DNA of 64,000 bases from Micropruina sonneratiae (GTDB lineage Bacteria; Actinomycetota; Actinomycetes; Propionibacteriales; Propionibacteriaceae). Below the pieces are notes generated by a model. It saw only the letters and a list, made by a program, of their open reading frames with translations. It did no database searches and was not told where the DNA came from. Both the position numbers and the translations under genes were made by a program. Location of the stretch: the NCBI RefSeq assembly GCF_025972045.1, contig NZ_JAPDHX010000001.1, positions 519,181 to 583,180 of the forward strand, written 5' to 3'. Positions 1 through 64,000 of this stretch are shown here, in pieces (positions within the stretch are counted from its first letter, which is position 1; every line of letters starts with the position of its first letter).

Positions 1-208
1 GGCGTCCCCGGCGTCCGGCCAGCGTGCGGGCCAGCAACGCCCCCACCACGGCGGTCGGGGCCGCGACGCCGCCGTCGGTCGCCGGGACGCCGAGCAGGCC
101 CAGCGAGGTGCTCAGCGGCAGCGGCGCGCGGATGGCGGCGTCGAGGCCGGCCAGCCGCTCCGGCCGGCCGGGCAGGGCGCTGTGCAGCACCGCGGCCAGC
201 GCGCTCAC
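1..208 (-). CDS. N-terminal part of an unrecognised protein after eccD
   Basis: An open leftward frame starts at a GTG whose TG is shared with the TGA stop of eccD (GTGA overlap) and runs off the left edge of the window, giving about 69 codons. The fragment is rich in Ala, Leu and Gly and shows no motif I recognise. Its tight coupling to eccD suggests it belongs to the same ESX secretion operon. The product cannot be named from this piece. Confidence 0.5.
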   Translation of the reverse strand, partial: MSALAAVLHSALPGRPERLAGLDAAIRAPLPLSTSLGLLGVPATDGGVAAPTAVVGALLARTLAGRRGR

Positions 209-1509
209 CCGAACGCCCCGATCAGGTCGGCGAAGACGCCGAGCAGGCCCAGCAGCAGCGGGACGCCGGCCACCACGGCCAGCAGCTCCAGCAGGTTGCC
301 CAGGCGCGACAACCGGGCCTTCAGGTTCTCGCTGAGCCGGACGCCGACCACCGCGACCAGGCCGAGCGCCAGTCCGGCCAGCCCGGCCAGCGTCCAGCCG
401 GGCGCCAGCGCGAGCCCGGCCACGGCCAGCCCGGCCATGACCGCGGTGGCGGCGGCGAACAGCGCCAGCCGCTGCGGGGCCAGCGGCAGCACCCGGCTGC
501 GCAGCAGCAGGATCAGGCCGACGGCCGCGGCCAGGCCAAGGGCCCAGCCGTCGCCACCGCCGGCGGTGCCGAGCTGGTAGCCGGCCGCCCCGGTGATCGC
601 GGCGAAACCGATGCAGGCCGCGTTCAGCCCGCGGTGGGTGGCGGCCAGGGCGTCGGCCGCTTCGGGCCGCGTGATACTGCCGCCCTCGATCATCCGGTCG
701 TCCAGCGCGGTCAGGCCGCTGGCCACCATGGCCAGCCCGGGCAGCAGCCCCAGCCCCAGCGCGCCGGCCAGGCCGATGATGCCGGCCGACTCGACGGTGC
801 CGAAGCCGGCCAGCCCCAGCCCCGCCCAGGCAGCCACCAGCGCCGCCGTGGCCCCCGCCCCGAAGCCGAGGCCGCGATCACCGAAGCCGAGCAGCGCCAC
901 CAGCGCCAGCAGCGCGGCGGCTGCGCCCAGCCAGGCCCCGGCACCGGCGCCGGCCGGTTGGCCCGCCACCAGTGAGGCCACCGGGGCCCCGAGCAGCCCG
1001 CCGGCCAGCGCGGTCACCGTCCAGGCCGCGCCGTGCCCGCCGCGCCGGGCCAGCAACGCGGCGACGACGCCCAGCCCGGCCGCGGCTCCGATCAGCCACG
1101 ACGCCGGCCACCCGGCCAGCAGCGTGCCGCCCAGCAGTCCGCCGATCACCGCCACCGCCACGCACGCGGCCAGCACCGCCCAGGGCCGCCGCCAGCGGTC
1201 GCCGCGGGCGGCCACCGACTCTCCGGCCAGCTGGGTGATGTCGGCCACCTCGGGCGGCGGGGGCGCCTCGTCCAGTCGCACCAGCCGGACGATGCCGCCC
1301 TGCCGGACGTCCTGCTCGGCCAGGCTGAGTGAGGTGTTCAGCTGCTCGCCCAACACCGTGACCAAGGTCAGCGGGCGGGCCGCCCCGGCCGGCTCGTCCA
1401 GCAGCTCGAGCAGGTCGGGCAGCATCGCCGCCAATGGCTCGTCGTCGGGCAGCACCACCTCGGCGGCGTTGCGGGTGCCGCGGATGCTGAGCCGGATGTA
1501 CTCGCTCAC
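205..1509 (-). CDS. eccD: type VII secretion integral membrane protein EccD
   Basis: The 434-residue protein has an N-terminal ubiquitin-like (YukD) domain at about residues 1-95, followed by roughly eleven hydrophobic membrane helices up to the C-terminus. That is the architecture of EccD, the channel-forming subunit of the actinobacterial ESX translocation complex in the cytoplasmic membrane. The GTG start at 1509 overlaps the stop of the preceding gene (GTGA). A much longer upstream reading frame exists but would run through the real upstream gene. No eccC ATPase, eccB or mycosin is visible in the window, so the rest of the machine must lie to the left or elsewhere. Confidence 0.85.
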   Translation of the reverse strand: MSEYIRLSIRGTRNAAEVVLPDDEPLAAMLPDLLELLDEPAGAARPLTLVTVLGEQLNTSLSLAEQDVRQGGIVRLVRLDEAPPPPEVADITQLAGESVAARGDRWRRPWAVLAACVAVAVIGGLLGGTLLAGWPASWLIGAAAGLGVVAALLARRGGHGAAWTVTALAGGLLGAPVASLVAGQPAGAGAGAWLGAAAALLALVALLGFGDRGLGFGAGATAALVAAWAGLGLAGFGTVESAGIIGLAGALGLGLLPGLAMVASGLTALDDRMIEGGSITRPEAADALAATHRGLNAACIGFAAITGAAGYQLGTAGGGDGWALGLAAAVGLILLLRSRVLPLAPQRLALFAAATAVMAGLAVAGLALAPGWTLAGLAGLALGLVAVVGVRLSENLKARLSRLGNLLELLAVVAGVPLLLGLLGVFADLIGAFG

Positions 1510-2009
1510 CGGGTCTTCACGATCTGCTGGGTCCTGGGGTCGATGGTCAGCCCGGTGGCCGGATCGGTGTAGTAGCCCGTCTCGGGGTCGATGTACCAGT
1601 CGATCCGCGGGTCGATCAGCCGCCCGTCGGGGTCGCGGGACAGACCGGTGCGAGGGTCGACCACGTAACCGGTCTGCGGGTCGACCAGCACCTTCGTCCT
1701 GCGGTTGCGCAGGAAGCCGGTGCGTTCGTCCTCGACCCAGTCGCCACCCGGCTTGAGCGGGTTCGCGGCCAGCGCCGCCCGGAACGACGCCACCGCCTGC
1801 TCCTGCTTCTGCCGGCCGAGCAGATCGACCACGAAGCTGGTCCCGACGCACGCCGCGCAGGCCACCGCGGCGGCGACGATCGAGCCCACCGCCCGCTTGG
1901 CGTTGTTGTTCGCCCGTCGCCGGTCGGGCAGTTCACCGAAGGCCAACGCCGAGCCCAGCCGCTGCCGGTGGGTGCGGCTGGTCTCGATCAGGATCTGTTC
2001 AGACGCCAT
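1506..2009 (-). CDS. membrane protein with DPxTG-type short tandem repeats
   Basis: The 167-residue protein has a basic cytoplasmic N-terminus (about 1-50), one transmembrane helix (about 53-75) and a C-terminal part (about 105-167) made of roughly seven imperfect repeats of 7-9 residues of the form DPxTGxxx. The ATG at 2009 is preceded by a GGGAGG ribosome-binding site inside the end of the FHA gene. It sits between the FHA gene and eccD in one operon, so a role in ESX assembly or surface exposure is plausible. I do not recognise a named family. The repeats recall short calcium-binding or wall-spanning repeats, but that is only a resemblance. Confidence 0.7.
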   Translation of the reverse strand: MASEQILIETSRTHRQRLGSALAFGELPDRRRANNNAKRAVGSIVAAAVACAACVGTSFVVDLLGRQKQEQAVASFRAALAANPLKPGGDWVEDERTGFLRNRRTKVLVDPQTGYVVDPRTGLSRDPDGRLIDPRIDWYIDPETGYYTDPATGLTIDPRTQQIVKTR

Positions 2010-2010
2010 C

Positions 2011-2817
2011 TCAGCCTCCCACCGCCCGGGTGACCCGCAGCGTGCGGTCACCGAGCCCGATGCTGCCGCCGGCTCGCACCGCCACCCGCTCGCCGGGCCG
2101 TAGCCGGGTCTCGATCACAGTGCCACCGGACGCCGAGGGCGACGCCGCCCGGGTGCCGTTGGTGGTGCCGGCGTCGGTCAGCCACAGGCAGTCGGCGTCC
2201 GGCTCGACCAGGGCATGCACGCGGGAGATGCTGCGGCTCAGGTCGGGCAGCGAGATCAGCGCGTGGTCGGCACCGTCGTCGTTGGCCGGGCTGCGGCCGA
2301 GCAGGGTGGAGCGCTCGATCGGCAGCTGGCTGCCGTCCTCCAGCACCAGCTGCCACTGCCCCGTACCGCCGCTCACGGGTTGCTGCCAGCCCCCCTCGGC
2401 GACCGGCACGAAGCCCGCACCTTCCGACGGCGGCAGCAGCAGCGGGTCGCGTCCGGTGCGCAGGTCGGCGGTGCTGGTGCGGCGTCCGGCCAGTTCGGCG
2501 GGCACGGGCGGCAGCAGGCTGTCGGAGCCGACGGTGCGCAGCCGCAGCAGCCGGCGCGGCGGGGTCTGCCCGGTGCGGCCCAGGCCGGCGATGAGAGCCG
2601 TGGCCACGGCGACGGCGGCCAGCCCGGCGACCGTCCAGCTCAGCCACACCGGGAAGCCGGCGAGGGCGAGCAACGGGGCCAGCGGCAGCGGCAGCCAGGC
2701 CAGCAGCAGCTCGCCGGCGACGGCCGCGATCCGGCGGCCCGGACCCGCCGGGCGCACCGCGTCGGACGCCGGGGCGGCAGGGCCGCCCGGGCGCGTGACG
2801 GTGTCGGCGAGGGTCAT
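2011..2817 (-). CDS. FHA domain membrane protein of the ESX locus
   Basis: This 268-residue protein has two hydrophobic helices near residues 30-80 and a C-terminal forkhead-associated domain at about 165-265. FHA hallmarks are visible: LLGRSPAND, the SRSISRVHA phosphothreonine-binding segment and DAGTTNGT. FHA domains bind phosphothreonine peptides and commonly link Ser/Thr kinase signalling to type VII secretion. It is the first gene of the leftward operon and diverges from the WXG100-like operon, so both probably share the regulatory region between them. The N-terminal half resembles RDD-type membrane segments only loosely. Confidence 0.8.
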   Translation of the reverse strand: MTLADTVTRPGGPAAPASDAVRPAGPGRRIAAVAGELLLAWLPLPLAPLLALAGFPVWLSWTVAGLAAVAVATALIAGLGRTGQTPPRRLLRLRTVGSDSLLPPVPAELAGRRTSTADLRTGRDPLLLPPSEGAGFVPVAEGGWQQPVSGGTGQWQLVLEDGSQLPIERSTLLGRSPANDDGADHALISLPDLSRSISRVHALVEPDADCLWLTDAGTTNGTRAASPSASGGTVIETRLRPGERVAVRAGGSIGLGDRTLRVTRAVGG

Positions 2818-2889
2818 CGGCAGCCTTGCGATCGGGGTTTCCGAGCCTAACCGGTGACCCGTTCAGCACCGACCGTGAAGCCCCCCGGC

Positions 2890-2930
2890 GGGGAGCACTC
2901 CCCATCGAGGGCGGTGGGGAGCGCTCCCCA
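2890..2930. promoter_or_regulatory. two palindromic operators in the divergent ESX promoter
   Basis: Between the FHA gene and the first WXG100-like gene lie an imperfect palindrome at 2890-2903 (GGGGAGCACTCCCC) and a perfect 16-bp palindrome at 2915-2930 (TGGGGAGCGCTCCCCA). Their centres are 26 bp apart. The shared core GGGAGCGCTCCC resembles the 14-bp operator of the LacI-family regulator CebR of Streptomyces (TGGGAGCGCTCCCA), with one extra base pair per half-site. A possible -10 element (TAGCGT, 2953-2958) lies just downstream, so a bound regulator could control either or both operons. Confidence 0.6.
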
Positions 2931-3009
2931 TTCTGCTCCGGGCGACCCGCGCCTAGCGTGGATCGCGCACACCGCACACAGCACAGTCCCCGAAACGGAA
3001 GTGGTCGAC

Positions 3010-3354
3010 ATGAAGTTCTCCATGGGCGCCGATGTGCTCAGCAGCCTGTCCAGCAAGACCAGCGTCGAATCCGACGACATGAAGACCCTGGTGGACAACT
3101 TCATCGCCGCCGCCGAGCCGCTGCGCGGCAAGATGAGCGGCCCCGCCAAGGACGCCTTCGACAAGTTCAAGCTCAAGAGCGACGAGATCGCCGTCACGAT
3201 GAACAACGCCCTGGTCGGCATCTGCGGCTCCATCGAGGGCCAGGACAAGTCGTTCAAGCAGGGCGCCCAGGAGGGCGCCGACGTGCACTCCGCCAACGAG
3301 GGGTCGGCCAACTTCGCCGGCGCCGACGTCCTCGCCCGCTTCGCCCCCCGCTGA
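3010..3354 (+). CDS. WXG100/ESAT-6-like small secreted protein
   Basis: The 114-residue, mostly helical protein opens the rightward operon. Size, position and a central turn (MSGPAKDAF) between two amphipathic helices fit the WXG100 family of ESX substrates, although the Trp of the classical WxG turn is missing. No signal peptide is present, as expected for ESX export. The ATG at 3010 follows a GGAAG ribosome-binding site. It is paired with a second small helical protein 28 nt downstream, so the two may form a heterodimer such as EsxA-EsxB. Confidence 0.7.
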   Translation: MKFSMGADVLSSLSSKTSVESDDMKTLVDNFIAAAEPLRGKMSGPAKDAFDKFKLKSDEIAVTMNNALVGICGSIEGQDKSFKQGAQEGADVHSANEGSANFAGADVLARFAPR

Positions 3355-3382
3355 GCCGAGCAGTCCCGAAAGGAAACCCGCC

Positions 3383-3688
3383 ATGAGCTACTCCGATGAC
3401 CGCAACGCCCACGACGTGGGCGTCTCGCAGATGGTGCAGGACGACTTCACCACCCACGCCGGCGCGCTCGAGGCTGCACTGGACCGCCATGACTCCGACG
3501 TGATGACGGCCATGCAGGACTATGACGCAGACGGTGTCAGCGACAACTACCTCGCGATGGAGAAGCAGTACAACGCCGCCGGCAAGGAGGTGCGCGACAT
3601 CATCAAGCTGCTGAAGGACTCGCTCTCCCAGGGCGACGACGTCGCGATCACCGCGCTGAACCGGGCCAAGTCCTACATTCCCAACTGA
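3383..3688 (+). CDS. second ESX-type small helical protein
   Basis: The 101-residue acidic, helical protein has a strong AGGAAA ribosome-binding site and lacks a signal peptide. In its middle the segment NYLAMEKQY contains a YxxxE motif like the ESX export signal YxxxD/E, although it is not at the very C-terminus. Position directly after a WXG100-like gene suggests it is the heterodimer partner and a secreted substrate or chaperone. No W-x-G turn is present, so family membership is inferred from size, composition and context. Confidence 0.6.
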   Translation: MSYSDDRNAHDVGVSQMVQDDFTTHAGALEAALDRHDSDVMTAMQDYDADGVSDNYLAMEKQYNAAGKEVRDIIKLLKDSLSQGDDVAITALNRAKSYIPN

Positions 3689-3692
3689 TCCG

Positions 3693-4727
3693 ATGCGCAT
3701 CGTCCACCCCCTGGCCGACGAATGGACCGACGAGTACGCGGTCTACGTCGCCGACACCGCCGCGGTGCTGCTCACCGACCCGCTGGACTCGTTCCTGCAC
3801 TGGTCGGTCAGCGAGGGACTGCGGCCGGTGCTGATGACCGGTGAGCACGCCACCCTCACCCCGTTCGCCTCGGTCGCCATGAACCGGGCCGGCGGGCTGT
3901 GGGCCGTCCGGACGCCGCACGGCGTCTTCGACGGGCTGACCGGCTACCGGATCGCCGGCTTCGAGCAGCTGTGGCGCCGGGAGACGTTGGAGGGCGAGCG
4001 GCTGCCCGGCTTCGAGCAGCCCCAGCCGCAGCCCCAGGGGCTGCTCGGGTACGACGTGTTCGGCGTCCAGCGCGCCGTCGCCGAGACCCGGGTGGGTGGC
4101 CTGGCGCGCACCGTGCAGCGCGCCCTGGGTGGTGCCGAGTTCGACGTCTGGGGGCTGACCGAGCCGCTGCTCGAGCCGTTCAGCGTCGACCGGGTCACGG
4201 AGACGGCGCGGCGCACCATGCCCGAGTCGGACGTGATGCACGTCCGGGCCGCCGACGGCTCGTTCTGCGACCTGACGGTGGGCCGGACGAGGCGCGGGAT
4301 CATCGAGCATGTCGCCGGGGGAGTGCCGATCGGCGACTACCCCCAGCACCTGGCGCCGCTGATCGAGACCGCCACCCGCGCGCTGCTCGCGGTCGAGACC
4401 GAACACCAGCCGACGATCGGCTTCGTGTCCGTCGCCGAGGTCGAGCCGGGGGTGCTGCAGCGGGCCGCGGCCCGGCGTCCCGAGGTGCCGCTGGCGGTGC
4501 TGCTCGGTCCCCGCGCCGTCCACGACCTGGCCGCCGACGTCGAGCGGTTGAAGACCGAGCACGACGTGCTGGTGCTGGGCCGCCCCCGGCTGCCCAGCCT
4601 GCTGGTCCGCTTCGCACGCACCGATCGCGGCTCGTGGGCACAACTGATGGCGTTCGCGCACGACCTGGGCGTTGAACGCGTCCAGGAGGTGGCCGGACTG
4701 GCCTGGGGAGGTACCGATGCCCGGTGA
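3693..4727 (+). CDS. ESX-associated cytosolic protein (DUF6177-like)
   Basis: The 344-residue protein has no signal peptide or membrane helix. It begins four bases after the preceding gene, so it is probably translationally coupled. The overall length and its place between small ESX proteins and a toxin resemble the DUF6177 proteins of actinobacterial ESX toxin loci, but I assign this from memory of that family with limited certainty. It could act as a chaperone that keeps substrates export-ready, in the manner of EspG; no catalytic motif is apparent. Confidence 0.5.
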   Translation: MRIVHPLADEWTDEYAVYVADTAAVLLTDPLDSFLHWSVSEGLRPVLMTGEHATLTPFASVAMNRAGGLWAVRTPHGVFDGLTGYRIAGFEQLWRRETLEGERLPGFEQPQPQPQGLLGYDVFGVQRAVAETRVGGLARTVQRALGGAEFDVWGLTEPLLEPFSVDRVTETARRTMPESDVMHVRAADGSFCDLTVGRTRRGIIEHVAGGVPIGDYPQHLAPLIETATRALLAVETEHQPTIGFVSVAEVEPGVLQRAAARRPEVPLAVLLGPRAVHDLAADVERLKTEHDVLVLGRPRLPSLLVRFARTDRGSWAQLMAFAHDLGVERVQEVAGLAWGGTDAR

Positions 4728-5091
4728 ACTGACCTTGCTGAGCGATGTGGAGCCGACCCTCGAGCGGGTCACGGCAGTTGCCGCCACGGTGCACCCGGAC
4801 GGCTCGTACGTCGGCTACCGCGGTGGTGACATCAAGCAGTTCGTGGACGCCACCGGCACCCCGTTGCTGTGCCTGTTCCGGACCCGTCCGGTGCTGGTGG
4901 CCCGCGAGGCCGCGCAGGCCCTGGCCGACCCGCCGACGGCGTTCGCGTTGTGGACCGACCTGACCCTGCCGTACGGCGACGACGGCCGGGGCAGGGCACT
5001 GGCGCAGGCCATCGCCGATGCCGTCGGCGGCGTGCTGGCCGCCCGTTCCGAGGAGGTGGATCATGTCGAGCTGGGACATCAAGCCGGCTGA
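4717..5091 (+). CDS. small ESX-locus protein of unknown function
   Basis: The 124-residue protein starts at an ATG preceded by GGGGAGG and overlaps the end of the previous gene by 11 nt. It contains no membrane segment, signal peptide or recognisable motif. An alternating hydrophobic pattern in residues 15-60 suggests a compact alpha/beta fold. Overlap with genes on both sides marks it as an integral part of the toxin-delivery operon. I do not recognise the family. Confidence 0.6.
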   Translation: MPGELTLLSDVEPTLERVTAVAATVHPDGSYVGYRGGDIKQFVDATGTPLLCLFRTRPVLVAREAAQALADPPTAFALWTDLTLPYGDDGRGRALAQAIADAVGGVLAARSEEVDHVELGHQAG

Positions 5092-5428
5092 GGTGAAGAC
5101 GATCCTGACCACCGTGCAGGACGAGTCCGACACCCTCGGCAAGGCGCTGACCGAGGAGAAGTTCACCGCGATCGGCGAGGGCATCTCCTGGGGCGGCGGG
5201 CTGACCATGGACGTCAGTGCCGCCGTCGGCACCGTGATGGAGGAGCAGGGCGAAAACCTGACCCTGATCCAGAACCACATCAGCGCAGGGATGGCCGGGG
5301 TGTCGAACGCCACCATCGCCTACAACAACGGCCAGTACGACATGGCCGCGACCTTCCAGAGCGAGATGGTCAAGGCCGCTGACAGCGGCGATTTCACGTA
5401 CTTCGTCGACCACGGCTACGGGGAGTGA
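5063..5428 (+). CDS. DUF6507-like ESX substrate or partner protein
   Basis: The 121-residue helical protein starts SSWDIKPAEV, an opening typical of the actinobacterial DUF6507 family of small ESX-associated proteins. A near-perfect AGGAGG site lies just upstream of the ATG at 5063, which overlaps the previous gene by 29 nt. The toxin gene begins three bases after its stop, so this protein probably co-folds with or targets the toxin to the ESX channel, as the small partner proteins of LXG toxins do. The partner role is inference from order. Confidence 0.6.
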   Translation: MSSWDIKPAEVKTILTTVQDESDTLGKALTEEKFTAIGEGISWGGGLTMDVSAAVGTVMEEQGENLTLIQNHISAGMAGVSNATIAYNNGQYDMAATFQSEMVKAADSGDFTYFVDHGYGE

Positions 5429-5431
5429 ACC

Positions 5432-8092
5432 GTGACCAACATGTGCATGGCCAGTGACGCCGGTGGCGGCGGTGGGGACCCCGTCTCCGGTGACGGGCTG
5501 ATCTACCCGGCCGCGCTCCCGGCCAAGTCGGCCGACCTGGACATCGAGGCGATCACCTCCGCGGCGTCCGGGCTGCGGTCGATGGGTCGCACGGTGGACA
5601 AGAAGACCGACGAGATCAAGAAGACGTGGTCGGGGCTCAGTGCCTGCTACGAGGCCCCGGAGCAGGGCCAGGTCTACGCGCTGATGGATTCGCCGGCGAC
5701 GGCGTCCGAGGACGTGAAGACGACCTTCGTCAAAGCCGCCGGCCACCTCGACACCTACGCCGAGGCGCTGGAGCTGATCAAGCCCAAGCTGTCCGACTTC
5801 GAAACCCGCGCGCAGGCGTTCCGGGACGAGGTGATCGGCGGGGTGTGGGTCGACGCCCACGAGGCGTCCGACGCGCACGTCGGCACCTACATCGCGGCCG
5901 GCTGGAACGCCATCACCGGCCAGGACCAGGACCGCAAGCTGGTGCCCTGGAACGAGGACACCGACACCGTCGACAAGAACACGGCCTTCGTCGAGGAGAT
6001 CGGCGCCATCTACGCCGAGGTGTCGCAGGCGGCGTCCACCTGCGCGACCAGCATCAACGGCCTCACCAGCCTGCCGCTGGAGGAGCGGACGGTCGAGCCG
6101 ATCCCCGAGGAGGCGTTCTACAACCCGGAGTCGCCGATGCCGTGGGGCTCGCCGACCGAGGAGGACCGCAACTGTGTGGAGTCGGTCGGCAACGGTGCCT
6201 ACCAATTCGGTGCGGGCACCCTGAACGGCCTGGGTTCGCTGATCAGCTACAACCCCGAGACCGGGGACTGGGGCGACTGGGGCCACGCCGGCCAGGCCTG
6301 GATGGGCACCGGCAACGTGTTGCTCTCGCTGGCCGTCACCGGACTGGGAACCACCGCCTTCAGCATGGTGATGCACTCCACCGGCAACGGCGACAACCCC
6401 GTGGTGAAGTGGCTCGACGAACGGCAGCAGGTGTCGGCGACCGTGGTCAGCGGCCTGGTCGGCATCGACCTGAACGCCGACGATCCCTTCCACAAGTGGA
6501 AGGAGGACGGCGTCTCCACCTTCACCGAGTCGTTCCTGAACGTGGGCACCATGTTCATCCCCGGCGCCGGCCAGGTCGGTGCCGCGCTGAAGGTGGGCAG
6601 CCTGGGCTCGAAGCTGGCCCGCATCACCGGTGCCGTGGCCGACTTCGCCGTGCCGGGCGGCTCGTGGGTGATCAAGGGCGGGCTGCACACCATTCCGGTG
6701 CTGCGCAACGTGCTGAAGTTCGGCGACGAGGTGCCGGTCAACGCCCTGGACAATGTTGCGGACGCCGCTGCCGGGGCCGGTCGCGGACCCACGTTCAACC
6801 CGGCGGCCGCGATCGACGACGTGGTGCCCGACGTGCCGCCGGTCACCCCCGACACCCGTCCGGTCAGCAACGACGCCTTCGGCGGCGACACGCCCCCGAG
6901 CACCCCCGACGTCGACCCGGCGCCCACGCGTCCGGTCAACACGGCACCCGAGGTGGCGACCCCCGACGTGGACCCCGGCCCGGCGCGTCCGGCGAACAAC
7001 GCCCCCGAGCTGCCGGAGGCGACGCCGCAGGGGCGCGAGCCTGAGCCGGCCGCCACGACGCCGGAGGGCCAGCCGGACACGCACCCGGTGGACAGCAACC
7101 CGGAGGCCGCTGCCGACGGCCGACTCCAGACCGAGCCGCAGGCGGACGCGGACCCCCGGCCCGAGCCGGACGCCGACGCCAGGCCGGACGCCGATCCGAA
7201 GCCGGTCACCGACGCCAACGGCAACGAGTTCACCGACGGCCGCTCGCACCGGCCGGGTGACCCGGAGAACACCTTCCGCGACGTCAACGGCAGGCTGCAC
7301 GGCGAGAACGGCACGTTCACCGCCGAGACCCAGCCCGACGTCGACCGGCCCGTCGAGAAGGGCGAACCGGGCACGCCGACCGACCACCCGGTCAGCCCCG
7401 CCGATCAGGCCGCACACGATGCCCGGATCGAGACCCGCAACCAGGCCGAGGTCTCCCTCCAGCAGGCCAACGCGCGGCTGCAGCGGCTGGTGGAATCCAC
7501 CGGCATCGACCCGTCGGTGCTGAAGGGCAGCAAGCGGGACGTGGCCATGCGGATCAGCGAACTGATCGCCGACAACAAGCTGACCGTCAAGGAGGGGCGC
7601 TCGCTGACCAACGCGGTCGTCCACGACAACGTGGCCCGGAACATGCTGCGGAACATCTCCGAGACCATCGGCGACAAGGCCGCCGCGGCGGTCGCGCGGA
7701 TGCGGGGCGAGATCACCCTGATCGGGTCCGGCGGGGCCGGCGCCGGGCGCTTCGACCAGGTCACCCTGGTCGACCAGACCCCGCCGGTGCTCAGGATCTA
7801 TGAGGCCAAGGGCGGCAACAGCCAGCTCGGCAGCCGGATCGTCGACGGAGTCGAGGCGCAGCAGGGCTCGACCCGCTACGTCAACGATCTCCTCCAGGTC
7901 GACCCGCGGCTGGCCCAGTCGCTGAACGACTTCGTGACCAACCCAAGGACGGCCGACTCGGCGCTCGCCGAGGCGATCCGCACCGGCACGCTCAGGATCG
8001 AGTACGACCTCGTCCAGGCGCTGCCCGGTGGCCGGATCAAGGTGACGCCGTTCGTCCTCGACAGCAGCGCACTGAAGCTGCCCGACTTCTGA
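5432..8092 (+). CDS. ESX-delivered polymorphic toxin with PD-(D/E)XK-like nuclease C-terminus
   Basis: The 886-residue protein has a helical N-terminal delivery module (about 1-210), a hydrophobic central region (about 285-400), a long Pro/Asp/Glu-rich linker (about 440-650) and a compact C-terminal domain (about 660-886). In the last part Asp775 (RFDQV) and Glu791-x-Lys793 (YEAKGG) followed by GNSQLGSR and a QGSTRY segment match restriction-endonuclease-fold toxin domains. Such proteins are secreted to kill competitors by cutting DNA or RNA. GTG start at 5432 behind GGGGAG. The two following genes overlap or abut it and are probable immunity or chaperone proteins. Nuclease activity is inferred from motifs only. 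Confidence 0.75.
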   Translation: MTNMCMASDAGGGGGDPVSGDGLIYPAALPAKSADLDIEAITSAASGLRSMGRTVDKKTDEIKKTWSGLSACYEAPEQGQVYALMDSPATASEDVKTTFVKAAGHLDTYAEALELIKPKLSDFETRAQAFRDEVIGGVWVDAHEASDAHVGTYIAAGWNAITGQDQDRKLVPWNEDTDTVDKNTAFVEEIGAIYAEVSQAASTCATSINGLTSLPLEERTVEPIPEEAFYNPESPMPWGSPTEEDRNCVESVGNGAYQFGAGTLNGLGSLISYNPETGDWGDWGHAGQAWMGTGNVLLSLAVTGLGTTAFSMVMHSTGNGDNPVVKWLDERQQVSATVVSGLVGIDLNADDPFHKWKEDGVSTFTESFLNVGTMFIPGAGQVGAALKVGSLGSKLARITGAVADFAVPGGSWVIKGGLHTIPVLRNVLKFGDEVPVNALDNVADAAAGAGRGPTFNPAAAIDDVVPDVPPVTPDTRPVSNDAFGGDTPPSTPDVDPAPTRPVNTAPEVATPDVDPGPARPANNAPELPEATPQGREPEPAATTPEGQPDTHPVDSNPEAAADGRLQTEPQADADPRPEPDADARPDADPKPVTDANGNEFTDGRSHRPGDPENTFRDVNGRLHGENGTFTAETQPDVDRPVEKGEPGTPTDHPVSPADQAAHDARIETRNQAEVSLQQANARLQRLVESTGIDPSVLKGSKRDVAMRISELIADNKLTVKEGRSLTNAVVHDNVARNMLRNISETIGDKAAAAVARMRGEITLIGSGGAGAGRFDQVTLVDQTPPVLRIYEAKGGNSQLGSRIVDGVEAQQGSTRYVNDLLQVDPRLAQSLNDFVTNPRTADSALAEAIRTGTLRIEYDLVQALPGGRIKVTPFVLDSSALKLPDF

Positions 8093-8583
8093 TGGATAGG
8101 CTGCACGGCATGACATGGAGGGCGATGAGCGCGCAGCGCGCCTGCGACCTGGTGGACTTCTGGCGGGCCGTCGAATGGCCCCGGACGCCCGCCCAGGTGC
8201 AGGAGCTGGGTGAACAGGTCGGCTGGACGCCCGACGAGGACGAGATGATGGAGAACGCGGCGGACGCGCTCAGCGAACCGGCCGTGCCGATCGCGACGAT
8301 GCCGACCGGCGAGACCGCCTCGTTCAACTTCTGGGTCACCGACCTGGTGCGCGGCGATCTGACGGCCGAGGCGTCCGCCTTCCTCAACGACCAGTACACG
8401 TTGCTCGTCCGCGAGGGCAGCTCCCGGTGGGGTGAACCGGCACTCGCCGACGGCGAACACGCCAGTGCCCAGTGGGAGCTGGAGGGCGGCGCCCGGGTCC
8501 TGGCCGGTCGTGGCTCGCGGGCGGTGACCGTCGACTTCACCACCCCGCAGTACGCGCGGGTGCTGCGCGAGCTGGGGGAGTGA
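8092..8583 (+). CDS. probable immunity protein (DUF6301-like)
   Basis: The 163-residue soluble protein begins at an ATG that shares its A with the toxin stop (TGATG), which argues for translational coupling; alternative ATGs at 8110 and 8125 lie in the same frame. A gene in this position after a polymorphic toxin normally encodes the cognate immunity protein that blocks the nuclease in the producing cell. The sequence resembles DUF6301 proteins found beside actinobacterial toxins, though I hold that match loosely. There is no catalytic motif or membrane segment. Confidence 0.55.
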   Translation: MDRLHGMTWRAMSAQRACDLVDFWRAVEWPRTPAQVQELGEQVGWTPDEDEMMENAADALSEPAVPIATMPTGETASFNFWVTDLVRGDLTAEASAFLNDQYTLLVREGSSRWGEPALADGEHASAQWELEGGARVLAGRGSRAVTVDFTTPQYARVLRELGE

Positions 8584-8585
8584 TC

Positions 8586-9071
8586 ATGCTGTGGGAGGAC
8601 TTCCGTGACCGGCTGCAGGCGAGCCTGCCCGAACTCACCGACCGGTGCTTCCTGATCGTCTCCGCCCCGCCCGGCCACGGCTACGTGCAGTTCGCGGCGA
8701 TGCCGGAGGCAGTGACGGCGGAGGCCGCCGGCCCCGAGTTCGTCACCTCAGCGCCGGCCACCACCGCCGGCGATCCGCACATGCTCGGCGCCGGGTGGGC
8801 GGCGCCCGACCCGAGCCGACCCAACTGGTCCTACGACCTGTCGCTGCCGGCGCTGACCGATGAGTACCGGGCACTGGCCGACCGCTGCGTGGTCGCGCTG
8901 CGAGACGTGTACCGGGTCGGCGACCCCGGCGTCCTGACCTACCAGGCGTGGCGCGAACCGGAACCCAAGCCGTTCGGCTCGTTCCTGCGGGACGGCGACA
9001 GGGACCTCGACCCGGGTGCGAACCCGCTGCCCCTGCCCGGTCTTGGGCTGCGACCCCAGCCCGTGGGCTGA
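8586..9071 (+). CDS. second probable immunity or ESX chaperone protein
   Basis: The 161-residue soluble protein starts two bases after the previous stop behind GGGGGAG. Its C-terminal half has the pattern LGAGW-PDP-NWS followed by a helix and a DVYRVGDP segment, a signature I associate with an actinobacterial family of small proteins beside ESX genes (TY-Chap-like), suggesting a chaperone-like fold. It is the last gene of the toxin operon and is followed by a strong hairpin. Whether it protects against the toxin or aids export cannot be told from sequence. Confidence 0.55.
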   Translation: MLWEDFRDRLQASLPELTDRCFLIVSAPPGHGYVQFAAMPEAVTAEAAGPEFVTSAPATTAGDPHMLGAGWAAPDPSRPNWSYDLSLPALTDEYRALADRCVVALRDVYRVGDPGVLTYQAWREPEPKPFGSFLRDGDRDLDPGANPLPLPGLGLRPQPVG

Positions 9072-9095
9072 TCCCGCCGGGTACTTCACGACAAA

Positions 9096-9129
9096 ACGAG
9101 TTGGGCTCCCGATCGGGAGCCCAACTCGT
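9096..9129. terminator. perfect 34-nt palindrome between convergent genes
   Basis: ACGAGTTGGGCTCCC and its exact complement flank GATC, giving up to 17 bp of stem. It separates the rightward toxin operon from the leftward rpf genes. On the minus strand the stem is followed by TTTTG, so it is best as terminator for the rpf genes but can serve both directions. Confidence 0.8.
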
Positions 9130-9241
9130 GTGGTCCTGGGCGGCTCACCGGGGGGAAGGGAGCCGACCCATGGCGGGCGAGTCCAGTCAGAGGGACTCGC
9201 GCCCGAAGGTCCTCGGGGGGAGTGAGGACCGGATCAGGGGG

Positions 9242-9850
9242 TCAGAGCACGTGCTTGCAGCCCCAGGGCTGGAAGCCGCGCTGCTTGTACAGCCGGTTGG
9301 CCGCGGTGATCTGTTCGCGCCAGGTCGCCTTGTGCGGGTACTTGGCGAAGTCCCGGCCACCGACCGAGCGCCAGGTGCCCAGGTTGAACTGCAGGCCACC
9401 GTAGTAGCCGTTACCGGTGTTGATCGACCAGCGCACCCCGGACTCGCACTTGGCGATCTTGCGCCACTTCGACTCCTTGGAGAGGTTGATCGAGTGCTTG
9501 GTGTTGGTGCCGTAGTAGACCTTCCGGGTCACCGGCTTCTTGGTCACCACGGTCTTGACCAGCTTGGTGGTCGACTTGCCGTTCACGGTGGTCACCACGT
9601 AGGTCTTGGTGGCCCTGCCGTTGCGGCCGTCCTGGATCAGCTTCTTGTCACCCTTGAAGAGCTTCGAGGTGTACACCCGGACGCCCTTGTACTTGACGGT
9701 CACCTTCTTGGTGATCGTCTTGGTGGTGGTCTTCGCCGCGGGGGAGGTCAGCGCACCGGTCGTCTGCGCCTGGGCTGGCAGGGCGGTCAGGCCGCCCAGC
9801 AGCAGGGTGGCGCAACCGGCGGTGGCCATCAGTCGGGTGGTGGTGCTCAT
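9242..9850 (-). CDS. secreted Rpf-domain cell wall lytic enzyme (short paralogue)
   Basis: The 202-residue protein has a signal peptide ending near AQA (about residue 28), a G5-like segment (about 45-120) and a C-terminal resuscitation-promoting-factor domain (about 125-202) with the catalytic Glu of KCESG and the [12 protein letters not shown] signature. Rpf domains are lysozyme-like muralytic enzymes acting on peptidoglycan outside the cell. It lies 30 nt after the longer paralogue and shares the G5-Rpf order with it, lacking the three DUF348 repeats. That suggests tandem duplication followed by domain loss. ATG at 9850 behind GGGAG. Confidence 0.9.
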   Translation of the reverse strand: MSTTTRLMATAGCATLLLGGLTALPAQAQTTGALTSPAAKTTTKTITKKVTVKYKGVRVYTSKLFKGDKKLIQDGRNGRATKTYVVTTVNGKSTTKLVKTVVTKKPVTRKVYYGTNTKHSINLSKESKWRKIAKCESGVRWSINTGNGYYGGLQFNLGTWRSVGGRDFAKYPHKATWREQITAANRLYKQRGFQPWGCKHVL

Positions 9851-9880
9851 TGGTTTCTCCCGTTGGTGGATCGGTGGTTC

Positions 9881-11158
<1,278 letters not shown>

Positions 11159-11224
11159 TCAGCGCGGGGTGCCTCCACCCGCTGGGTGGGACGGGGCCCG
11201 CGCAGGTGTGCGCGGGTGGACATG

Positions 11225-11259
11225 CCGACGGCCCCCGGCGCGATGCCGGGGGCCGTCGG
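11225..11259 (-). terminator. hairpin after sodA
   Basis: A perfect 15-bp GC-rich stem (11225-11239 with 11245-11259) around a five-base loop begins nine bases after the sodA stop. There is no clear U-tract. Two smaller hairpins (11197-11216 and 11176-11188) follow toward rpfB. Confidence 0.75.
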
Positions 11260-11267
11260 TCGTTCGA

Positions 11268-11882
11268 TCAGAACAGGCCGGAAGAGGCGGCCTGCGCCTT
11301 GGTGAAGCGCTCGGTGACGTCGGCCCAGTTGACCACGTTCCACCACGCCTTCACGTAGTCGCCCTTGACGTTGAGGTACTGCAGGTAGAAGGCGTGCTCC
11401 CACATGTCGAGCTGCAGCACGGGCAGCTGGCCGGCCGGCAGGTTGCCCTGCTGATCGAACAGCTGGTTGATGTTGAGCCGCTTGCCCAGGGTGTCCCAGA
11501 CCAGCATCGACCAGCCCGAGCCCTGGATGCCGTTGGCCACCTCGTTGAACTGCTTCTGGAAGCCGTCGAACGAGCCGAAGAACTCGTCGATCGCGGCTGC
11601 GATCTCGCCCTCTGGGCGGCCGCCGCCGTCGGGGGACATGTTCTTCCAGAACACCGAATGGTTGACGTGTCCCCCGAGGTGGAAGGCCAGGTCCTTCTCG
11701 AGCTTGTTGATCGACGCGAAGTCGCCGCTCTCACGGGCCGCGGCCAGCTTCTCCAGCGCGGTGTTGGCACCGGCGACGTAGGTGGCGTGGTGCTTGTCGT
11801 GATGAAGCTGCATGATCTGGCCGGAGATGTGCGGCTCGAGGGCGCCGTAGTCGTAATCGAGGTCCGGCAGCGTGTAGGTCAT
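11268..11882 (-). CDS. sodA: superoxide dismutase (Fe/Mn family)
   Basis: The 204-residue enzyme converts superoxide to oxygen and hydrogen peroxide in the cytoplasm. Metal ligands are visible in the usual places: the HHDKHH cluster from residue 27, [12 protein letters not shown], and [11 protein letters not shown] near residues 160-170. Length is normal for the family. ATG at 11882 is preceded by AAGGAG. Fe versus Mn specificity cannot be decided from these motifs, and some propionibacterial enzymes work with either metal. It is monocistronic, with its own terminator. Confidence 0.95.
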
Positions 11883-12005
11883 CGAGTCTCCTTCGTGGGT
11901 GGCTGTGTGGATCAGGGCCGTTGTCAGCCCCAACCTGCCTCTTGGCCACTCTATTCCGAACGTCGCGAAGCGAAAGCCCCCGTCCGGGCGTAGGTCCCCT
12001 CCGCC

Positions 12006-12830
12006 TCAGGACGCCACGGCCGCCGCGGGGGCGTCCGGCGCGTCCGGGTCCGCGGAGGCCACGGACGCCGCCGCCGGAGCGAAGTCGGCCCGCCGGGCCG
12101 AGCGCCGCAGCAGCCGCAGCAGGGCCGGCCCGGCCAGGGCGATCAGCACCGCGTTGGTGATCGCCCGGCCCAGGTTCCAGCCCATCGACGTGGCGATGTT
12201 GTACAGCACGAAGCGGTGCAGGTTCTCCAGCGGGCCCAGGGTGGCATCGAAGGAGATGCCGGTGTCGTTGCCGACACCGAACGGCCAGAACGCGAAGTCC
12301 ATCACCCAGCCGTACGCGAAGGCCGACACCGCACCGTAGCCGGCCAGCAGCCACACCTCGGCGCGTCCGCCGGCCCGGGGCAGCAGCCCGGCGAACAGCC
12401 CCACGAATCCCGCGGCCAGCATCTGGTACGGCAGCCACGGCCCCACCCCGGAGGTGATCAACGCCGAGGTGAACAGCGTGATCGCCCCGAGCGCGAAGCC
12501 GAAGCCGGCACCGAACACCCGGCCGGCCAGGATCAGGACGAAGAAGACGAGCTCGAAGCCGGCCGTCCCGGCACTGAGCGGCCGCAGGATGGTGCCGACC
12601 GCCGCCAGCACGCCCAGCATCGCCAGTTGCCGGGCGTCCATCCGCCCGCCGGCCACCTCGGACAGCACCACCGCCAGCACCATCGGCAGCACCAGCGCGA
12701 ACACGATCGGCGCCTGCTCGGGTTGCATGCCCGACTCGGGACGCAGGAACAGCGGCCAGCCGAACGCCACGGTGCCGATCACCAGGGCCACGGCGACGGC
12801 CAGCGGTACCCGGGCGCGCGAGCCGGTCAC
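12006..12830 (-). CDS. ECF transporter substrate-binding (S) component, probable cobalamin
   Basis: The 274-residue protein has about six to seven membrane helices and an Ala/Asp-rich tail. It is the last gene of an operon with EcfT and a fused EcfA-EcfA' ATPase, the standard partners of an S component that binds a vitamin and topples in the membrane to release it. The operon follows a B12 riboswitch, so cobalamin or a precursor is the likely substrate, as for CbrT proteins. The GTG start overlaps the ATPase stop (GTGA). No substrate-contact residues can be identified by eye. Confidence 0.8.
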   Translation of the reverse strand: MTGSRARVPLAVAVALVIGTVAFGWPLFLRPESGMQPEQAPIVFALVLPMVLAVVLSEVAGGRMDARQLAMLGVLAAVGTILRPLSAGTAGFELVFFVLILAGRVFGAGFGFALGAITLFTSALITSGVGPWLPYQMLAAGFVGLFAGLLPRAGGRAEVWLLAGYGAVSAFAYGWVMDFAFWPFGVGNDTGISFDATLGPLENLHRFVLYNIATSMGWNLGRAITNAVLIALAGPALLRLLRRSARRADFAPAAASVASADPDAPDAPAAAVAS

Positions 12831-14422
12831 GACAGTCCCCGGGCGACGTCGTCGGGGGTGAGCACCTCGACGGGCGCGAACACCTTGGCCATCTGGGGAG
12901 CGTAGGCGGGCGACGAGGTGAGCACCTCGGTGGTGGTGCCGTCCGCGATCACCTCGCCGTCGGCCATCAGCACCGTGCGGGTGCTGGTCGCGGCGGCGAA
13001 CTCGACGTCGTGGGTGCTGATCAGCACCGCCTCGCCACGGGCCGCGAGGTCGGTCACGATGCGGCGCAGTTCGGCCTTGGCGCGGTAGTCGAGGCCGCGG
13101 GTCGGCTCGTCGAGCAACAGCACCGGCGGCCGGGCGGCCAACTGGATGGCCAGCACCAGGGCCAGCCGCTGGCCCTCGGAGAGATCCCGCGGGTCACGCT
13201 CGGGCGGCAGGTCCACCCCGAGTTCGGCCAGCAGCGCGGCTGCCGTTCCCGGTTCGGCGTCGCTCTCGGCGTCCGCCTGGGCGCACTCGGCGCCGACGCT
13301 GGGCAGATAGAGCAGGTCGACCGCGGTCTGGGGCACCAGGGTCACCAGTCGGCGGGCCTCGGCGGCACCCAGCCGCCGCGGGTCCTGGCCGCGCACCTCG
13401 ATCGCACCCGAGCAGCTCAGTGCGCCCTGCAGCGCCCACAGCAGCGACGACTTCCCCGCGCCGTTGCGGCCCAGCAGGCTGGTCACCGTGCCCTCGGCCA
13501 GCTCGAGGTCGACCCCGTTCACCGCCACCAGGTCGCCGTACCGCACCTCGACGCCGCGGGCCGACAGCGCCACCGGCTCGGTGGGCACCGTCGCCGGGCT
13601 CACCGCGGCGGGCCGCAGCCCCTGGGCCTGCGCGCGGCGCCGGGCGAGACGCACGCTGAGCGGCACCTCGGCCCAACCCACCTCACGCGCCAGCGCGGCC
13701 AGCGGCGGGGTGATCGTGGACTGGGCGAGGACGGCGCCCGGCGGCCCGTGCAGGGCGCTGCCGTCACCGCGCAGCCACAGCACCGAGTCGGCGGCCTGCA
13801 TCACCCGCTCGAGCCGGTGCTCGGCGAGCACCACCGTCAGGCCGACGTCGTGCACCAGGGTGCCGATCGCCGCCAGCACGTCCTGGGCGGCGGTGGGGTC
13901 GAGCGCCGAGGTCGGTTCGTCCAGCACCAGGATGCGCGGCTGGGCGGCGAGCACCGCGGCGATCGCCACCCGTTGCTGCTGGCCGCCGGACAGTTCGGTC
14001 AACGGACGTCGGCGCAGGTCGGCGATCCCCATCAGGTCCAGCGTCTCCTCGACCCGCTTGCGCATGGCGGTCGGTGCGATGCCCAGCTGCTCCATCCCGT
14101 AGGCGATTTCGTCCTCGACGGTGTCGGTCACGAAGCCGCGCAGCGGATCCTGCCCGACGTAGCCCACGACGTCCGCCAGGTCGCGTGGACGGTTCTGCGC
14201 GGTGTCGCGGCCGTCGACCAGGACGCGCCCGGTCAGCGTCCCACCGGTGAAATGTGGCACCAGGCCGTTGATGGCCCCCAGCAGGGTCGACTTGCCCGTC
14301 CCGGTCGCACCGATCACCAGGCACAGGTCGCCCTCGGGCAGCTCGAAGCTGATGTCGTCGAGGGTGGGCCGCTCGGCGTCGGCGTAGGTGACGCCGACCC
14401 GGTCGAACGAGATCACCGCCAT
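12827..14422 (-). CDS. fused ECF transporter ATPase EcfA-EcfA'
   Basis: The 531-residue protein joins two ABC ATPase domains. The first (about 1-250) has Walker A GATGTGKST, signature LSGGQQQRVAIA and Walker B ILVLDEPTSALD. The second (about 290-525) has GRNGAGKSS, a variant signature LSEGQRLALVLA and LLLDEPTRGLD. In many bacteria these are separate EcfA1 and EcfA2 proteins; here a linker of about 40 residues fuses them. The protein powers vitamin import together with EcfT. Start ATG 14422 overlaps the ecfT end by ten bases. The weaker second signature (SEGQ) may reflect asymmetric ATP sites. Confidence 0.92.
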   Translation of the reverse strand: MAVISFDRVGVTYADAERPTLDDISFELPEGDLCLVIGATGTGKSTLLGAINGLVPHFTGGTLTGRVLVDGRDTAQNRPRDLADVVGYVGQDPLRGFVTDTVEDEIAYGMEQLGIAPTAMRKRVEETLDLMGIADLRRRPLTELSGGQQQRVAIAAVLAAQPRILVLDEPTSALDPTAAQDVLAAIGTLVHDVGLTVVLAEHRLERVMQAADSVLWLRGDGSALHGPPGAVLAQSTITPPLAALAREVGWAEVPLSVRLARRRAQAQGLRPAAVSPATVPTEPVALSARGVEVRYGDLVAVNGVDLELAEGTVTSLLGRNGAGKSSLLWALQGALSCSGAIEVRGQDPRRLGAAEARRLVTLVPQTAVDLLYLPSVGAECAQADAESDAEPGTAAALLAELGVDLPPERDPRDLSEGQRLALVLAIQLAARPPVLLLDEPTRGLDYRAKAELRRIVTDLAARGEAVLISTHDVEFAAATSTRTVLMADGEVIADGTTTEVLTSSPAYAPQMAKVFAPVEVLTPDDVARGLS

Positions 14423-15567
14423 GTCGGCTCCGGCTCGGCCTGGGCGCGCAGCAGCCGCACCCGGGTGTCGTTGCGGGTTGATTCGACGGTGGCCGCCCGC
14501 CTCGGCCGGGTCAACGGCAACGGCGCCAGCACCAGCGCGACGACCAGCAGCATCGGCAGGGTGAGGGTCGGCCATTGCAGCGGATCGGTGCTCGGGCTGA
14601 GGGCCAGCGGATCGAGCAGCACCACCAGAGCCGGGCTCATCGTGTCCGGGTCGAGCCAGCCGACGCCCAGCACCAGCACCGCCGCCAGCACCCCCGATGC
14701 GGCGATCAGCGTCTCGGTGAACCGCCAGGGCAACGGCCGGTAGGTGGTCACCCGCAGCCGCGCTCCGGCGGCCCGCAGGCCCAGGCCCCCACCGATCATC
14801 CCGAGTACCAGCAGCCAGGCACCGGTCTGCCAGAACGGGCTGCCGAGCAGCAGGAAGACGCCGAGCGTCGCGGCGGCCGACGAAATCAGCATCACCGGCA
14901 GGGTGCCGGCCGTCGGCAGGCCGCGGGTGCGGCCGAAGCCGCGGGCCTCCATGCCGGCGGCGAGCGCCAGCGACCGGTCGATCGCGTCGGCCAGCACCGG
15001 CATGGCGATGGTGCCCAGCGCGCGCAGGGTCGCGGTCGAGTCGCCCCGCAGGCGGCGCGCACGGCGCACCCGGGCGATGCTCTCGATCAGCTGCGGGGCG
15101 ACGCTCAGCGCGATCACCACCGCGACGGACGCCTCGTACAGGGCCGCCGGCACCGAGCGCAGCGCCTGCCTCGGGTTGGCCAGGGCGTTGGCGGCGCCGA
15201 CGCACAGCAGCATGACCGCCAGTCGGAACGCCTCGTACAGGGTGCCGGTGATCGCCTCGGCGGTGACCGGCCCGCCCAGCGTGATGCCCGCGGCCCATTC
15301 CGGCAGCGGGATCTGGGGCAGGGTGAACAGCACCGTCTCGCCCGTGGAACCCCCGAGCAGGATGCGGAAGAACAGCCGCATGCCGATCACGAACAGCGCC
15401 AGGATCAGGTACGCCCGCACCGAGCGTGCCCAGGGCGCCTCGCTGCGGCGCAGCATCACCACCACGACCATCGCGGTGGCGATCAGTGCGAGCAGCAGGG
15501 GGTTGGTGGTGCCGCTGACGGCGATTCCGATGCCGATCGCCCAGCACCACCAGGCCCAGGGGTGCAC
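14413..15567 (-). CDS. ECF transporter transmembrane scaffold EcfT (CbiQ-like)
   Basis: The 384-residue membrane protein couples the ATPase pair to the S component. It shows several hydrophobic helices and the two cytoplasmic coupling helices with the Ala-Arg-Gly type motif, seen as RVRRARRLRG and GMEARGFGRTRG at about residues 165-220. The C-terminal half adds further hydrophobic segments, making it longer than the usual 260 residues. I choose GTG 15567, six bases after the upstream stop; a CTG overlapping that stop is an alternative. It is translated between a DUF4430 surface protein and the fused ATPase. Confidence 0.88.
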   Translation of the reverse strand: MHPWAWWCWAIGIGIAVSGTTNPLLLALIATAMVVVVMLRRSEAPWARSVRAYLILALFVIGMRLFFRILLGGSTGETVLFTLPQIPLPEWAAGITLGGPVTAEAITGTLYEAFRLAVMLLCVGAANALANPRQALRSVPAALYEASVAVVIALSVAPQLIESIARVRRARRLRGDSTATLRALGTIAMPVLADAIDRSLALAAGMEARGFGRTRGLPTAGTLPVMLISSAAATLGVFLLLGSPFWQTGAWLLVLGMIGGGLGLRAAGARLRVTTYRPLPWRFTETLIAASGVLAAVLVLGVGWLDPDTMSPALVVLLDPLALSPSTDPLQWPTLTLPMLLVVALVLAPLPLTRPRRAATVESTRNDTRVRLLRAQAEPEPTWR

Positions 15568-15572
15568 GCTGC

Positions 15573-16460
15573 TCAGAGTTTCCGTCCCTTCAGCAGCCAC
15601 CAGCCGCCGAGACCGCCGGCGGCGGCGACGACGGTCACGCCGGTGACGATGACGCCGACCGGGCTGCCCGGGCTCGAACCGTCGGCCGTGCCGGCTTGCT
15701 CCTGGGCGACCGTGGCGTCCGATCCGGCGGTGGCCCGGGTCGCCTCGGGCGAGGTCGATGTCTGCGGGCTCGCCGTGTCCGTCGCGGTGGCCGACGCCGT
15801 CGCGGTGGCGCTCCGGGTCGCCTTGGAACTGCTCGTCTTCGTCGCCTTCGCCGACGCGCTCGCCCTGGTCGAGGCGCTGCTGGTGGTCGAGGGCTTGGCC
15901 GAGGTGCGGCCCGGCTTGCTGGTCTTGGTGGTCTTGGTGGTCTTGGTCGGCTTGGGGGTGGGGGTCTCCTCGGTGTTGCTCGGCGGCGACGCCTGCGGCG
16001 GCGTCTTCGGGTCGCTGATCAGCACGTAGCGCCAGCCCTCGGCATCGCCCTGTTTCGGCGTGTAGCTGGTCGCGCCCAGGGTGGAGTAGGTCCAGGCGTT
16101 GTAGCCGCCGTTGCCGTCGGCGGCCGCGTGCCAGTACGACCAGTACGCATTGTTGATGTTGGCCTTGGACGGCTTGCCGGAGATCGTGTAGACGAACCCT
16201 TCGTCGGTCGTGGGCTCGAAGCCGGCGCTGCGCAGCGCGGTCAACCCGGTGGTGTAACTGACCGCGCACCTGCGGGCGACGCCGCCGCCGAGCGAGCCGT
16301 AGTCGACCACCACCCACACCCCACTGCAGGACGCCGCGCGCGGCAGGCCGGTGACCGCCGCGACCCGGCTCTGCGCGGGTTGGGCGATGCCCGCCGCGGC
16401 AGGTGCGCCGGCGCCGGCGACCAGGGTCGCCAGCGCCAGTGCGATGAGGCGCTTCCTCAC
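15573..16460 (-). CDS. membrane-anchored transcobalamin-like (DUF4430) surface protein
   Basis: The 295-residue protein has a signal peptide (about 1-28), a DUF4430 domain (about 42-145, opening CSGVWVVVDYG and ending DAEGWRYV), a long Ser/Thr/Lys/Ala-rich linker (about 150-255), a transmembrane helix and a basic tail GRKL. DUF4430 is the domain related to the C-terminal beta domain of transcobalamin and intrinsic factor. Two Cys residues about 20 apart may form a disulphide. Anchored outside the membrane on a flexible stalk, it could hand cobalamin to the ECF transporter encoded immediately downstream. GTG start overlaps the preceding stop (GTGA). Confidence 0.8.
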   Translation of the reverse strand: MRKRLIALALATLVAGAGAPAAAGIAQPAQSRVAAVTGLPRAASCSGVWVVVDYGSLGGGVARRCAVSYTTGLTALRSAGFEPTTDEGFVYTISGKPSKANINNAYWSYWHAAADGNGGYNAWTYSTLGATSYTPKQGDAEGWRYVLISDPKTPPQASPPSNTEETPTPKPTKTTKTTKTSKPGRTSAKPSTTSSASTRASASAKATKTSSSKATRSATATASATATDTASPQTSTSPEATRATAGSDATVAQEQAGTADGSSPGSPVGVIVTGVTVVAAAGGLGGWWLLKGRKL

Positions 16461-18028
16461 TTGACGACCTTCGCGGTGGCCTTGGAGGTCTTGGCCACGG
16501 TCTGCAGGCCGCTTCCGCTGGCTGTCACCTTGACGGTGATCGTCTTGCCGATGTCGGACTTGGTCAGCTTGTAGGTGGTCTTGGTCGCCTTCGAGATGGC
16601 CTTGCCCGAGCGGTACCACTGCAGCTTCAGCGTCGGCTTCGGCGTCCAGGTTCCCGGCTTGGCGGTCAGCGTCTTGGTGTACTTCGCGGTTCCCGAGATG
16701 GTCGGGGTCGGGCTGCTGGAGTACCCGGCCGGCGGGGGCTTCAGGGCCGAGGTGGACGAGAACCCGCCGTAGTACCAACCCTCTGCGGCCCCCTTCTTGG
16801 GCGCCGACTGGGCGGCGCCGACGTTGTAGGACTGCCATTCGCCCCAGCTGCCGTCGGGGTTGGGGTTGGCGTACCAGTAGCCCCAGTACTTCGACCAGGT
16901 GGCGTCGAGGTTGTACGGGTAGCCGTTGATCCGGTTCACGAAGCCGTTGTCGTCGCCGACGGTCAGCCCGGCGCTCTTCAGCGCCTTCAGGCCGGTTCTG
17001 TACGAGGTGGCGCAACGCGTCGTCGCCTGGCCGTTGCCGCGGTCGACGACCACCCACACGCCGGTGCACGACGTGCTGGACGCCGGCAGCGACGCCGGGT
17101 TGGCCGCGCACGAGCTCAGGTCGATCGAGACGTCCAGGGCGGTCTTCCCGCTGAGCAGCAGCAGGGCGTTGGCGGTGGTCATCGCGTCGGATGCGGTGCC
17201 GGCGTCCAGCGAGTTGGGGAAGCCGCCGTCCTCGTGCTGCACCGACCCGAGCCAGGTCTTGGCGTTGTCGACGTTCTCGCCCGCCGCCTCCAGCGCCGAG
17301 CCGAGCAGGCCGGTGGAGTCGACCGGGGAGTAGGCCTCCCAGTAGCCGTCGTCGGTCTGGTTGTCCTTCGCCCAGCCGACGGCGGACGCGACCTGCGGGT
17401 CGAGTTCACCGATGGCGTCGAGGGCGACCAGGCTCAGCCCCGTGGTGTCCGGGTCGGCGGTGAAGGTGCCCTCGAAGGTGTAGCCGAAGGCTCCGCTGTC
17501 GTCCTGCTGGCTGAGCAGGTTGGTCAGCATCGTGACCGGGATGGACTGGGCCTTGCCCTTGTCCAGCGCGATGATGCCGAGACTCTGGCTGAAGGCCGAC
17601 TTGCTGGGGCCGATCTGGCCGTCGGCGGGCAGATCCTGCTTGACCAGCGTGAGCAGGTCGTAGCCGGCGAACGCGCGCGGGTTGAGCCCGAGCGCCGTGA
17701 CCGCGATCGCCATGTTGGCGGCCCGGGCCTGGTTGACGTCCCCGTCCTCGTTGAACAGGTATCCCTTGGCCTTGTTCTCCAGGCGCTGCGCGAGTCGGCG
17801 CAGGGTGGGGGCGTAGCTGCAGTCCCCGGTGCTGGCCAGGCCCAACGCCGTGGTGATCGCGATTCCGGCCCCGGCGTCCGGGCTGGGCAGGTTGGTGACC
17901 AGGTAGTTGGCCGCCTTCGCCGCGTCCGGTTCCGCCGCGGCGGCGGTCGGTGCGGACGCGATCAGGGCGGACGCCGCGAGGGCGGCCGCAGCCCCGACGG
18001 CCAGCGCGCGCGTGAGTGGTCGTTGCAT
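16457..18028 (-). CDS. secreted alpha/alpha-barrel + DUF4430 protein, transcobalamin-like
   Basis: The 523-residue protein has a signal peptide (about 1-32), an alpha/alpha-toroid of prenyltransferase/terpenoid-cyclase type (about 33-325, with repeated helical pairs and DDGYWEAYSP, EDGGFPNS loops), a DUF4430 domain (about 340-435) and an Ig-like C-terminal domain (about 445-523). Barrel followed by DUF4430 is the two-domain order of intrinsic factor and transcobalamin, which clamp cobalamin between them. It is the first gene after the B12 riboswitch, strongly supporting cobalamin capture outside the cell. There is no LPXTG signal; the Ig-like domain may bind the wall. ATG 18028 follows AGAAGGA. 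Confidence 0.82.
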   Translation of the reverse strand: MQRPLTRALAVGAAAALAASALIASAPTAAAAEPDAAKAANYLVTNLPSPDAGAGIAITTALGLASTGDCSYAPTLRRLAQRLENKAKGYLFNEDGDVNQARAANMAIAVTALGLNPRAFAGYDLLTLVKQDLPADGQIGPSKSAFSQSLGIIALDKGKAQSIPVTMLTNLLSQQDDSGAFGYTFEGTFTADPDTTGLSLVALDAIGELDPQVASAVGWAKDNQTDDGYWEAYSPVDSTGLLGSALEAAGENVDNAKTWLGSVQHEDGGFPNSLDAGTASDAMTTANALLLLSGKTALDVSIDLSSCAANPASLPASSTSCTGVWVVVDRGNGQATTRCATSYRTGLKALKSAGLTVGDDNGFVNRINGYPYNLDATWSKYWGYWYANPNPDGSWGEWQSYNVGAAQSAPKKGAAEGWYYGGFSSTSALKPPPAGYSSSPTPTISGTAKYTKTLTAKPGTWTPKPTLKLQWYRSGKAISKATKTTYKLTKSDIGKTITVKVTASGSGLQTVAKTSKATAKVVK

Positions 18029-18044
18029 CTGGATCCTTCTCTCG

Positions 18045-18225
18045 GGTGGGCACCGAGCGGACTCCGGACGGGGTGAACCGGGCTCCCCTGCGTGCCACGA
18101 CAGGTGATGACGAGCCGGAGGCCGTCCAGGCATTCCGGCTTCACCATTGCTGGTGTCACGGTTGCGGGTCAGCCCCGGATTCGCACCGGGTTCCCCTGCG
18201 CGGGCTCAGGTGGGCGACAGCCTAG
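18045..18225 (-). promoter_or_regulatory. cobalamin (B12) riboswitch
   Basis: Read on the minus strand, the region contains the conserved core of the cobalamin riboswitch in order: GGGGAACCCGGTGCGAATCC, GGGGCTGACCCGCAACCGTG, then AAGCCGGAATGCCTGG. It sits 20-200 nt upstream of the first gene of the uptake operon, and the ribosome-binding site lies just beyond it. Binding of adenosyl- or other cobalamin would repress the downstream surface proteins and ECF transporter. Edges are approximate because the outer P1 stem is not clear to me. Confidence 0.93.
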
Positions 18226-18239
18226 CCCCGTTTCCCCGG

Positions 18240-19334
18240 TCAGGATGTGCGGTTCCGGGAGGATGCGACCCCCATCGCACCCAGGGTGACCAGCAGCAGC
18301 CCGCCGGCGACCCAGCCGACCGTCGGATCCGTGCCGCTGGGGGTGGCCACCAGCGGCTCGTCGGTGGCGGGCTGCTCGCCCGGCTGCTCGTCCGGCGACG
18401 CGGTGCGGCCGAGCGTGAGGTAGGTGGTTCCGGTCAGGGCGAAGATGCCCTGCTGGGTGGCGAGCAAGTTCGCCTCGTCGTCGGTGCCGGTGGTCAGGGC
18501 GCCCGAGTCGAGTTGCTGCGAGACGACGTACTCGGCGGCCTTGGTGGCCTGCGCCGTGCCGGTCACGAACAGCGAACCCACCATGCCGGTGGAGTTGACC
18601 GGCGAATAGTTCTGCCACGAACCGTCCTCGGTCTGGGTGGCTGCGAGCCAGCCCAGGGCATCGGTGGCGGCGTCGACGGCTGCCTCGGTACCCGCGGCCT
18701 GCAGCCCCAGCACCGCCAACGCGCTGCTGTCGGGGTCGGCGGCCGGGCAGTCGCCGTCCTTGGCGAACGGGTAGGTGCTGCAACCGAAACCGCCGCCCTC
18801 GGCGCCGTCGCGCGGCTCCTGGTAGGTGAGCAGGTAGGTGACCATCGGCTCGGGCACCTGCTGGCCGTTGCGGGCCAGGGCCACCATGGCGAGGCCGGAG
18901 GCGAACGGACCGGGCCACGCGCCGAACGCCCCGTCGGCGCCGATACCGGCGGTGATCTGGGCGAGCAGGTCGACGCCGCCGAAGTCGGTGGCCGATTCGC
19001 CGGTGGCCGCGGCCACCAGGGCCAGCTTGGCTGCGCCCGAGTCGCCCCCGGCGTCGGGCTTGACGTAATCGGCCGCCCCCGTCTTCAGGAAGTCCAGGAT
19101 GCCGGCCACGTCGGCGTCGTACTTCGGGTCACCGGTGGCGACCAGGGCCAGCAGCGAGTCCGCCGCCGAGCCGGGCTCGCCGTAGGGTGCCGCCGCGTCG
19201 GCCCCGAAGGTCGAGACGATGTAGTCGGCCGCCTTGAGGGCTTCGGGCCCGGCGGCCCGGGCGATGCCGGCCAGGGGGCCGGCGGTCAACAGCAGGGTGA
19301 CCAGCAGCAGCGCGGACAGTCGAAGGTGGGTCAT
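18240..19334 (-). CDS. surface-anchored alpha/alpha-barrel protein
   Basis: The 364-residue protein has a signal peptide (about 1-27), a helical toroid domain related in pattern to the barrel of the downstream riboswitch-controlled protein (loops EDGSWQNYSPVNSTGM closely match DDGYWEAYSPVDSTGL), a charged Pro/Glu linker and a C-terminal membrane helix followed by RNRTS. It lacks DUF4430. It ends just before the riboswitch and is therefore transcribed from its own upstream start. A role in cobalamin binding is inferred from similarity and position. ATG 19334 behind AAAGGA. Confidence 0.75.
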   Translation of the reverse strand: MTHLRLSALLLVTLLLTAGPLAGIARAAGPEALKAADYIVSTFGADAAAPYGEPGSAADSLLALVATGDPKYDADVAGILDFLKTGAADYVKPDAGGDSGAAKLALVAAATGESATDFGGVDLLAQITAGIGADGAFGAWPGPFASGLAMVALARNGQQVPEPMVTYLLTYQEPRDGAEGGGFGCSTYPFAKDGDCPAADPDSSALAVLGLQAAGTEAAVDAATDALGWLAATQTEDGSWQNYSPVNSTGMVGSLFVTGTAQATKAAEYVVSQQLDSGALTTGTDDEANLLATQQGIFALTGTTYLTLGRTASPDEQPGEQPATDEPLVATPSGTDPTVGWVAGGLLLVTLGAMGVASSRNRTS

Positions 19335-19366
19335 GGCCGATCCTTTCCCAGGTCTTGTCACCCTAA

Positions 19367-19404
19367 CCGAACAGGCACGCCCGGTGAGGGGCGTGCCTGT
19401 TCGG
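19367..19404. terminator. 16-bp hairpin between two leftward genes
   Basis: Perfect stem 19367-19382 with 19389-19404 around a six-base loop. It lies 28 nt after the stop of the acidic helical gene and 33 nt before the barrel-protein start, so it terminates the former or attenuates transcription into the latter. Confidence 0.75.
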
Positions 19405-19431
19405 TCGGTCGTGGGCGCGAAGCGTAGCTCC

Positions 19432-19827
19432 TCAGCCGATCGGCTCCTCGCCGGCCTCCTCGGCCTTCGCGGCGGCCGCCTCGGCGGCGTCGGAAGTCGC
19501 TTCCGTGACACCGTCCACCGCGTCGGCGGCGGCCTCCTTGGCGGCGGCCAGGTTGTCCTGGGCTGCGGCCGCGGCGTCGTCGAGCGGGGCGCTGGTGTCG
19601 TCGAACCCGCCGTCGAAGTGGTCCTTGATGCTCTCGAAGGCTTCACTGCCCTTGTCGAGGGCGCTGTCGGCGAACCCCTTGATGTTGTCGCCGGCGTCGG
19701 AGGCGAACTCCTTCACGTTGTCGAAGGCGTCCTCGGCGAACTCACGGACCTGGTCGCCGACCTCCTTCGCCTTGGCCACCAGGCCGTCGAAGAAGGTGTC
19801 GTCGCCGCTGGCGTTGTCGTCTGCCAC
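19432..19827 (-). CDS. Ala/Asp-rich helical hydrophilic protein
   Basis: The 131-residue protein is almost wholly amphipathic helix rich in Ala, Asp, Glu, Lys and Phe with loose 11-residue periodicity (for example FAEDAFDNVKEFASDAGDNI). Such composition recalls LEA-like, apolipoprotein-like or YtxH-type stress proteins. It has no signal peptide or membrane helix. GTG start at 19827 with AAGGAG upstream is preferred over an upstream in-frame start lacking a ribosome-binding site. Function unknown; a stress or membrane-coating role is only suggested by composition. Confidence 0.7.
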   Translation of the reverse strand: MADDNASGDDTFFDGLVAKAKEVGDQVREFAEDAFDNVKEFASDAGDNIKGFADSALDKGSEAFESIKDHFDGGFDDTSAPLDDAAAAAQDNLAAAKEAAADAVDGVTEATSDAAEAAAAKAEEAGEEPIG

Positions 19828-19877
19828 GTCGTTCTCCTTGGTCGTGTGGGCAGCGGGTCTGGCCCAACGCGCCAAGA

Positions 19878-20501
19878 CTAGGCACCTGGGGCGTCACCGG
19901 GAAGGACGCCGGGGCGCGCAACCGCGAAGACGCGGAAACCCTTCGCGCTGGCCGTTCGTGCGCAGGCCCACCCGGACTCGACCAGCCAGCGCTGCAGTGA
20001 GTCGGCGCCCAGGTTGCGGCCGACCACCAACCGGGCCACGCCGTCGTCGGCGAGCCGCGGCAGCCAGGTCGACAGCAGGTCGTGCAACGCCTGCTTGCCG
20101 ATCCGGATCGGCGGGTTCGACCACAACTCGTCGTAGCGGACGCTCGGGTCGGCCCCCTCCGGGGTGAGGGTGTTGACCCGGTCACCCACGCCGTGGGCCG
20201 CCGCGTTGTCCGCGCACAGGGCCAACGCGCGCGGGTTGACGTCGACGGCGTCCACCACGGCCCCGGGGCAGGCGCTCGCCAGCGCGACGGCGAGCACTCC
20301 CCAGCCGCAGCCCAGGTCGAGCAGCCTGGACGCCCCGGCCGGCGGTGGCGCCGACCGCAGCAGGACGGCGGTGCCCAGGTCGAGGCCGTCGGCGGAGAAC
20401 ACCTCGTTGGCGGTGGTGAACGTCCAGTCGGTGTCCCAGAACCGGGCGGTGATCGTGCGGCGCTTCTCGGGGGCCGACGGCTCGGCGAAGTAGTGGCTCA
20501 C
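19878..20501 (-). CDS. RsmC-like class I methyltransferase
   Basis: The 207-residue protein has the methyltransferase small (MTS) domain: SAM-binding DLGCGWGVLAVALA near residue 65 and the catalytic NPPIRIGK motif near 130, typical of enzymes that methylate the N2 amino group of guanine in rRNA (RsmC/RlmG). It corresponds to the catalytic half only, as in many actinobacteria. The GTG start overlaps the truA stop (GTGA), placing it in an RNA-modification operon with truA and trmB. Exact target base is unproven. Confidence 0.85.
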   Translation of the reverse strand: MSHYFAEPSAPEKRRTITARFWDTDWTFTTANEVFSADGLDLGTAVLLRSAPPPAGASRLLDLGCGWGVLAVALASACPGAVVDAVDVNPRALALCADNAAAHGVGDRVNTLTPEGADPSVRYDELWSNPPIRIGKQALHDLLSTWLPRLADDGVARLVVGRNLGADSLQRWLVESGWACARTASAKGFRVFAVARPGVLPGDAPGA

Positions 20502-21313
20502 TGGGAGGTCTCCAAACTGCGGACGGCGCGGGCCGCCAGCGCGCGGGCGGCCAGTTCGCGATCCGGCGGGTAGCCGACCTCCTCCAGGGTCAGGCCACCG
20601 GCCGGCATCACCCGCACCTCGGCGGCCCGCTGCCCGGCGTCCAGCAGGCCGACGAGCCAGTCGGGCTCGCGGCGTCCGGTGGCGACGGCGACCAGCGCCC
20701 CGACCAGGGAGCGCACCATGGAATGGCAGAACGCGTCGGCCAGGACGGTGATCTCGGCCACGTCGTTCCAGGCCCGGCGGGCCGACAGCTGCAGCAGGTT
20801 GCGAATCGTGGTGGCTCCCTCGCGCTGCTTGCAGAAGGCGGCGAAGTCGTGCAGGCCGAGCAGCCGCGGGGCGACCGCGTTGATCCGCTGCAGGTCCAGC
20901 TCGGCGCGCAGCACGGTGGTGTGGATGCGCAACAGCGGGTCGGGCACCGAGTCGGCGATCCGGTACACGTATCGTCGCCAGATGGCTGAGAACCGGGCGT
21001 CGAAGCCGGGCGGTGCGATGCCGACCCGGCGGACGACCACGTCCGGGGGTAGCACGTTGCGCAGCTTGTAGGAGAGGTCGGCGACCATCCGGTCCGGATC
21101 GGCCGGGTCGGGAATGTCCACGTGGGCGACCTGTCCGCGGGCGTGCACCCCCGCGTCCGTGCGACCGGCACAGGTCAGGGTGACCGGCTCGGTGAGCCGC
21201 AGCACCCGCGGGATCCAGGCCTCCAGCTCCTCCTGGACGGTGCGCAGCCCGCGCTGCCCGGCCCAGCCATGGAACTCGGTGCCGTCGTAGGCGATGTCGA
21301 GCCGCAGCCTCAC
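20498..21313 (-). CDS. truA: tRNA pseudouridine(38-40) synthase TruA
   Basis: The 271-residue enzyme isomerises uridines 38-40 of the tRNA anticodon arm. The catalytic Asp lies in CAGRTDAGVHARGQVAH near residue 52, and the C-terminal FCHSMVRSLVG segment is also conserved. GTG start at 21313 overlaps the trmB stop in a GTGA, and its own stop overlaps the rsmC-like start. In many actinobacteria truA follows rplQ; here it is grouped with trmB. Confidence 0.95.
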   Translation of the reverse strand: MRLRLDIAYDGTEFHGWAGQRGLRTVQEELEAWIPRVLRLTEPVTLTCAGRTDAGVHARGQVAHVDIPDPADPDRMVADLSYKLRNVLPPDVVVRRVGIAPPGFDARFSAIWRRYVYRIADSVPDPLLRIHTTVLRAELDLQRINAVAPRLLGLHDFAAFCKQREGATTIRNLLQLSARRAWNDVAEITVLADAFCHSMVRSLVGALVAVATGRREPDWLVGLLDAGQRAAEVRVMPAGGLTLEEVGYPPDRELAARALAARAVRSLETSQ

Positions 21314-22038
21314 TGCCTGACCCCTTCCCGGATGCCGTAACACAGGTCGCGGATGGCGCGGCCGGCCGCGATCCCCTTGGCTTCGTAGCGGCTGTGTGGT
21401 CGATCCTGCCAGCGCGGCGCCCAGCCGTCGAAGCGGTTGACCAGCGCGGGCTCGGCGTCCAGCACCGCACGGATGGCCTCGGCGTAGCCGGGGTCGTCGG
21501 TGGCCAGCCGCCACACCCCGTCGGCGGCCAGCTTGCGAGCGGCGAGGGCGGCGAAGGCCGGCGAGACCAGCCGGCGCTTGTGGTGCCGCTTCTTCGGCCA
21601 CGGGTCGGGGAAGAAGGTCCACAACTCGGCCAGGGCGGCGTCCGGGATCAGGGTGGTGAGGCCCTCGACACCGTTGGCCACCACCACCCGCACGTTGTCT
21701 ACGCCGGCCCGGGCGCACTTCGACAGGGTGCTGGCCACCGCCGGCTCGAAGACCTCGAAGGCGACGTGGTTGCGTTCGGGGTGCAGGGCCGCGACTGCTG
21801 CGATCACGTCGCCGGTGCCGCCGCCGACCTCGACCACCAGTGGAGCCCGGCGGCCGAAGGCGTCCGCCCAATCGAGGTGGGCGTCGGGGGCGACCGACGT
21901 GCTGCGTTGGCCGGTCGGCACCCGCAGGACCCAGTCGGCATGGTCGCGCCAGGCCTTCTCCTGGCTGGGATTCATCCGGGCGCTGCGCCGGACGAACGAC
22001 ACCACCTCGCGCTGCACCACCGGCCGCGCGTCACCCAT
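21310..22038 (-). CDS. trmB: tRNA (guanine46-N7)-methyltransferase TrmB
   Basis: The 242-residue SAM-dependent enzyme makes m7G46 in tRNA. The SAM loop EVGGGTGDVIA lies near residue 80 and the family signature FFPDPWPKKRHHKRRL near residue 155. The ATG at 22038 gives a normal length; an internal Met at MNPSQEK is possible. It heads the trmB-truA-rsmC overlapping operon. Confidence 0.95.
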   Translation of the reverse strand: MGDARPVVQREVVSFVRRSARMNPSQEKAWRDHADWVLRVPTGQRSTSVAPDAHLDWADAFGRRAPLVVEVGGGTGDVIAAVAALHPERNHVAFEVFEPAVASTLSKCARAGVDNVRVVVANGVEGLTTLIPDAALAELWTFFPDPWPKKRHHKRRLVSPAFAALAARKLAADGVWRLATDDPGYAEAIRAVLDAEPALVNRFDGWAPRWQDRPHSRYEAKGIAAGRAIRDLCYGIREGVRQ

Positions 22039-22199
22039 GACGATCAGCCTAGCCAAGCCGCGGGGGTGCCCGGACGTCCCTGCACCGTCGCCCTGGAACG
22101 ACCCTGAACACCCGCCGCCGAAGGCCGGGCTCGCTGAGGGGTCGGTCACACTGGAGATGCGGCGCACCCCCGCGCGCCCACGAAAGGTTCCCGACACCC

Positions 22200-22610
22200 A
22201 TGCGCACCCTGTTGAACATCATCTGGCTGATCTTCGGCGGCCTGTGGCTGGCACTCGGCTACTTCTTCTTCGGTCTGATCGCCTGCATCTTCATCGTCAC
22301 CATCCCCTTCGGCATCGCGTCGTTCCGGATGGCCACCTACGCGTTGTGGCCGTTCGGCAAGACGATCATCCGTAGGCCCGGCGCCGGTGCCGGCTCGGCG
22401 ATCGGCAACATCATCTGGTTCCTGGTGGCCGGGCTGTGGCTCGCGATCGGCCACCTCACCACCGCGGCCGCCCAGGCCATCACCATCGTCGGGATCCCGC
22501 TCGCCATCGCCAACATCAAGATGATCCCCGTCACCTGCGTGCCGTTGGGCAAGGAGATCGTCGACAACCGGAGCATTCCGGCCGGCTACCAGAACGTGTA
22601 CTCCTTCTGA
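22200..22610 (+). CDS. yccF: YccF-domain inner membrane protein
   Basis: The 136-residue protein contains two copies of the YccF domain, each with a glycine-containing hydrophobic helix pair (NIIWLIFGGLWLALGY and NIIWFLVAGLWLAIGH) and the IPFGIA/IPLAIA motif. YccF proteins are small integral membrane proteins of unknown function. The ATG at 22200 follows AAAGG. The gene stands alone and is followed by a strong terminator. Confidence 0.9.
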   Translation: MRTLLNIIWLIFGGLWLALGYFFFGLIACIFIVTIPFGIASFRMATYALWPFGKTIIRRPGAGAGSAIGNIIWFLVAGLWLAIGHLTTAAAQAITIVGIPLAIANIKMIPVTCVPLGKEIVDNRSIPAGYQNVYSF

Positions 22611-22623
22611 TCGGTCCGATCTC

Positions 22624-22657
22624 ACGAAGGGCCCGGGCACTCGCCCGGGCCCTTCGT
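22624..22657 (+). terminator. 15-bp hairpin after yccF
   Basis: Perfect stem 22624-22638 with 22643-22657 (loop ACTC), starting 14 nt after the yccF stop. It is GC-rich with no long T-tract, as is common in actinobacteria. Confidence 0.85.
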
Positions 22658-22668
22658 CGTCGGTGGCC

Positions 22669-22754
22669 CTGAGAACGGTGCACTCGTCCGCGGCCCTGGA
22701 AGCGTCTGCGCCTCGGCCTGCACTGCGAGCGGTCGACGAGTGCACCGTTTTCAG
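22669..22754. repeat. 86-nt inverted-repeat element, copy 1
   Basis: The left arm CTGAGAACGGTGCACTCGTC (22669-22688) is the reverse complement of the right arm (22735-22754) but for one base. Between them lie 46 nt of GC-rich DNA. Copy 2, with nearly identical arms and exactly the same overall length, lies at 23688-23773 on the other side of a broken DUF559 nuclease gene. The centre sequences of the two copies differ. Confidence 0.85.
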
Positions 22755-22819
22755 GATCGCCGTCGAAGAAGTCGGGTCGACCACTCACAAAACGGGGTCC
22801 GAAATGTGCTTTCTAGGTC

Positions 22820-23691
22820 ATGGAAGCCATCGAACAGTTGCTGGGCGCCCAGGGCGGGGTCCTGCTGCGTCGCCAGCACCGTGAACTCGACCGCCAACTC
22901 GATCATTGCCTGCGGCAGGGGCGCCTGCACGCCCTGCTGCCCGGCGTCTACACCGCCGCCGAGCCGGGCTGGGAGGTCCGGATCCGGGCAGCCGCGGCGT
23001 ACCGGCCCGACGGGGTGCTGACCGGTGCGGCCGCGGCCAGGCTGTCGTGGTGGCCGGACTGCCCGATCACCGCGGTCTCCACGGCCCTCGCGCACGGCCG
23101 GGTGGCGGCCCGCCGGCACGGCTTCGCCTGGGAGCGGCGCAGCATCCCGCCCGATCTGGTGACCTTCCGCGACGGGGTGGGGATGGTGCGACCCGCGCTG
23201 TCCGTGCTCGACCTGATTCCGGCGTTGGGCGGACGGGTGATCGATGAGGCGCTGCGCCGCCGGGCGGTGCTACTGCCACACCTGTGGAACGCCTTCGACC
23301 TGCACCCCGTCGCCGGGGCAACGACCTGCGGCGCACCCTCCTGGAGGACTCGCGCGATTCGCCCTGGTCAGAGGCCGAACGTGATGCCCCCCGACTGCTC
23401 CGCTCAGCCGTGCTGACCGGCTTCCGCACCAACCACCGCGTCGAGGCCGGCGACGCGGTCTACTGCGTCGACATCGCCTACCCCCAGCCGCGGGTGATCG
23501 TCGAGATCGACGGCTGGAAGTACCACCGGGGGCGTGCCTCGTTCGTGCAGGACCGATGGCGGTATTCGAGGCTGGCCGCGGCCGGGTGGGCCGTCCTGCC
23601 GTTGGCCGCCGAGGCGCTGACGACCGACCCCGAGGCCGTGGTCGAACTGGTGCGCACCGCCCTGGTGGACCGGGGTTGGCGCCCGTCCTGA
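22820..23691 (+). pseudogene. frameshifted AbiEi-like/DUF559 nuclease gene
   Basis: The first frame from the ATG at 22820 encodes an N-terminal DNA-binding-like part typical of AbiEi/DUF559 proteins up to FDLHP. The second frame continues from RRRGND through a DUF559 (Vsr-like endonuclease) domain with VIVEIDGWKYH and the GWAVLPL end. Restoring one C to the CCCC run at 23305-23308 gives a single frame of about 290 residues. The stop codon lies inside the left arm of repeat copy 2. It could be a real pseudogene or a sequencing error. No toxin partner gene is adjacent. Confidence 0.8.
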
Positions 23692-23773
23692 AAACGGTGC
23701 ACTCGTCGCCGGCCGGTGCGCGGGCTCAGGCGGGGCCGGGCCGGAGGCGGTCGAACGAGTGCACCGTTGTCAG
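23688..23773. repeat. 86-nt inverted-repeat element, copy 2
   Basis: The left arm CTGAAAACGGTGCACTCGTC (23688-23707) pairs with the right arm at 23754-23773 (two mismatches). The arms match copy 1 almost exactly, whereas the 46-nt interior does not. The element overlaps the end of the DUF559 gene and stops six bases before the convergent EF-G-like gene, so it may also act as a bidirectional terminator. Confidence 0.85.
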
Positions 23774-23778
23774 GGTCG

Positions 23779-25863
23779 CTACTTGCGGTACTTGGCCAGC
23801 AGCTGCGACGGCAGCAGTTCGTAGCCGTGGAAGTCACGGGTGAACGACCCGGAGCCGTGTGCGATGCCGCGCAGGTCGATCGCGTAGCGGGCCAGTTCGG
23901 CCTGCGGGACCAGCGCCTTCACCACCGCCTTGCGGCCGACCTGGTCCGAGCCGAGCAGCTGCCCACGGCGTCCGGACAGGTCGGTCATCACCGGTCCCAG
24001 GTACTCCTCGCCGACGGTCACGGTGACCAGGTCCAGCGGCTCCAGCAGCGCCACCGCGCCGTCGTTCGAGGCCGCCTCCTTGATCGCTAGCGCACCGGCC
24101 ATCTGGAAGGCCATGTCGGAGGAGTCCACCGAATGCGCCTTGCCGTCGTAGAGGGTGACCCGGACGTCGACCATCGGGTAGCCGGCGAAGACGCCCTTCT
24201 CCAATTGGTTGCGGATGCCCTTCTCGACCGACGGGATGAACTGCCTCGGCACCGCGCCGCCGACCACCTTGTCGACGAACTCGAAGCCGGCGCCGCGATC
24301 GAGCGGCTCGACCTCGATGTTGCACACCGCGTACTGGCCGTGCCCGCCGGACTGCTTCACGTGCCGGCCCATCGCGGTGGCCGCACCGGTGAACGTCTCG
24401 CGCATGGGGATCTTGAGTTCCTCCTGCTCGACCCGGACGCCGTAGCGCTCGACGAGCCGGCCCAGCAGCAGGTCGGCATGCGCCTGGCCTGTCGTCCACA
24501 GCACCAACTGGTCACCGGCGCCGCGGTCGAGCCGGACGCTGGAATCCTCGACCGCGAGTCGCTGCAGGGCGCCGGCGAGCTTGTCCTCGTCGTTGCGGGT
24601 GGCCGCCCTGATGGCCAGTGGCAGCAGCGGGTCGGGCAGCGGCCAGGCCTCCACCACGCCGGGCCGGTCCTTCGCCGACAGGGTGTCACAGGTCTCGGCG
24701 GTGCCCAGCTTGGGCAGCAGCACGATCTCGCCGGCGATGGCCTGCTGGCGGGGCTTCAGCTCGGTCCCGACGGCGCCCTGGATCAGCCCGATCCGCTCCT
24801 CGTTGTCGTGGTCGGGATGGGCGGAGTCCTCGCGGCCCACCCAGGACCGGTGACCGGACACGTGAACCACGTCGTCGGAGTGCAGGGTGCCCGAGAAGAT
24901 CCGCACCATCGACAAGCGGCCGGCGAACGGGTCGGTGGTGGTGCGGATCACCTGGGCCACCAGCGGCGCCGACGGGTCGCTGTCGGGCTGCGGCAGAACC
25001 TCGCCGTCGGTGGTGGTGAGCGGCGGGTTCGGGTGCATGCCCGGGGTCGGGAAGCCGTGTTCGATGAGACGGAGCAGTTCCTCGATGCCGACGCCCGTGC
25101 CCGTCTGCACCGGAACGACCGGGAACAGGTTGGCCGTGGCCACCGCCTTCATCAGGTCGTCGAGCAGGTCCTGGAGCGAAAGATGCTCGTCATCCTCGAG
25201 GTAGCTGTCCATCAGGCCCTCGTCCTCGGCCTCGGCGATGATCGACTCGATCAGCGGGCCCCGGTAGGCCTCCACCTGGTCGTCGTGGGCGTTCAGGGTG
25301 CGCGACACCGGCTCGCCGGCGGAGTAGTCGTGCTCCTCGAGGCTGAGCAGGCCGATGTTGCCGACCACCTGGCCCGGCCCGGCGTAGGTGGGCACGTGGG
25401 TCGGCCGGACGCCGTCGCCGAAGACGGCCTGGCACTGCTCGACCGAGTCGTCGAAGTCGGCGTGCCCGGCGTCCAGTTTGGTGAGCACGATCACCCGCGG
25501 CAGGTTCGCCTCGCGGCACTCCTCCCACAGCGCCTGCGCCGCCCCGTCGATGTCGTCGGCGGCCGACAGCACGAAGATCGCGGCGTCGGCGGCCCGGATG
25601 CCGGCCCGCAGTTCGCCGACGAAGTCGGGATGCCCTGGGGCGTCCAGCAGGTTGACCACCACGTCACCGGTGGCGAAGGAGGCGACGAACAGCTGGGCGG
25701 CGCGTTCGGCGTCCTCCTTCTCGCCGCGATAGCCGGGCACCCTCGCCTTGAGCAGTTGTTCGAAGAGCGTCGTCTTGCCGGACCCGGCGTTCCCGATCAG
25801 GACGACGTTCCGTACGCCGTCGGGGGAGTCAACCTGCATGTCCGCGTTCACCGTTGAACCCAT
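23779..25863 (-). CDS. elongation factor G-like GTPase (EF-G2 type)
   Basis: The 694-residue protein has all EF-G domains: GTPase with P-loop GNAGSGKTT, G3 DAPGHPDF and G4 TKLD, then domains II-V including the HVKQSGGHGQYA region and the C-terminal YELLPSQLLAKYRK. It departs from canonical EF-G in the P-loop (no AHxDAGKTT) and in TKLD instead of NKMD, as in the actinobacterial EF-G-like protein whose role is unclear, perhaps in stress or ribosome rescue. The main fusA would be next to rpsL/tuf and is not here. ATG at 25863. Confidence 0.88.
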   Translation of the reverse strand: MGSTVNADMQVDSPDGVRNVVLIGNAGSGKTTLFEQLLKARVPGYRGEKEDAERAAQLFVASFATGDVVVNLLDAPGHPDFVGELRAGIRAADAAIFVLSAADDIDGAAQALWEECREANLPRVIVLTKLDAGHADFDDSVEQCQAVFGDGVRPTHVPTYAGPGQVVGNIGLLSLEEHDYSAGEPVSRTLNAHDDQVEAYRGPLIESIIAEAEDEGLMDSYLEDDEHLSLQDLLDDLMKAVATANLFPVVPVQTGTGVGIEELLRLIEHGFPTPGMHPNPPLTTTDGEVLPQPDSDPSAPLVAQVIRTTTDPFAGRLSMVRIFSGTLHSDDVVHVSGHRSWVGREDSAHPDHDNEERIGLIQGAVGTELKPRQQAIAGEIVLLPKLGTAETCDTLSAKDRPGVVEAWPLPDPLLPLAIRAATRNDEDKLAGALQRLAVEDSSVRLDRGAGDQLVLWTTGQAHADLLLGRLVERYGVRVEQEELKIPMRETFTGAATAMGRHVKQSGGHGQYAVCNIEVEPLDRGAGFEFVDKVVGGAVPRQFIPSVEKGIRNQLEKGVFAGYPMVDVRVTLYDGKAHSVDSSDMAFQMAGALAIKEAASNDGAVALLEPLDLVTVTVGEEYLGPVMTDLSGRRGQLLGSDQVGRKAVVKALVPQAELARYAIDLRGIAHGSGSFTRDFHGYELLPSQLLAKYRK

Positions 25864-25997
25864 GGCCCTACCTAACACCTGCGCGAGGCGGCCCGCAAAG
25901 AGTTGGCCGAATCGGTCCCGGTGCCCCGCGGGGATGTCCCGGACGGCGCGCCGGGCAGGGCTAGGGTGAGGGTACGCACCCCCGTAGTGGAGGCTCC

Positions 25998-26687
25998 ATG
26001 GACATCGTGCTGGCCCTGTTGAGAACGCTGGTCTTCGTGGTTGCGACGGTGGCCGCCACCGTCTACATCGGACGCCGGATCGGCCGCGGCCGCCCCCTGC
26101 TGTGGGCGGGGACGACGTTGCTCGCCCTGCACTGGTTGATCGGCTTCGGCTGGACGACCTACCAGGCCGGCTCACCCGCCAACGCCGAGGCGAGCGCCGG
26201 CTGGGTCACCTGGACCGGCTATCTGTTGCCGTTCCTGGCGGCACTGGCCTACATCTGGGGCATCGGCCAGGCAGCCGGGTTCCCGGCCCGCACCCCCGAG
26301 CCCGCGAAGGTGGCGGCCCAGGCCGGGGCCGCTGTGGGTGCACAGGGCGGTGAGAGCACCGCCGAGCCGGCGACCACGCAGCCCGCGCAGCCCGCCGCGC
26401 CGCCGAGCACCGCCGGGATGCGGGGCAGTGGGGGAGCGGTGGCCGCCCCGCCCACCACGAGCACGCCCGCCCAGCCCGCCGGGCGAAGCCGGCAACGGCC
26501 GCCCGGACTGGGCGTGCCGCACGCGGTGCCGGTGGTGATGACCCCGTCGTCGACGAGCCACCAGAGCCCGCCCGACCCCGATCCGGTCGTCGACCTGGGC
26601 CCCGAGCCCGACCAGCCCGCGGCCACCGACCCGTTGGGAACGGCGCAGCCGAGCGAGGATTCGCCCAAGGGCTCAGGTCAGAACTGA
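25998..26687 (+). CDS. membrane protein with Pro/Ala-rich tail, unknown function
   Basis: The 229-residue protein has three likely membrane helices in residues 1-95 and then a long disordered Pro/Ala/Thr/Ser-rich tail to the end, with no motif. ATG 25998 is preceded by a GGAGG site. It is divergent from the EF-G-like gene and followed by a palindromic element. Function cannot be assigned. Confidence 0.65.
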   Translation: MDIVLALLRTLVFVVATVAATVYIGRRIGRGRPLLWAGTTLLALHWLIGFGWTTYQAGSPANAEASAGWVTWTGYLLPFLAALAYIWGIGQAAGFPARTPEPAKVAAQAGAAVGAQGGESTAEPATTQPAQPAAPPSTAGMRGSGGAVAAPPTTSTPAQPAGRSRQRPPGLGVPHAVPVVMTPSSTSHQSPPDPDPVVDLGPEPDQPAATDPLGTAQPSEDSPKGSGQN

Positions 26688-26705
26688 GCCCGGCCCCGCG
26701 GTTTG

Positions 26706-26809
26706 CCGTTCTCTGCAACGCCCAGTGGTTTCGGGAACGCCGACCACTTTCGTGTCACAACATGAGAGTAGGCGGGCTTTATGCGAGTAGTCGGCGTTGC
26801 AGAGAACGG
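26706..26809. repeat. 104-nt palindromic element, AT-richer interior
   Basis: CCGTTCTCTGCAACGCC (26706-26722) is the exact reverse complement of 26793-26809. Inside, AGTGGT pairs with ACCACT, and AACGCCGAC (26736-26744) can pair alternatively with GTCGGCGTT of the right arm. It lies in the 217-nt gap between convergent genes and may be a small mobile palindromic repeat or a terminator. Its arms are unrelated to those of the 86-nt elements. Confidence 0.75.
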
Positions 26810-26904
26810 ACGCCCGGGCGGGAACGCGGCTGGACGTGCACGGTCCCGCCACCCGGCCGGCGCCGGGCTCAGCCAGCAGGTCTCGGGCTTGAGCGGCGCC
26901 GGGC

Positions 26905-27858
26905 TCAGATGTCGATCGGGATGACCGCGCCGACGACCTGCCCGCGGCCGTAGATCGGCATGTCCATCATCCGGGTGCGCAGCGGGGCATCCCCGAGCCA
27001 CAGCCTGCGCAGCACCGCACCCATCACCACCGGACGGGCCCGGATGCCACCGTCGGCGATCTTCAGGGCGATCCCGCGGCCGTCCGGCAGGCCGGCGGCG
27101 TAGACGCCCTCGGCGCCGTCCTTGGCGATCATGCCCGGAATGCCGCGCATCAGGTCGGTGACGTCTCGCCCGGTGCCGCCGACCAGTTCGGGGTGGGCGC
27201 GCATGGCGTCCGCCACCTCCTTCTCGGCGCCCTCGGTGGCCGCCGCGAGCATGCCGTACATCCGCGCCAGGCCGACCAGGCTCACCCCGAGGGCCGGCGC
27301 GCCGCACCCGTCGATGGAGGTCCACGCGACGCGCATGCCGAAGCCGCGGATCGTCTCGATGACGGCCTGCTGGGTGGGGTGCCCACGGTTCAGGTAGGTC
27401 TCCAGCGGCCAGTCGTTGACCACGCAGGTGGCCAGCATCGCCGCGTGCTTGCCGGAGCAGTTCTGCGCCAGCGAACTGGGGCCGCGGCGTTCGGCGATCC
27501 ACTCGTTGCGCTGGGCGTCCATCAGCGGCAGGTCCGGAGTGTTGCGCAGCGCCGACTCGTCCAGCCCCGCACCGTGCAACAGGTCGAGCACCGTCTGCAG
27601 ATGCATCGGCTCGCCGGAATGGCTGGCGCAGGCCACCGCCAGCTGGTCGGACGGCACCTGCAGCCCGCACCGCACCATCGCCAGCGCCTGGATCGGCTTC
27701 AGCGACGAGCGCGGCAGGATGTTGGACTGGTAGTCGCCCCGGCTGTACGACACGGAGCCGTCGGCCCGGGTGACGACCACGATGCCGCGGTGGCTCGACT
27801 CGACGAAGCCGTTGCGGACCACCTGCGCCACCACGGGCGGATCGCCGACATTCACCAC
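26905..27858 (-). CDS. L-asparaginase II family (thermolabile type)
   Basis: The 317-residue protein matches the Rhizobium-type asparaginase II family that hydrolyses asparagine to aspartate and ammonia, a fold unrelated to E. coli asparaginases. Family features are SRGD, RSSLKPIQALA near residue 50, ASHSGEP and NCSGKHAAML near residue 128, which carries active-site residues. A GTG at 27858 or 27855 is the likely start; neither has a strong ribosome-binding site. It is followed by the 104-nt palindromic element and shares its strand with the upstream glycosyltransferase genes. Confidence 0.88.
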   Translation of the reverse strand: MVNVGDPPVVAQVVRNGFVESSHRGIVVVTRADGSVSYSRGDYQSNILPRSSLKPIQALAMVRCGLQVPSDQLAVACASHSGEPMHLQTVLDLLHGAGLDESALRNTPDLPLMDAQRNEWIAERRGPSSLAQNCSGKHAAMLATCVVNDWPLETYLNRGHPTQQAVIETIRGFGMRVAWTSIDGCGAPALGVSLVGLARMYGMLAAATEGAEKEVADAMRAHPELVGGTGRDVTDLMRGIPGMIAKDGAEGVYAAGLPDGRGIALKIADGGIRARPVVMGAVLRRLWLGDAPLRTRMMDMPIYGRGQVVGAVIPIDI

Positions 27859-27868
27859 GGCGGGGAGT

Positions 27869-29104
27869 CTAGTGGTGCGATGCCCGCCGGCGCCCCAGCA
27901 CAACGGTGAGCGCGGCGAAGCGGACGCCGGTGGCGACCGCGTTGGCCACCGCCAGCACCAGCAGCTCGACCCAGCGGGCGGCGTCCGGCGCTAGTTGGTG
28001 CAGCACCGCCAGCGACCCGCTGGTCAGCCCCAGCGCCACCGCGAACGCGGCCAGTCCGGTGGCGTGGTGGCCGAGCAGGCCACTGCGTCCGCGCACCCCG
28101 AAGGTGAACACCCGGTTGGCCGCGGTGTTGGCGACCGCCGTGACGGCGAGCGCGGTCAGGTTGGCCGTCTGGGCGTCCAGCATCAGCCGCAGCAGCAGGT
28201 AGAGCCCGACGTAGGCCAGCGTGGAGGCGACTCCGACCGCCGCGAACCGGACCAGCCGGCCGAGCAGCCCGGCCGGCACCCCTGGCACGGCTGCCGGCAG
28301 GGCCGGACGGCCCAGTTCGGCACGGATCGCCGCGACCGGGATGCGGCCGCTGCTCAGCCCGCGCAGCAGCCGCCACACCCCGCGCAGGTCCTCGGCGGCG
28401 GTCGCCGCCACGTCGACGGTGCTGCCCGGGTCGTCGATCCAGTCCACCGGTACTTCGTGGATGCGCAGCCCGGCTCGTTGCGCGAGGACGAGCAGTTCGG
28501 TGTCGAAGAACCAGTTGGTGTCCTCGACCAGCGGCAGCAACCGGTGCGCGACGTCGGCCCGCATCGCCTTGAAGCCGCATTGGGCGTCGCTGAACGACAC
28601 CCGCAGCGCGCCCTTCAGGATGAGGTTGTAGGCGCGCGACACGAACTCGCGCTTCGGGCCGCGGACGACCCGCGAACCGACTGCCAGCCGGGTGCCGATC
28701 GCCACCTCGCTGTGGCCGCTGACCAGCGGCGCCAGCAGCACCGGCAGGGCGGCCAGGTCGGTGGAGAGGTCGACGTCGACGTAGCAGACCACATCGGCAT
28801 CGCTGGCCAGCCAGACCTTCTTCAGCGCCCCGCCGCGGCCCTTGGCTTCCAGGTGCACCACCCGGACGCCGTCGAGTTCGGCCGCCAGCGCGCGGCCGAT
28901 CGCCAGGGTGTCGTCGGTCGAGGCGTTGTCGGCGATCGTCACCAGGTGCGCGTAGGGCAGACAGGCGTCCAGGAAGGCGACCAGCCGGCGCACCGAGCGG
29001 GCCAGGTCGGCCGCCTCGTTGTACACCGGGACGACGATCTCCACCGTGGCTCGCGCCGCCTCGGAGATCCGGACGCCGCCGCGCCGGTCCTCGGTCATCG
29101 TCAT
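27869..29104 (-). CDS. family 2 glycosyltransferase fused to GtrA domain
   Basis: The 411-residue protein has an N-terminal GT2 domain (about 1-260) like polyprenyl-phosphate hexose synthases, with VVPVYNEAADL, DNASTDDT and the DVDLSTD metal-binding motif, then a GtrA membrane domain with four helices (about 285-405). It likely transfers a sugar from a nucleotide donor to polyprenyl phosphate and helps flip it. The downstream-acting partner is the GT39 membrane transferase encoded immediately upstream. The ATG at 29104 has AGGTGA upstream; a GTG at 29113 overlaps the preceding stop. Confidence 0.88.
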   Translation of the reverse strand: MTMTEDRRGGVRISEAARATVEIVVPVYNEAADLARSVRRLVAFLDACLPYAHLVTIADNASTDDTLAIGRALAAELDGVRVVHLEAKGRGGALKKVWLASDADVVCYVDVDLSTDLAALPVLLAPLVSGHSEVAIGTRLAVGSRVVRGPKREFVSRAYNLILKGALRVSFSDAQCGFKAMRADVAHRLLPLVEDTNWFFDTELLVLAQRAGLRIHEVPVDWIDDPGSTVDVAATAAEDLRGVWRLLRGLSSGRIPVAAIRAELGRPALPAAVPGVPAGLLGRLVRFAAVGVASTLAYVGLYLLLRLMLDAQTANLTALAVTAVANTAANRVFTFGVRGRSGLLGHHATGLAAFAVALGLTSGSLAVLHQLAPDAARWVELLVLAVANAVATGVRFAALTVVLGRRRASHH

Positions 29105-29109
29105 CGCGC

Positions 29110-31158
29110 TCACCTGCCGCTCAGGTCGTAGACGGTGGTGCCGCCGGCGGTGGTCGCGGTGTAGTTCTGCTGCACCCAGTCGGCGATCTGCGATGCGACG
29201 TCGCTGCCGCCGTTCTGGCCGCCGAAGTTGCCGCCGCCGATGAAGTAGTGGATCTTTCCCTCGGCCACCCACTGCTGGAACTGCGCCAGTGTCGGGAACG
29301 GGTCGGAGCCGTTGAACCCGCCGATCGCCATCACCGCGTCACCGGTCGCCAACTGGTAGCTGGCGGCGTTCTGGGCACCGGTGGTGGCCGCCACCCAGGT
29401 GTAGTCGGCGGCGTCGGTCTCGAGCAGGCTGAGCAGGTCGGTGGAGACGGTGGTTCCGTTGAGCAGGCCGCCGCGCCCGCCTCCGGCGCCACCTGTGCCG
29501 CCGCCACCACCTGCCCCCCCGCCGCCACCGCGGCTGGGAGCGCCGCCACCGCCCCCGCCGCGACCGGGGCCGCGGCCGGTGGCCGACGAGCCGGACAACC
29601 CGCTGCTGGTCGGGCCCGCGGTCACGATCGAGCCGGTGTGCGGGGTGGCCGCGGTGTTCAGCGAGTACGCCGCCGGACCGGCCAGCGCGGCGACCACCGC
29701 CACGCTGAGTGCCGCCGTCTGCAGCGCCCGCGCCACCGCCGGGCCGAACAGGAACACCACCGCGCAGCCGGTCAGCAGCGCCGCCGCGACCAGCGAGACG
29801 ATCAGGTACACGCCGCCGGCGACCGACGCCAGGGCGACCCCCCACGCACCGGTGGCCAGCGCCGCGACCGCCAACGCCACCCGGACCGGCCAGCCGCGCC
29901 GCCCCGCCCAGGCGACGCTGCCGCCGAGCGCCAGGGTGGCGCCGATCGCCGGGGCCAGCGCCACCGTGTAGTAGTCGTGGTAGATGCCGGCCATGAAGCT
30001 GAACACCAGCGTGTTGACCACCAGCCAGCTGCCGAACAGCAGCAGGGCGCCGGTGGTGCGGGTGCGGCCCGTCTCGGGCCCGCCGTGCAGCGCCGTGGCC
30101 CAGCCGCGGCGTCCGAGCAGCAGCAGCGCGACCACGCCCAGCAGCAGCGCCCCCGGGATCAGCCACGAGACCATCTCGCCCGACAGCGTGGTGAACATCC
30201 GCAACAGGCCGATGCTGCCCCAACGACCCGCCGAGCTGCCGACCGAGCCGGTCTCGTCGCCGTTCAACCGGCCGAGCCCGTTGTAGCCGAAGGTGAGTTC
30301 GAGGATCGAGTTGGTCTGCGAGCCGCCGATGTAGGGCCGCCACGACTGCGGGACCAGCTCGACGATCGCCACCCACCAGCCGAACGCCAGCACCATCGCC
30401 CCGAAAGCGGTCAGCAGGTCGACCAGCTTGCGGCGCCAGGACGCCGGGGCGGCCACCGCGTAGGCGAGCACCAGGGAGGGCAGGATGACGAACGCCTGCA
30501 GCATCTTGGCCAGGAAGCCGAGCCCGACCAGTGCCCCGGCCAGCGCCAGCCGGCCGCGCGAGGCGGTCTCGGCCGCGCGCAGGGTGAGCGCGGCGGCGGC
30601 CACGTAGCAGAACACCATCAGGGCGTCGGGGTTGTTGAACCGGAACATCAGTGTCGCCGCGGGGGTCAGCGCGAACGCCAGGGCCGCCACGACGCCGGCC
30701 CAGTGCGCCCGGGCCGGCGACCCGGAGCGCGCCAGCGAGCGGCGCACCGTGCCGTACAGGATCCACGCCGAGCCGACGCCGAGCAGCGCCTGCGGCAGCA
30801 GGATGCTCCACGAGCTGAGCCCGAAGATGCGCACCGAGAGCCCCATCAACCACAGGGCGGCGGGAGTCTTGTCGACGGTGATCGCGTTGCCGGCGTCCAA
30901 CGAGCCGAAGAAGAACGCCTTCCACGACTCGGCGCCGGCCTGCACCGCTGCGCTGTAGAACGAGTTCGCCCAGCCGGAGGCCGCCAGGTTCCAGGTGTAC
31001 AGCGCCGCCACGGCGGACAGGGTCAGCGCCAGGGAGACCAGCCGGGTGGAGCGGCGCAGGCCATGGCCGGGCGGCACCCTGCCGGAAGCGGTCGCGGCCG
31101 GAGGAGCGGACGCCCCGGCGTCCGCTCCGGCTGCTGCGTCGATGGCTGAAGCGGTCAT
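29110..31158 (-). CDS. GT39-family membrane glycosyltransferase (ArnT/PMT-like)
   Basis: The 682-residue protein has about eleven membrane helices and an extracytoplasmic loop typical of GT39 lipid-linked sugar transferases, with acidic residues after the first helix (GNAITVDKTPAALWLMG) and the RFNNPDALM segment. It would use polyprenyl-phosphate sugar made by the neighbouring GT2-GtrA protein to decorate proteins or envelope glycans. Before the C-terminal soluble domain (about 575-682) lies a very glycine-rich stretch (about 520-570). ATG at 31158. Confidence 0.85.
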   Translation of the reverse strand: MTASAIDAAAGADAGASAPPAATASGRVPPGHGLRRSTRLVSLALTLSAVAALYTWNLAASGWANSFYSAAVQAGAESWKAFFFGSLDAGNAITVDKTPAALWLMGLSVRIFGLSSWSILLPQALLGVGSAWILYGTVRRSLARSGSPARAHWAGVVAALAFALTPAATLMFRFNNPDALMVFCYVAAAALTLRAAETASRGRLALAGALVGLGFLAKMLQAFVILPSLVLAYAVAAPASWRRKLVDLLTAFGAMVLAFGWWVAIVELVPQSWRPYIGGSQTNSILELTFGYNGLGRLNGDETGSVGSSAGRWGSIGLLRMFTTLSGEMVSWLIPGALLLGVVALLLLGRRGWATALHGGPETGRTRTTGALLLFGSWLVVNTLVFSFMAGIYHDYYTVALAPAIGATLALGGSVAWAGRRGWPVRVALAVAALATGAWGVALASVAGGVYLIVSLVAAALLTGCAVVFLFGPAVARALQTAALSVAVVAALAGPAAYSLNTAATPHTGSIVTAGPTSSGLSGSSATGRGPGRGGGGGGAPSRGGGGGAGGGGGTGGAGGGRGGLLNGTTVSTDLLSLLETDAADYTWVAATTGAQNAASYQLATGDAVMAIGGFNGSDPFPTLAQFQQWVAEGKIHYFIGGGNFGGQNGGSDVASQIADWVQQNYTATTAGGTTVYDLSGR

Positions 31159-31260
31159 GCTCTCAAGCGTCCGGACCGGTTCTGTCGCCCGGCTGGGGTC
31201 GCCCTGTGCCACCTCTGTGAGCCCCGTCACGCGCGTGAACGCCCGCCGCTGCACCGCGTT

Positions 31261-31290
31261 TTGACCCCGCCGGGGGCGGACGAGTAACCT
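31261..31290 (+). promoter_or_regulatory. promoter of the rplM-rpsI-glmM operon
   Basis: TTGACC (31261-31266) and TAACCT (31285-31290) are separated by 18 bp, a good match to a vegetative sigma promoter. The leader to the GTG at 31370 contains a TCTGCC/GGCAGA hairpin (about 31313-31326) that may serve autoregulation by L13, an inference from its position. Confidence 0.65.
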
Positions 31291-31369
31291 TAATCGCTGT
31301 TGCGCTGTGGTCTGCCCGTGGCAGATCCCGCACTGACAGAACAGCTAACAATGGAAGTGGTCCACGAGC

Positions 31370-31813
31370 GTGTCTACGTACAGCCCCAAGCCGGGTGAAA
31401 TCACCCGTAACTGGCATGTGATCGATGCCTCCGATGTCGTTCTCGGCCGGCTGGCGGTCACCGCCGCCACTCTGCTGCGGGGCAAGCACAAGGCGCAGTT
31501 CGCGCCGCACGTCGACACCGGTGACTTCGTGATCGTCGTGAACGCCTCCAAGATCGCGCTGACCGGCAACAAGCGGACGGCCAAGCTGGCGCACCGGCAC
31601 TCGGGGCGTCCCGGCGGCCTGAAGTCCGTCCCCTACGGCGAGCTGCTCGACAAGGACCCGCGCGCCGCCGTCGAGCGTGCCGTGTGGGGCATGCTGCCCA
31701 AGAACAAGCTCAGCCGTCAGCTGCTCAGCAAGCTGAAGGTGTACGCGGGCCCCGAGCACCCGCACGCCGCGCAGCAGCCGCAGCCGTACCAGATCACCCA
31801 GATCGCTCAGTGA
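31370..31813 (+). CDS. rplM: 50S ribosomal protein L13
   Basis: The 147-residue protein shows the L13 hallmarks [15 protein letters not shown] near the start, GDFVIVVNA and the [22 protein letters not shown] block. It is an early-assembly protein of the large subunit. The GTG start gives the correct N-terminus. It is followed 17 nt later by rpsI, the conserved bacterial order. Confidence 0.97.
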
Positions 31814-31830
31814 GAGCCGAAGGAAGCACC

Positions 31831-32343
31831 GTGACCGAGACCGTGGAGACCACCACCGAGGAGTTCGCTCCGTTCACCGACGGTGAGCGCGAGATCGCCT
31901 ACCGCGCCGAGGCCGCGCCGTCGTCCGCCGCTCCGGGCGAGCGCCCCGCGGTGATCGGCCAGGCCGACGCCACCGGCCGCCGCAAGGAGGCCATCGCCCG
32001 CGTCCGGCTGACCCCGGGCACCGGCCAGTGGACGATCAACGGTCGCTCGCTCGAGGAGTACTTCCCGAACAAGCTGCACCAGCAGACCGTCAGCGAGCCC
32101 TTCGAGACCGCCGCGGTCGCCGGCTCCTACGACGTGGTCGCCAAGATCGTCGGCGGCGGCGTCACCGGCCAGGCCGGTGCGCTGCGCCTGGGCATCGCCC
32201 GGGCGCTGAATGCCGTGGACGCCGAGGCGTCCCGTCCCGCCCTGAAGAAGGCCGGCCTGCTGACCCGGGACGCCCGCGTCAAGGAGCGCAAGAAGGCAGG
32301 CTTGAAGAAGGCCCGCAAGGCGCCGCAGTACAGCAAGCGCTGA
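31831..32343 (+). CDS. rpsI: 30S ribosomal protein S9
   Basis: The 170-residue protein has an acidic N-terminal extension of about 40 residues, frequent in actinobacteria, then the conserved S9 core starting [12 protein letters not shown] and ending in the basic QYSKR tail that contacts the P-site tRNA. GTG start follows AAGGAAG. It is co-transcribed with rplM and glmM. Confidence 0.97.
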
Positions 32344-32350
32344 TCGGCGC

Positions 32351-33703
32351 ATGGCGCGCCTCTTCGGCACCGACGGTGTCCGCGGTCGGGCCAACGCCGA
32401 GCTGACCGCCGAACTGGCCCTCGATCTGGCCGTCGCCGCCGCCCACGTGCTGGGCGAGGCGGGGGTGTTCGAGGGCCGTCGGCCGTTCGCGCTCGTCGGT
32501 CGCGACACCCGCGCCTCGGGCGAGTTCCTCGAGGCGGCGGTGGTGGCCGGGCTCGCCTCGGCCGGCGTGGACGTGGTCCGGCTGGGGGTCATCCCCACCC
32601 CCGGGGTCGCCTACCTGACCGCTGCGCTGGACGCCGACCTCGCCGTGATGTTGTCGGCCAGCCACAACCCGATGCCGGACAACGGCATCAAGTTCTTCGC
32701 CCGCGGCGGCGTGAAGCTCGACGACGACGTCGAGGACGCCATCGAGCAGCGGCTGGGCGAGTCCTGGGAGCGGCCGATCGGGGCCGCCGTCGGACGGGTC
32801 CGGGACGACCTCGGCGCCGTCGAGGGCTACATCGCCCACCTGGTCGCCAGCCTGGGCCAGGACGCCTCCCTCGCCCCGCTCAAGGTCGTCATCGACACCG
32901 CCAACGGGGCAGCCTCGCTGACCGCGCTGGCCGCCTTCGACGCACAGGGCGCGACGGTGATCCCGTTGCACGCCGAACCCGACGGACTCAACATCAACGA
33001 CAACTGTGGCTCGACCCATCCCGAGTCGCTGCAGGCCGCGGTGGTCGAGCACGGCGCCGACCTGGGCATCGGGCTCGACGGCGACGCCGACCGCTGCCTC
33101 GCCGTGGACGCCACCGGCGCCATGGTCGACGGCGACCAGATCCTGGCCATCCTGGCGCTGGCGATGAAGGAGGACCACGCGCTGCACAGCGACACCGTGG
33201 TCGGCACGGTGATGAGCAATCTGGGCTTCATCATCGCCATGCGCGAGCACGGCATCCGGGTCGACACCGCCAAGGTGGGCGACCGGTACGTGCTCGAGTC
33301 GATGAACGCCAACGGCTTCACCCTGGGCGGCGAGCAGTCCGGGCACGTGATCATGAGCGAGTTCGCCACCACCGGCGACGGGGTGCTGACCGCGTTGCAC
33401 CTCGCGGCCCGGATGGCCCGTACCGGCAAGCCGCTGGCCGAGCTGGCCTCCGTGATGACCCGGCTGCCCCAGGTGATGATCAACGTGCCCAACGTCAACA
33501 AGGTGCGGGCCGGTCTCGACCCGGTGCTGAACTCCGCGGTGACGGCGGCGTCACGCGAACTGGGTGATACCGGGCGGGTGCTGCTGCGTCCGTCGGGGAC
33601 CGAGCCGCTGGTGCGGGTGATGGTCGAAGCCGCCAGCCACGAGCAGGCGCAGCAGGTCGCCGAACGGCTCGTCGCGGTGGTGCAGGACCGGCTGGCCCTG
33701 TAG
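32351..33703 (+). CDS. glmM: phosphoglucosamine mutase
   Basis: The 450-residue enzyme interconverts glucosamine-6-phosphate and glucosamine-1-phosphate for UDP-GlcNAc and peptidoglycan synthesis. The active-site phosphoserine is Ser104 in SASHNP; the metal-binding loop is GLDGDADRC, and the C-terminal [12 protein letters not shown] binds phosphate. It starts seven bases after rpsI, a common actinobacterial arrangement, and glmS, which supplies its substrate, lies 11 kb downstream in the window. Confidence 0.97.
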
Positions 33704-33948
33704 CGCTCGGGTGCCTGCCGGTCGGCACACCCGCGGCCGCAGATTTCCCAAATTATCGTCACCTTTGGCGTTGCTTTACTCACCTTTAACACTTCGCAGC
33801 TCGTTTTCGTGCCCATATCTATTGCTTGCCGCATTCCGCGGGTGGCAGTGTGTCGATGCCGGTTCGCCCCCAGCCCGTCGGGTGTTGTTCACCCAACGAT
33901 CTGACGGGGGTTCCCGCACTCCACGTGACCACTCGAGAGAAGTGCGAC
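33704..33948 (+). promoter_or_regulatory. AT-richer leader region of the amino-acid permease gene
   Basis: This 245-nt gap is much more AT-rich at 33740-33835 than its neighbours and probably holds the permease promoter. Near its end GGGTG/CACCC (about 33880-33895) is nested inside CCCGTC/GACGGG (about 33875-33909), a two-level hairpin 40 nt before the ATG. No named riboswitch or T-box core was recognised. Confidence 0.4.
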
Positions 33949-35484
33949 ATGACAGACACCCGCTCCCCGGAAATCTCCCACCTGGACGCCGAACAGGTCG
34001 GTTACAAACAGAGCCTCGGACGCCGGCACGTCCAGATGATCGCGATCGGTGGAGCCATCGGCACCGGTCTGTTCCTGGGCTCGGCCTCGCGGCTGCACAA
34101 CACCGGTCCCGCCCTGGTGCTCAGCTACGCGTTCGTCGGCCTGATCGCCTACTTCCTGATGCGGGCGCTGGGTGAACTCGTGCTGCACCGGCCCACCTCG
34201 GGCGCCTTCGTGTCCTACATGCGCGAGTTCTTCGGTGAGAAGTGGGCCTTCGTCACCGGCTGGATCTATTGGGGCAACTGGGCCCTGACCGGCATCGCCG
34301 ACCTGTCCGCGGTCGGGCTGTACATGCAGTTCTGGTTCCCGACGCTGGACACCTGGATCACGGTGCTGGTCGGCCTGGTGGTCGTGCTGGCGGTCAACCT
34401 GATGTCGGCGAAGGCGTTCGGTGAGTTCGAGTTCTGGGCCGCGATCCTGAAGGTGGGCGCCATCGGCATCTTCCTGGTCGTCGGCCTGGTGGTGGTGCTG
34501 GGCCAGTTCGAGATCGCCGGCCACAAGGCTGGCTTCCAGAACCTGTGGAGCAACCCGGGCGGCTTCTGGCCGACTGAGGCGCCCTACGTCTGGTACGGCC
34601 CGCTGCTGGTGATGTCGGGCGTGGTGTTCGCCTACGCGGCGATCGAGATGGTCGGTGTCGCGGCCGGCGAGATGCAGAACGCCGCCCGCGAGGTGCCCAA
34701 GGCGGTGAACGCGGTCATCATGCGGATCGCGGTGTTCTACGTCGGCTCGCTGCTGCTGCTGGTGTCGATGCTGCCCACCGAGGACTACAAGCCCGGGATC
34801 AGTCCCTTCGTGACGGTTTTCAGTGCGCTGGGCCTGGACTGGATGAGCGCGGCGATCCAGGCGATCCTGATCATCGCGGCGATGTCGAGCCTCAACGCGG
34901 GCATGTTCTCCACCGGACGCGTGCTGCGCAGCCTCGGCATGTCGCAGCAGGCGCCGAAGTTCACCCTGAAGATGAGCGAGTCCGGCGTCCCCTGGGCCGG
35001 CATCGTGATGACCGCCTGCGTGATGGCCCTGGGTGCGGTGTTGAACGCCTTCGTCCCGGACGCCTTCGAACTGGCGCTCGAGGCCACGGCGATCATGATC
35101 GTGTTCACCTGGGCGACGATCTTCGTCTGCCAGCTGCGGCTGCGGCAACTGATCAACAAGGGGGTCATCCCGCCGACCCCCTTCCCGGCCCCCGGCTATC
35201 CGTGGACGTCGTATGCCGGGCTCGGCTTCCTGGTGTTCGTGGTGATCGGCATCGCCATCTCGGGCTGGCAAAGTGCCACCGACTTCTTCCACAAGATCAA
35301 CTTCCTGGTGGTGGTGTTCGGCATCCCGGTGCTGATCGGGGTGTTGGCGTTGGGCTGGCGGCTCGTCAAACCCAGAGTGGTGGCGCACACCGACGGCAAG
35401 ATCGAGTCGGTGTGGACCGACGAGGGCCCCCGCTACGGCACCGCGGTGGTCGCCGATCCCGACGATGACACCCCCGGCCACTGA
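33949..35484 (+). CDS. APC-family amino acid permease
   Basis: The 511-residue protein has about twelve membrane helices and the AAT-subfamily opening QMIAIGGAIGTGLFLGSAS with the LGEL and GAFVSYMREFFG motifs. Relatives carry GABA, proline, aromatic amino acids or D-serine/D-alanine/glycine by proton symport. Substrate cannot be fixed by eye. ATG 33949 follows GAGAGAAG. A solute-binding lipoprotein gene begins 25 nt downstream, an unusual partner for a secondary transporter. Confidence 0.9.
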   Translation: MTDTRSPEISHLDAEQVGYKQSLGRRHVQMIAIGGAIGTGLFLGSASRLHNTGPALVLSYAFVGLIAYFLMRALGELVLHRPTSGAFVSYMREFFGEKWAFVTGWIYWGNWALTGIADLSAVGLYMQFWFPTLDTWITVLVGLVVVLAVNLMSAKAFGEFEFWAAILKVGAIGIFLVVGLVVVLGQFEIAGHKAGFQNLWSNPGGFWPTEAPYVWYGPLLVMSGVVFAYAAIEMVGVAAGEMQNAAREVPKAVNAVIMRIAVFYVGSLLLLVSMLPTEDYKPGISPFVTVFSALGLDWMSAAIQAILIIAAMSSLNAGMFSTGRVLRSLGMSQQAPKFTLKMSESGVPWAGIVMTACVMALGAVLNAFVPDAFELALEATAIMIVFTWATIFVCQLRLRQLINKGVIPPTPFPAPGYPWTSYAGLGFLVFVVIGIAISGWQSATDFFHKINFLVVVFGIPVLIGVLALGWRLVKPRVVAHTDGKIESVWTDEGPRYGTAVVADPDDDTPGH

Positions 35485-35509
35485 GCCTCGACAGGTCAGG
35501 AGAATCGAC

Positions 35510-36382
35510 ATGACCACACGCAATTCCCTGCCGCGTCGGCTGGCCACGGTCGCCGTCGCCCTCGGCCTGCTTCTCACCGGCTGCACCCAGGGCGGCGAGG
35601 TGAAGGACCCCACCCCGGTCTCGGGCGCCACCTTCTCCTCGCTCCGGATCGGCATCTCCTTCGATCAGCCCGGACTCGGCGTCGCCAAGGAAGCCGGCAC
35701 GTCGGACGGCGTGACGACCGGCACCGACGCGTCCGGCTTCGACGTCGACACCGCCACCTACATCGCCAAGTCGCTGGGTGTGGCTGCGGACACGATCACC
35801 TGGGTGAAGGCCGATCCGGTCGACCGGGAGAAGCTGCTCACCGAGGGCAAGGTCGACATGGTGCTCTCCACCTACACGATCAACGACGAGCGGGCGGCGA
35901 AGGTCGATTTCGCGGGGCCCTACTTCGTCGCCCATCAGGACCTGCTGATCAGGCGCAACGACGAGGAACTGACCGGTGTCGAGCGGCTGGAGGGTCGCAC
36001 CCTGTGTGCCGCCGCCAACACCACCTCGGCGCAGAACGTCCTGGCCCGCTACCAGGGCAACATCGCCCTGGTGCAGCCCAACACGTTCTCCGAATGCGTC
36101 CAGCAACTGGTGAAGGGCACCGTCGACGCGGTGACCACCGACGACATCATCCTGGCCGGCTTCGCCGCCGAGCCTCAGTACAAGGGGGTGTTGAAGGTGG
36201 TCGGCAAGGGCTTCTCCGACGAGCCGTACGGGATTGGCCTGCCGAAGGGGTCCACACTGGTGCCGACGATCAACCAGATCCTCACCAACTACATCGCCGA
36301 CGGTTCCTGGCAGGCGTCGTTGGAGAACACCGTCGGGCCGTCGGGCTACAAGATCCCCAGCCCGCCCACCCCGGGGAAGTGA
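35510..36382 (+). CDS. amino-acid-binding lipoprotein (SBP family 3)
   Basis: The 290-residue protein has a lipoprotein signal peptide with lipobox LLTGC (Cys25) and a family 3 solute-binding domain with GFDVDTATYIAKSLG, DMVLSTYTIN and FAGPYFVAHQDLLIR, typical of GluB-like glutamate or polar amino-acid binding proteins. These normally feed an ABC importer, but no ABC permease or ATPase gene is adjacent; instead it follows an APC permease. ATG 35510 is preceded by AGGAGA. Confidence 0.9.
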   Translation: MTTRNSLPRRLATVAVALGLLLTGCTQGGEVKDPTPVSGATFSSLRIGISFDQPGLGVAKEAGTSDGVTTGTDASGFDVDTATYIAKSLGVAADTITWVKADPVDREKLLTEGKVDMVLSTYTINDERAAKVDFAGPYFVAHQDLLIRRNDEELTGVERLEGRTLCAAANTTSAQNVLARYQGNIALVQPNTFSECVQQLVKGTVDAVTTDDIILAGFAAEPQYKGVLKVVGKGFSDEPYGIGLPKGSTLVPTINQILTNYIADGSWQASLENTVGPSGYKIPSPPTPGK

Positions 36383-36422
36383 GTAGGGCATCAGCGATCC
36401 GGAGCAGCTGACGGTTCAGGCG

Positions 36423-38267
36423 ATGGCCGCGCTGGCGGCCTCGCCCCCGTTCGACGCGCTCGGCGCCGCCGCCATCGAGAAGCTGGCGGCGGCGTCCCGG
36501 ATCGTGGAGTACCCGCCGGGCACCGTCATCCTGGACGCCTTCCGCGCAACTCCGGACGAGGTCGCGGTGGTGCTGGCCGGGGCCGTGCAGCTGTGGGTGG
36601 ACGCCGAACGAGCCCACGATCCGGAGGACCCCGACAGCCTGCTCGGCCCGGGCGAGGTGTTCGGCCTGGACGCCACCCTCACCGGCAAGGCGATCGGACC
36701 GCTCGCCGTCGCGGCGGGGACCGTGCGGGCGCTGCAACTGCCGGCCGGCTCGGTGGACGCCGCGCTGGCCGGCCTGGAGCGGCCCACTGTCGAACTGCCC
36801 CGGCATCATCCCGCCGAGCCGGACGTCCCGGCTGCCGGTCTGCGCGCCGAGGATCTGCTGGTCACCCGGCCGCTGGTGGTCTCCGCCACGGTCAGCGTCG
36901 CCGAGGTGGCGGCCGCGATGGGGCAGCGCGACTACGCGGCGGTGGATCGTGGCGACGGCGTCCTCGGCATCGTGACCGACCGTTCGCTGCGGGAGCGGGT
37001 GCTGGCCGCCGGGCTGTCGCCGGACACCCCGGTGCTGCGGGCGGCGTCCGGCGACATCGGCTGGGTGAACGCCGACGCCTCGGCGGCCGAGGCACTGATC
37101 CTGCTGCTCGACAGCGGCGCCGACCACGTCCTGGTCCGCGGCCGCGACGGCGGGCTGGCCGGAGCGATCAACCCGCGGGACTTCATCGGCTCGTCGGTGA
37201 CGGCCGGGCTGACCCTGCATGAGCGGTTCCTGCGCGCCGGCAGCGTGGGCGAACTGCAGGCCCTGGCCCGGCGGATGCCGGAACTGCTGGGGCATCTGCT
37301 CGACGGCGGGCTGTCGTCGGCGCGGGTGCTGAGCCTGTACTCGGCGCTGGTGGACGCCGTCGTCCGGCGCATGTTGACCCTGGTACTCGCCGCCCATCCC
37401 GAGCTGAACCCCGACGCCTTCAGCTGGCTCTCGCTGGGCAGCAACGGACGCCGGGAATCGACGCTCAGTTCCGACGTCGACTGCGCGGTGGTGTTCCACG
37501 ACGACCTGCCGCAAAGCGAGATCGACCGTTACCGCAATGCCTTCGTGGAGGTGGTTCGGCACCTGGCTGAGGCCGGCCTGACCGGGGACGGGCACGGCGC
37601 CACCGCGGCGCACCAGCTGTTCGCCCGCAGCCGCACCTCCTGGGAAGCCGGCGCCCGGGCCTGGCTCGACGACCCGACGACCGACAACGCCGCCATGATG
37701 ACCTCGCTGCTGCTGGACGCCCGCCCGCTGTCCGGTGAGCGCGGCGAGACGCTGCCCGGGGTGGCGGAACTGTTCGCAGAGCTGCGCCGGCACACCGGCA
37801 CGATGCGGCTGCTGCTGGAGGAGTCGCTCGCGAAAAGGGCGAAGGTCAGCCGGCTGCGGCGCCGGTTCGGTGGGCCAACGAGGAGCTTCGACCTGAAGCG
37901 GCACGCACTGCTGCCGATGGTGAACCTGGCCCGCTGGGCGGCGTTGATCGTCGGCTCGGACGCGTTGCCGACGACCGAGCGGCTGCGGGCGGCGTCCGGC
38001 ACCAGCGTGCTGCCGCAGCGTCGCGCGGAGATCCTCATCGAGGTGTTCGAGGTGCTGCAGGCGATCCGGTTGCGGCATCAGCTCGCCCAGGTCGCGGCCG
38101 GCGACCCGGCGTCCGATCTGCTCGACCTGGACGCCGTGTCGCCCATCGACCACAGCATCATCACCCGCGCTGTGCGCGAGATCTCCGCGGTGCAGACCCG
38201 GATGGCGAACCTGTCGCGCTACGAGGATCCGGAGGACTGGGGCCGGCCAGACCCCGAGGGGCGATGA
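36423..38267 (+). CDS. cNMP-binding/CBS/DUF294 nucleotidyltransferase-like protein
   Basis: The 614-residue protein has a cyclic-nucleotide-binding-like domain (about 1-125), a CBS pair (about 140-270), a DUF294 nucleotidyltransferase domain (about 285-430) with SLGSNGRRES and the SDVDCAVVF acidic pair, and DUF294_C (about 450-600). Such proteins resemble GlnD-type uridylyltransferases and are thought to signal metabolic state, often beside acetate or carboxylate transporters, here after an amino-acid transporter pair. The reading frame is open a few codons upstream, so the true start may be earlier. The next gene overlaps by four bases. Confidence 0.85.
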   Translation: MAALAASPPFDALGAAAIEKLAAASRIVEYPPGTVILDAFRATPDEVAVVLAGAVQLWVDAERAHDPEDPDSLLGPGEVFGLDATLTGKAIGPLAVAAGTVRALQLPAGSVDAALAGLERPTVELPRHHPAEPDVPAAGLRAEDLLVTRPLVVSATVSVAEVAAAMGQRDYAAVDRGDGVLGIVTDRSLRERVLAAGLSPDTPVLRAASGDIGWVNADASAAEALILLLDSGADHVLVRGRDGGLAGAINPRDFIGSSVTAGLTLHERFLRAGSVGELQALARRMPELLGHLLDGGLSSARVLSLYSALVDAVVRRMLTLVLAAHPELNPDAFSWLSLGSNGRRESTLSSDVDCAVVFHDDLPQSEIDRYRNAFVEVVRHLAEAGLTGDGHGATAAHQLFARSRTSWEAGARAWLDDPTTDNAAMMTSLLLDARPLSGERGETLPGVAELFAELRRHTGTMRLLLEESLAKRAKVSRLRRRFGGPTRSFDLKRHALLPMVNLARWAALIVGSDALPTTERLRAASGTSVLPQRRAEILIEVFEVLQAIRLRHQLAQVAAGDPASDLLDLDAVSPIDHSIITRAVREISAVQTRMANLSRYEDPEDWGRPDPEGR

Positions 38268-39094
38268 GCGCGGCGGCTGGGCTGCGGATCGCGGTCATCG
38301 GCGACGTCGGCGGTCACCTCGACGCCCTGCGTGCCCAGCTGGCCTCGCTCGGGGTGCCCGACGGCACCGGGCCGTTGCCGCCGGACCTGCGGGTGATCCA
38401 GGTCGGCGACCTGGTCCATCGTGGACCCGATTCGGCCGGGGTGGTCGCCTTGGTGGACGGCTACCTGCGTCGGCAGCCGCAGGGCTGGCTGCAACTCGTC
38501 GGCAACCACGAACTGTTCTACCTGCGCCGGCGCCAGTTCAGCTGGGACAGCCGGGTGCCGCGGGCCACCGCCACCGTGCTGCGGGACTGGTGGCGCCGGG
38601 GCATGATGCAGGTCGCGGCATCATTCCGCGCCGGTGATGAACAGTTCCTGGTGACCCACGCCGGGCTCACGCACGCGTTCTGGGCGCAGGTCCTCGGCGC
38701 GCCGGGCCACGCCGGAGCGGCAGCCCGGGCGCTGAACAGGCTGGCGGCGACGCAGCCCCGGACGGTCTTCCGCAGCGGCAGCCTGGTGCACGGTCGCGAA
38801 CCGACCCCGTTGGCCGGGCCGGTGTGGGCCGCGGCCGGCGACGAGGTGGTGGCCGGCTGGCTGGCGCATCCGCTGCCGTTCAGCCAACTGCACGGACACA
38901 CCTCGGTGGTCCATTGGGAATCCGGCCGCTGGTACCTGCAGCCCGAGGCCCGTCACCTGGTTGAGCTGGATGCGGAACGACGCCACACCGCCATCGCCCT
39001 GTCCGGCGGCCGGCTGATCGGGGTGGACGCCGGCGACGCCGCCCTGCGCCGCGGCGAGGGGCGGGCGTGGGTGACCACGGGCGTCCTGGACTGA
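38264..39094 (+). CDS. calcineurin-like metallophosphoesterase
   Basis: The 276-residue protein has the phosphoesterase metal-binding motifs in order: IGDVGGH near residue 13, VGDLVHRGPD near 47, VGNHE near 75, and later THAGLTHAFW and LHGHTSVV. It resembles bacterial serine/threonine-type phosphatases. ATGA overlap with the DUF294 gene suggests the two proteins act together, perhaps as a phosphatase or nucleotide hydrolase opposing it. The substrate is unknown. Confidence 0.88.
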   Translation: MSAAAGLRIAVIGDVGGHLDALRAQLASLGVPDGTGPLPPDLRVIQVGDLVHRGPDSAGVVALVDGYLRRQPQGWLQLVGNHELFYLRRRQFSWDSRVPRATATVLRDWWRRGMMQVAASFRAGDEQFLVTHAGLTHAFWAQVLGAPGHAGAAARALNRLAATQPRTVFRSGSLVHGREPTPLAGPVWAAAGDEVVAGWLAHPLPFSQLHGHTSVVHWESGRWYLQPEARHLVELDAERRHTAIALSGGRLIGVDAGDAALRRGEGRAWVTTGVLD

Positions 39095-39187
39095 CTCGTC
39101 CGGGCTTCTTCCGGGCACCGAGGGCGAGCTCCGGAGAGGTCGGAGGCGACGGACCGGCACGGCGCCACCTGGGGACCGCTCCGCCGC

Positions 39188-39514
39188 TCAGCCGGCGAAG
39201 ACCTGCACTCCGGTCACCCGGCACGTCTGCGGCTCGTCGGGTCGGTCGTCGGTGATCGTTGCCGTGGCGCCCGGCTCGACCTTGTTCGAGGAGTACTCCT
39301 CGTCCTCTTCGTCGCCGGCCCGGACGAACGTGACCGAGACCGTGTAGCGGGCGGCCTCGTCGCCCACGTTGGTCACCTCGATCACCACGGTCCCAGGATC
39401 GCAGCTGATCGAGGTGCGCGGCTGTGGCAGCGGGCTCTGGCAGGCCGCCAGCAGGAGGAGCGTCGTGAGCGGTGCGGCGAGCGCGGCCAGCCGGCGCCGG
39501 GGGGTGGGGGTCAA
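39188..39514 (-). CDS. small lipoprotein
   Basis: The 108-residue protein has a signal peptide with lipobox LLAAC (Cys25) and a short beta-rich domain (about 35-108). A rare TTG start at 39514 is chosen because a GAGGAG ribosome-binding site lies at the right distance and the frame yields a clean lipoprotein signal. It is the last gene of a leftward operon with a larger lipoprotein and a secreted protein. The function is unknown. Confidence 0.7.
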   Translation of the reverse strand: MTPTPRRRLAALAAPLTTLLLLAACQSPLPQPRTSISCDPGTVVIEVTNVGDEAARYTVSVTFVRAGDEEDEEYSSNKVEPGATATITDDRPDEPQTCRVTGVQVFAG

Positions 39515-39524
39515 CGGGGGCTCC

Positions 39525-41105
39525 TCATCGATCGAGTTCCTTCAACAGCACTATGGCGAACCAGGAGGCGTCGGTGTCGCAGGCGGTGCCGTGGCTGGGC
39601 AGGTCACGCACGAAGCCGTCGAAGTCGCCCAGGCAGCCGCCGTCACGCGTGGTGGACTGCGTGCGCAGCTCCGCAACGGGGACGGCCCACCCTCCGGTGG
39701 CCGCGTGCACCGCGAGCGCGCCGCTGAACAGCAGCAGGCTCGGTGTGCGGGCCGGCTTCAGGAGCGCACTGCGCACCCGTCCGGCCAGCCGCTGGGTCAA
39801 GGCGTCCGGGCGGAGCTGTCCCGAACGGTCGAGGGCGAGCAGGAAACGGCTGATCGACACCTCCACCAGGGGCTCGGTCACGGCGACCCACTCGGCGACC
39901 GCACCGGCGGCGATGCCGGGGTAGTCGAGCCGGACGCCGAGCGCGTCGGCGTACTCCGCCACCGTCGTCCAGCCGATCGCCTGGGCCGGCGACGTGAACG
40001 GCTTGATGCCCACCCTCGCCTCGCGCAGCGCGGCCCCGATCGCGGTCGTGGCCTGGTCGGGGGCGACCGAGCCTGGTTCGAGCAGGTTGATCAGGGCGAG
40101 ACCCGCCACCCGGTGGGAGACGTCGACCTCCAGCAGTGCCCGGGCCTGCTCGACGAGGGTGCGCCGGACGTCGGGGCTGAGCACGTCGAGCCGGTTCTGG
40201 GCGGCGAGGGTGCGGACCATCCGGAAGCTGGAGCCGACGGTCCCTTCGAAGAGGGGCACCTCGAGCACCTCACCGTCCGCCAGCAGGCGGCGCGGATCCA
40301 TCGCGTCCACGACCGCACCGGCCGCCGACTGCTGCCCGGCGTCGGCGTAGGCCCTGGCGAGGTCGTACATGGCCCGATCGTCGGTGGCGATGGCTTCCCG
40401 GGCGATGGTGAGGATCTGGGGGTCGAGGGCATCGGGGGACGCCTGGCCCGACGCGGCGGCCCGGCGCAGGTAGGTCGCGGCCTCACCGGGACTGCGGAAG
40501 TTGATCGTCGCCGGCCGCGGCTCGGCCACGTCGGGGCCGGCGAACAGTCCGAGCAGGTCGGTGGCCAGCAGGGCTGGGAGAATGTCGGGACCCTCGACAG
40601 CAGTGCGCCAGGCTTGCAGCAGTGCGTCGTCGACCGGGAGTCGCCGCGGGTCGTCGCTGATCCGTGCGATCGCGGCCTCGCGGTCGATGTCGGCCTCGGA
40701 GACGGCCATCTGCCACCAGTCGAGCAGGTCGGCCTCCGACCACAGGCCGCGGTGACCGAAGCCCGCCTCTGTGACCAGTGACGCTGCCTGGACCGGGTCG
40801 GATTCGGCGCTGAGCGCGGCGAAGGTGTCGTCGGCGGACAGTCGCCAGGAGGTGGGCCGCCCGGCGGCGGCCAGGGCCAGGTGCCGCAGCAGACCGGCCG
40901 TGGTGGAGCGCTCCAGCGACTTCCACAGCTCGGGCACCGCGAGCAGGCCGTTGGCGGTGACGAAGGTGTCCCGGAACGGGTCCGGCTGCTGCGTCGCCGG
41001 ACGGGGCGCGGCGGTGCAGCCGGTGGCCAGCACCAGGACGAGCAGCAACGCCGCCCAGGGCGCGACCGGCGAGCGGCGCGCCCTGGGAGCAGTGCGGTGG
41101 GACAT
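39525..41105 (-). CDS. large lipoprotein of unknown function
   Basis: The 526-residue protein has a twin-arginine-poor lipoprotein signal with lipobox LATGC near residue 30 and a mainly helical body with repeated Leu-Ala-rich segments, suggesting an alpha-helical solenoid or toroid. I recognise no family. It sits three bases after the secreted-protein gene and eleven before the small lipoprotein gene, so the three proteins probably function together at the cell surface. ATG at 41105; a GTG at 41111 is also possible. Confidence 0.72.
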   Translation of the reverse strand: MSHRTAPRARRSPVAPWAALLLVLVLATGCTAAPRPATQQPDPFRDTFVTANGLLAVPELWKSLERSTTAGLLRHLALAAAGRPTSWRLSADDTFAALSAESDPVQAASLVTEAGFGHRGLWSEADLLDWWQMAVSEADIDREAAIARISDDPRRLPVDDALLQAWRTAVEGPDILPALLATDLLGLFAGPDVAEPRPATINFRSPGEAATYLRRAAASGQASPDALDPQILTIAREAIATDDRAMYDLARAYADAGQQSAAGAVVDAMDPRRLLADGEVLEVPLFEGTVGSSFRMVRTLAAQNRLDVLSPDVRRTLVEQARALLEVDVSHRVAGLALINLLEPGSVAPDQATTAIGAALREARVGIKPFTSPAQAIGWTTVAEYADALGVRLDYPGIAAGAVAEWVAVTEPLVEVSISRFLLALDRSGQLRPDALTQRLAGRVRSALLKPARTPSLLLFSGALAVHAATGGWAVPVAELRTQSTTRDGGCLGDFDGFVRDLPSHGTACDTDASWFAIVLLKELDR

Positions 41106-41107
41106 GA

Positions 41108-41572
41108 TCACCAGGTCGTCCAGCCCGAGCTCACGTTCTGGCCGCCGGCGGCGAGCCGGGTGCGGGCCGAGACCGAGACGGAGAAGATGCTGGGCTTGGC
41201 GACCCCCGAGATGTAGCTGGACGTGCCGTAGCTCGATCGCTTCGCAGTGACCAGCGAGGTGGAGTTGCCGGTGATGGTGACGCCGCCGCCCTTGGAGATG
41301 GTGATGCTGAGCTTGAAGCCGTTGGCCTTGACGTCGGCGCGGTGGGTGTAGGACTTGCTCTTCGAGATCGAGATGGACGAGTTCCACGAGCACGAGCGCC
41401 AGTACACGTTGCACGAGTACGCCTTGGCGTAGTAGCGGACGCCGCTCACCGTGACGGCGTTGTCGTTGGTGAACGCCTGGGCAGGCGTGGCCGCGAAGGC
41501 GGTGGCCGTGGTCAGCAGTGCCGCCGCGCTGACAGCGGTCGCCGTGACCCGGCGGGTGAGAGAGGTGGTCAT
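41108..41572 (-). CDS. secreted Ser/Lys-rich beta protein
   Basis: The 154-residue protein has a signal peptide cleaved after AQA (about residue 33) and a mature part rich in Ser, Thr, Lys, Tyr and Val with alternating beta-strand pattern and two nearby Cys (YSCNVYWRSCSW). It could be a wall-associated adhesin or a small antimicrobial or signalling protein; it does not match the bacteriocin families I know. ATG 41572 follows AAGGAA. First gene of the leftward operon opposite a two-component system. Confidence 0.72.
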   Translation of the reverse strand: MTTSLTRRVTATAVSAAALLTTATAFAATPAQAFTNDNAVTVSGVRYYAKAYSCNVYWRSCSWNSSISISKSKSYTHRADVKANGFKLSITISKGGGVTITGNSTSLVTAKRSSYGTSSYISGVAKPSIFSVSVSARTRLAAGGQNVSSGWTTW

Positions 41573-41633
41573 TGGGGGTTCCTTCCGGTTCTGGTCCTGC
41601 TGGTCGAGGGCCGGTGACCCGCACTCTGTGCCG

Positions 41634-41817
41634 CCGATCGGTCGGTCACCAGATGCCGATCGGCCACTCCCGTGCGTCGATCGGCCGGGCCGAGGGCCGC
41701 AGCCGGCCGATCGGACGCCTACGCCCGCCGGGCCGTCGGCGAGTGGCCGAAAGGTCGGTCGGCCGTTGCCGGGGACGCCCGCCTTCGCCCGAAAGGATCG
41801 ACTCGTCGGCCGATCGG
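41634..41817. promoter_or_regulatory. cluster of CCGATCGG palindromes in divergent promoter
   Basis: Perfect 8-bp palindromes CCGATCGG occur at 41634-41641, 41656-41663, 41707-41714 and 41810-41817, with a one-mismatch copy at 41677-41684. Three are in a GGCCGATCGG context. They lie in the 342-nt gap between the secreted-protein operon and the peptide-kinase-regulator operon and are candidate sites for the response regulator encoded at 43290-43946. Nothing else was found in the gap. Confidence 0.5.
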
Positions 41818-41914
41818 ACAGCCCGCCGTCGCGGCCCTGTCGCCTGGCCGCCGGGGATGTTTGGCTGGACGCGCCCACCGGCCGTCGGTGGCCCACAGCG
41901 AGAGGCGGCGCCCC

Positions 41915-42073
41915 GTGAAAGCGCTCATTCTGACCATGACCTCGATCCTGCTGCTCGGCCTGCCCACCGCCACCGAACCTGTGGCGGACCGGCCCGGTCA
42001 GGACACGCGGACCACCACCCCGTCCAGCTTCTGCTGGTGGTTCCCGTACCTGCCGGGCTGCCCCCGACGGTGA
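41915..42073 (+). CDS. 52-residue peptide preceding the histidine kinase
   Basis: GTG at 41915 opens a short frame with an N-terminal hydrophobic helix (LILTMTSILLLGL), a short polar stretch and an aromatic end, SSFCWWFPYLPGCPRR. Its TGA stop shares bases with the GTG start of the kinase gene (GTGA), the same coupling seen at many real genes in this window, which is the main evidence that it is translated. It could be an exported peptide signal sensed by the kinase or a membrane modulator of it. Confidence 0.5.
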   Translation: MKALILTMTSILLLGLPTATEPVADRPGQDTRTTTPSSFCWWFPYLPGCPRR

Positions 42074-43293
42074 CCGCCCAGCTGGTCACGCCGGCGCTGC
42101 CGCTCGTCGTGCCGGGCCTTGTGGCCCGGCGCGATGGCAGCATGACCCCCGTGGCGACCGTCGAGCACCGTGGCTATCACCTGACAGGCAGCGGACGTTC
42201 GGCGGCCGTGGCCGGCGGCCTGCTGTTCACCGGCACGGTGGCGGGCTCCTTCGAAGTGCCGATGACTCCGGTGGCGATGGCGTTGTCGGTGGCGATCTGC
42301 CTGCTGGTCGCGTTCAGCGGTCGCTGGCCGGTGCCGGCCGGCATCGCGATCGTCGGGCTGTGCGCCGTGCTGGCGATCGGCCTGCCGCAGCAGGAGTCGC
42401 TGGCCATTTATGGGTGCCTCGCCCCTCTGATCGCCTGCGGCGCCGTCGGCCTGACGGTGCAGCGGCGGTGGTTCACCGTCGCTGCCATCGTGCTGATCTT
42501 CGGGCAGATCCTCACCCGGCTGCCGGTCGAGGCCGAGGCCGACCTCCTGGTGCCGGTGCTGGCGTCCCATACGGTCTTCGTCGGCGTCGTGGTGGCCCTG
42601 TCCTGGGCCGCGGGGGAGACCGTCCACCTGCTGATGCTGCACAAGCGTGAGGAGTCGCGCGGCACCGTCCGGGCGCTGCGCCGCGAGATCGCCCGGGACC
42701 TGCACGACGGAGTGGCCTACACCATGTCGGTGATCGCCATCCGGGCCGAACAGGGCCGGCGCAACGGCGGCGCCACCGAGGCCGACCTCGCCTTCATCGC
42801 CGACCGCAGCCGCGAGGCCATCGAGGACCTGCGCAACGTGCTGGCCATCCTGCGCCGTGACGAACCCGACGGTTCCCAGTTCAGGATGGACTGGCGCTCG
42901 CGTCCGCTGGCCGAGGTGATCGCCGGCGAGACCGCCGCCCTCGAGGAGGCCGGGTTCCCGGTCGCGGTCACCATCGAGGGCCGGCTGGACGCCGTGCCGC
43001 GCTCGATCGCCGACGCCATGGGACGGGTGCTGCACGAGGCCTCCGGCAACGTGCAGCGGCACGCGGCCGGCGGCGAATGCGTCCTGCTGGTCGAGGTGAG
43101 CGACCAGCATGTCGAACTGGCGCTGATCAACCAGCTGGCACCGACCAGGAACACCTCGCACGAACCGCTCGGCATCTTGGGGATGCGGGAGCGGGTCGAG
43201 GGCCTGGGCGGCTGCCTGGAGGCCGGGCCGGTCGGCACCCACTGGATCCTGCGGGCCACCGTCCCGATCACCGCCCGCGGGGCACTGCGATGA
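42070..43293 (+). CDS. NarL-type sensor histidine kinase
   Basis: The 407-residue protein has about five to six membrane helices (about 40-195), a HisKA_3 dimerisation helix with the phosphoacceptor His212 in EIARDLHDGVAYTM, and a short HATPase domain (about 300-400) ending GILGMRERVEGLGG. The lack of an extracellular sensor domain suggests it senses within the membrane. Start GTG 42070 overlaps the peptide gene stop; an ATG at 42142 is a weaker alternative. It pairs with the overlapping response regulator gene. Confidence 0.9.
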   Translation: MTAQLVTPALPLVVPGLVARRDGSMTPVATVEHRGYHLTGSGRSAAVAGGLLFTGTVAGSFEVPMTPVAMALSVAICLLVAFSGRWPVPAGIAIVGLCAVLAIGLPQQESLAIYGCLAPLIACGAVGLTVQRRWFTVAAIVLIFGQILTRLPVEAEADLLVPVLASHTVFVGVVVALSWAAGETVHLLMLHKREESRGTVRALRREIARDLHDGVAYTMSVIAIRAEQGRRNGGATEADLAFIADRSREAIEDLRNVLAILRRDEPDGSQFRMDWRSRPLAEVIAGETAALEEAGFPVAVTIEGRLDAVPRSIADAMGRVLHEASGNVQRHAAGGECVLLVEVSDQHVELALINQLAPTRNTSHEPLGILGMRERVEGLGGCLEAGPVGTHWILRATVPITARGALR

Positions 43294-43946
43294 GCGTCGG
43301 TCCCGATCGGGCGGACCCGGTCCGGGTGCTGATCGTCGACGACGACCTGTTCGTCAGGACGGCGCTGGGCGGCTACGTCTCGGACTCACCCGGGCTGCAC
43401 CTGGTCGGCTTGTGCGAGAACGGTGCGGACGCGCTGGCCGCGCTGGCGGTGAAACGCGTCGACGTGGTGGTGATGGACATCCAGATGCCGGTGATGGACG
43501 GGGTGACCGCGGCCGGGCGGATGCGTGACGAACACCCGGACGTGCGGGTGCTGATGCTGACCAGTTTCGACGAGGACAACTCGATCCGTGCCGCGATCAG
43601 CAACGGCGCCGGCGGCTACCTGCTCAAGAGCGCCACCCCCGAGGCGCTGATCAGCGCCATCCACGCCGTGTATCGCGGCGCTGGGGTGATGACGCCCGAG
43701 ACCCTGCGCCGGGTGGCCGGGCCGGCGCGGCCCACCCCGCCGGCGGAGGTCGTCTTGTCGAGCAGCGAGCACGACGTGCTGCGGCTGCTGTGCAAGGGCT
43801 TCTCCAACGCCGAGATCGCCGCCGCCCTCTACCTGTCGGAGTCGACGGTGAAGGTGCGGCTGGGTTCGCTCGGCGACAAGCTGGGCACCACCTCCCGGGT
43901 CACCACCGCGATCCGCGGCTGGGAACTCGGCCTGGCCGGCGATTGA
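43290..43946 (+). CDS. NarL/LuxR-family response regulator
   Basis: The 218-residue protein has a receiver domain with VDDD near residue 16 and phosphorylatable Asp63 in VVVMDIQMPVMDG, and a C-terminal LuxR-type helix-turn-helix (about 150-212) with GFSNAEIAAALYLSESTVK. It binds DNA when phosphorylated by the adjacent kinase. ATGA overlap with the kinase. The likely targets are the divergent operons flanking the CCGATCGG cluster. The carboxy end is LAGD, close after the HTH. Confidence 0.92.
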   Translation: MSVGPDRADPVRVLIVDDDLFVRTALGGYVSDSPGLHLVGLCENGADALAALAVKRVDVVVMDIQMPVMDGVTAAGRMRDEHPDVRVLMLTSFDEDNSIRAAISNGAGGYLLKSATPEALISAIHAVYRGAGVMTPETLRRVAGPARPTPPAEVVLSSSEHDVLRLLCKGFSNAEIAAALYLSESTVKVRLGSLGDKLGTTSRVTTAIRGWELGLAGD

Positions 43947-43951
43947 CGCCC

Positions 43952-44941
43952 TCACACCTTGCGGATGCGCACCCAGTTCACCCGGTGGTCCTCGCCCTTG
44001 CGCAGGATCGCGGTGGCCCGCCCGCGGGTGGGCCGGATGTTCAGTTCCAGGTTCGGCCCGTTGATGGTGTCCCAGAACGTCTCGGCGGTGTGCAGTGCCT
44101 CGGCCTGCGTCATCTGGGCGTAGCGCCGGAAGTAGGAGGCCGGGTCGCGGAACGCGGTGGCGCGCAGCGCGAAGAAGCGGTTGATGTACCACTGCCGGAT
44201 GAAGGCCGTCCGGGCGTCGACGTAGACGGTGAAGTCGAAGAAGTCGCTGACCGCGAGCGCGGTGGAGCCGTCGGACCGGCGCCGCGCCGGCTGCAGCACG
44301 TTGAGCCCCTCGATGATCAGGATGTCGGGGTCGTCCACCACGGTGCGTTCGTCCTCGACGATGTCGTAGATGAGATGGGAGTAGACCGGCGCCGTCACCT
44401 GGCTCTTGCCCGATTTCACGTCGACCACGAACTGCAGCAGCGCCTGCCGGTCGTAGGACTCGGGGAAGCCCTTGCGGTGTGCGATGCCCATCGCCTCGAG
44501 GATGTGGTTGGGGTAGAGGAAGCCGTCGGTCGTGATCAGGTCGACCTTCGGACGTCGCGGGCCACGGGCCAGCAGTTCCTGCAGCAGCCGGGCGGTGGTC
44601 GACTTGCCGACCGCCACCGAGCCGGCCACCCCGATCACGAACGGCACCTGCTTGTCGGTCAGGCCGAGGAAGTCGTGGGTGGTGCCGAACAGCGCGCCGG
44701 TGCGCTCCCAGTACAGGTTGAGCAGCTGGGTAAGCGGATGGTAGACGGTGCGCACCTCGTCACGGGTAGTCGGGTCGCCCAGGCCGCGCAGCCGGGCCAG
44801 CGTCCCGGCATCCAGCTCCCACGGCACTGCCTCGGCCAGGTCGCTCCACTGCTCGCGGCTCAGGGCGACGTAGGGGCCGTACGGGTCATCCTCGGGCGAG
44901 AACGTCGTCCCGGGGGGAAGCATGATCGAATGCGGATCCAT
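43952..44941 (-). CDS. coaA: pantothenate kinase, type I
   Basis: The 329-residue enzyme phosphorylates pantothenate, the first step of coenzyme A synthesis. The P-loop GVAGSVAVGKST lies near residue 105, followed by DLITTDGFLYPN and the SHLIYDIVEDE and FFDFTVYVDA segments of the bacterial CoaA family. Length is usual. It converges with the response regulator gene with only five bases between stops. Confidence 0.96.
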   Translation of the reverse strand: MDPHSIMLPPGTTFSPEDDPYGPYVALSREQWSDLAEAVPWELDAGTLARLRGLGDPTTRDEVRTVYHPLTQLLNLYWERTGALFGTTHDFLGLTDKQVPFVIGVAGSVAVGKSTTARLLQELLARGPRRPKVDLITTDGFLYPNHILEAMGIAHRKGFPESYDRQALLQFVVDVKSGKSQVTAPVYSHLIYDIVEDERTVVDDPDILIIEGLNVLQPARRRSDGSTALAVSDFFDFTVYVDARTAFIRQWYINRFFALRATAFRDPASYFRRYAQMTQAEALHTAETFWDTINGPNLELNIRPTRGRATAILRKGEDHRVNWVRIRKV

Positions 44942-45053
44942 GGCTCCTGCCTGTGCTGGCGGTCCCGGCGTCCCGGGAGGTTCCGCCTAGTGTGCCCGTC
45001 CGATGCGGCCGTGGTGGCCGGGGCGGGCGAAACCCGCCGGTAGAGTGCCCGCC

Positions 45054-46898
45054 ATGTGCGGAATCATCGGTTATGTAGGCCCGCGTGACGCCAGCAAGGT
45101 GGTGGTCGAGGGGCTGCGCCGGATGGAGTACCGCGGCTACGACTCCGCCGGCGTGGCGGTTATCGACGACGGCGCGCTCGACTTCCGCAAGAAGGCGGGC
45201 AAGATCGCAAACCTGGACGCCGCGATCGCCGCCGATCCGTTGGCGGTCAGCGGCACCGGCATCGGGCACACCCGGTGGGCCACCCATGGCGGGCCGACCG
45301 ACTACAACGCCCACCCGCACGTCTCGGCCAACGGCCGGGTCGCATTGATCCACAACGGCATCATCGAGAACTTCGCCCCGCTGCGCGCCGAGTTGCAGGC
45401 GGCCGGCGTCGAGTTCCGCTCCGAGACCGACACCGAAGTGGCCGCCCAGCTGCTCGGCCGGGCGGTGGCCGCCGGCAACGACCTGGCCGATGCGATGCGC
45501 GAGGTCTGCCGCCGCCTGCACGGCGCGTTTACCCTGGTCGCCATCGATGCGCAGGTGCCGGGCCGGCTGGTCGCCGCCCGGCGCAACTCGCCGCTGGTGG
45601 TCGGTGTGGGCGAGGGTGAGAACTTCGTCGCCTCCGACGTGGCGGCCTTCATCGAGTTCACCCGGCAGGCCATCGAACTGGGCCAGGACCAGGTCGTCGA
45701 CGTCACCGCCGAGGGAGTGAAGGTGACCGACTTCAACGGCCACGCCGCGACGTCCCACCCGTTCGAGGTGACCTGGGACCTGTCGGCCGCCGAGAAGCAG
45801 GGCTACGACTGGTTCATGCGCAAGGAGATCTACGAGCAGCCTCAGGCGGTCGCCGACACGCTGCTGGGGCGGTACAACCAGGACGGCTCGCTGAAGCTCG
45901 ACGAGCTGCACATTCCCGAGGCCGAGCTGCGCACCATCGACAAGATCATCATCGTCGCGTGCGGCACCGCCTACTACGCCGGCATGGTCGCCAAGTACGC
46001 CATCGAGCACTGGACGCGGATCGCCTGCGAGGTCGAGATCGCCTCCGAGTTCCGCTACCGCGACCCGATCATCACTCCGCGGACGCTGGTGGTCACGTTG
46101 AGCCAGTCGGGGGAGACCGCCGACACGCTGATGGCGATCCGGCACGCCCGGGAACAGGGCGCCAAGGTGATCGCCATCTGCAACACCAACGGCGCCACCA
46201 TTCCGCGCGAGTCGGACGCCGTGATCTACACCCACGCGGGCCCGGAGATCGGGGTGGCCTCGACCAAGGGCTTCCTCACCCAGGTCGCGGCCTGCTATCT
46301 GCTGGGGCTGTACCTGGCGCAGGTGCGGGGGACCAAGTTCGGCGACGAGATCGCCGCGATCATGGCCGAACTGGCCGCCGTGCCGCCGCTGATCCAGCGG
46401 GTGCTGGACGAGATCGCGCCGATCAAGGAACTGGCTGCCAAGTACGTCGACCAGGACTCGGTGCTGTTCCTAGGTCGCCACGTCGGCTACCCGGTGGCAC
46501 TCGAGGGTGCGTTGAAACTGAAGGAGATCGCCTACCTGCACGCCGAGGGCTTCCCGGCCGGCGAACTCAAGCACGGTCCGATCGCGCTGGTCGAGAACCA
46601 GATCCCGATCTTCGTCGTGGTGCCGCCGCAGGGCCGCGATCAGTTGCACGACAAGGTCACCAGCAACATTCAGGAGGTGCGCGCCCGGGGCGCGTTCACC
46701 ATCGTGCTGGCCGAGGACGACGACGAGGAGGTCACGCCCTACGCCGACTTCATCTTCCGGCTGCCCAAGGTGTCGACCCTGATGCAGCCCCTGGTGGCGA
46801 CCGTGCCGTTGCAGATGTTCGCCTGCGAGGTCGCCTCGCTGAAGGGCTACGACGTCGACCAGCCGCGCAACCTGGCCAAGTCGGTCACGGTCGAGTAG
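45054..46898 (+). CDS. glmS: glutamine-fructose-6-phosphate aminotransferase
   Basis: The 614-residue enzyme makes glucosamine-6-phosphate from fructose-6-phosphate and glutamine. It has the N-terminal glutaminase domain with catalytic Cys2 (MCGIIGYVG) and HTRWATHG, then two SIS sugar-isomerase domains with SQSGETADT and STKGF, ending in KSVTVE. It begins a run of genes (glmS-acpS-nnr) conserved in actinobacteria. No glmS ribozyme was found in the 112-nt leader. Confidence 0.97.
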   Translation: MCGIIGYVGPRDASKVVVEGLRRMEYRGYDSAGVAVIDDGALDFRKKAGKIANLDAAIAADPLAVSGTGIGHTRWATHGGPTDYNAHPHVSANGRVALIHNGIIENFAPLRAELQAAGVEFRSETDTEVAAQLLGRAVAAGNDLADAMREVCRRLHGAFTLVAIDAQVPGRLVAARRNSPLVVGVGEGENFVASDVAAFIEFTRQAIELGQDQVVDVTAEGVKVTDFNGHAATSHPFEVTWDLSAAEKQGYDWFMRKEIYEQPQAVADTLLGRYNQDGSLKLDELHIPEAELRTIDKIIIVACGTAYYAGMVAKYAIEHWTRIACEVEIASEFRYRDPIITPRTLVVTLSQSGETADTLMAIRHAREQGAKVIAICNTNGATIPRESDAVIYTHAGPEIGVASTKGFLTQVAACYLLGLYLAQVRGTKFGDEIAAIMAELAAVPPLIQRVLDEIAPIKELAAKYVDQDSVLFLGRHVGYPVALEGALKLKEIAYLHAEGFPAGELKHGPIALVENQIPIFVVVPPQGRDQLHDKVTSNIQEVRARGAFTIVLAEDDDEEVTPYADFIFRLPKVSTLMQPLVATVPLQMFACEVASLKGYDVDQPRNLAKSVTVE

Positions 46899-46912
46899 CC
46901 GGGTCGCCTCGC

Positions 46913-47260
46913 GTGATCGTCGGCATCGGCATCGACGTCTGTCCCGTCGCCAGGTTCGCCTCGGCCGCCGAGAACGAGCGGCTGCTGGCACGGCTGTTCA
47001 CGCCGTCCGAACGGGATTCGTCGATGAACCGGATGGCCGGCCGGTTCGCCGCCAAGGAGGCGCTGGCCAAGGCACTTGGCGCTCCGGCAGGCCTGGCCTG
47101 GCTCGACGTGGAGGTTCGCAAGGACGACCTGGGCAAGCCCTGGTTCGACTACCGGGGCTCGATCGCGGCCAGGATCGCCGAACTCGGCATCGTGCACGTG
47201 CACCTGTCGATCACCCACGACGCCGGCATCGCCGCGGCCGTGGTCGTCTGCGAGGCTTGA
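46913..47260 (+). CDS. acpS: holo-acyl carrier protein synthase
   Basis: The 115-residue enzyme transfers 4-phosphopantetheine from CoA to acyl carrier protein. The Mg-binding GIDVCPVARF and FAAKEALAKALG motifs are present, and SITHDAGIAAAVVV closes the fold. GTG start 46913 lies 14 nt after glmS. Its substrate CoA depends on the coaA gene nearby. Confidence 0.95.
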   Translation: MIVGIGIDVCPVARFASAAENERLLARLFTPSERDSSMNRMAGRFAAKEALAKALGAPAGLAWLDVEVRKDDLGKPWFDYRGSIAARIAELGIVHVHLSITHDAGIAAAVVVCEA

Positions 47261-47278
47261 GGCCATGAGGTGCGGGCG

Positions 47279-48697
47279 ATGAGGGCGGCGTACCTGGCAC
47301 AGACCGTCCGGTCCGCGGAGGAGCCGCTGCTGGCGGCCCTGCCGGGGGTGCTGATGCAGCGGGCCGCGACCGGGCTCAGCTCGGCGTTGCTGCGTGAACT
47401 GGCCGCCGTGCGGGGCCGGGTCTACGGCGCCCGGGTGCTGGTGCTGGCCGGGGCCGGCAACAACGGCGGCGACGCGCTGTACGCCGGGGCGCAGCTGCTG
47501 CGCCGCGGCGTCCGAGTGCGGGCGTGGCGGACGACGTCGGCGGTGCATCACGACGCGTGGCGGGCGTTCTTCGCCGCAGGCGGCCGTGAGGTCGGCGCGG
47601 TCGACGCCCTGTCCGAGCTGGGCGAGGCGGACCTGGTGGTGGACGGTGTGCTCGGCATCGGTGGCCGCCCCGGGCTGCCCGAACCGGTGGCCCTGTTCGC
47701 CGCCGCCTGCGCCGACGCCGGGGTGCCGGTGGTCGCGGTCGACGTGCCCTCGGGCCTGGCCGCGGATGCGTGTGGGGCGAATGCGCCCCACTTCACCGCC
47801 GCCCTGACCGTCACCTTCGGGGGGCTGAAGTTCTGTCACCTGATCGAGCCGGCCGCCTCGGCCTGCGGGCGGCTCGAACTGGTCGACATCGGGCTCGGCC
47901 TGCCCGAACCCGACCTACGGCAGTGGGAACCCGCCGATGTCGCCGCGCACTGGCCGTTCCCGGACGCCACCAGCGACAAGTACTCCCGTGGCGTGGTCGG
48001 CCTGGACACCGGCTCGGACTCCTACCCAGGCGCGGCGGTGCTCTCCACGCTCGGCGCCGTGCACGCCGGCGCCGGCATGGTCCGCTTCGCCGGAGCACAG
48101 GGGGCGGTCCAGCTGATCCGGGCGGCCGCCCCGAACGTGGTGTTCGGGCAGGGCCGGGTGCAGTCGCGGGTGCTGGGGTGCGGCTGGGGCGACCGGCCCG
48201 ACGGTGCGACGGTGGTGGCCGACGCGCTCGCCGAGGGCCTACCCCTGCTGCTGGACGCCGACGCGCTGCGCTTCCTGCCGGGAGGCGACCTCGGCGAGCA
48301 GGTGCTGCTCACCCCGCACGCCGGCGAGTTGGCCCGGCTGCTCGAGCTCGACCGGTCCGAGGTCGCCGCCAACCCGGTGGCGGCCGTCCGCGGTGCCGCG
48401 ACCCGACACGGCTGCACGGTGCTATTGAAGGGCGGCACCCAGTACGTCTGCGGCCCCGACGGCGCGGTGACCCTCGCCGTCCCCGGTCCGGCCTGGACGG
48501 CGCAGGCCGGCTCCGGGGACACCCTCGCGGGCCTGGCCGGAACCCTGTTGGCTGCCGGCCTGGCACCGCCCGAAGCCGCCCTGGCCGCGGCGTCCGCGCA
48601 AGCCATGACCGCGTTGCTGCAACCGGGCCCGCATCCTCCCGATTTCATTGCGCGGGCCGTTCCGCGGGTGGTAGCGTCCCTGCGCGCCAAGAGTTGA
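47279..48697 (+). CDS. nnr: bifunctional NAD(P)HX epimerase/dehydratase
   Basis: The 472-residue protein repairs damaged hydrated NADH and NADPH. The N-terminal YjeF epimerase domain (about 1-215) has GAGNNGGDALYAGAQLL and VDVPSGLAAD; the C-terminal ADP-dependent dehydratase domain (about 220-470) has TPHAGELARLL and the nucleotide-binding AGSGDTLAGLAG. I select ATG 47279 because GAGGTG lies six bases upstream; a GTG at 47270 is in frame. It follows acpS as in related genomes. Confidence 0.93.
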   Translation: MRAAYLAQTVRSAEEPLLAALPGVLMQRAATGLSSALLRELAAVRGRVYGARVLVLAGAGNNGGDALYAGAQLLRRGVRVRAWRTTSAVHHDAWRAFFAAGGREVGAVDALSELGEADLVVDGVLGIGGRPGLPEPVALFAAACADAGVPVVAVDVPSGLAADACGANAPHFTAALTVTFGGLKFCHLIEPAASACGRLELVDIGLGLPEPDLRQWEPADVAAHWPFPDATSDKYSRGVVGLDTGSDSYPGAAVLSTLGAVHAGAGMVRFAGAQGAVQLIRAAAPNVVFGQGRVQSRVLGCGWGDRPDGATVVADALAEGLPLLLDADALRFLPGGDLGEQVLLTPHAGELARLLELDRSEVAANPVAAVRGAATRHGCTVLLKGGTQYVCGPDGAVTLAVPGPAWTAQAGSGDTLAGLAGTLLAAGLAPPEAALAAASAQAMTALLQPGPHPPDFIARAVPRVVASLRAKS

Positions 48698-48773
48698 GCT
48701 TTCAAACACCGATGCCACGGCATCACCGGGGCCTTTCTGCGGGATGTCTGTGGTCGTGGGAGTGAGCTCCGGT

Positions 48774-48839
48774 CTAGGGTGCCTAGCAGGTGGCTCGGTG
48801 CCAGTCGCCAGGGTTGGCGAAAGGACCGGGGGCCGAGCC
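48774..48839 (+). promoter_or_regulatory. hairpin-rich leader of the mannitol operon
   Basis: CTAGG/CCTAG (48774-48786) is followed by an outer GGCTCGG/CCGAGCC stem (48792-48798 with 48833-48839) enclosing TCGCCA/TGGCGA (48805-48810 with 48815-48820). The outer stem ends about nine bases before the GAGGAG ribosome-binding site of mtlA, so folding could influence translation or terminate transcription. It is not a known riboswitch to me. Confidence 0.5.
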
Positions 48840-48856
48840 CTATTTTGAGGAGTCAT

Positions 48857-51004
48857 ATGTCGTCGACAACCGCAGCGCCGAAGTCCTCGGCGCGCATCGC
48901 TGTTCAAAAATTCGGGACATTCCTGTCAGGCATGATCATGCCCAACATCCCCGCGTTGATTGCGTGGGGCATTCTCACGATGTTCTTCATCCCGGCAGGG
49001 TTCACTCCGAACGAAGCCATCGCGACCATCGTCGGACCGATGATCCACTACCTGCTGCCGATCATCATCGCCTACACCGGCGGCCACATGGTCTACGGAC
49101 TGCGCGGCGCGGTCGTGGCCTCCATCGGCGTGATGGGCGCGATCGCTGGCTCCGACTACCTCATCGCGCAGGAGAACGTGCGACTCCTCGAAGCGTGGGT
49201 GGCGGCCGGAAATGCCGAGGCGGACTTCTCCGAGCTGGGCCAGGTACACATGTTCATCGGCGCCATGATCATGGCGCCGCTGTCGGCCTATTCGATGCGT
49301 TGGCTCGACAAGCTGTGGGAGAACAAGATCAAGGCCGGCCTAGAGATGCTGGTCAATATGTTCTCGGCGGGCATCTGGGGCTTCTTCCTGATGATCATCG
49401 GGTTCTACCCGATCGCCTGGCTAGTGAACGGCTTGATGTCGGTACTTAGCTCCGCTGTGAACTGGCTGGTTGCCAACAACCTGCTCCCCTTGACCAGCAT
49501 CATCATCGAGCCCGCCAAGGTCCTCTTCCTCAACAACGCGATCAACCATGGCGTGCTCACTCCACTGGGCCTGGCCCAGGCCGGTGACGCCGCATACAAC
49601 AACCGGTCGATCCTGTTCCTGCTGGAGTCAAACCCCGGGCCCGGTCTCGGGCTCCTGCTGGCCTTCGCACTGGTGGGCGTCGGTGCGGCCAGGGCGTCGG
49701 CTCCCGGTGCGGCCTTCATTCAGTTCATCGGTGGCATTCACGAGGTGTACTTCCCCTACGCACTGATGAAGCCCGCCCTGATCCTCGCCCTGATCGGCGG
49801 CGGCATGACCGGCGTCACCACCAACATGCTGTTGGGTGGTGCGTTGCGGGCTCCCGCAGCTCCGGGCAGCATCCTGGCCGTGTTGGCGCAGACCGCGCCT
49901 GGTGCCTATGTCGCCGTCGCCTTGTCCGTGGTGTTGTCGGCGGCGGTGACTTTCCTGATCGCCGCAGCCATCCTGCGCGCCTCGCGCAAGACCGACCTCG
50001 CGGCCGAGGCTGCCGGGGAAGACAAGTTCGCCAGTGCGGTCAGTCAGACCGCCGCCAACAAGGGAAAGTCGTCAGACGCCCTGTCCGGGCTGCTCAGCTC
50101 GAGCGCTGCCGCGCCGTCCGGCCAGGTGAAGTCGATCGTGTTCGCCTGCGACGCGGGCATGGGGTCGTCGGCGATGGGTGCGTCGGTGCTGAGGAAGAAG
50201 ATCCAGCAGGCTGGCTTCTCCGAAGTCACCGTCATCAACAAGGCGATTGCCAGCCTCGACGACGCCTATGACGTGGTGGTGTCGCACGAGGATCTGATGG
50301 ATAGGGCGGCTCAGCGGACGCCGTCTGCCGTCCATGTGGCCGTCGATAACTTCATGTCGTCACCGCGCTACGACGAGGTCGTTGAGATGGTGCGGCGGGT
50401 GAACTCCGGTCCGTCTGCCGAAACGGACGCACCCGTGCCCGCCCCCACCCCGGCGCAGGACGTCCCGGCGCCCGAGCCGGAACCGGCGCCTGCCGAGGCC
50501 ACCGAAGAGGCCGCCGCGCCCGAGGTGGCGGCGACCTCCGCGGCGGTGGCCGAGCCGGCCGCCGATGAGGATTCGGCGGTGCTGAAGCTGTCGTCGATCC
50601 AGCTGGCCGGCACGGCGTCCGACCGCAACGGGGCCATCGACGAGGCCGGCGCACTGCTGGTGTCGTCGGGCAACGTGGACTCCGCGTACGTCGAGTCGAT
50701 GCACGAGCGGGAGAAGTCGGTGTCCACCTACATGGGCAACCTGCTGGCGATCCCGCACGGCACCAACGAGGCCAAGGCGCTGATCAAGTCGTCGTCGATC
50801 TCGGTGGTCCGCTACCCCGGCGGCATCGACTGGAACGGCAATCCGGTGAAGTTCGTGATCGGCATCGCCGGCGCCGGCAACGACCATCTGGAACTGCTGG
50901 GCAAGATCGCGGAGGTGTTCCTCGACGAGTCGCGGATCGCCGAACTCGAGCAGGCCACCAGCGCCCAGGAGATCCGGGACGCGTTCGGGAGGGTGAACAG
51001 CTGA
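48857..51004 (+). CDS. mtlA: mannitol-specific PTS permease EIICBA
   Basis: The 715-residue protein imports and phosphorylates mannitol. Order of domains: EIIC membrane domain (about 1-380, with the GGIHEVYFPY substrate loop), EIIB (about 425-520) with phosphocysteine Cys431 in ACDAGMGSSAMG, a Pro/Ala/Glu-rich linker (about 520-575) and EIIA (about 577-715) with phosphohistidine His634 in LAIPHGTNEAK. ATG 48857 is preceded by GAGGAG. Base composition in the first third is a little lower in GC than in its neighbours. mtlD follows one base later. Confidence 0.95.
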   Translation: MSSTTAAPKSSARIAVQKFGTFLSGMIMPNIPALIAWGILTMFFIPAGFTPNEAIATIVGPMIHYLLPIIIAYTGGHMVYGLRGAVVASIGVMGAIAGSDYLIAQENVRLLEAWVAAGNAEADFSELGQVHMFIGAMIMAPLSAYSMRWLDKLWENKIKAGLEMLVNMFSAGIWGFFLMIIGFYPIAWLVNGLMSVLSSAVNWLVANNLLPLTSIIIEPAKVLFLNNAINHGVLTPLGLAQAGDAAYNNRSILFLLESNPGPGLGLLLAFALVGVGAARASAPGAAFIQFIGGIHEVYFPYALMKPALILALIGGGMTGVTTNMLLGGALRAPAAPGSILAVLAQTAPGAYVAVALSVVLSAAVTFLIAAAILRASRKTDLAAEAAGEDKFASAVSQTAANKGKSSDALSGLLSSSAAAPSGQVKSIVFACDAGMGSSAMGASVLRKKIQQAGFSEVTVINKAIASLDDAYDVVVSHEDLMDRAAQRTPSAVHVAVDNFMSSPRYDEVVEMVRRVNSGPSAETDAPVPAPTPAQDVPAPEPEPAPAEATEEAAAPEVAATSAAVAEPAADEDSAVLKLSSIQLAGTASDRNGAIDEAGALLVSSGNVDSAYVESMHEREKSVSTYMGNLLAIPHGTNEAKALIKSSSISVVRYPGGIDWNGNPVKFVIGIAGAGNDHLELLGKIAEVFLDESRIAELEQATSAQEIRDAFGRVNS

Positions 51005-51005
51005 C

Positions 51006-52136
51006 ATGAAGGCAGTCCACTTCGGTGCAGGGAACATCGGCCGCGGCTTCGTCGGGTTGCTGCTGAGCAACGCCGGCTACGAGCTGGTCTTCGCGGACGT
51101 CGCCGACGCCCTCATCGACGCCCTTGCCGCGTCGGATTCCTACGACGTCAACGAGGTCGGGGACGACCCGCGCACCACCACGGTGCGCGGGTACTCCGCG
51201 ATCAACTCGGCCAAGCAGGCCGACGAGCTGACCGCAGCGATCGCGGAGGCGGACATCGTCACCACCGCGGTCGGCGCGCACATCCTCAAGTTCGTGGCAC
51301 CGGCGGTCGCCGCCGGCATCGCGGCCCGCCGCGACGACGCACCGAAGTTGGCGGTGATGGCGTGCGAGAACGCGATCAACGGCACCGACATCCTCAAGGG
51401 CGAGGTGGAGCTGAACTACTCCGGCGACGATCTGGCCGACCGCGCGCTGTTCGCCAACACCGCGGTCGACCGGATCGTCCCGGCCCAGGACCCGAATGCC
51501 GGCCTGGACGTGACGGTCGAGAACTATTTCGAGTGGGCGATCGAGACGCCGCCGTTCGGCGGCGACGTGCCCGACATTCCCGGGGTGACCTGGGTGGAGG
51601 ATCTCGAGCCCTACATCGAGCGCAAGCTGTTCACGGTCAACACCGGCCACGCGACCGCGGCCTGGTTCGGCTACGCGGCCGGAATCGAGAAGATCTCCGA
51701 CGCACTGGCCGACTCGACGGTGGCCGGCAAGGTCGCCGATGCGCTGGCCGACACCAAGTCGCTCATCGTCGCCAAGCACGGCGTCGACGACGCGGTGCAG
51801 AGCGCCTACGTGTCGAAGATCCTGAAGCGGTTCGCCAATCCGCACCTGCCCGACACCACGCTCCGGGTGGGCCGGGGGCCGCTGCGCAAGCTGAGCCGGC
51901 ACGACCGGTTCATCTCGCCGGCGTCCCAGTTGGCCGAGCGCGGAATGCCCTGCGACGGGCTGCTGGCCGCGATCGGCGCCGGACTCGGGTTCGACACCCC
52001 GGACGACCCCGAGGCCGTCGAGCTGCAGCGGCTGCTGGGCGAGTTGTCGCCCGAGGACGCCGTGGCGCAGATCACCGGCATCGAACCCGGCCATCCGCTG
52101 TACGACCGGCTGCTGGAGGTCTTCCGCAACCGCTGA
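51006..52136 (+). CDS. mtlD: mannitol-1-phosphate 5-dehydrogenase
   Basis: The 376-residue NAD-dependent enzyme oxidises the mannitol-1-phosphate made by MtlA to fructose-6-phosphate. The dinucleotide-binding motif HFGAGNIGRGF is at the start, and NTGHATAAWFGY near residue 215 belongs to the catalytic helix. It begins one base after mtlA. No mtlR regulator gene is next to the pair. Confidence 0.96.
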   Translation: MKAVHFGAGNIGRGFVGLLLSNAGYELVFADVADALIDALAASDSYDVNEVGDDPRTTTVRGYSAINSAKQADELTAAIAEADIVTTAVGAHILKFVAPAVAAGIAARRDDAPKLAVMACENAINGTDILKGEVELNYSGDDLADRALFANTAVDRIVPAQDPNAGLDVTVENYFEWAIETPPFGGDVPDIPGVTWVEDLEPYIERKLFTVNTGHATAAWFGYAAGIEKISDALADSTVAGKVADALADTKSLIVAKHGVDDAVQSAYVSKILKRFANPHLPDTTLRVGRGPLRKLSRHDRFISPASQLAERGMPCDGLLAAIGAGLGFDTPDDPEAVELQRLLGELSPEDAVAQITGIEPGHPLYDRLLEVFRNR

Positions 52137-52250
52137 GGTCGTCGCGCCTCTCCACGTCGCGTGTGGCGTCCGGTCGAGACCCCGTCGGCGCCCTCTCGCG
52201 TGCCGACTACAGTGTGCAAGGCCCGCTTCCCCGTCCGAAGGACCTGCACC

Positions 52251-53072
52251 ATGCCCGCCCCGACCGAACTCGCCCAGGCGACGTTGCCCGACGGGCGGTT
52301 GCTGCGTTTCGTCCGCTCGGACGCCGGTTCCGACGTCGTCGACGTGCGCGCCGAGATCGACGGCGACGTGGCCGCTGCGATCTCCGTGCGGGTCGGCTCC
52401 CGCCTCGCCCGGGTGCAGGCGCTGAGCGTCGCCAACGAGTACCGCGGCCTGGGGATCGGCTCGGCGCTGTTGGGCTGCCTGATCGAGTTGCTGGCCGCCG
52501 GGGGCGTGCGTGAACTGAGCGTGCTGCCCGACCCGGCCGCGGCGTCCTGGTGGCGGGGCCACGGGTTCGACGTGGACGGCGAGGTGTTGCGGCGTCCGCT
52601 GCCGGTGCTGGTCGAGGCGCCCACCGCCGAGTCCATGCACGCCCTGGGCGAGCGGCTGGCCCCGCTGCTGCGCGGCGGTGACGTGATCATCGCCACCGGA
52701 GATCTGGGGGCGGGCAAGACCACCCTGACCCAGGGCATCGGCGCCGGACTGGGCGTCGCCGGCCCGGTGATCTCACCCACCTTCGTGCTTTCCCGGGTGC
52801 ATCCGAGCACGGTGGGCGGAGCGGCCCTGGTGCACGTCGACGCCTACCGGCTGGGCAGTTTCGACGAACTGGAGGATCTCGATCTCGAGGCGTCGCTGGC
52901 CGACTCGGTGACCTTGATCGAGTGGGGCGGGGGGCTGGCCGAGGGGCTGGCCGACGATCGGCTCGAGATCGACATTCGTCGCGGCCTCGAGGTCGACGAC
53001 GAGAACCGGCTGGTCTTCCTGACCGGCCTGGGCCCCCGCTGGGCGGGCGACGAACTGGAGGCACTGCGGTGA
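52251..53072 (+). CDS. tsaE: GNAT acetyltransferase-TsaE fusion protein
   Basis: The 273-residue protein has an N-terminal GNAT-like domain (about 1-115; YRGLGIGSALLG is the acetyl-CoA loop) and a C-terminal TsaE domain (about 120-273) with the P-loop GDLGAGKTT, SPTFVL and the DAYRL motif. TsaE is the ATPase that works with TsaB and TsaD to make the t6A modification of tRNAs reading ANN codons. TsaE alone is about 150 residues, so the added GNAT domain is an elaboration seen in some actinobacteria. It overlaps tsaB by four bases. Confidence 0.88.
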   Translation: MPAPTELAQATLPDGRLLRFVRSDAGSDVVDVRAEIDGDVAAAISVRVGSRLARVQALSVANEYRGLGIGSALLGCLIELLAAGGVRELSVLPDPAAASWWRGHGFDVDGEVLRRPLPVLVEAPTAESMHALGERLAPLLRGGDVIIATGDLGAGKTTLTQGIGAGLGVAGPVISPTFVLSRVHPSTVGGAALVHVDAYRLGSFDELEDLDLEASLADSVTLIEWGGGLAEGLADDRLEIDIRRGLEVDDENRLVFLTGLGPRWAGDELEALR

Positions 53073-53710
53073 GCCTGACCCTTGGCATCGACACCTCGAC
53101 CGATGTGCGGGTCGGGCTGGCCACCGAGGGCGCCGTGCTGGCGTCCGCGGCGGTGACCGACACCCGCGCGCACGCCGAGCAGCTGATGCCGCTGATCCGC
53201 GACACCCTGCGCCGGGCCGGATGCCGCCTCGGTGACGTGACCCGCGTCGTGGTCGGGGTGGGTCCCGGCCCGTTCACCGGCCTGCGGGTCGGTGTCGCCA
53301 GTGCGCAGACCCTGGGGTTCGCGCTCGGCGTCGAGGTGCGCGGGGTCTGCTCGCTGGACGCCTGCGCGGCGGGCTACGACGGCACCGCCGGCGAGTTCCT
53401 GGTGCTCTCCGACGCCCGCCGCCGCGAGGTGTACTGGGCGCGCTACGCCGCCGACGGTTCGAGGCTGACCGGCCCGTTCGTCGGGCCGGTCAGCGAGCTG
53501 CCGCAGCTGCCGGTCACCGGGCCCGGCGCGGTGCTGGCCGGCGGGACGGCGTCCCCGCTGGACGGCGGCCTGCTCGCCCTGGCCGGCCCGAGCCTGCCCG
53601 ACGCCGGCCTGTCGCCGCTGTACCTGCGCCGGCCGGACGCCGAGGTGCCGAGCAAGCGGAAGTCGACGCTGCTGCAGCCGCGGCTCGCGGCCGGCTGGTC
53701 GAAGCGATGA
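53069..53710 (+). CDS. tsaB: t6A tRNA synthesis protein TsaB
   Basis: The 213-residue protein belongs to the ASKHA-fold family, opening LTLGIDTSTD and carrying VGVGPGPFTGLRVGVA, the TsaB signature. It is the scaffold partner of TsaD. GTG start overlaps the tsaE stop and its own stop overlaps rimI, so stoichiometric synthesis is likely. Confidence 0.93.
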   Translation: MSLTLGIDTSTDVRVGLATEGAVLASAAVTDTRAHAEQLMPLIRDTLRRAGCRLGDVTRVVVGVGPGPFTGLRVGVASAQTLGFALGVEVRGVCSLDACAAGYDGTAGEFLVLSDARRREVYWARYAADGSRLTGPFVGPVSELPQLPVTGPGAVLAGGTASPLDGGLLALAGPSLPDAGLSPLYLRRPDAEVPSKRKSTLLQPRLAAGWSKR

Positions 53711-54183
53711 GCCCGGTGCTGACCATCGACACGGCCACGGCCGCCGACATCGAGGCCATCCTCGGCCTGGAGGAGACCGGTTTTGCCCCGGCGTCCCGTT
53801 GGATCGGACGCTCCTGGCTGGGTGAGATCGAGGGCGGCCATCACTTCACCCCGGCCGCCCGCGACGACCACGGCCGCGTCGTCGGGGTGGCGGCCTTCCA
53901 GCTGTTCGCCGACGTCGCCGACCTGAACCGGATCGTCGTCGATCCCGCGCACCGCGGCCGCGGCGTCGGCGAGGCGCTGCTGCGCGCCGGCCTGGACTGG
54001 GCGGCCGGCTCCGGTGCGGAACGCATGCTGCTCGAGGTGGAGTGGGCCAACGAGCCGGCGCTGGCGCTGTACCGGCGGCTCGGCTTCGTCGAGATCACGT
54101 ACCGGCGCAACTACTACGGCCCGGACCGCGACGCGCTGGTCATGGAGCGACGACTGGACCCGACGGGGGAGGGGAAGCGATGA
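53707..54183 (+). CDS. rimI: RimI-like N-acetyltransferase
   Basis: The 158-residue GNAT protein has the acetyl-CoA-binding [15 protein letters not shown] and the C-terminal [16 protein letters not shown] and [14 protein letters not shown] typical of RimI. RimI acetylates the N-terminus of ribosomal protein S18 and related proteins. Its position between tsaB and tsaD is common. ATGA overlaps on both sides. Confidence 0.92.
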
Positions 54184-55223
54184 GCGGACCTTTGGTGCTG
54201 GGGATCGAATCGTCCTGCGACGAGACCGGCGTGGGCATCGTCCGCGGGCACGAACTGCTCGCCAACGAGGTCGCGTCGTCGGTCGAGCAGCACGTCCGCT
54301 ACGGCGGGGTGGTGCCCGAGATCGCGTCCCGCGCCCACCTGGAGGCGCTCCGGCCGGCATTGGAGCGCGCGCTGGCCACCGCCGACGTCGACCTGAGCGA
54401 GCTGGACGGCATCGCCGTGACCGCCGGTCCGGGCCTGATGGGGGCGCTGGTGGTCGGGTTGGCGGCCGCGAAGGCGCTGGCGGTCGCGCTCGACAAGCCG
54501 CTGTACGGGCTGAACCACCTGGTCGGCCACGTCGCGGTCGACCTGCTCGACCACGGCCCGCTGCCGCAGCCGTGCGGGGCGCTGCTGGTCTCCGGCGGGC
54601 ACACGTCACTGCTGCTGGTCAACGACATCACCGGCGACATCACCGAGGTCGGCTCGACCATCGACGACGCCGCCGGGGAGGCCTACGACAAGGTGGCGCG
54701 GGTGCTCGGACTGGCCTACCCGGGCGGCCCGGTGATCGACCGGGCGGCCGCCGGCGGCGACCCCGCCGCGATCCGGTTCCCGCGCGGGCTGACCGCAGGC
54801 AAGGACCTGGTCAAGCATCGCTTCGACTACTCGTTCTCGGGTCTGAAGACGGCCGTGTCGCGCTGGGTGGAGACCCGGCAGCGCGACGGCGAGGAGGTGC
54901 CGCTGGCCGACGTGGCAGCCTCCTTCCAGGAGGCGGTGTGCGACGTCCTGACCGCCAAGGCGGTGGACGCGTGCACCCACTTCGGCGTCTCCGACCTGCT
55001 GATCGGCGGTGGGGTGGCGGCGAACTCGCGGCTGCGGTCGCTGCTCGAGCAGCGCACCGCCGAGGCAGGCATCGCGTTGCGGCGTCCGCGGCCCGGATTG
55101 TGCACCGACAACGGCGCGATGATCGCCGTGCTCGGCGCCGAGGTGATCGGCCGGGGGCTGCGGCCCTCCGCGCTCGACATCGGCGCCGACTCGGGACTGC
55201 CGGTCTCGACGGTGCTGGTCTGA
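54180..55223 (+). CDS. tsaD: t6A tRNA threonylcarbamoyltransferase TsaD
   Basis: The 347-residue enzyme transfers threonylcarbamoyl from its adenylate to A37 of tRNA. The opening [14 protein letters not shown], the metal-binding NHLVGHVA, and SGGHTSLLL and [11 protein letters not shown] identify it. It follows rimI with an ATGA overlap, completing the tsaE-tsaB-rimI-tsaD operon. tsaC for the first step is not in the window. Confidence 0.97.
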
Positions 55224-55717
55224 TGCCGTACCGACCCATCATCGGGGTGCTCGGCTACGTGCTGGACGCCACCGGCGAGCGGGTGCTGATGGTGCTGCGC
55301 AGCCGCGACGGCGATGTCCACCAGGGCAAGTACAACGGCCTGGGCGGCAAGCTCGAGGCCGACGAGGACGTCGTCACCTGCCTGCACCGCGAGCTGATGG
55401 AGGAGGCCGGGATCACTGTCACCGCGCAGCGGCTGCGCGGCACCATCTCCTGGCCCGGCTTCGGCGCCGAGGGCGAGGACTGGTTCGGCTTCGTGTTCGT
55501 GGTGGACGCCTACACCGGCGAGGTGCCGCGGCGCAACGACGACGGCCCGCTGGACTGGGTGGAGCGCGACCGGCTGCTCGGCGCCGGCGAGCCGCTGCCG
55601 ATGTGGCCCGGCGACCGGCACTTCCTGCCGCTGGTGTTCGACGACGACCCGCGTCCGTTCCACGGCGTGATGCCGTACACCGACGGCGAGCCGACGGGGT
55701 GGAGCTACCGGCGCTGA
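55223..55717 (+). CDS. Nudix hydrolase, MutT-like
   Basis: The 164-residue protein carries a complete Nudix box: GGKLEADEDVVTCLHRELME followed by EAGI, matching GX5EX7REUXEEXGU. Relatives sanitize 8-oxo-dGTP or hydrolyse nucleotide sugars. TGATG overlap with tsaD places it at the end of the operon. The substrate is not certain, but size and the Met-rich start resemble 8-oxo-dGTP diphosphatases. Confidence 0.9.
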   Translation: MPYRPIIGVLGYVLDATGERVLMVLRSRDGDVHQGKYNGLGGKLEADEDVVTCLHRELMEEAGITVTAQRLRGTISWPGFGAEGEDWFGFVFVVDAYTGEVPRRNDDGPLDWVERDRLLGAGEPLPMWPGDRHFLPLVFDDDPRPFHGVMPYTDGEPTGWSYRR

Positions 55718-55718
55718 G

Positions 55719-56630
55719 TCACCGCGGCCGCGCGTCCGGCGACCCGCCGTTCGTCCCGGCGCGCCCCGCATCCGCCGCCACCGCGGCGATCAGTTCCGGC
55801 CCGACCCGGCAGCAGCCGCCGCGCCCGGACACCCCGCTCCAGTCGATCCCGTGCAGCGACGCCGGCCCCCGCCAGTCGCGCGCGGCGGCGTCCCACACCT
55901 CGCCGCTGTTGGGGTAGAACACGACCGGACGCCGCCCGCCGACCGCGGCGACCACGGCCGCGGCGTCGGCCGGGTCGCAGCAGTTGGCGCCCAGGGCGAC
56001 CACGGCGTCCGACCCGGCGGCCAGGGCGTACGCCTCGGCGGCCGGCTCGCCGAGCCTGGTGTGTGCGCCGACAGTCGTCAGAGACAACCAGGCCGGGACG
56101 CCGAGTGCATCCAGTTCGAGGGCCAGGGCCTCCACCTCGGCCAGGCAGGGGATCGTCTCGCAGGCCAGCACGTCGGCGCCGGCTTCGGCCAGCACCGCCA
56201 GCCGCGGACGGTGCCAGGCACGCAGTTGCCGAACGCTCAGGCCGTAGTCCCCGCGGTATTCGGAGCCGTCGGCGAGACTCGCGCCATAGGGGCCGACCGA
56301 CGCCGCGACCCAGCGCTGCCCGCCGGCCGCCTCGGCGGCCTCACGCGCCAGCCGGACGCTGCGGCGCAGCGCCCGCATGCTGTCGCCGGCGTCGAGGCCG
56401 GCCGCGGCGAAGCCCGACTCGCTGACCTGGTAGGACGCCGTCGTCGCCACCTCGGCGCCGGCGACGAAGAAGTCGGCGTGCGCGGCCCGCACCTCATCGG
56501 GGTCCTCGAGCAACAGCCGGGCCGACCACAGCGAGTCGCTCAGGTCGTGGCCGCGGGCCTCGAGCCGGGTGGCGAGGCCACCGTCCAGCACCACGACGCG
56601 GTCGGCGAGGGCGGCCGGCAGGGTGGTCAC
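55719..56630 (-). CDS. mmuM: homocysteine S-methyltransferase (MmuM-type)
   Basis: The 303-residue protein methylates homocysteine to methionine using a methylated donor such as S-methylmethionine. Zn-binding Cys residues are visible in GANCCDP (near residue 218) and in the GRGGCCRVGP segment near the C-terminus, with VLDGGLATRLE at the start. I place the start at GTG 56630. The frame stays open upstream through an unrelated glpD remnant, so the real start could be in that fused part. It converges with the Nudix gene. Confidence 0.88.
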   Translation of the reverse strand: MTTLPAALADRVVVLDGGLATRLEARGHDLSDSLWSARLLLEDPDEVRAAHADFFVAGAEVATTASYQVSESGFAAAGLDAGDSMRALRRSVRLAREAAEAAGGQRWVAASVGPYGASLADGSEYRGDYGLSVRQLRAWHRPRLAVLAEAGADVLACETIPCLAEVEALALELDALGVPAWLSLTTVGAHTRLGEPAAEAYALAAGSDAVVALGANCCDPADAAAVVAAVGGRRPVVFYPNSGEVWDAAARDWRGPASLHGIDWSGVSGRGGCCRVGPELIAAVAADAGRAGTNGGSPDARPR

Positions 56631-56815
56631 CGGATCATGGTAGTTGTCGTCGGGAGATCGGGTGAACACGGCCGTGTTCAGCGGGAAGTCGCTCTTTCGC
56701 AGCACGATGTGCACGCCCTTGGTCGGCCGGAGACGCCCCGCGGGGGTGTCCGTCTCGAGGGCTCGGGTGCGTTCGGTCCACGGCCCGGTGGCATTCAGGA
56801 TCTGCCGGATGTCAG
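56631..56815 (-). pseudogene. remnant of glycerol-3-phosphate dehydrogenase (GlpD-like)
   Basis: Read leftward in the same frame as mmuM, these bases encode QILNATGPWTER, then a short acidic stretch, RPTKGVHIVLRKSDFPL and TAVFTRSPDDN. The order NATG-W, PxKGVH, LP and AVF matches the FAD-dependent GlpD family just before its catalytic region. Only about 60 residues remain of a protein normally over 500, joined in frame to mmuM with no stop. It is best read as a deletion scar; the rest of this 288-nt gap shows nothing more that I can identify. Confidence 0.7.
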
Positions 56816-56918
56816 GCGATCGGCGGGTTTTCCTTCGGGCGGCCCAGGGGCACGCCGAGGCGTCAGCCGGGCAGCCTCCGAACTGCGCGGCGAAGGGGTT
56901 CGAGCCGGGCGGACCGGC

Positions 56919-57254
56919 TCAGCGCAGGTCGGTCTCCGGGTTCGGCGCGGGCTCGGCCGGCCGGGTCGCCGTGGTGTCGGACGGCCTGCCCGAGGGACGG
57001 TCGGGACCCGCCGGCAACTCCGACTTCGGCTTGCGCGGAAGCCCCAGCGCGTACCCCGCGAGCAGGCCGGCCAGCAGGGCCAGCGAGGCGCCGCCGATCA
57101 TCAGGCCGAGCGGGTTGGCGAACTCGCGACTGCGGATGGCGTCCAGGGCGAGGAACTGGCGCCAGACCTCGAACCCGCCGTAGGAGAGGACGCCGATCGC
57201 GCCGACCAGGGCGAGCGCACCGACGATCAGCAGGATGCGGGCAGGTAGCTTCAT
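56919..57254 (-). CDS. small two-helix membrane protein
   Basis: The 111-residue protein has two membrane helices (about 5-27 and 47-70) and a Pro/Asp-rich cytoplasmic tail. No motif is recognised. ATG 57254 has no strong ribosome-binding site. It is divergent from the methyltransferase gene 51 bases away. A small membrane accessory function is all that can be suggested. Confidence 0.6.
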   Translation of the reverse strand: MKLPARILLIVGALALVGAIGVLSYGGFEVWRQFLALDAIRSREFANPLGLMIGGASLALLAGLLAGYALGLPRKPKSELPAGPDRPSGRPSDTTATRPAEPAPNPETDLR

Positions 57255-57305
57255 GACGGCATCCTAGGTCGACGCGGCGCGCCCGGTGCGGGTAGAACCC
57301 TGGGT

Positions 57306-58538
57306 ATGGACGCAGACGATGCCCGCTGGCTGGTCGGGCCGGACGGCGCTGCCGAGCTCGCTCGCGCCGCAGCCGAGGCCGACCCGCGCTCGCTCGCCGC
57401 AGCCGAGCGGCTGCGTCGACGGCTGCCACCGTCGCGGGCGGCGGTGGTGACGGCCCAGGTGGCGCTGCGTCGCCGGGCCCGGGTCAAGTTCGGGGCGCGT
57501 GCCGAGACGCTGTTCTTCACCCCCGACGGGCTCGAGCAGGCAACTCGGCCCGCGGTAGCCGCGTGGCGTGCCCGTCGGCTGACCGAGGCCGGGGTCACCC
57601 GCGTGATCGATCTGGGTTGCGGGATCGGCGCCGACGCCCTCGGCATGCTAGACGAGGGACTCGACGTGGAGGCGATCGATGCCGACGAGGCCACCGCGGT
57701 ACTGGCCTCGGCGAATCTGGGCAGGCAGGTGACGGTGGGCGACGGCGTCCGGCTGCTCGGGCCGGCCCGGGCCGACACGGCCGTGTTCTGCGACCCGGCC
57801 CGGCGCACCGGTTCCGGCCGCAGCTGGCGGGTCGAGGATCTGAGCCCGCCCTGGTCGTTCGTCCAGCAGGTGTTGGCCGACCACCTCGCCTGCGTGAAGC
57901 TCGGGCCGGGCCTGCCGCACACCCTCATCCCGGACGCCGTCGCGGCCACCTGGGTGAGCGAGCGTGGCGACCTGGTCGAACTGTCGCTGTGGTCGGGACC
58001 GTGGCCGGCCGAGCGGCGGGCCGTGCTGCTTCCCGGTGGGCAGGAGCTGCGCGACCGGGCCGTCGCCGGCGACATGGGTCCCGGCGGCGTCCCAGAGCCC
58101 GGAACGGTGGTGTACGAACCCGATCCGGCGGTGATCCGGGCGGGGCTGGTCGACGTCCTCGCCGACGATCTCGGCGCGCGCCGGGTGCAGCCGGGCCTGG
58201 CCTACCTGACCGCCCCGTCCGCGGTCGCGACAGCGTTCGCGACCGCCTTCGAGGTGCTGGAGGTGCTGGACGCGGGCGAGCGGACGCTGCGCGCCTGGGT
58301 GAGGGCGAACGGGGTGGGCGCCCTGGAGATCAAGAAGCGCGGCCTGGACGTCGACCCGGCCGCCCTGCGACGCCGGCTGAGGCCCCGCGGGCCGAACACC
58401 GCCACGCTGGTGCTCACACCGACCACGAGGGGGGCCCGCACGCTGGTGGTGCGGCGATTGCCCGGCGGGGGAGGGATCCCGGGTCGGGCTCGGGATGACG
58501 AGGTGCCGGAAGGGGATCCCGGGTCGAGCCCGCGATGA
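57306..58538 (+). CDS. THUMP-like domain SAM methyltransferase
   Basis: The 410-residue protein has a class I methyltransferase core with SAM motif VIDLGCGIGADALGML near residue 100 and an FCDPARR motif near 160, matching the actinobacterial family with a C-terminal THUMP-like domain. RNA is the likely substrate but is unproven. The last approximately 25 residues are encoded by two 30-bp copies of an extragenic repeat (58471-58540), so the natural C-terminus probably once ended around VVRRLPGG. Confidence 0.82.
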   Translation: MDADDARWLVGPDGAAELARAAAEADPRSLAAAERLRRRLPPSRAAVVTAQVALRRRARVKFGARAETLFFTPDGLEQATRPAVAAWRARRLTEAGVTRVIDLGCGIGADALGMLDEGLDVEAIDADEATAVLASANLGRQVTVGDGVRLLGPARADTAVFCDPARRTGSGRSWRVEDLSPPWSFVQQVLADHLACVKLGPGLPHTLIPDAVAATWVSERGDLVELSLWSGPWPAERRAVLLPGGQELRDRAVAGDMGPGGVPEPGTVVYEPDPAVIRAGLVDVLADDLGARRVQPGLAYLTAPSAVATAFATAFEVLEVLDAGERTLRAWVRANGVGALEIKKRGLDVDPAALRRRLRPRGPNTATLVLTPTTRGARTLVVRRLPGGGGIPGRARDDEVPEGDPGSSPR

Positions 58539-58540
58539 CG
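58471..58540. repeat. two tandem copies of a GGGATCCCGGG-type repeat
   Basis: Copies at 58471-58500 and 58511-58540, exactly 40 nt apart, share the form GGGATCCCGGGTCG-GC-CG-GATGACG with three differences. The sequence resembles widespread palindromic extragenic repeats. They extend the reading frame of the methyltransferase gene and end eight bases before the convergent MOSC gene. Confidence 0.75.
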
Positions 58541-58547
58541 GACGGAC

Positions 58548-59264
58548 TCAGCCGATGGCGAAGGTCTCGCCCCGCCGCGCGTAGTCGAGCGACTCGGCGT
58601 CCAGGTACGCCTCGGCGGCCAGCACCCGGGGCGCGAGTTCGCGTTGCAGGGTCTGCGACCGGAACAGCAGCCCGATGCTCACCTCGTGGTCGGGCCGGAA
58701 CACCACCTCGACCGGATCGTGGCGCCGCACCACGCCGGGTGTCACCACCGACAGGTACGCGCCGGGCCGGGCCGCCCGGGTGAACGTCTTCAACCAGCCG
58801 CGCTCGGCGATCCAGGCGCGGAAGGTGTTGCACGGAATCCGCGGGCAGGTGACCTGCAGCACGACGGCGTCCGGACCCGAACCGATCCGCCACCGCTCAC
58901 CGATCAGCGCGCCGGTCACGTCCACGCCGAGGGTCGTCAGGTTCTCGCCGAACGCGCCCGACGCGAAGTCGCGGCCCACCTCGGCCCCCAGGGCGTCCAG
59001 GTCTTCGCGGGCGCAGGCGTAGACCGCCTGCACGTCGCCGCCGTGATGCCGGCCGTCACCGATGTAGTCGCCGGCCAGCCCGCTGCGCGAGCCAGGCCCG
59101 AGGCCGCGGGTCACGTCGCGCGGCCCCGGCGCCGCCACCGCCGCAGCGTCGACGGGCCGCTTGTCGATGCCGGTGGTGTTGGCCGGCTTGCCCCGGTCGA
59201 CGGCGGACCGGCCCAGGTTCACCGACAGCACGCTGCCCCCCGCCACGGCGCCGTCCGTCGTCAC
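58548..59264 (-). CDS. MOSC domain protein
   Basis: The 238-residue protein contains a MOSC domain like YiiM, with the conserved Cys in CPRIPCNTF and GAFGENLTT, domains proposed to handle molybdenum cofactor or sulphur. An amine-reducing partner such as the hydroxylamine reductase subunits is not nearby. GTG start overlaps the amylase stop (GTGA), so it is co-translated with that gene. Confidence 0.88.
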   Translation of the reverse strand: MTTDGAVAGGSVLSVNLGRSAVDRGKPANTTGIDKRPVDAAAVAAPGPRDVTRGLGPGSRSGLAGDYIGDGRHHGGDVQAVYACAREDLDALGAEVGRDFASGAFGENLTTLGVDVTGALIGERWRIGSGPDAVVLQVTCPRIPCNTFRAWIAERGWLKTFTRAARPGAYLSVVTPGVVRRHDPVEVVFRPDHEVSIGLLFRSQTLQRELAPRVLAAEAYLDAESLDYARRGETFAIG

Positions 59265-60565
59265 GACGCCTCGCGCGGGATGTACGCGACGTCGTGCTCG
59301 GTGCGGTCCCGGACGGCGATCGCCCAGCCGTGCGGGGGCAGTTCCGACCCGGGTTGCCCGCCGGTGAGCAGCACCTCGCCGGCGGGCAGCGGACGAGGCT
59401 CGTCGGAGATGTTCAACCCCAGCTCGATCACCTGCTCGGGTCCGGCGACCATCACCACCGCGGACTCGTTGGCGAGGTCGCGGGTGGTCACCACGCCGTC
59501 CACCAGCCAGGAGAACCGGCGGCGCAGGGCGATCAGCCGCTGGTACAGCTCGAAGGTGTCGGCGCCGAACGGCAGCAGGCCGTCCGGGGTCTGCGGGAAC
59601 GGTGGCCGGACGGCGTCGTCGCCGCCGTACTGGTCGAGCTTCACCCCGGTGAACCGCTGCTCGTCACCGGCGTAGATCGACGGCACCCCGGGCAGCATGG
59701 TCAGCAGTACCGCGGCGTGCTCGATGTGGCGCCGGTCGGTCAGTTTCGAGCTGATCCGAGTGACGTCGTGGTTGGAGATGAAGATCTGTGGCCGGAAGTG
59801 CTCGCAGTAGCCGCGGTGTCGCTGCAGCGTCCAGTCCAGGCTCCACAGGTTGACGTCGTTCATCGACTGCCAGATGGCGTGCCACAGCTCGTACTGGGTG
59901 ACCGAATCGAGGCCGGACTCGGCCACGAACTCGTCCTTGTCACCGTGGATCACCTCGCCGAGCAGCCAGCAGTCCGGGTAGGCGGCCTTCACCCGCTCGA
60001 CGATCGGACGCCAGGCCGCCGCGCCCGGCGCGTAGGCGGCGTCCAGTCGCCAGCCGTCGACGCCCCGGCCCAGCCAGTGGCACATGATGTCGACGACGAA
60101 GTCCTGCACCGCCGGGTTGGCGAAGTTCAGCTCGACCAGCGGTTCGTGGCCCTCGAACACCCGCGGGTAGCCGTCGACCCAGCGCAGCCAGTCACCCTCG
60201 GGGGTGCCCTCGCCGGCGGCCAGCGCCGCCTGCACCCTCGGATGCTCGCGGCCGAGATGGTTGAACACACCGTCCAGCAGGACGCGGATGCCGCGCTCCT
60301 TGGCCTTCCACATGAGTTCGTCGAAGTCGCCGTCGTCGCCGAGCCGCGGATCGATCCGGTAGTGGTCGAGGGTGTCGTAGCCATGGCTGGCGGAGGCGAA
60401 GACGGGGTTCATCAACATGCCGTTGCAGCCCAGCGCGAGCAGGTAGTCGAGCCAGTTGGTGAGTTGGCCGAGCCGGTGCCGCACCTCGCGGACGGCGCTG
60501 TCCTCGGCGTTGACGAAGCCCAACGGGTAGCAGTGCCACCAGATGACGTGCGCGGTCCAGTCCAT
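59261..60565 (-). CDS. GH13 alpha-amylase family enzyme
   Basis: The 434-residue cytoplasmic enzyme has the GH13 barrel: GVFNHLGREH near residue 100, the nucleophile in GWRLDAAYAP near 170, the acid-base Glu in LLGEVIHGD near 205, and the transition-state Asp in ISNHDVTRI near 270. No signal peptide, so it probably acts on intracellular glucans, maltodextrins or trehalose-related sugars. ATG 60565 has AGGAG upstream; an ATG at 60583 is in frame. Confidence 0.9.
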   Translation of the reverse strand: MDWTAHVIWWHCYPLGFVNAEDSAVREVRHRLGQLTNWLDYLLALGCNGMLMNPVFASASHGYDTLDHYRIDPRLGDDGDFDELMWKAKERGIRVLLDGVFNHLGREHPRVQAALAAGEGTPEGDWLRWVDGYPRVFEGHEPLVELNFANPAVQDFVVDIMCHWLGRGVDGWRLDAAYAPGAAAWRPIVERVKAAYPDCWLLGEVIHGDKDEFVAESGLDSVTQYELWHAIWQSMNDVNLWSLDWTLQRHRGYCEHFRPQIFISNHDVTRISSKLTDRRHIEHAAVLLTMLPGVPSIYAGDEQRFTGVKLDQYGGDDAVRPPFPQTPDGLLPFGADTFELYQRLIALRRRFSWLVDGVVTTRDLANESAVVMVAGPEQVIELGLNISDEPRPLPAGEVLLTGGQPGSELPPHGWAIAVRDRTEHDVAYIPREAS

Positions 60566-60696
60566 CCATCTCCTAGGGTCCACAGGAGTCTATCGAGCCC
60601 GACGCCGGGCGGCTCAACCCCAGTCCCGGAACACGACCCGGCCGACCGCCACGTCGGCGTAGAACACCCTCGGGATCAGGCGGGTGAAGCGTCCGC

Positions 60697-61059
60697 TTAT
60701 CGCCATTCCACCAGTCCCACCAGGTTGCCGTCGGGATCACGGACGAACGCATGCCACTCGTCGGTGCCGGCCGGGCCGAGGGTGTCGTCGGCGTGACTGA
60801 AGATGACGTGTGGTGGCGTGTGCACCTCGATGCCGGCCGTCTGCAGCCTGGTCAGTTCGGCGTCGAGGTCGGTCACCCGCAGGTAGATCGTGGCCGGTGG
60901 GGCGCCGGCCTCTAGCAGGAGCCGGACGCCGTCCAGGCCGAAGAACAACAGCCCCGGCGGGTCGAAGCGCGCGGTCGGTTCCTGACCCAGGAGCAGGCTG
61001 TAGAAGGCGGCCGCGCGGTCGAGGTCTGCGGCGCGCTGGGCCACCTGAACGAGAGTCAT
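60697..61059 (-). CDS. VOC/glyoxalase superfamily protein
   Basis: The 120-residue protein has a single vicinal oxygen chelate domain of paired beta-alpha-beta-beta-beta units (DLDRAAAFYSLLLG and DEWHAFVRDPDGNLVGLVEW). Proteins of this size act as dioxygenases, isomerases or drug-binding proteins as dimers. ATG 61059. It is a single gene; the 130-nt gap between it and the amylase gene shows nothing notable. Confidence 0.88.
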   Translation of the reverse strand: MTLVQVAQRAADLDRAAAFYSLLLGQEPTARFDPPGLLFFGLDGVRLLLEAGAPPATIYLRVTDLDAELTRLQTAGIEVHTPPHVIFSHADDTLGPAGTDEWHAFVRDPDGNLVGLVEWR

Positions 61060-61145
61060 GGTCACATTCTGCGCCTTGTTCCAGCCGTGTTCCATTGGTC
61101 GGGCCCCACTGCCGCCGAGGGGTGCGGCCCTGACAGCATGGAGTC

Positions 61146-61940
61146 ATGCAGCGCTCCGTCACCGCCCAGATCACCGGCACCCTGACCGCCCCGACCGATG
61201 TCGTGTTGGCGATCGCCGTCGCCGACGGCCCGGCCCGCACCGAGACCCTGGGCGTCACCGTCGACGGGGTGTCCGTGCAGGGCACCGAGATCGCGGCACC
61301 GCACGGCGGGCGGCTGCACCTGTTCAGCGGGCTGCTGCCGGGCGCCTTCGCCGTCGACTACGTCGCCACCGTCGACGGCATCGCCGACATCGAGCCGCCG
61401 ACCGACGTCGACCGCATCGTCTACACCCGGCCGAGCCGCTACTGCGACTCCGACAAGCTGATGCCGGTCGCCCAGGCCGAGTTCGCCGGCCTCACCGGCA
61501 AGGAGTTGCTCGACTCGGTCTCGAGTTGGGTCGGCTCGCAGCTGTCGTACGTGTCGGGGTCGTCGAAGCCGATCGACGGCGCGGTCGACACCTACCTGTC
61601 CCGGCAGGGCGTCTGCCGCGACTACGCCCACCTGGTGATCGCCCTGTTGCGCGGACTGGGCGTCCCGGCCAGGCTGGCCGCCGTCTACGCGCCGGGGCTC
61701 GACCCGATGGACTTCCACGCCGTCGCGGAGGCCTACGTCGACGGCGCGTGGTGGGTGGTGGACGCGACCACGCTGGCTCCGCGGCCCAGCCTGCTGCGGA
61801 TCGCGACCGGCCGGGACGCCGCCGACACCGCCTTCCTCAGCACCCTGACCGGCTCGTTGCAGCTGGATTCGATCGTGGTCGGCGCCACCGTCGACCAACT
61901 GCCGACCGACGACCTCACCCTGCTCACGGCCCTGCGCTGA
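61146..61940 (+). CDS. transglutaminase-like cysteine protease-fold protein
   Basis: The 264-residue protein has the transglutaminase core catalytic triad: Cys in GVCRDYAHL near residue 158, His in DFHAVAEAY near 193 and Asp in WWVVDATTL near 206. The N-terminal beta domain (about 1-95) is typical of this cytosolic family. It has no signal peptide. Substrates are unknown; related genes often accompany peptide-tagging or circularly permuted ATP-grasp genes, which are absent here. Confidence 0.88.
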
Positions 61941-61974
61941 CGACCTCCGCACCCCCGGCACTACATTGGCGCCC

Positions 61975-64000
61975 ATGACAGCCGAACCAGAGGACGCCGT
62001 AGAACTCGACCACGACGACGTGCTGCCCGAGCTGACCTTCGACGCCCAGTTCTACCCGGCCCGGCCGGCGAAGCTGCGGCCGGCGACCCGGCGACGCCGG
62101 GACATGCTGAAGGCGATGGGGCCGCCGCCGTTCGAGCCCGACGGCCGCAACAAGGCCTACGTGGAGTGGCTCGTCAACCAGTCGATGCTGGGGGACTCGA
62201 TCACCCTGGCCCGCCAGCTCGCCGGCCTGCACACCATGTGGAGCAACCCCTACGCCTCGCCCGACCCGCGCGCCGCCGTCGACCGGACGTCGGTGTGGTT
62301 CACCGCCTATCCGCTGTCGCTGGTCACGGCCCACGACCAGAGCTTCCTCGGCGCCCTGGGCGAGGAGGATCTGTGGCAGGCGTTCCAGACGATCGGCATC
62401 GAGGGCGTCCACACCGGTCCGGTGAAGCTCGCCGGCGGCATCGCGGGCTGGAAGCACACCCCCAGCGTCGACGGCCACTTCGACCGGATCAGCATGGCCA
62501 TCGACCCGCTGTTCGGCACCGAGGACGAGTACCGCGCGATGTGCGAGCTGGCGGCCCAGCACGGCGGCACGATCATCGACGACATCGTCCCCGGGCACAC
62601 CGGCAAGGGCGCCGACTTCCGGCTGGCGGAGCTGAACTGGAAGGACTACCCGGGCATCTACCACATGGTCGACATCCCCGAGGACGCCTGGCACCTGCTG
62701 CCCGAGGTGCCCAAGGGCCGCGACTCGGTCAACCTCGACCCGTCGCACGAACGTGCGCTGGCCGAAGCCGGCTACATCATCGGCGAGTTGCAGCGGGTCA
62801 TCTTCTACGAGCCGGGGGTGAAGGAGACCAACTGGTCGGCCACCCCCGAGGTCCACGACTACACCGGCAAGAAGCGCCGCTGGGTCTACCTGCACTACTT
62901 CAAGGGCGGCCAGCCCTCCATCAACTGGCTCGACCCGACGTTCGCCGGCATGCGGCTGGTGATGGGCGATGCGCTGCACTCGCTGCTCGACCTCGGTTCG
63001 GGTGGTCTGCGACTGGACGCCAACGGCTTCCTCGGCGTCGAACGCAACGTGGCCGGGCAGCCGGCCTGGTCCGAGGGGCACCCGCTCTCGCAGGCGTCCA
63101 ACCAGTTGATCGGGTCGATGGTGCGCAAGGTCGGCGGTTTCACCTTCCAGGAACTGAACCTGTCGGTGGACGACATCGCCGAGACGTCGAAGGTGGGGCC
63201 GGACCTGTCCTACGACTTCATCACCAGGCCGGCCTACCAGTACGCGCTGGCGACCGGCGACACCGAGTTCCTGCGGCTCACCCTGCGCGAGGCCATGATC
63301 GCCGGGGTCGACCAGGCTTCGCTGGTGCACGCCCTGCAGAACCACGACGAGCTCACCTACGAACTGGTCCATTTCGCCGCCCGGCACGCCACCGAGCACT
63401 ACACCCTCGACGGCACCGTCTACACCGGTGCCGAGCTGGCCGAGCACATCCGTGAGGTGCTCCGGCTCAGGCTGACCGGCGAGGCGGGGCCGTACAACGC
63501 GCTGTTCACCCAGAACGGCATCGCCTCGACCACAGCCTCGGTGATCACCGCGAGCCTCGGCATCACCGACCTCGACGCCATCACCCCCGCCGACGTCGAG
63601 CAGATCAAGGCCGCGCACCTGCTGTTGTGCATGTACAACGCCTGGCAGCCCGGCGTGTTCGCGCTGTCGGGCTGGGATCTGGTCGGTGCCCTGCCGCTGC
63701 CGCGCGACGAGGTGGCGGCCCTGATCAGCACCGGCGACACCCGCTGGATCGAGCGCGGCGCCTACGACCTGATGGGCAGGGTCACCGAGGGGGCCCGAGC
63801 TGGCATGCCGCCCGCCCGTTCCCTGTACGGGCCGTTGCCGCAGCAGCTGGCCGACCCGAAGTCGTTCGCGTCCCGGCTGGCAGCCATCCTCAAGGTGCGC
63901 AAGGCACACGGGCTGTCCACCGGCACCCTCGAGGATGTGCCGGAGGTGCCGCACAAGGAGATGCTGATCCTGGTCAACCGGCTGTTCATCGGCGCCACCC
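61975..64000 (+). CDS. divergent GH13 enzyme, trehalose synthase-like (C-terminus missing)
   Basis: An open frame from ATG 61975 runs past the window end, giving 675 codons. GH13 features appear but are divergent: the nucleophile region [10 protein letters not shown] (about residue 345), a glutamate in FTFQELNLS (about 390), and [11 protein letters not shown] (about 455). Large actinobacterial proteins of this kind are annotated as maltose glucosyltransferase or trehalose synthase. It has no signal peptide. Activity could be maltose-trehalose interconversion or glucan hydrolysis; the missing end and low motif conservation limit certainty. Confidence 0.75.

Follow-up and report, generated by a model that had tools for sequence, protein, structure and literature searches.

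A gene cluster of the actinomycete Micropruina sonneratiae is probably a cobalamin-repressible corrinoid uptake operon, in which surface proteins would capture a ligand for an ECF importer; the ligand, its clamping and its hand-over are what we infer. The gene content and order of the cluster, its linkage to a riboswitch, and its fold and remote-homology relationships were established here. How Gram-positive bacteria take hold of B12 outside the cell is little understood, and in the usual account of ECF importers the membrane S component alone binds the substrate. The operon is a divergent actinomycete member of the kind predicted in 2007 by Burroughs et al. (PMC1796856), and not a new proposal.

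Gene content and order

The window is the whole 64,000-nt stretch of DNA that was analysed, positions 519,181-583,180 of contig NZ_JAPDHX010000001.1 (assembly GCF_025972045.1). On the minus strand at 12006-18225, a cobalamin-riboswitch core is followed by genes for a secreted protein with barrel, beta domain and Ig-like tail (P0001), a stalked beta-domain protein, EcfT, a fused EcfA-EcfA' and an ECF S component; the last three make up an ECF transporter set, with its T component, its pair of ABC ATPase domains and its S component. Each element listed in the initial annotation was recovered in its place, but that inventory had missed the anchored barrel gene (B0) and the Ig-like tail of P0001. 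The features, from the operon's upstream side, are as follows:

18240-19334, minus strand: B0, with signal peptide, alpha/alpha barrel and C-terminal transmembrane anchor, SCO2321-like, upstream of the riboswitch (SQHop_cyclase_C 2.2e-7; NCBIfam SCO2321_fam 8.6e-12, 44.6 bits against a cut-off of 300)
18129-18195, minus strand: cobalamin riboswitch aptamer core (RF00174), operon leader (30.8 bits, E 5e-6, gathering score 31.5)
16457-18028, minus strand: P0001, 523 aa, with signal peptide, alpha/alpha barrel, transcobalamin-like beta domain and Ig-like tail (translation, structure model, Foldseek, VIA-align)
16733-17068, minus strand: beta domain of P0001, residues 321-432, remote DUF4430/SLBB homologue (hhalign)
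16460-16723, minus strand: Ig-like C-terminal domain of P0001 (model strands, residues 443-515)
15573-16460, minus strand: stalked protein, SCO2322-like, with signal peptide, beta domain (16011-16352), Ser/Thr/Ala/Lys-rich stalk and C-terminal transmembrane anchor (NCBIfam SCO2322_fam 3e-4, 21.2 bits against a cut-off of 85)
14413-15567, minus strand: EcfT, transmembrane coupling component (PF02361, Pfam CbiQ, 2.2e-8, 34.4 bits, exceeding the cut-off of 25)
12827-14422, minus strand: EcfA-EcfA', two fused ABC ATPase domains (PF00005 2.4e-52, two stretches; best NCBIfam models TIGR04521, 1.1e-79, and TIGR04520, 2.4e-79, both below curated cut-offs)
12006-12830, minus strand: ECF S component, putative substrate binder, remote CbrT relative (PF12822 4.3e-8)

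The secreted barrel and beta protein

P0001 is, on its structure model, a transcobalamin-like protein with its two domains in the order of the animal carriers, and with putative corrinoid binding. The barrel was well modelled (mean pLDDT at least 85 in 25 of 27 ten-residue blocks, residues 41-310) and the beta domain poorly (pLDDT 40-71 by blocks). The initial annotation had read this order from the sequence and suggested comparing a predicted structure of 16457-18028 with intrinsic factor and transcobalamin. When the model was searched with Foldseek, ranks 1-13 were all occupied by these carriers (E 3.6e-8 to 1.4e-6), in alignments of 406-457 columns covering both domains, which, together with the DUF4430 profile comparison below, bears the reading out. 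Animal transcobalamin, intrinsic factor and haptocorrin have the same two domains in the same order, but identity is about 16%, P0001 has an additional Ig-like tail, and many of its relatives carry the domains as separate proteins.

The barrel fold is not specific to transcobalamin, because it is common to cyclases and mannanases. VIA-align of P0001 with intrinsic factor 2pmv gave Z 21.7 (rmsd 3.1, 236 aligned), with terpene cyclases higher at Z 23.3, and the barrel profile matched squalene-hopene cyclases (1.5e-47) better than transcobalamin-1 (2.6e-4), which it reached over positions 57-299 of 300. The Pfam model for eukaryotic cobalamin-binding proteins, PF01122, matched 6 of 55 barrels at E≤0.1 (best 4.4e-6); membership was dropped for the window barrels, which gave no match at E≤1. 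Matches to the Ig-like domain (P0001 residues ~434-521) were found in many other proteins of the window genome and its relatives and, because similar domains recur in this way, the tail may tether or space P0001.

By profile comparison, the window beta domain is a remote DUF4430 homologue. An hhalign comparison of 69 beta domains with 13 DUF4430 domains gave probability 95, E 3.9e-8 and score 48.1, against scores of at most 13.0 for one reversed and 29 shuffled controls. The DUF4430 label first given to it therefore holds as remote homology but not as a Pfam match: the Pfam model (PF14478) matched neither P0001 nor the stalked protein at E≤1, nor anything in the window genome at E≤0.001, and only 2 of the 69 beta domains at E≤1 (best 0.0029). 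Since the curated cut-off was not reached, Pfam membership was not assigned to the window beta domains.

Riboswitch linkage

The RF00174 match in the window falls just under the gathering score, with the conserved core aligning; no family reached its gathering score in an Rfam scan of the whole window, and minimum-energy folding of the leader alone gave no support for a riboswitch (z 0.01). Linkage of the operon to a cobalamin riboswitch, as originally proposed, is supported by conserved position. A same-strand RF00174 match (E≤0.01) lies 35-572 nt ahead of the next barrel or beta domain in 23 of 25 operon genomes, exceeding the gathering score in 16 of these 23, and SCO2322-family genes are likewise preceded by one in 14 of 17 genomes (8 of the 14 exceeding it). 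Under uniform placement, the chance expectation for a 700-nt stretch is about 0.013 genomes for the 25-genome set and about 0.004 for the 17-genome set. No RF00174 match was found at 19300-19900, ahead of the B0 gene; the counterpart of this gene in Micropruina glycogenica has one of its own.

Distribution among relatives and host B12 synthesis

The operon is conserved among relatives across the Actinomycetes. At the 57 loci where over 4.5 kb lay upstream of EcfT, a beta domain was found in 53 and a barrel in 45 (undetected in 12). Barrel and beta are separate genes, with no fusion, in 33 of the 57 loci, and both sides have an anchored member in 25 of those 33. The window operon, unlike these split-gene loci, has the fused, secreted form. 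The NCBIfam SCO2322 model was exceeded in 20 of 60 genomes of the class; 14 such loci were fetched, with T-AA'-S alongside in 13 and a barrel in nine (undetected in five). Seven curated DUF4430 loci, from 60 genomes drawn from the phylum, had a same-strand upstream cobalamin or AdoCbl-II riboswitch in five cases, ECF genes in six and a barrel in four. Four Cutibacterium loci keep T-AA'-S while barrel and beta genes are undetectable, and that of C. porci has no RF00174 match; the surface proteins are therefore dispensable for the ECF part.

B12-binding domains occur in all 26 operon genomes examined for them. CbiC (corrin-ring synthesis) escaped detection in 8 genomes of a 26-genome operon set and in 12 of a 17-genome set, and several draft or metagenome assemblies are among them. 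The match at the operon is the sole RF00174 match of the genome in 9 of 17 (SCO2322 set) and 2 of 25 cases, and all 11 of these genomes are without a CbiC match. The window host has CbiC (8.4e-65) and a second, weak RF00174 match (E 0.0019) beside a FecCD permease gene, and so may obtain B12 by other routes as well, or mainly by these.

The S component and its possible relation to CbrT

The model of the S component has an S-component fold, with best Z scores of 13.1 to FolT (7nnt) and 13.0 to a metal S component (4m58). By sequence, the nearest solved S component is FolT, weakly (0.01, 0.22), and none of the family models over their own cut-offs names a substrate. The S profile was compared with seven CbrT homologues, one of them tied to solved CbrT (6fnp) at 5.5e-21, and gave probability 87, E 4e-6 and score 45.6; controls reached probability 2.9 and score 21.3 (BioY) and scores of at most 17.8 (one reversed, nine shuffled). 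With a single CbrT homologue the comparison failed (probability 0.96). This suggests that the window S component is a distant relative of CbrT, the S component for B12, with cobalamin as its putative substrate. The co-occurrence survey with CbrT-type S components that had been advised at the outset also gave a positive answer, as all seven Lactobacillales plasmid loci read for it have a DUF4430 gene no more than 5 kb from the CbrT homologue.

Alternative explanations

The ECF part may import B12 while the barrel and beta proteins act otherwise, for example in binding cell-wall glycans, their likeness to transcobalamin being a shared old fold only. The barrel is indeed no less similar to terpene cyclases and other alpha/alpha toroids than to transcobalamin, and T-AA'-S stands without barrel or beta in the Cutibacterium loci. 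This is nevertheless very unlikely, given that both domains match transcobalamin in order, that barrel and beta share a riboswitch ahead of them in most of the genomes examined, and that DUF4430 genes occur on their own close to CbrT homologues in the Lactobacillales. A somewhat different possibility concerns the ligand: instead of complete cobalamin, the operon may import incomplete corrinoids or precursors (cobinamide, cobyrinate) or bases for the lower ligand, with surface proteins that bind a range of corrinoids. Characterised CbrT is described as supporting growth on both cobalamin and cobinamide (PMC5997447), and the window host, with corrin-synthesis genes near riboswitches, would not strictly need an importer of the complete vitamin. 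We regard this as unlikely, as in 11 operon genomes there is no CbiC match and no RF00174 locus other than the operon, a pattern that would fit a usable corrinoid being taken up.

Cobalt import for corrin synthesis was also considered. The EcfT matches Pfam CbiQ, and cobalt transporters controlled by cobalamin riboswitches are described in PMC3766115. Moreover, the S component model aligns with metal S component 4m58 over 197 residues, against 161 for FolT, at equal Z though with worse rmsd, and among related S components one gives a weak hit to CbiM (0.0016, below the cut-off). Against this, the window S component matches PF12822 and has no CbiM match at E≤1, and the S-component alignment lacks the N-terminal Met-His motif of CbiM and NikM. 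The host has a separate CbtA gene adjoining a riboswitch, operon genomes without CbiC are common, and cobalt import leaves the transcobalamin-like surface proteins unexplained, all of which makes this reading very unlikely.

Proposed mechanism

For a corrinoid uptake operon, the following course of events may be envisaged. When cellular corrinoid is ample, the riboswitch would lower operon expression, as the known behaviour of the RF00174 family implies. When it is scarce, the barrel and beta protein, the membrane-stalked beta protein and the upstream membrane-anchored barrel would be exported. Barrel and beta domain might then clamp a corrinoid between them, by analogy with transcobalamin, and the stalked beta domain could hold or receive it beside the CbrT-like S component, which with the EcfT-EcfAA' motor would move it into the cell. 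More tentatively, many operon-bearing actinomycetes may carry a split transcobalamin, whose separate anchored barrel and beta halves would close on the corrinoid immediately above the S component and so load the ECF importer as a two-part clamp. A split clamp, if real, would serve as a bacterial model of the animal B12 carriers and might even reflect their ancestral arrangement.

Comparison with known systems

Burroughs et al. (PMC1796856) already proposed B12 uptake of this type for bacterial operons with transcobalamin-like SLBB proteins, in a clade described as including low-GC Gram-positives, planctomycetes and, less often, euryarchaea, besides animals; no bench test of the proposal was found in the literature. 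As in the operons described there, CbiO/CbiQ-like genes accompany a secreted toroid and SLBB proteins. Their hosts are described as usually without B12 synthesis; among the operon genomes examined here, CbiC is present in the window host and undetected in a number of others. The window host is an actinomycete, and its beta domain is too divergent for the Pfam DUF4430 model. The window operon has a cobalamin riboswitch, an element unmentioned in the main text of PMC1796856. ECF-CbrT, as described in PMC5997447, resembles the window operon in its ECF module and in an S component with remote profile similarity, CbrT homologues too being found near DUF4430 genes, but the window operon has T and AA' genes of its own as well as barrel proteins, and its S component is longer (274 aa against 182 for the 6fnp chain). 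Freshwater acI actinobacteria have an ECF module with cobalamin riboswitches, similar by description, for which the account in PMC5301498 mentions no transcobalamin-like surface proteins.

The window barrel and stalked proteins match the SCO2321 and SCO2322 families far below their cut-offs. Both NCBI families are named by locus tag only, with no function given, and a role would follow for them from the present reading, which also bears on the origin of animal intrinsic factor and transcobalamin. With the conserved riboswitch-linked set and the link to CbrT, the 2007 proposal can be put to a direct test in actinomycetes that have no CbiC match, and operon genomes of this kind include Knoellia koreensis, Phycicoccus sp. 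Soil802, Kytococcus aerolatus and Pedococcus sp.

Operon Structure

The minus-strand gene cluster studied here probably serves corrinoid uptake, with surface proteins that would capture the ligand for an ECF importer. Below, barrel denotes an alpha/alpha barrel and beta domain a remote DUF4430/SLBB domain.

19334-18240, minus: B0, a barrel protein with signal peptide and membrane anchor
18195-18129, minus: cobalamin-riboswitch core (RF00174 match)
18028-16457, minus: P0001, a secreted protein with barrel, beta domain and Ig-like tail
16460-15573, minus: beta-domain protein with stalk and membrane anchor
15567-14413, minus: EcfT
14422-12827, minus: fused EcfA-EcfA'
12830-12006, minus: S component

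From P0001 onward, adjacent genes are 5 bases apart or overlap by 4 to 10 bases, an arrangement as in an operon. The containing genome is 3.5 Mb in length. Immediately downstream of the S component is what we take to be a superoxide-dismutase-like gene (11268-11933, minus strand), and further on, also on the minus strand, two adjacent secreted proteins (9242-9850 and 9881-11086) resemble each other in their C-terminal domains and presumably resemble resuscitation-promoting factors. The Ig-like tail of P0001 (residues about 436-523) recurs in many large proteins of the host genome and of related genomes, some of which give up to dozens of matches.

Riboswitch

The cobalamin riboswitch core claimed in the initial annotation is present, with an RF00174 match of 30.8 bits (E 5e-6) that lies slightly below the cut-off of 31.5 and, taken by itself, is borderline. 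Its position is conserved. A same-strand match (E ≤ 0.01) was found in 23 of 25 relatives, 35-572 nt ahead of the next barrel or beta domain, and 16 of these 23 exceeded the cut-off; the chance expectation, given uniform placement and a 700-nt stretch, is about 0.013 genomes. These 25 genomes were selected from the retained relatives for diversity, and 28 of 135 RF00174 rows were entered, picked by position and linked to their loci through coordinate and strand. No match at the operon was obtained for Cutibacterium porci (L080) or Nostocoides jenkinsii (L084). Searching the DNA of the loci by motif placed a core at the same position in 11 of the 23 genomes, and folding of the riboswitch leader by itself gave no signal.

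A second set comprised 17 genomes of the class with genes of the SCO2322 family (stalked-beta-like), being part of the 20 over that family's cut-off (G223, G224 and G243 were left out); loci were fetched for 14 of the 17, with G208, G244 and G258 outside the fetched set. RF00174 matches were present ahead of these genes in 14 of 17 genomes, 8 of the 14 above cut-off. Those without such a match were G240, G145 (genus g38, of which member G257 has one) and G208, where the contig ends roughly 490 bases from the start of the SCO2322-family gene. The riboswitch is further away in G244 and G258, 1.3-1.5 kb from the SCO2322 domain. In Micropruina glycogenica (L056) the gene for the anchored barrel and the fused gene each have an RF00174 match of their own, at 3208-3339 and 4511-4658; only the second of the two was detected in the window.

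Conservation among Relatives

The co-occurrence survey proposed in the initial annotation was run both on relatives and, as described further on, on CbrT loci. Relatives were recovered by scanning genome contigs with the S component, and the best 80 of 359 were kept; these include Propionibacteriaceae, Nocardioides, Knoellia, Tetrasphaera, Kytococcus, Lentzea, Actinokineospora and Longispora. Among them EcfT was found in 69 loci, of which 57 extend upstream of it by more than 4.5 kb. Beta domains were detected in 53 of these 57 and barrels in 45; in 12 loci the two share a single reading frame. Separate barrel and beta genes, without fusion, are the arrangement in 33 of 57 loci, as in Propionicicella superfundia (L072) and Nigerium massiliense (L092), and 25 of the 33 have an anchored member on each side. 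An anchor here means a hydrophobic C-terminal segment, called from hydropathy in a simple way; 27 of the 37 frames with only a barrel and 50 of the 67 with only a beta domain had one. The beta domain precedes the barrel within one frame in six loci (L066, L067, L070, L071, L085 and L091). In locus L024 a beta-barrel frame and a second beta gene following it lie at about 5900-7930, and the 15 kb of this locus gave no match to EcfT, EcfA or an S component. The barrel-like family SCO2321_fam was set aside as a survey marker: 53 of 97 genomes of the order matched, none over cut-off, and the matches were not used because the model also responds in genomes such as Bacillus subtilis.

The four of 57 loci in which beta was undetected are all from Cutibacterium (L080, L081, L082 and L117), so the importer genes can occur where the surface part is missing. 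In L080 and L117, the two inspected, trmB, truA and rsmC (identified by eye, about 4600-7000) are immediately ahead of EcfT. The same three genes, also identified by eye, precede B0 in the window (19878-22197, minus strand), separated from it by a small reading frame (19432-19875). The pattern would fit loss of the barrel and beta genes from these Cutibacterium loci, or their insertion elsewhere.

Surface Proteins

The two-domain order of intrinsic factor and transcobalamin, attributed to P0001 at the outset, was recovered from its predicted structure, a model of good quality for the barrel but poor quality for the beta domain. In a Foldseek search of solved structures, transcobalamin and intrinsic factor occupied the first 13 ranks at about 16% identity, with alignments of 406-457 columns and E from 3.6e-8 to 1.4e-6; the high rmsd of 16-19 means that domain order is matched, not domain placement. 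The barrel by itself is unspecific for transcobalamin. By VIA-align it scored Z 23.3 to terpene cyclases versus 21.7 to intrinsic factor, and its sequence profile found squalene-hopene cyclase first (1.5e-47), with transcobalamin-1 at 2.6e-4 over profile positions 57-299. Pfam matches among 55 barrels (E ≤ 0.1) were to SQHop_cyclase_C (45), Prenyltrans (35) and PF01122 (6). This strong similarity raises the possibility of an active squalene cyclase, which seems unlikely because the protein is secreted and the operon B12-regulated.

The DUF4430 identity originally given to the beta domains held only as distant kinship. No Pfam DUF4430 match was obtained for the window proteins or the genome, and just 2 of 69 beta domains matched, the best at 0.0029. 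Comparison of the profile of these 69 with that of 13 DUF4430 domains gave a probability of 95, E 3.9e-8 (hhalign E-values apply to single comparisons) and a score of 48.1, versus at most 13.0 for one reversed and 29 shuffled controls. DUF4430 proteins of Lactobacillales also matched the beta profile (probability 93, 3.3e-7). By profile comparison, then, the beta domain is established as a remote homologue of DUF4430, outside Pfam membership.

Gene context was compared at seven loci with curated DUF4430 matches. A same-strand riboswitch lies upstream within about 3 kb in five (cobalamin in L149, L150, L152 and L155; AdoCbl-II in L151). Six loci, all but L149, have ECF genes, and four have a barrel, namely L150, L152, L154 and L155. 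Locus L155 combines a curated DUF4430 match, a beta domain (1e-7), barrel, EcfT, ATPase and cobalamin riboswitch. The evidence here is the curated Pfam matches, since our DUF model was trained on these same loci and its hits there carry no weight. A beta-profile search against solved structures returned nothing relevant. Tandem DUF4430 domains occur in L151 (two, 7002-7730, in a 1538-codon frame) and L153 (three, 7328-8386, in a 1886-codon frame), both frames being measured stop to stop and adjoining a single-domain DUF4430 gene and ECF genes.

S Component and Likely Ligand

The S component has the S-component fold (PF12822, a generic family name). Its nearest solved relative by sequence, weakly, is FolT, which Foldseek also ranks top, and by VIA-align FolT (13.1) ties with the metal S component 4m58 (13.0). 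Solved CbrT, 6fnp, was not among the matches listed by VIA-align and Foldseek, which excludes nothing. The actinomycete S profile matched an alignment of seven CbrT homologues (probability 87, E 4e-6, 168 columns, score 45.6), with BioY at a probability of 2.9 and ten reversed or shuffled controls scoring at most 17.8; the match came only with this alignment, a single homologue failing at 0.96. Similarity to CbrT is higher for the S components of five DUF4430 loci (99.7, 3.6e-27), which also match the actinomycete S components (99.6, 1.6e-24). One of the CbrT homologues used is tied to 6fnp at 5.5e-21.

On Lactobacillales plasmids, all seven loci read have a DUF4430 gene that overlaps the CbrT homologue, adjoins it or sits no more than 5 kb away. 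Six of them come from the 37 plasmid records with a CbrT homologue; the seventh, L176, is biased because its DUF4430 gene led to it. Nor are the seven independent of one another, since the DUF4430 proteins of L176 and L187 are nearly identical. Four of the seven also carry a gene for B12-dependent ribonucleotide reductase, and three carry one for corrinoid adenosyltransferase. No Rfam family exceeded cut-off in the six scanned (all except L187). A further plasmid found via DUF4430, L177, has an ECF S gene and cobS nearby.

The tie with a metal S component would suit a cobalt importer, yet the S component has no CbiM match and many operon genomes lack a match to CbiC, the corrin-ring synthesis marker, and this explanation appears very improbable. 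Import of another vitamin was considered on account of FolT, and is kept only as a caution because folate import clashes with a cobalamin riboswitch. For corrinoid uptake, the linkage and homologies are observed, and we infer a corrinoid ligand, a clamp and a hand-over: the surface proteins would bind corrinoid much as transcobalamin does, and those with a stalk or anchor would present it to the S component.

Relation to Earlier Work

B12 elements and CbrT were reportedly named in comparative-genomics papers of 2003 and 2009. A bacterial transcobalamin-like operon of this kind was already proposed by Burroughs et al. 2007 (PMC1796856), where the clade is described from animals, low-GC Gram-positives and planctomycetes, and less often euryarchaea. 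The word riboswitch is absent from the main text of that paper, whereas the window operon has a cobalamin riboswitch. CbrT itself was placed in an E. coli laboratory strain that cannot import B12 (PMC5997447). For acI actinobacteria, PMC5301498 predicts that an ECF module with cobalamin riboswitches transports B12, and the entry 'Additional lipoprotein component of putative cobalamin ECF transporter' appears in a proteomics table for a Lacticaseibacillus (PMC9963975). Within one open-licence library, we did not find the divergent actinomycete branch described as resembling transcobalamin, the combination of riboswitch linkage and surface proteins in this branch, its common division into separate barrel and beta genes, a DUF4430-CbrT link beyond that table annotation, or a bench test of the 2007 proposal, which is now easy to test.

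Host Physiology

B12-binding domains were present in 26 of 26 operon genomes. CbiC went undetected in 8 of these 26 and in 12 of the 17 genomes of the SCO2322 set, several being draft or metagenome assemblies; Knoellia koreensis and Phycicoccus sp. Soil802 are among those with no CbiC match. In 11 genomes without a CbiC match the operon holds the sole RF00174 match. The window's host (G000) has CbiC, so that the operon would there add to corrin synthesis, not replace it. Six other RF00174 matches occur in this host (one at C12:297899), four of which adjoin NrdAB, corrin-synthesis genes, CbtA and an FecCD permease. The strongest cobalamin riboswitch match in the genome (G000:C1:1011906-1012092, L188) precedes NrdA and NrdB, a class I ribonucleotide reductase, which is B12-independent. 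A sub-threshold match of 28.7 bits (G000:C1:890627-890742, L189) is oddly placed, immediately ahead of a phage-integrase-like gene.
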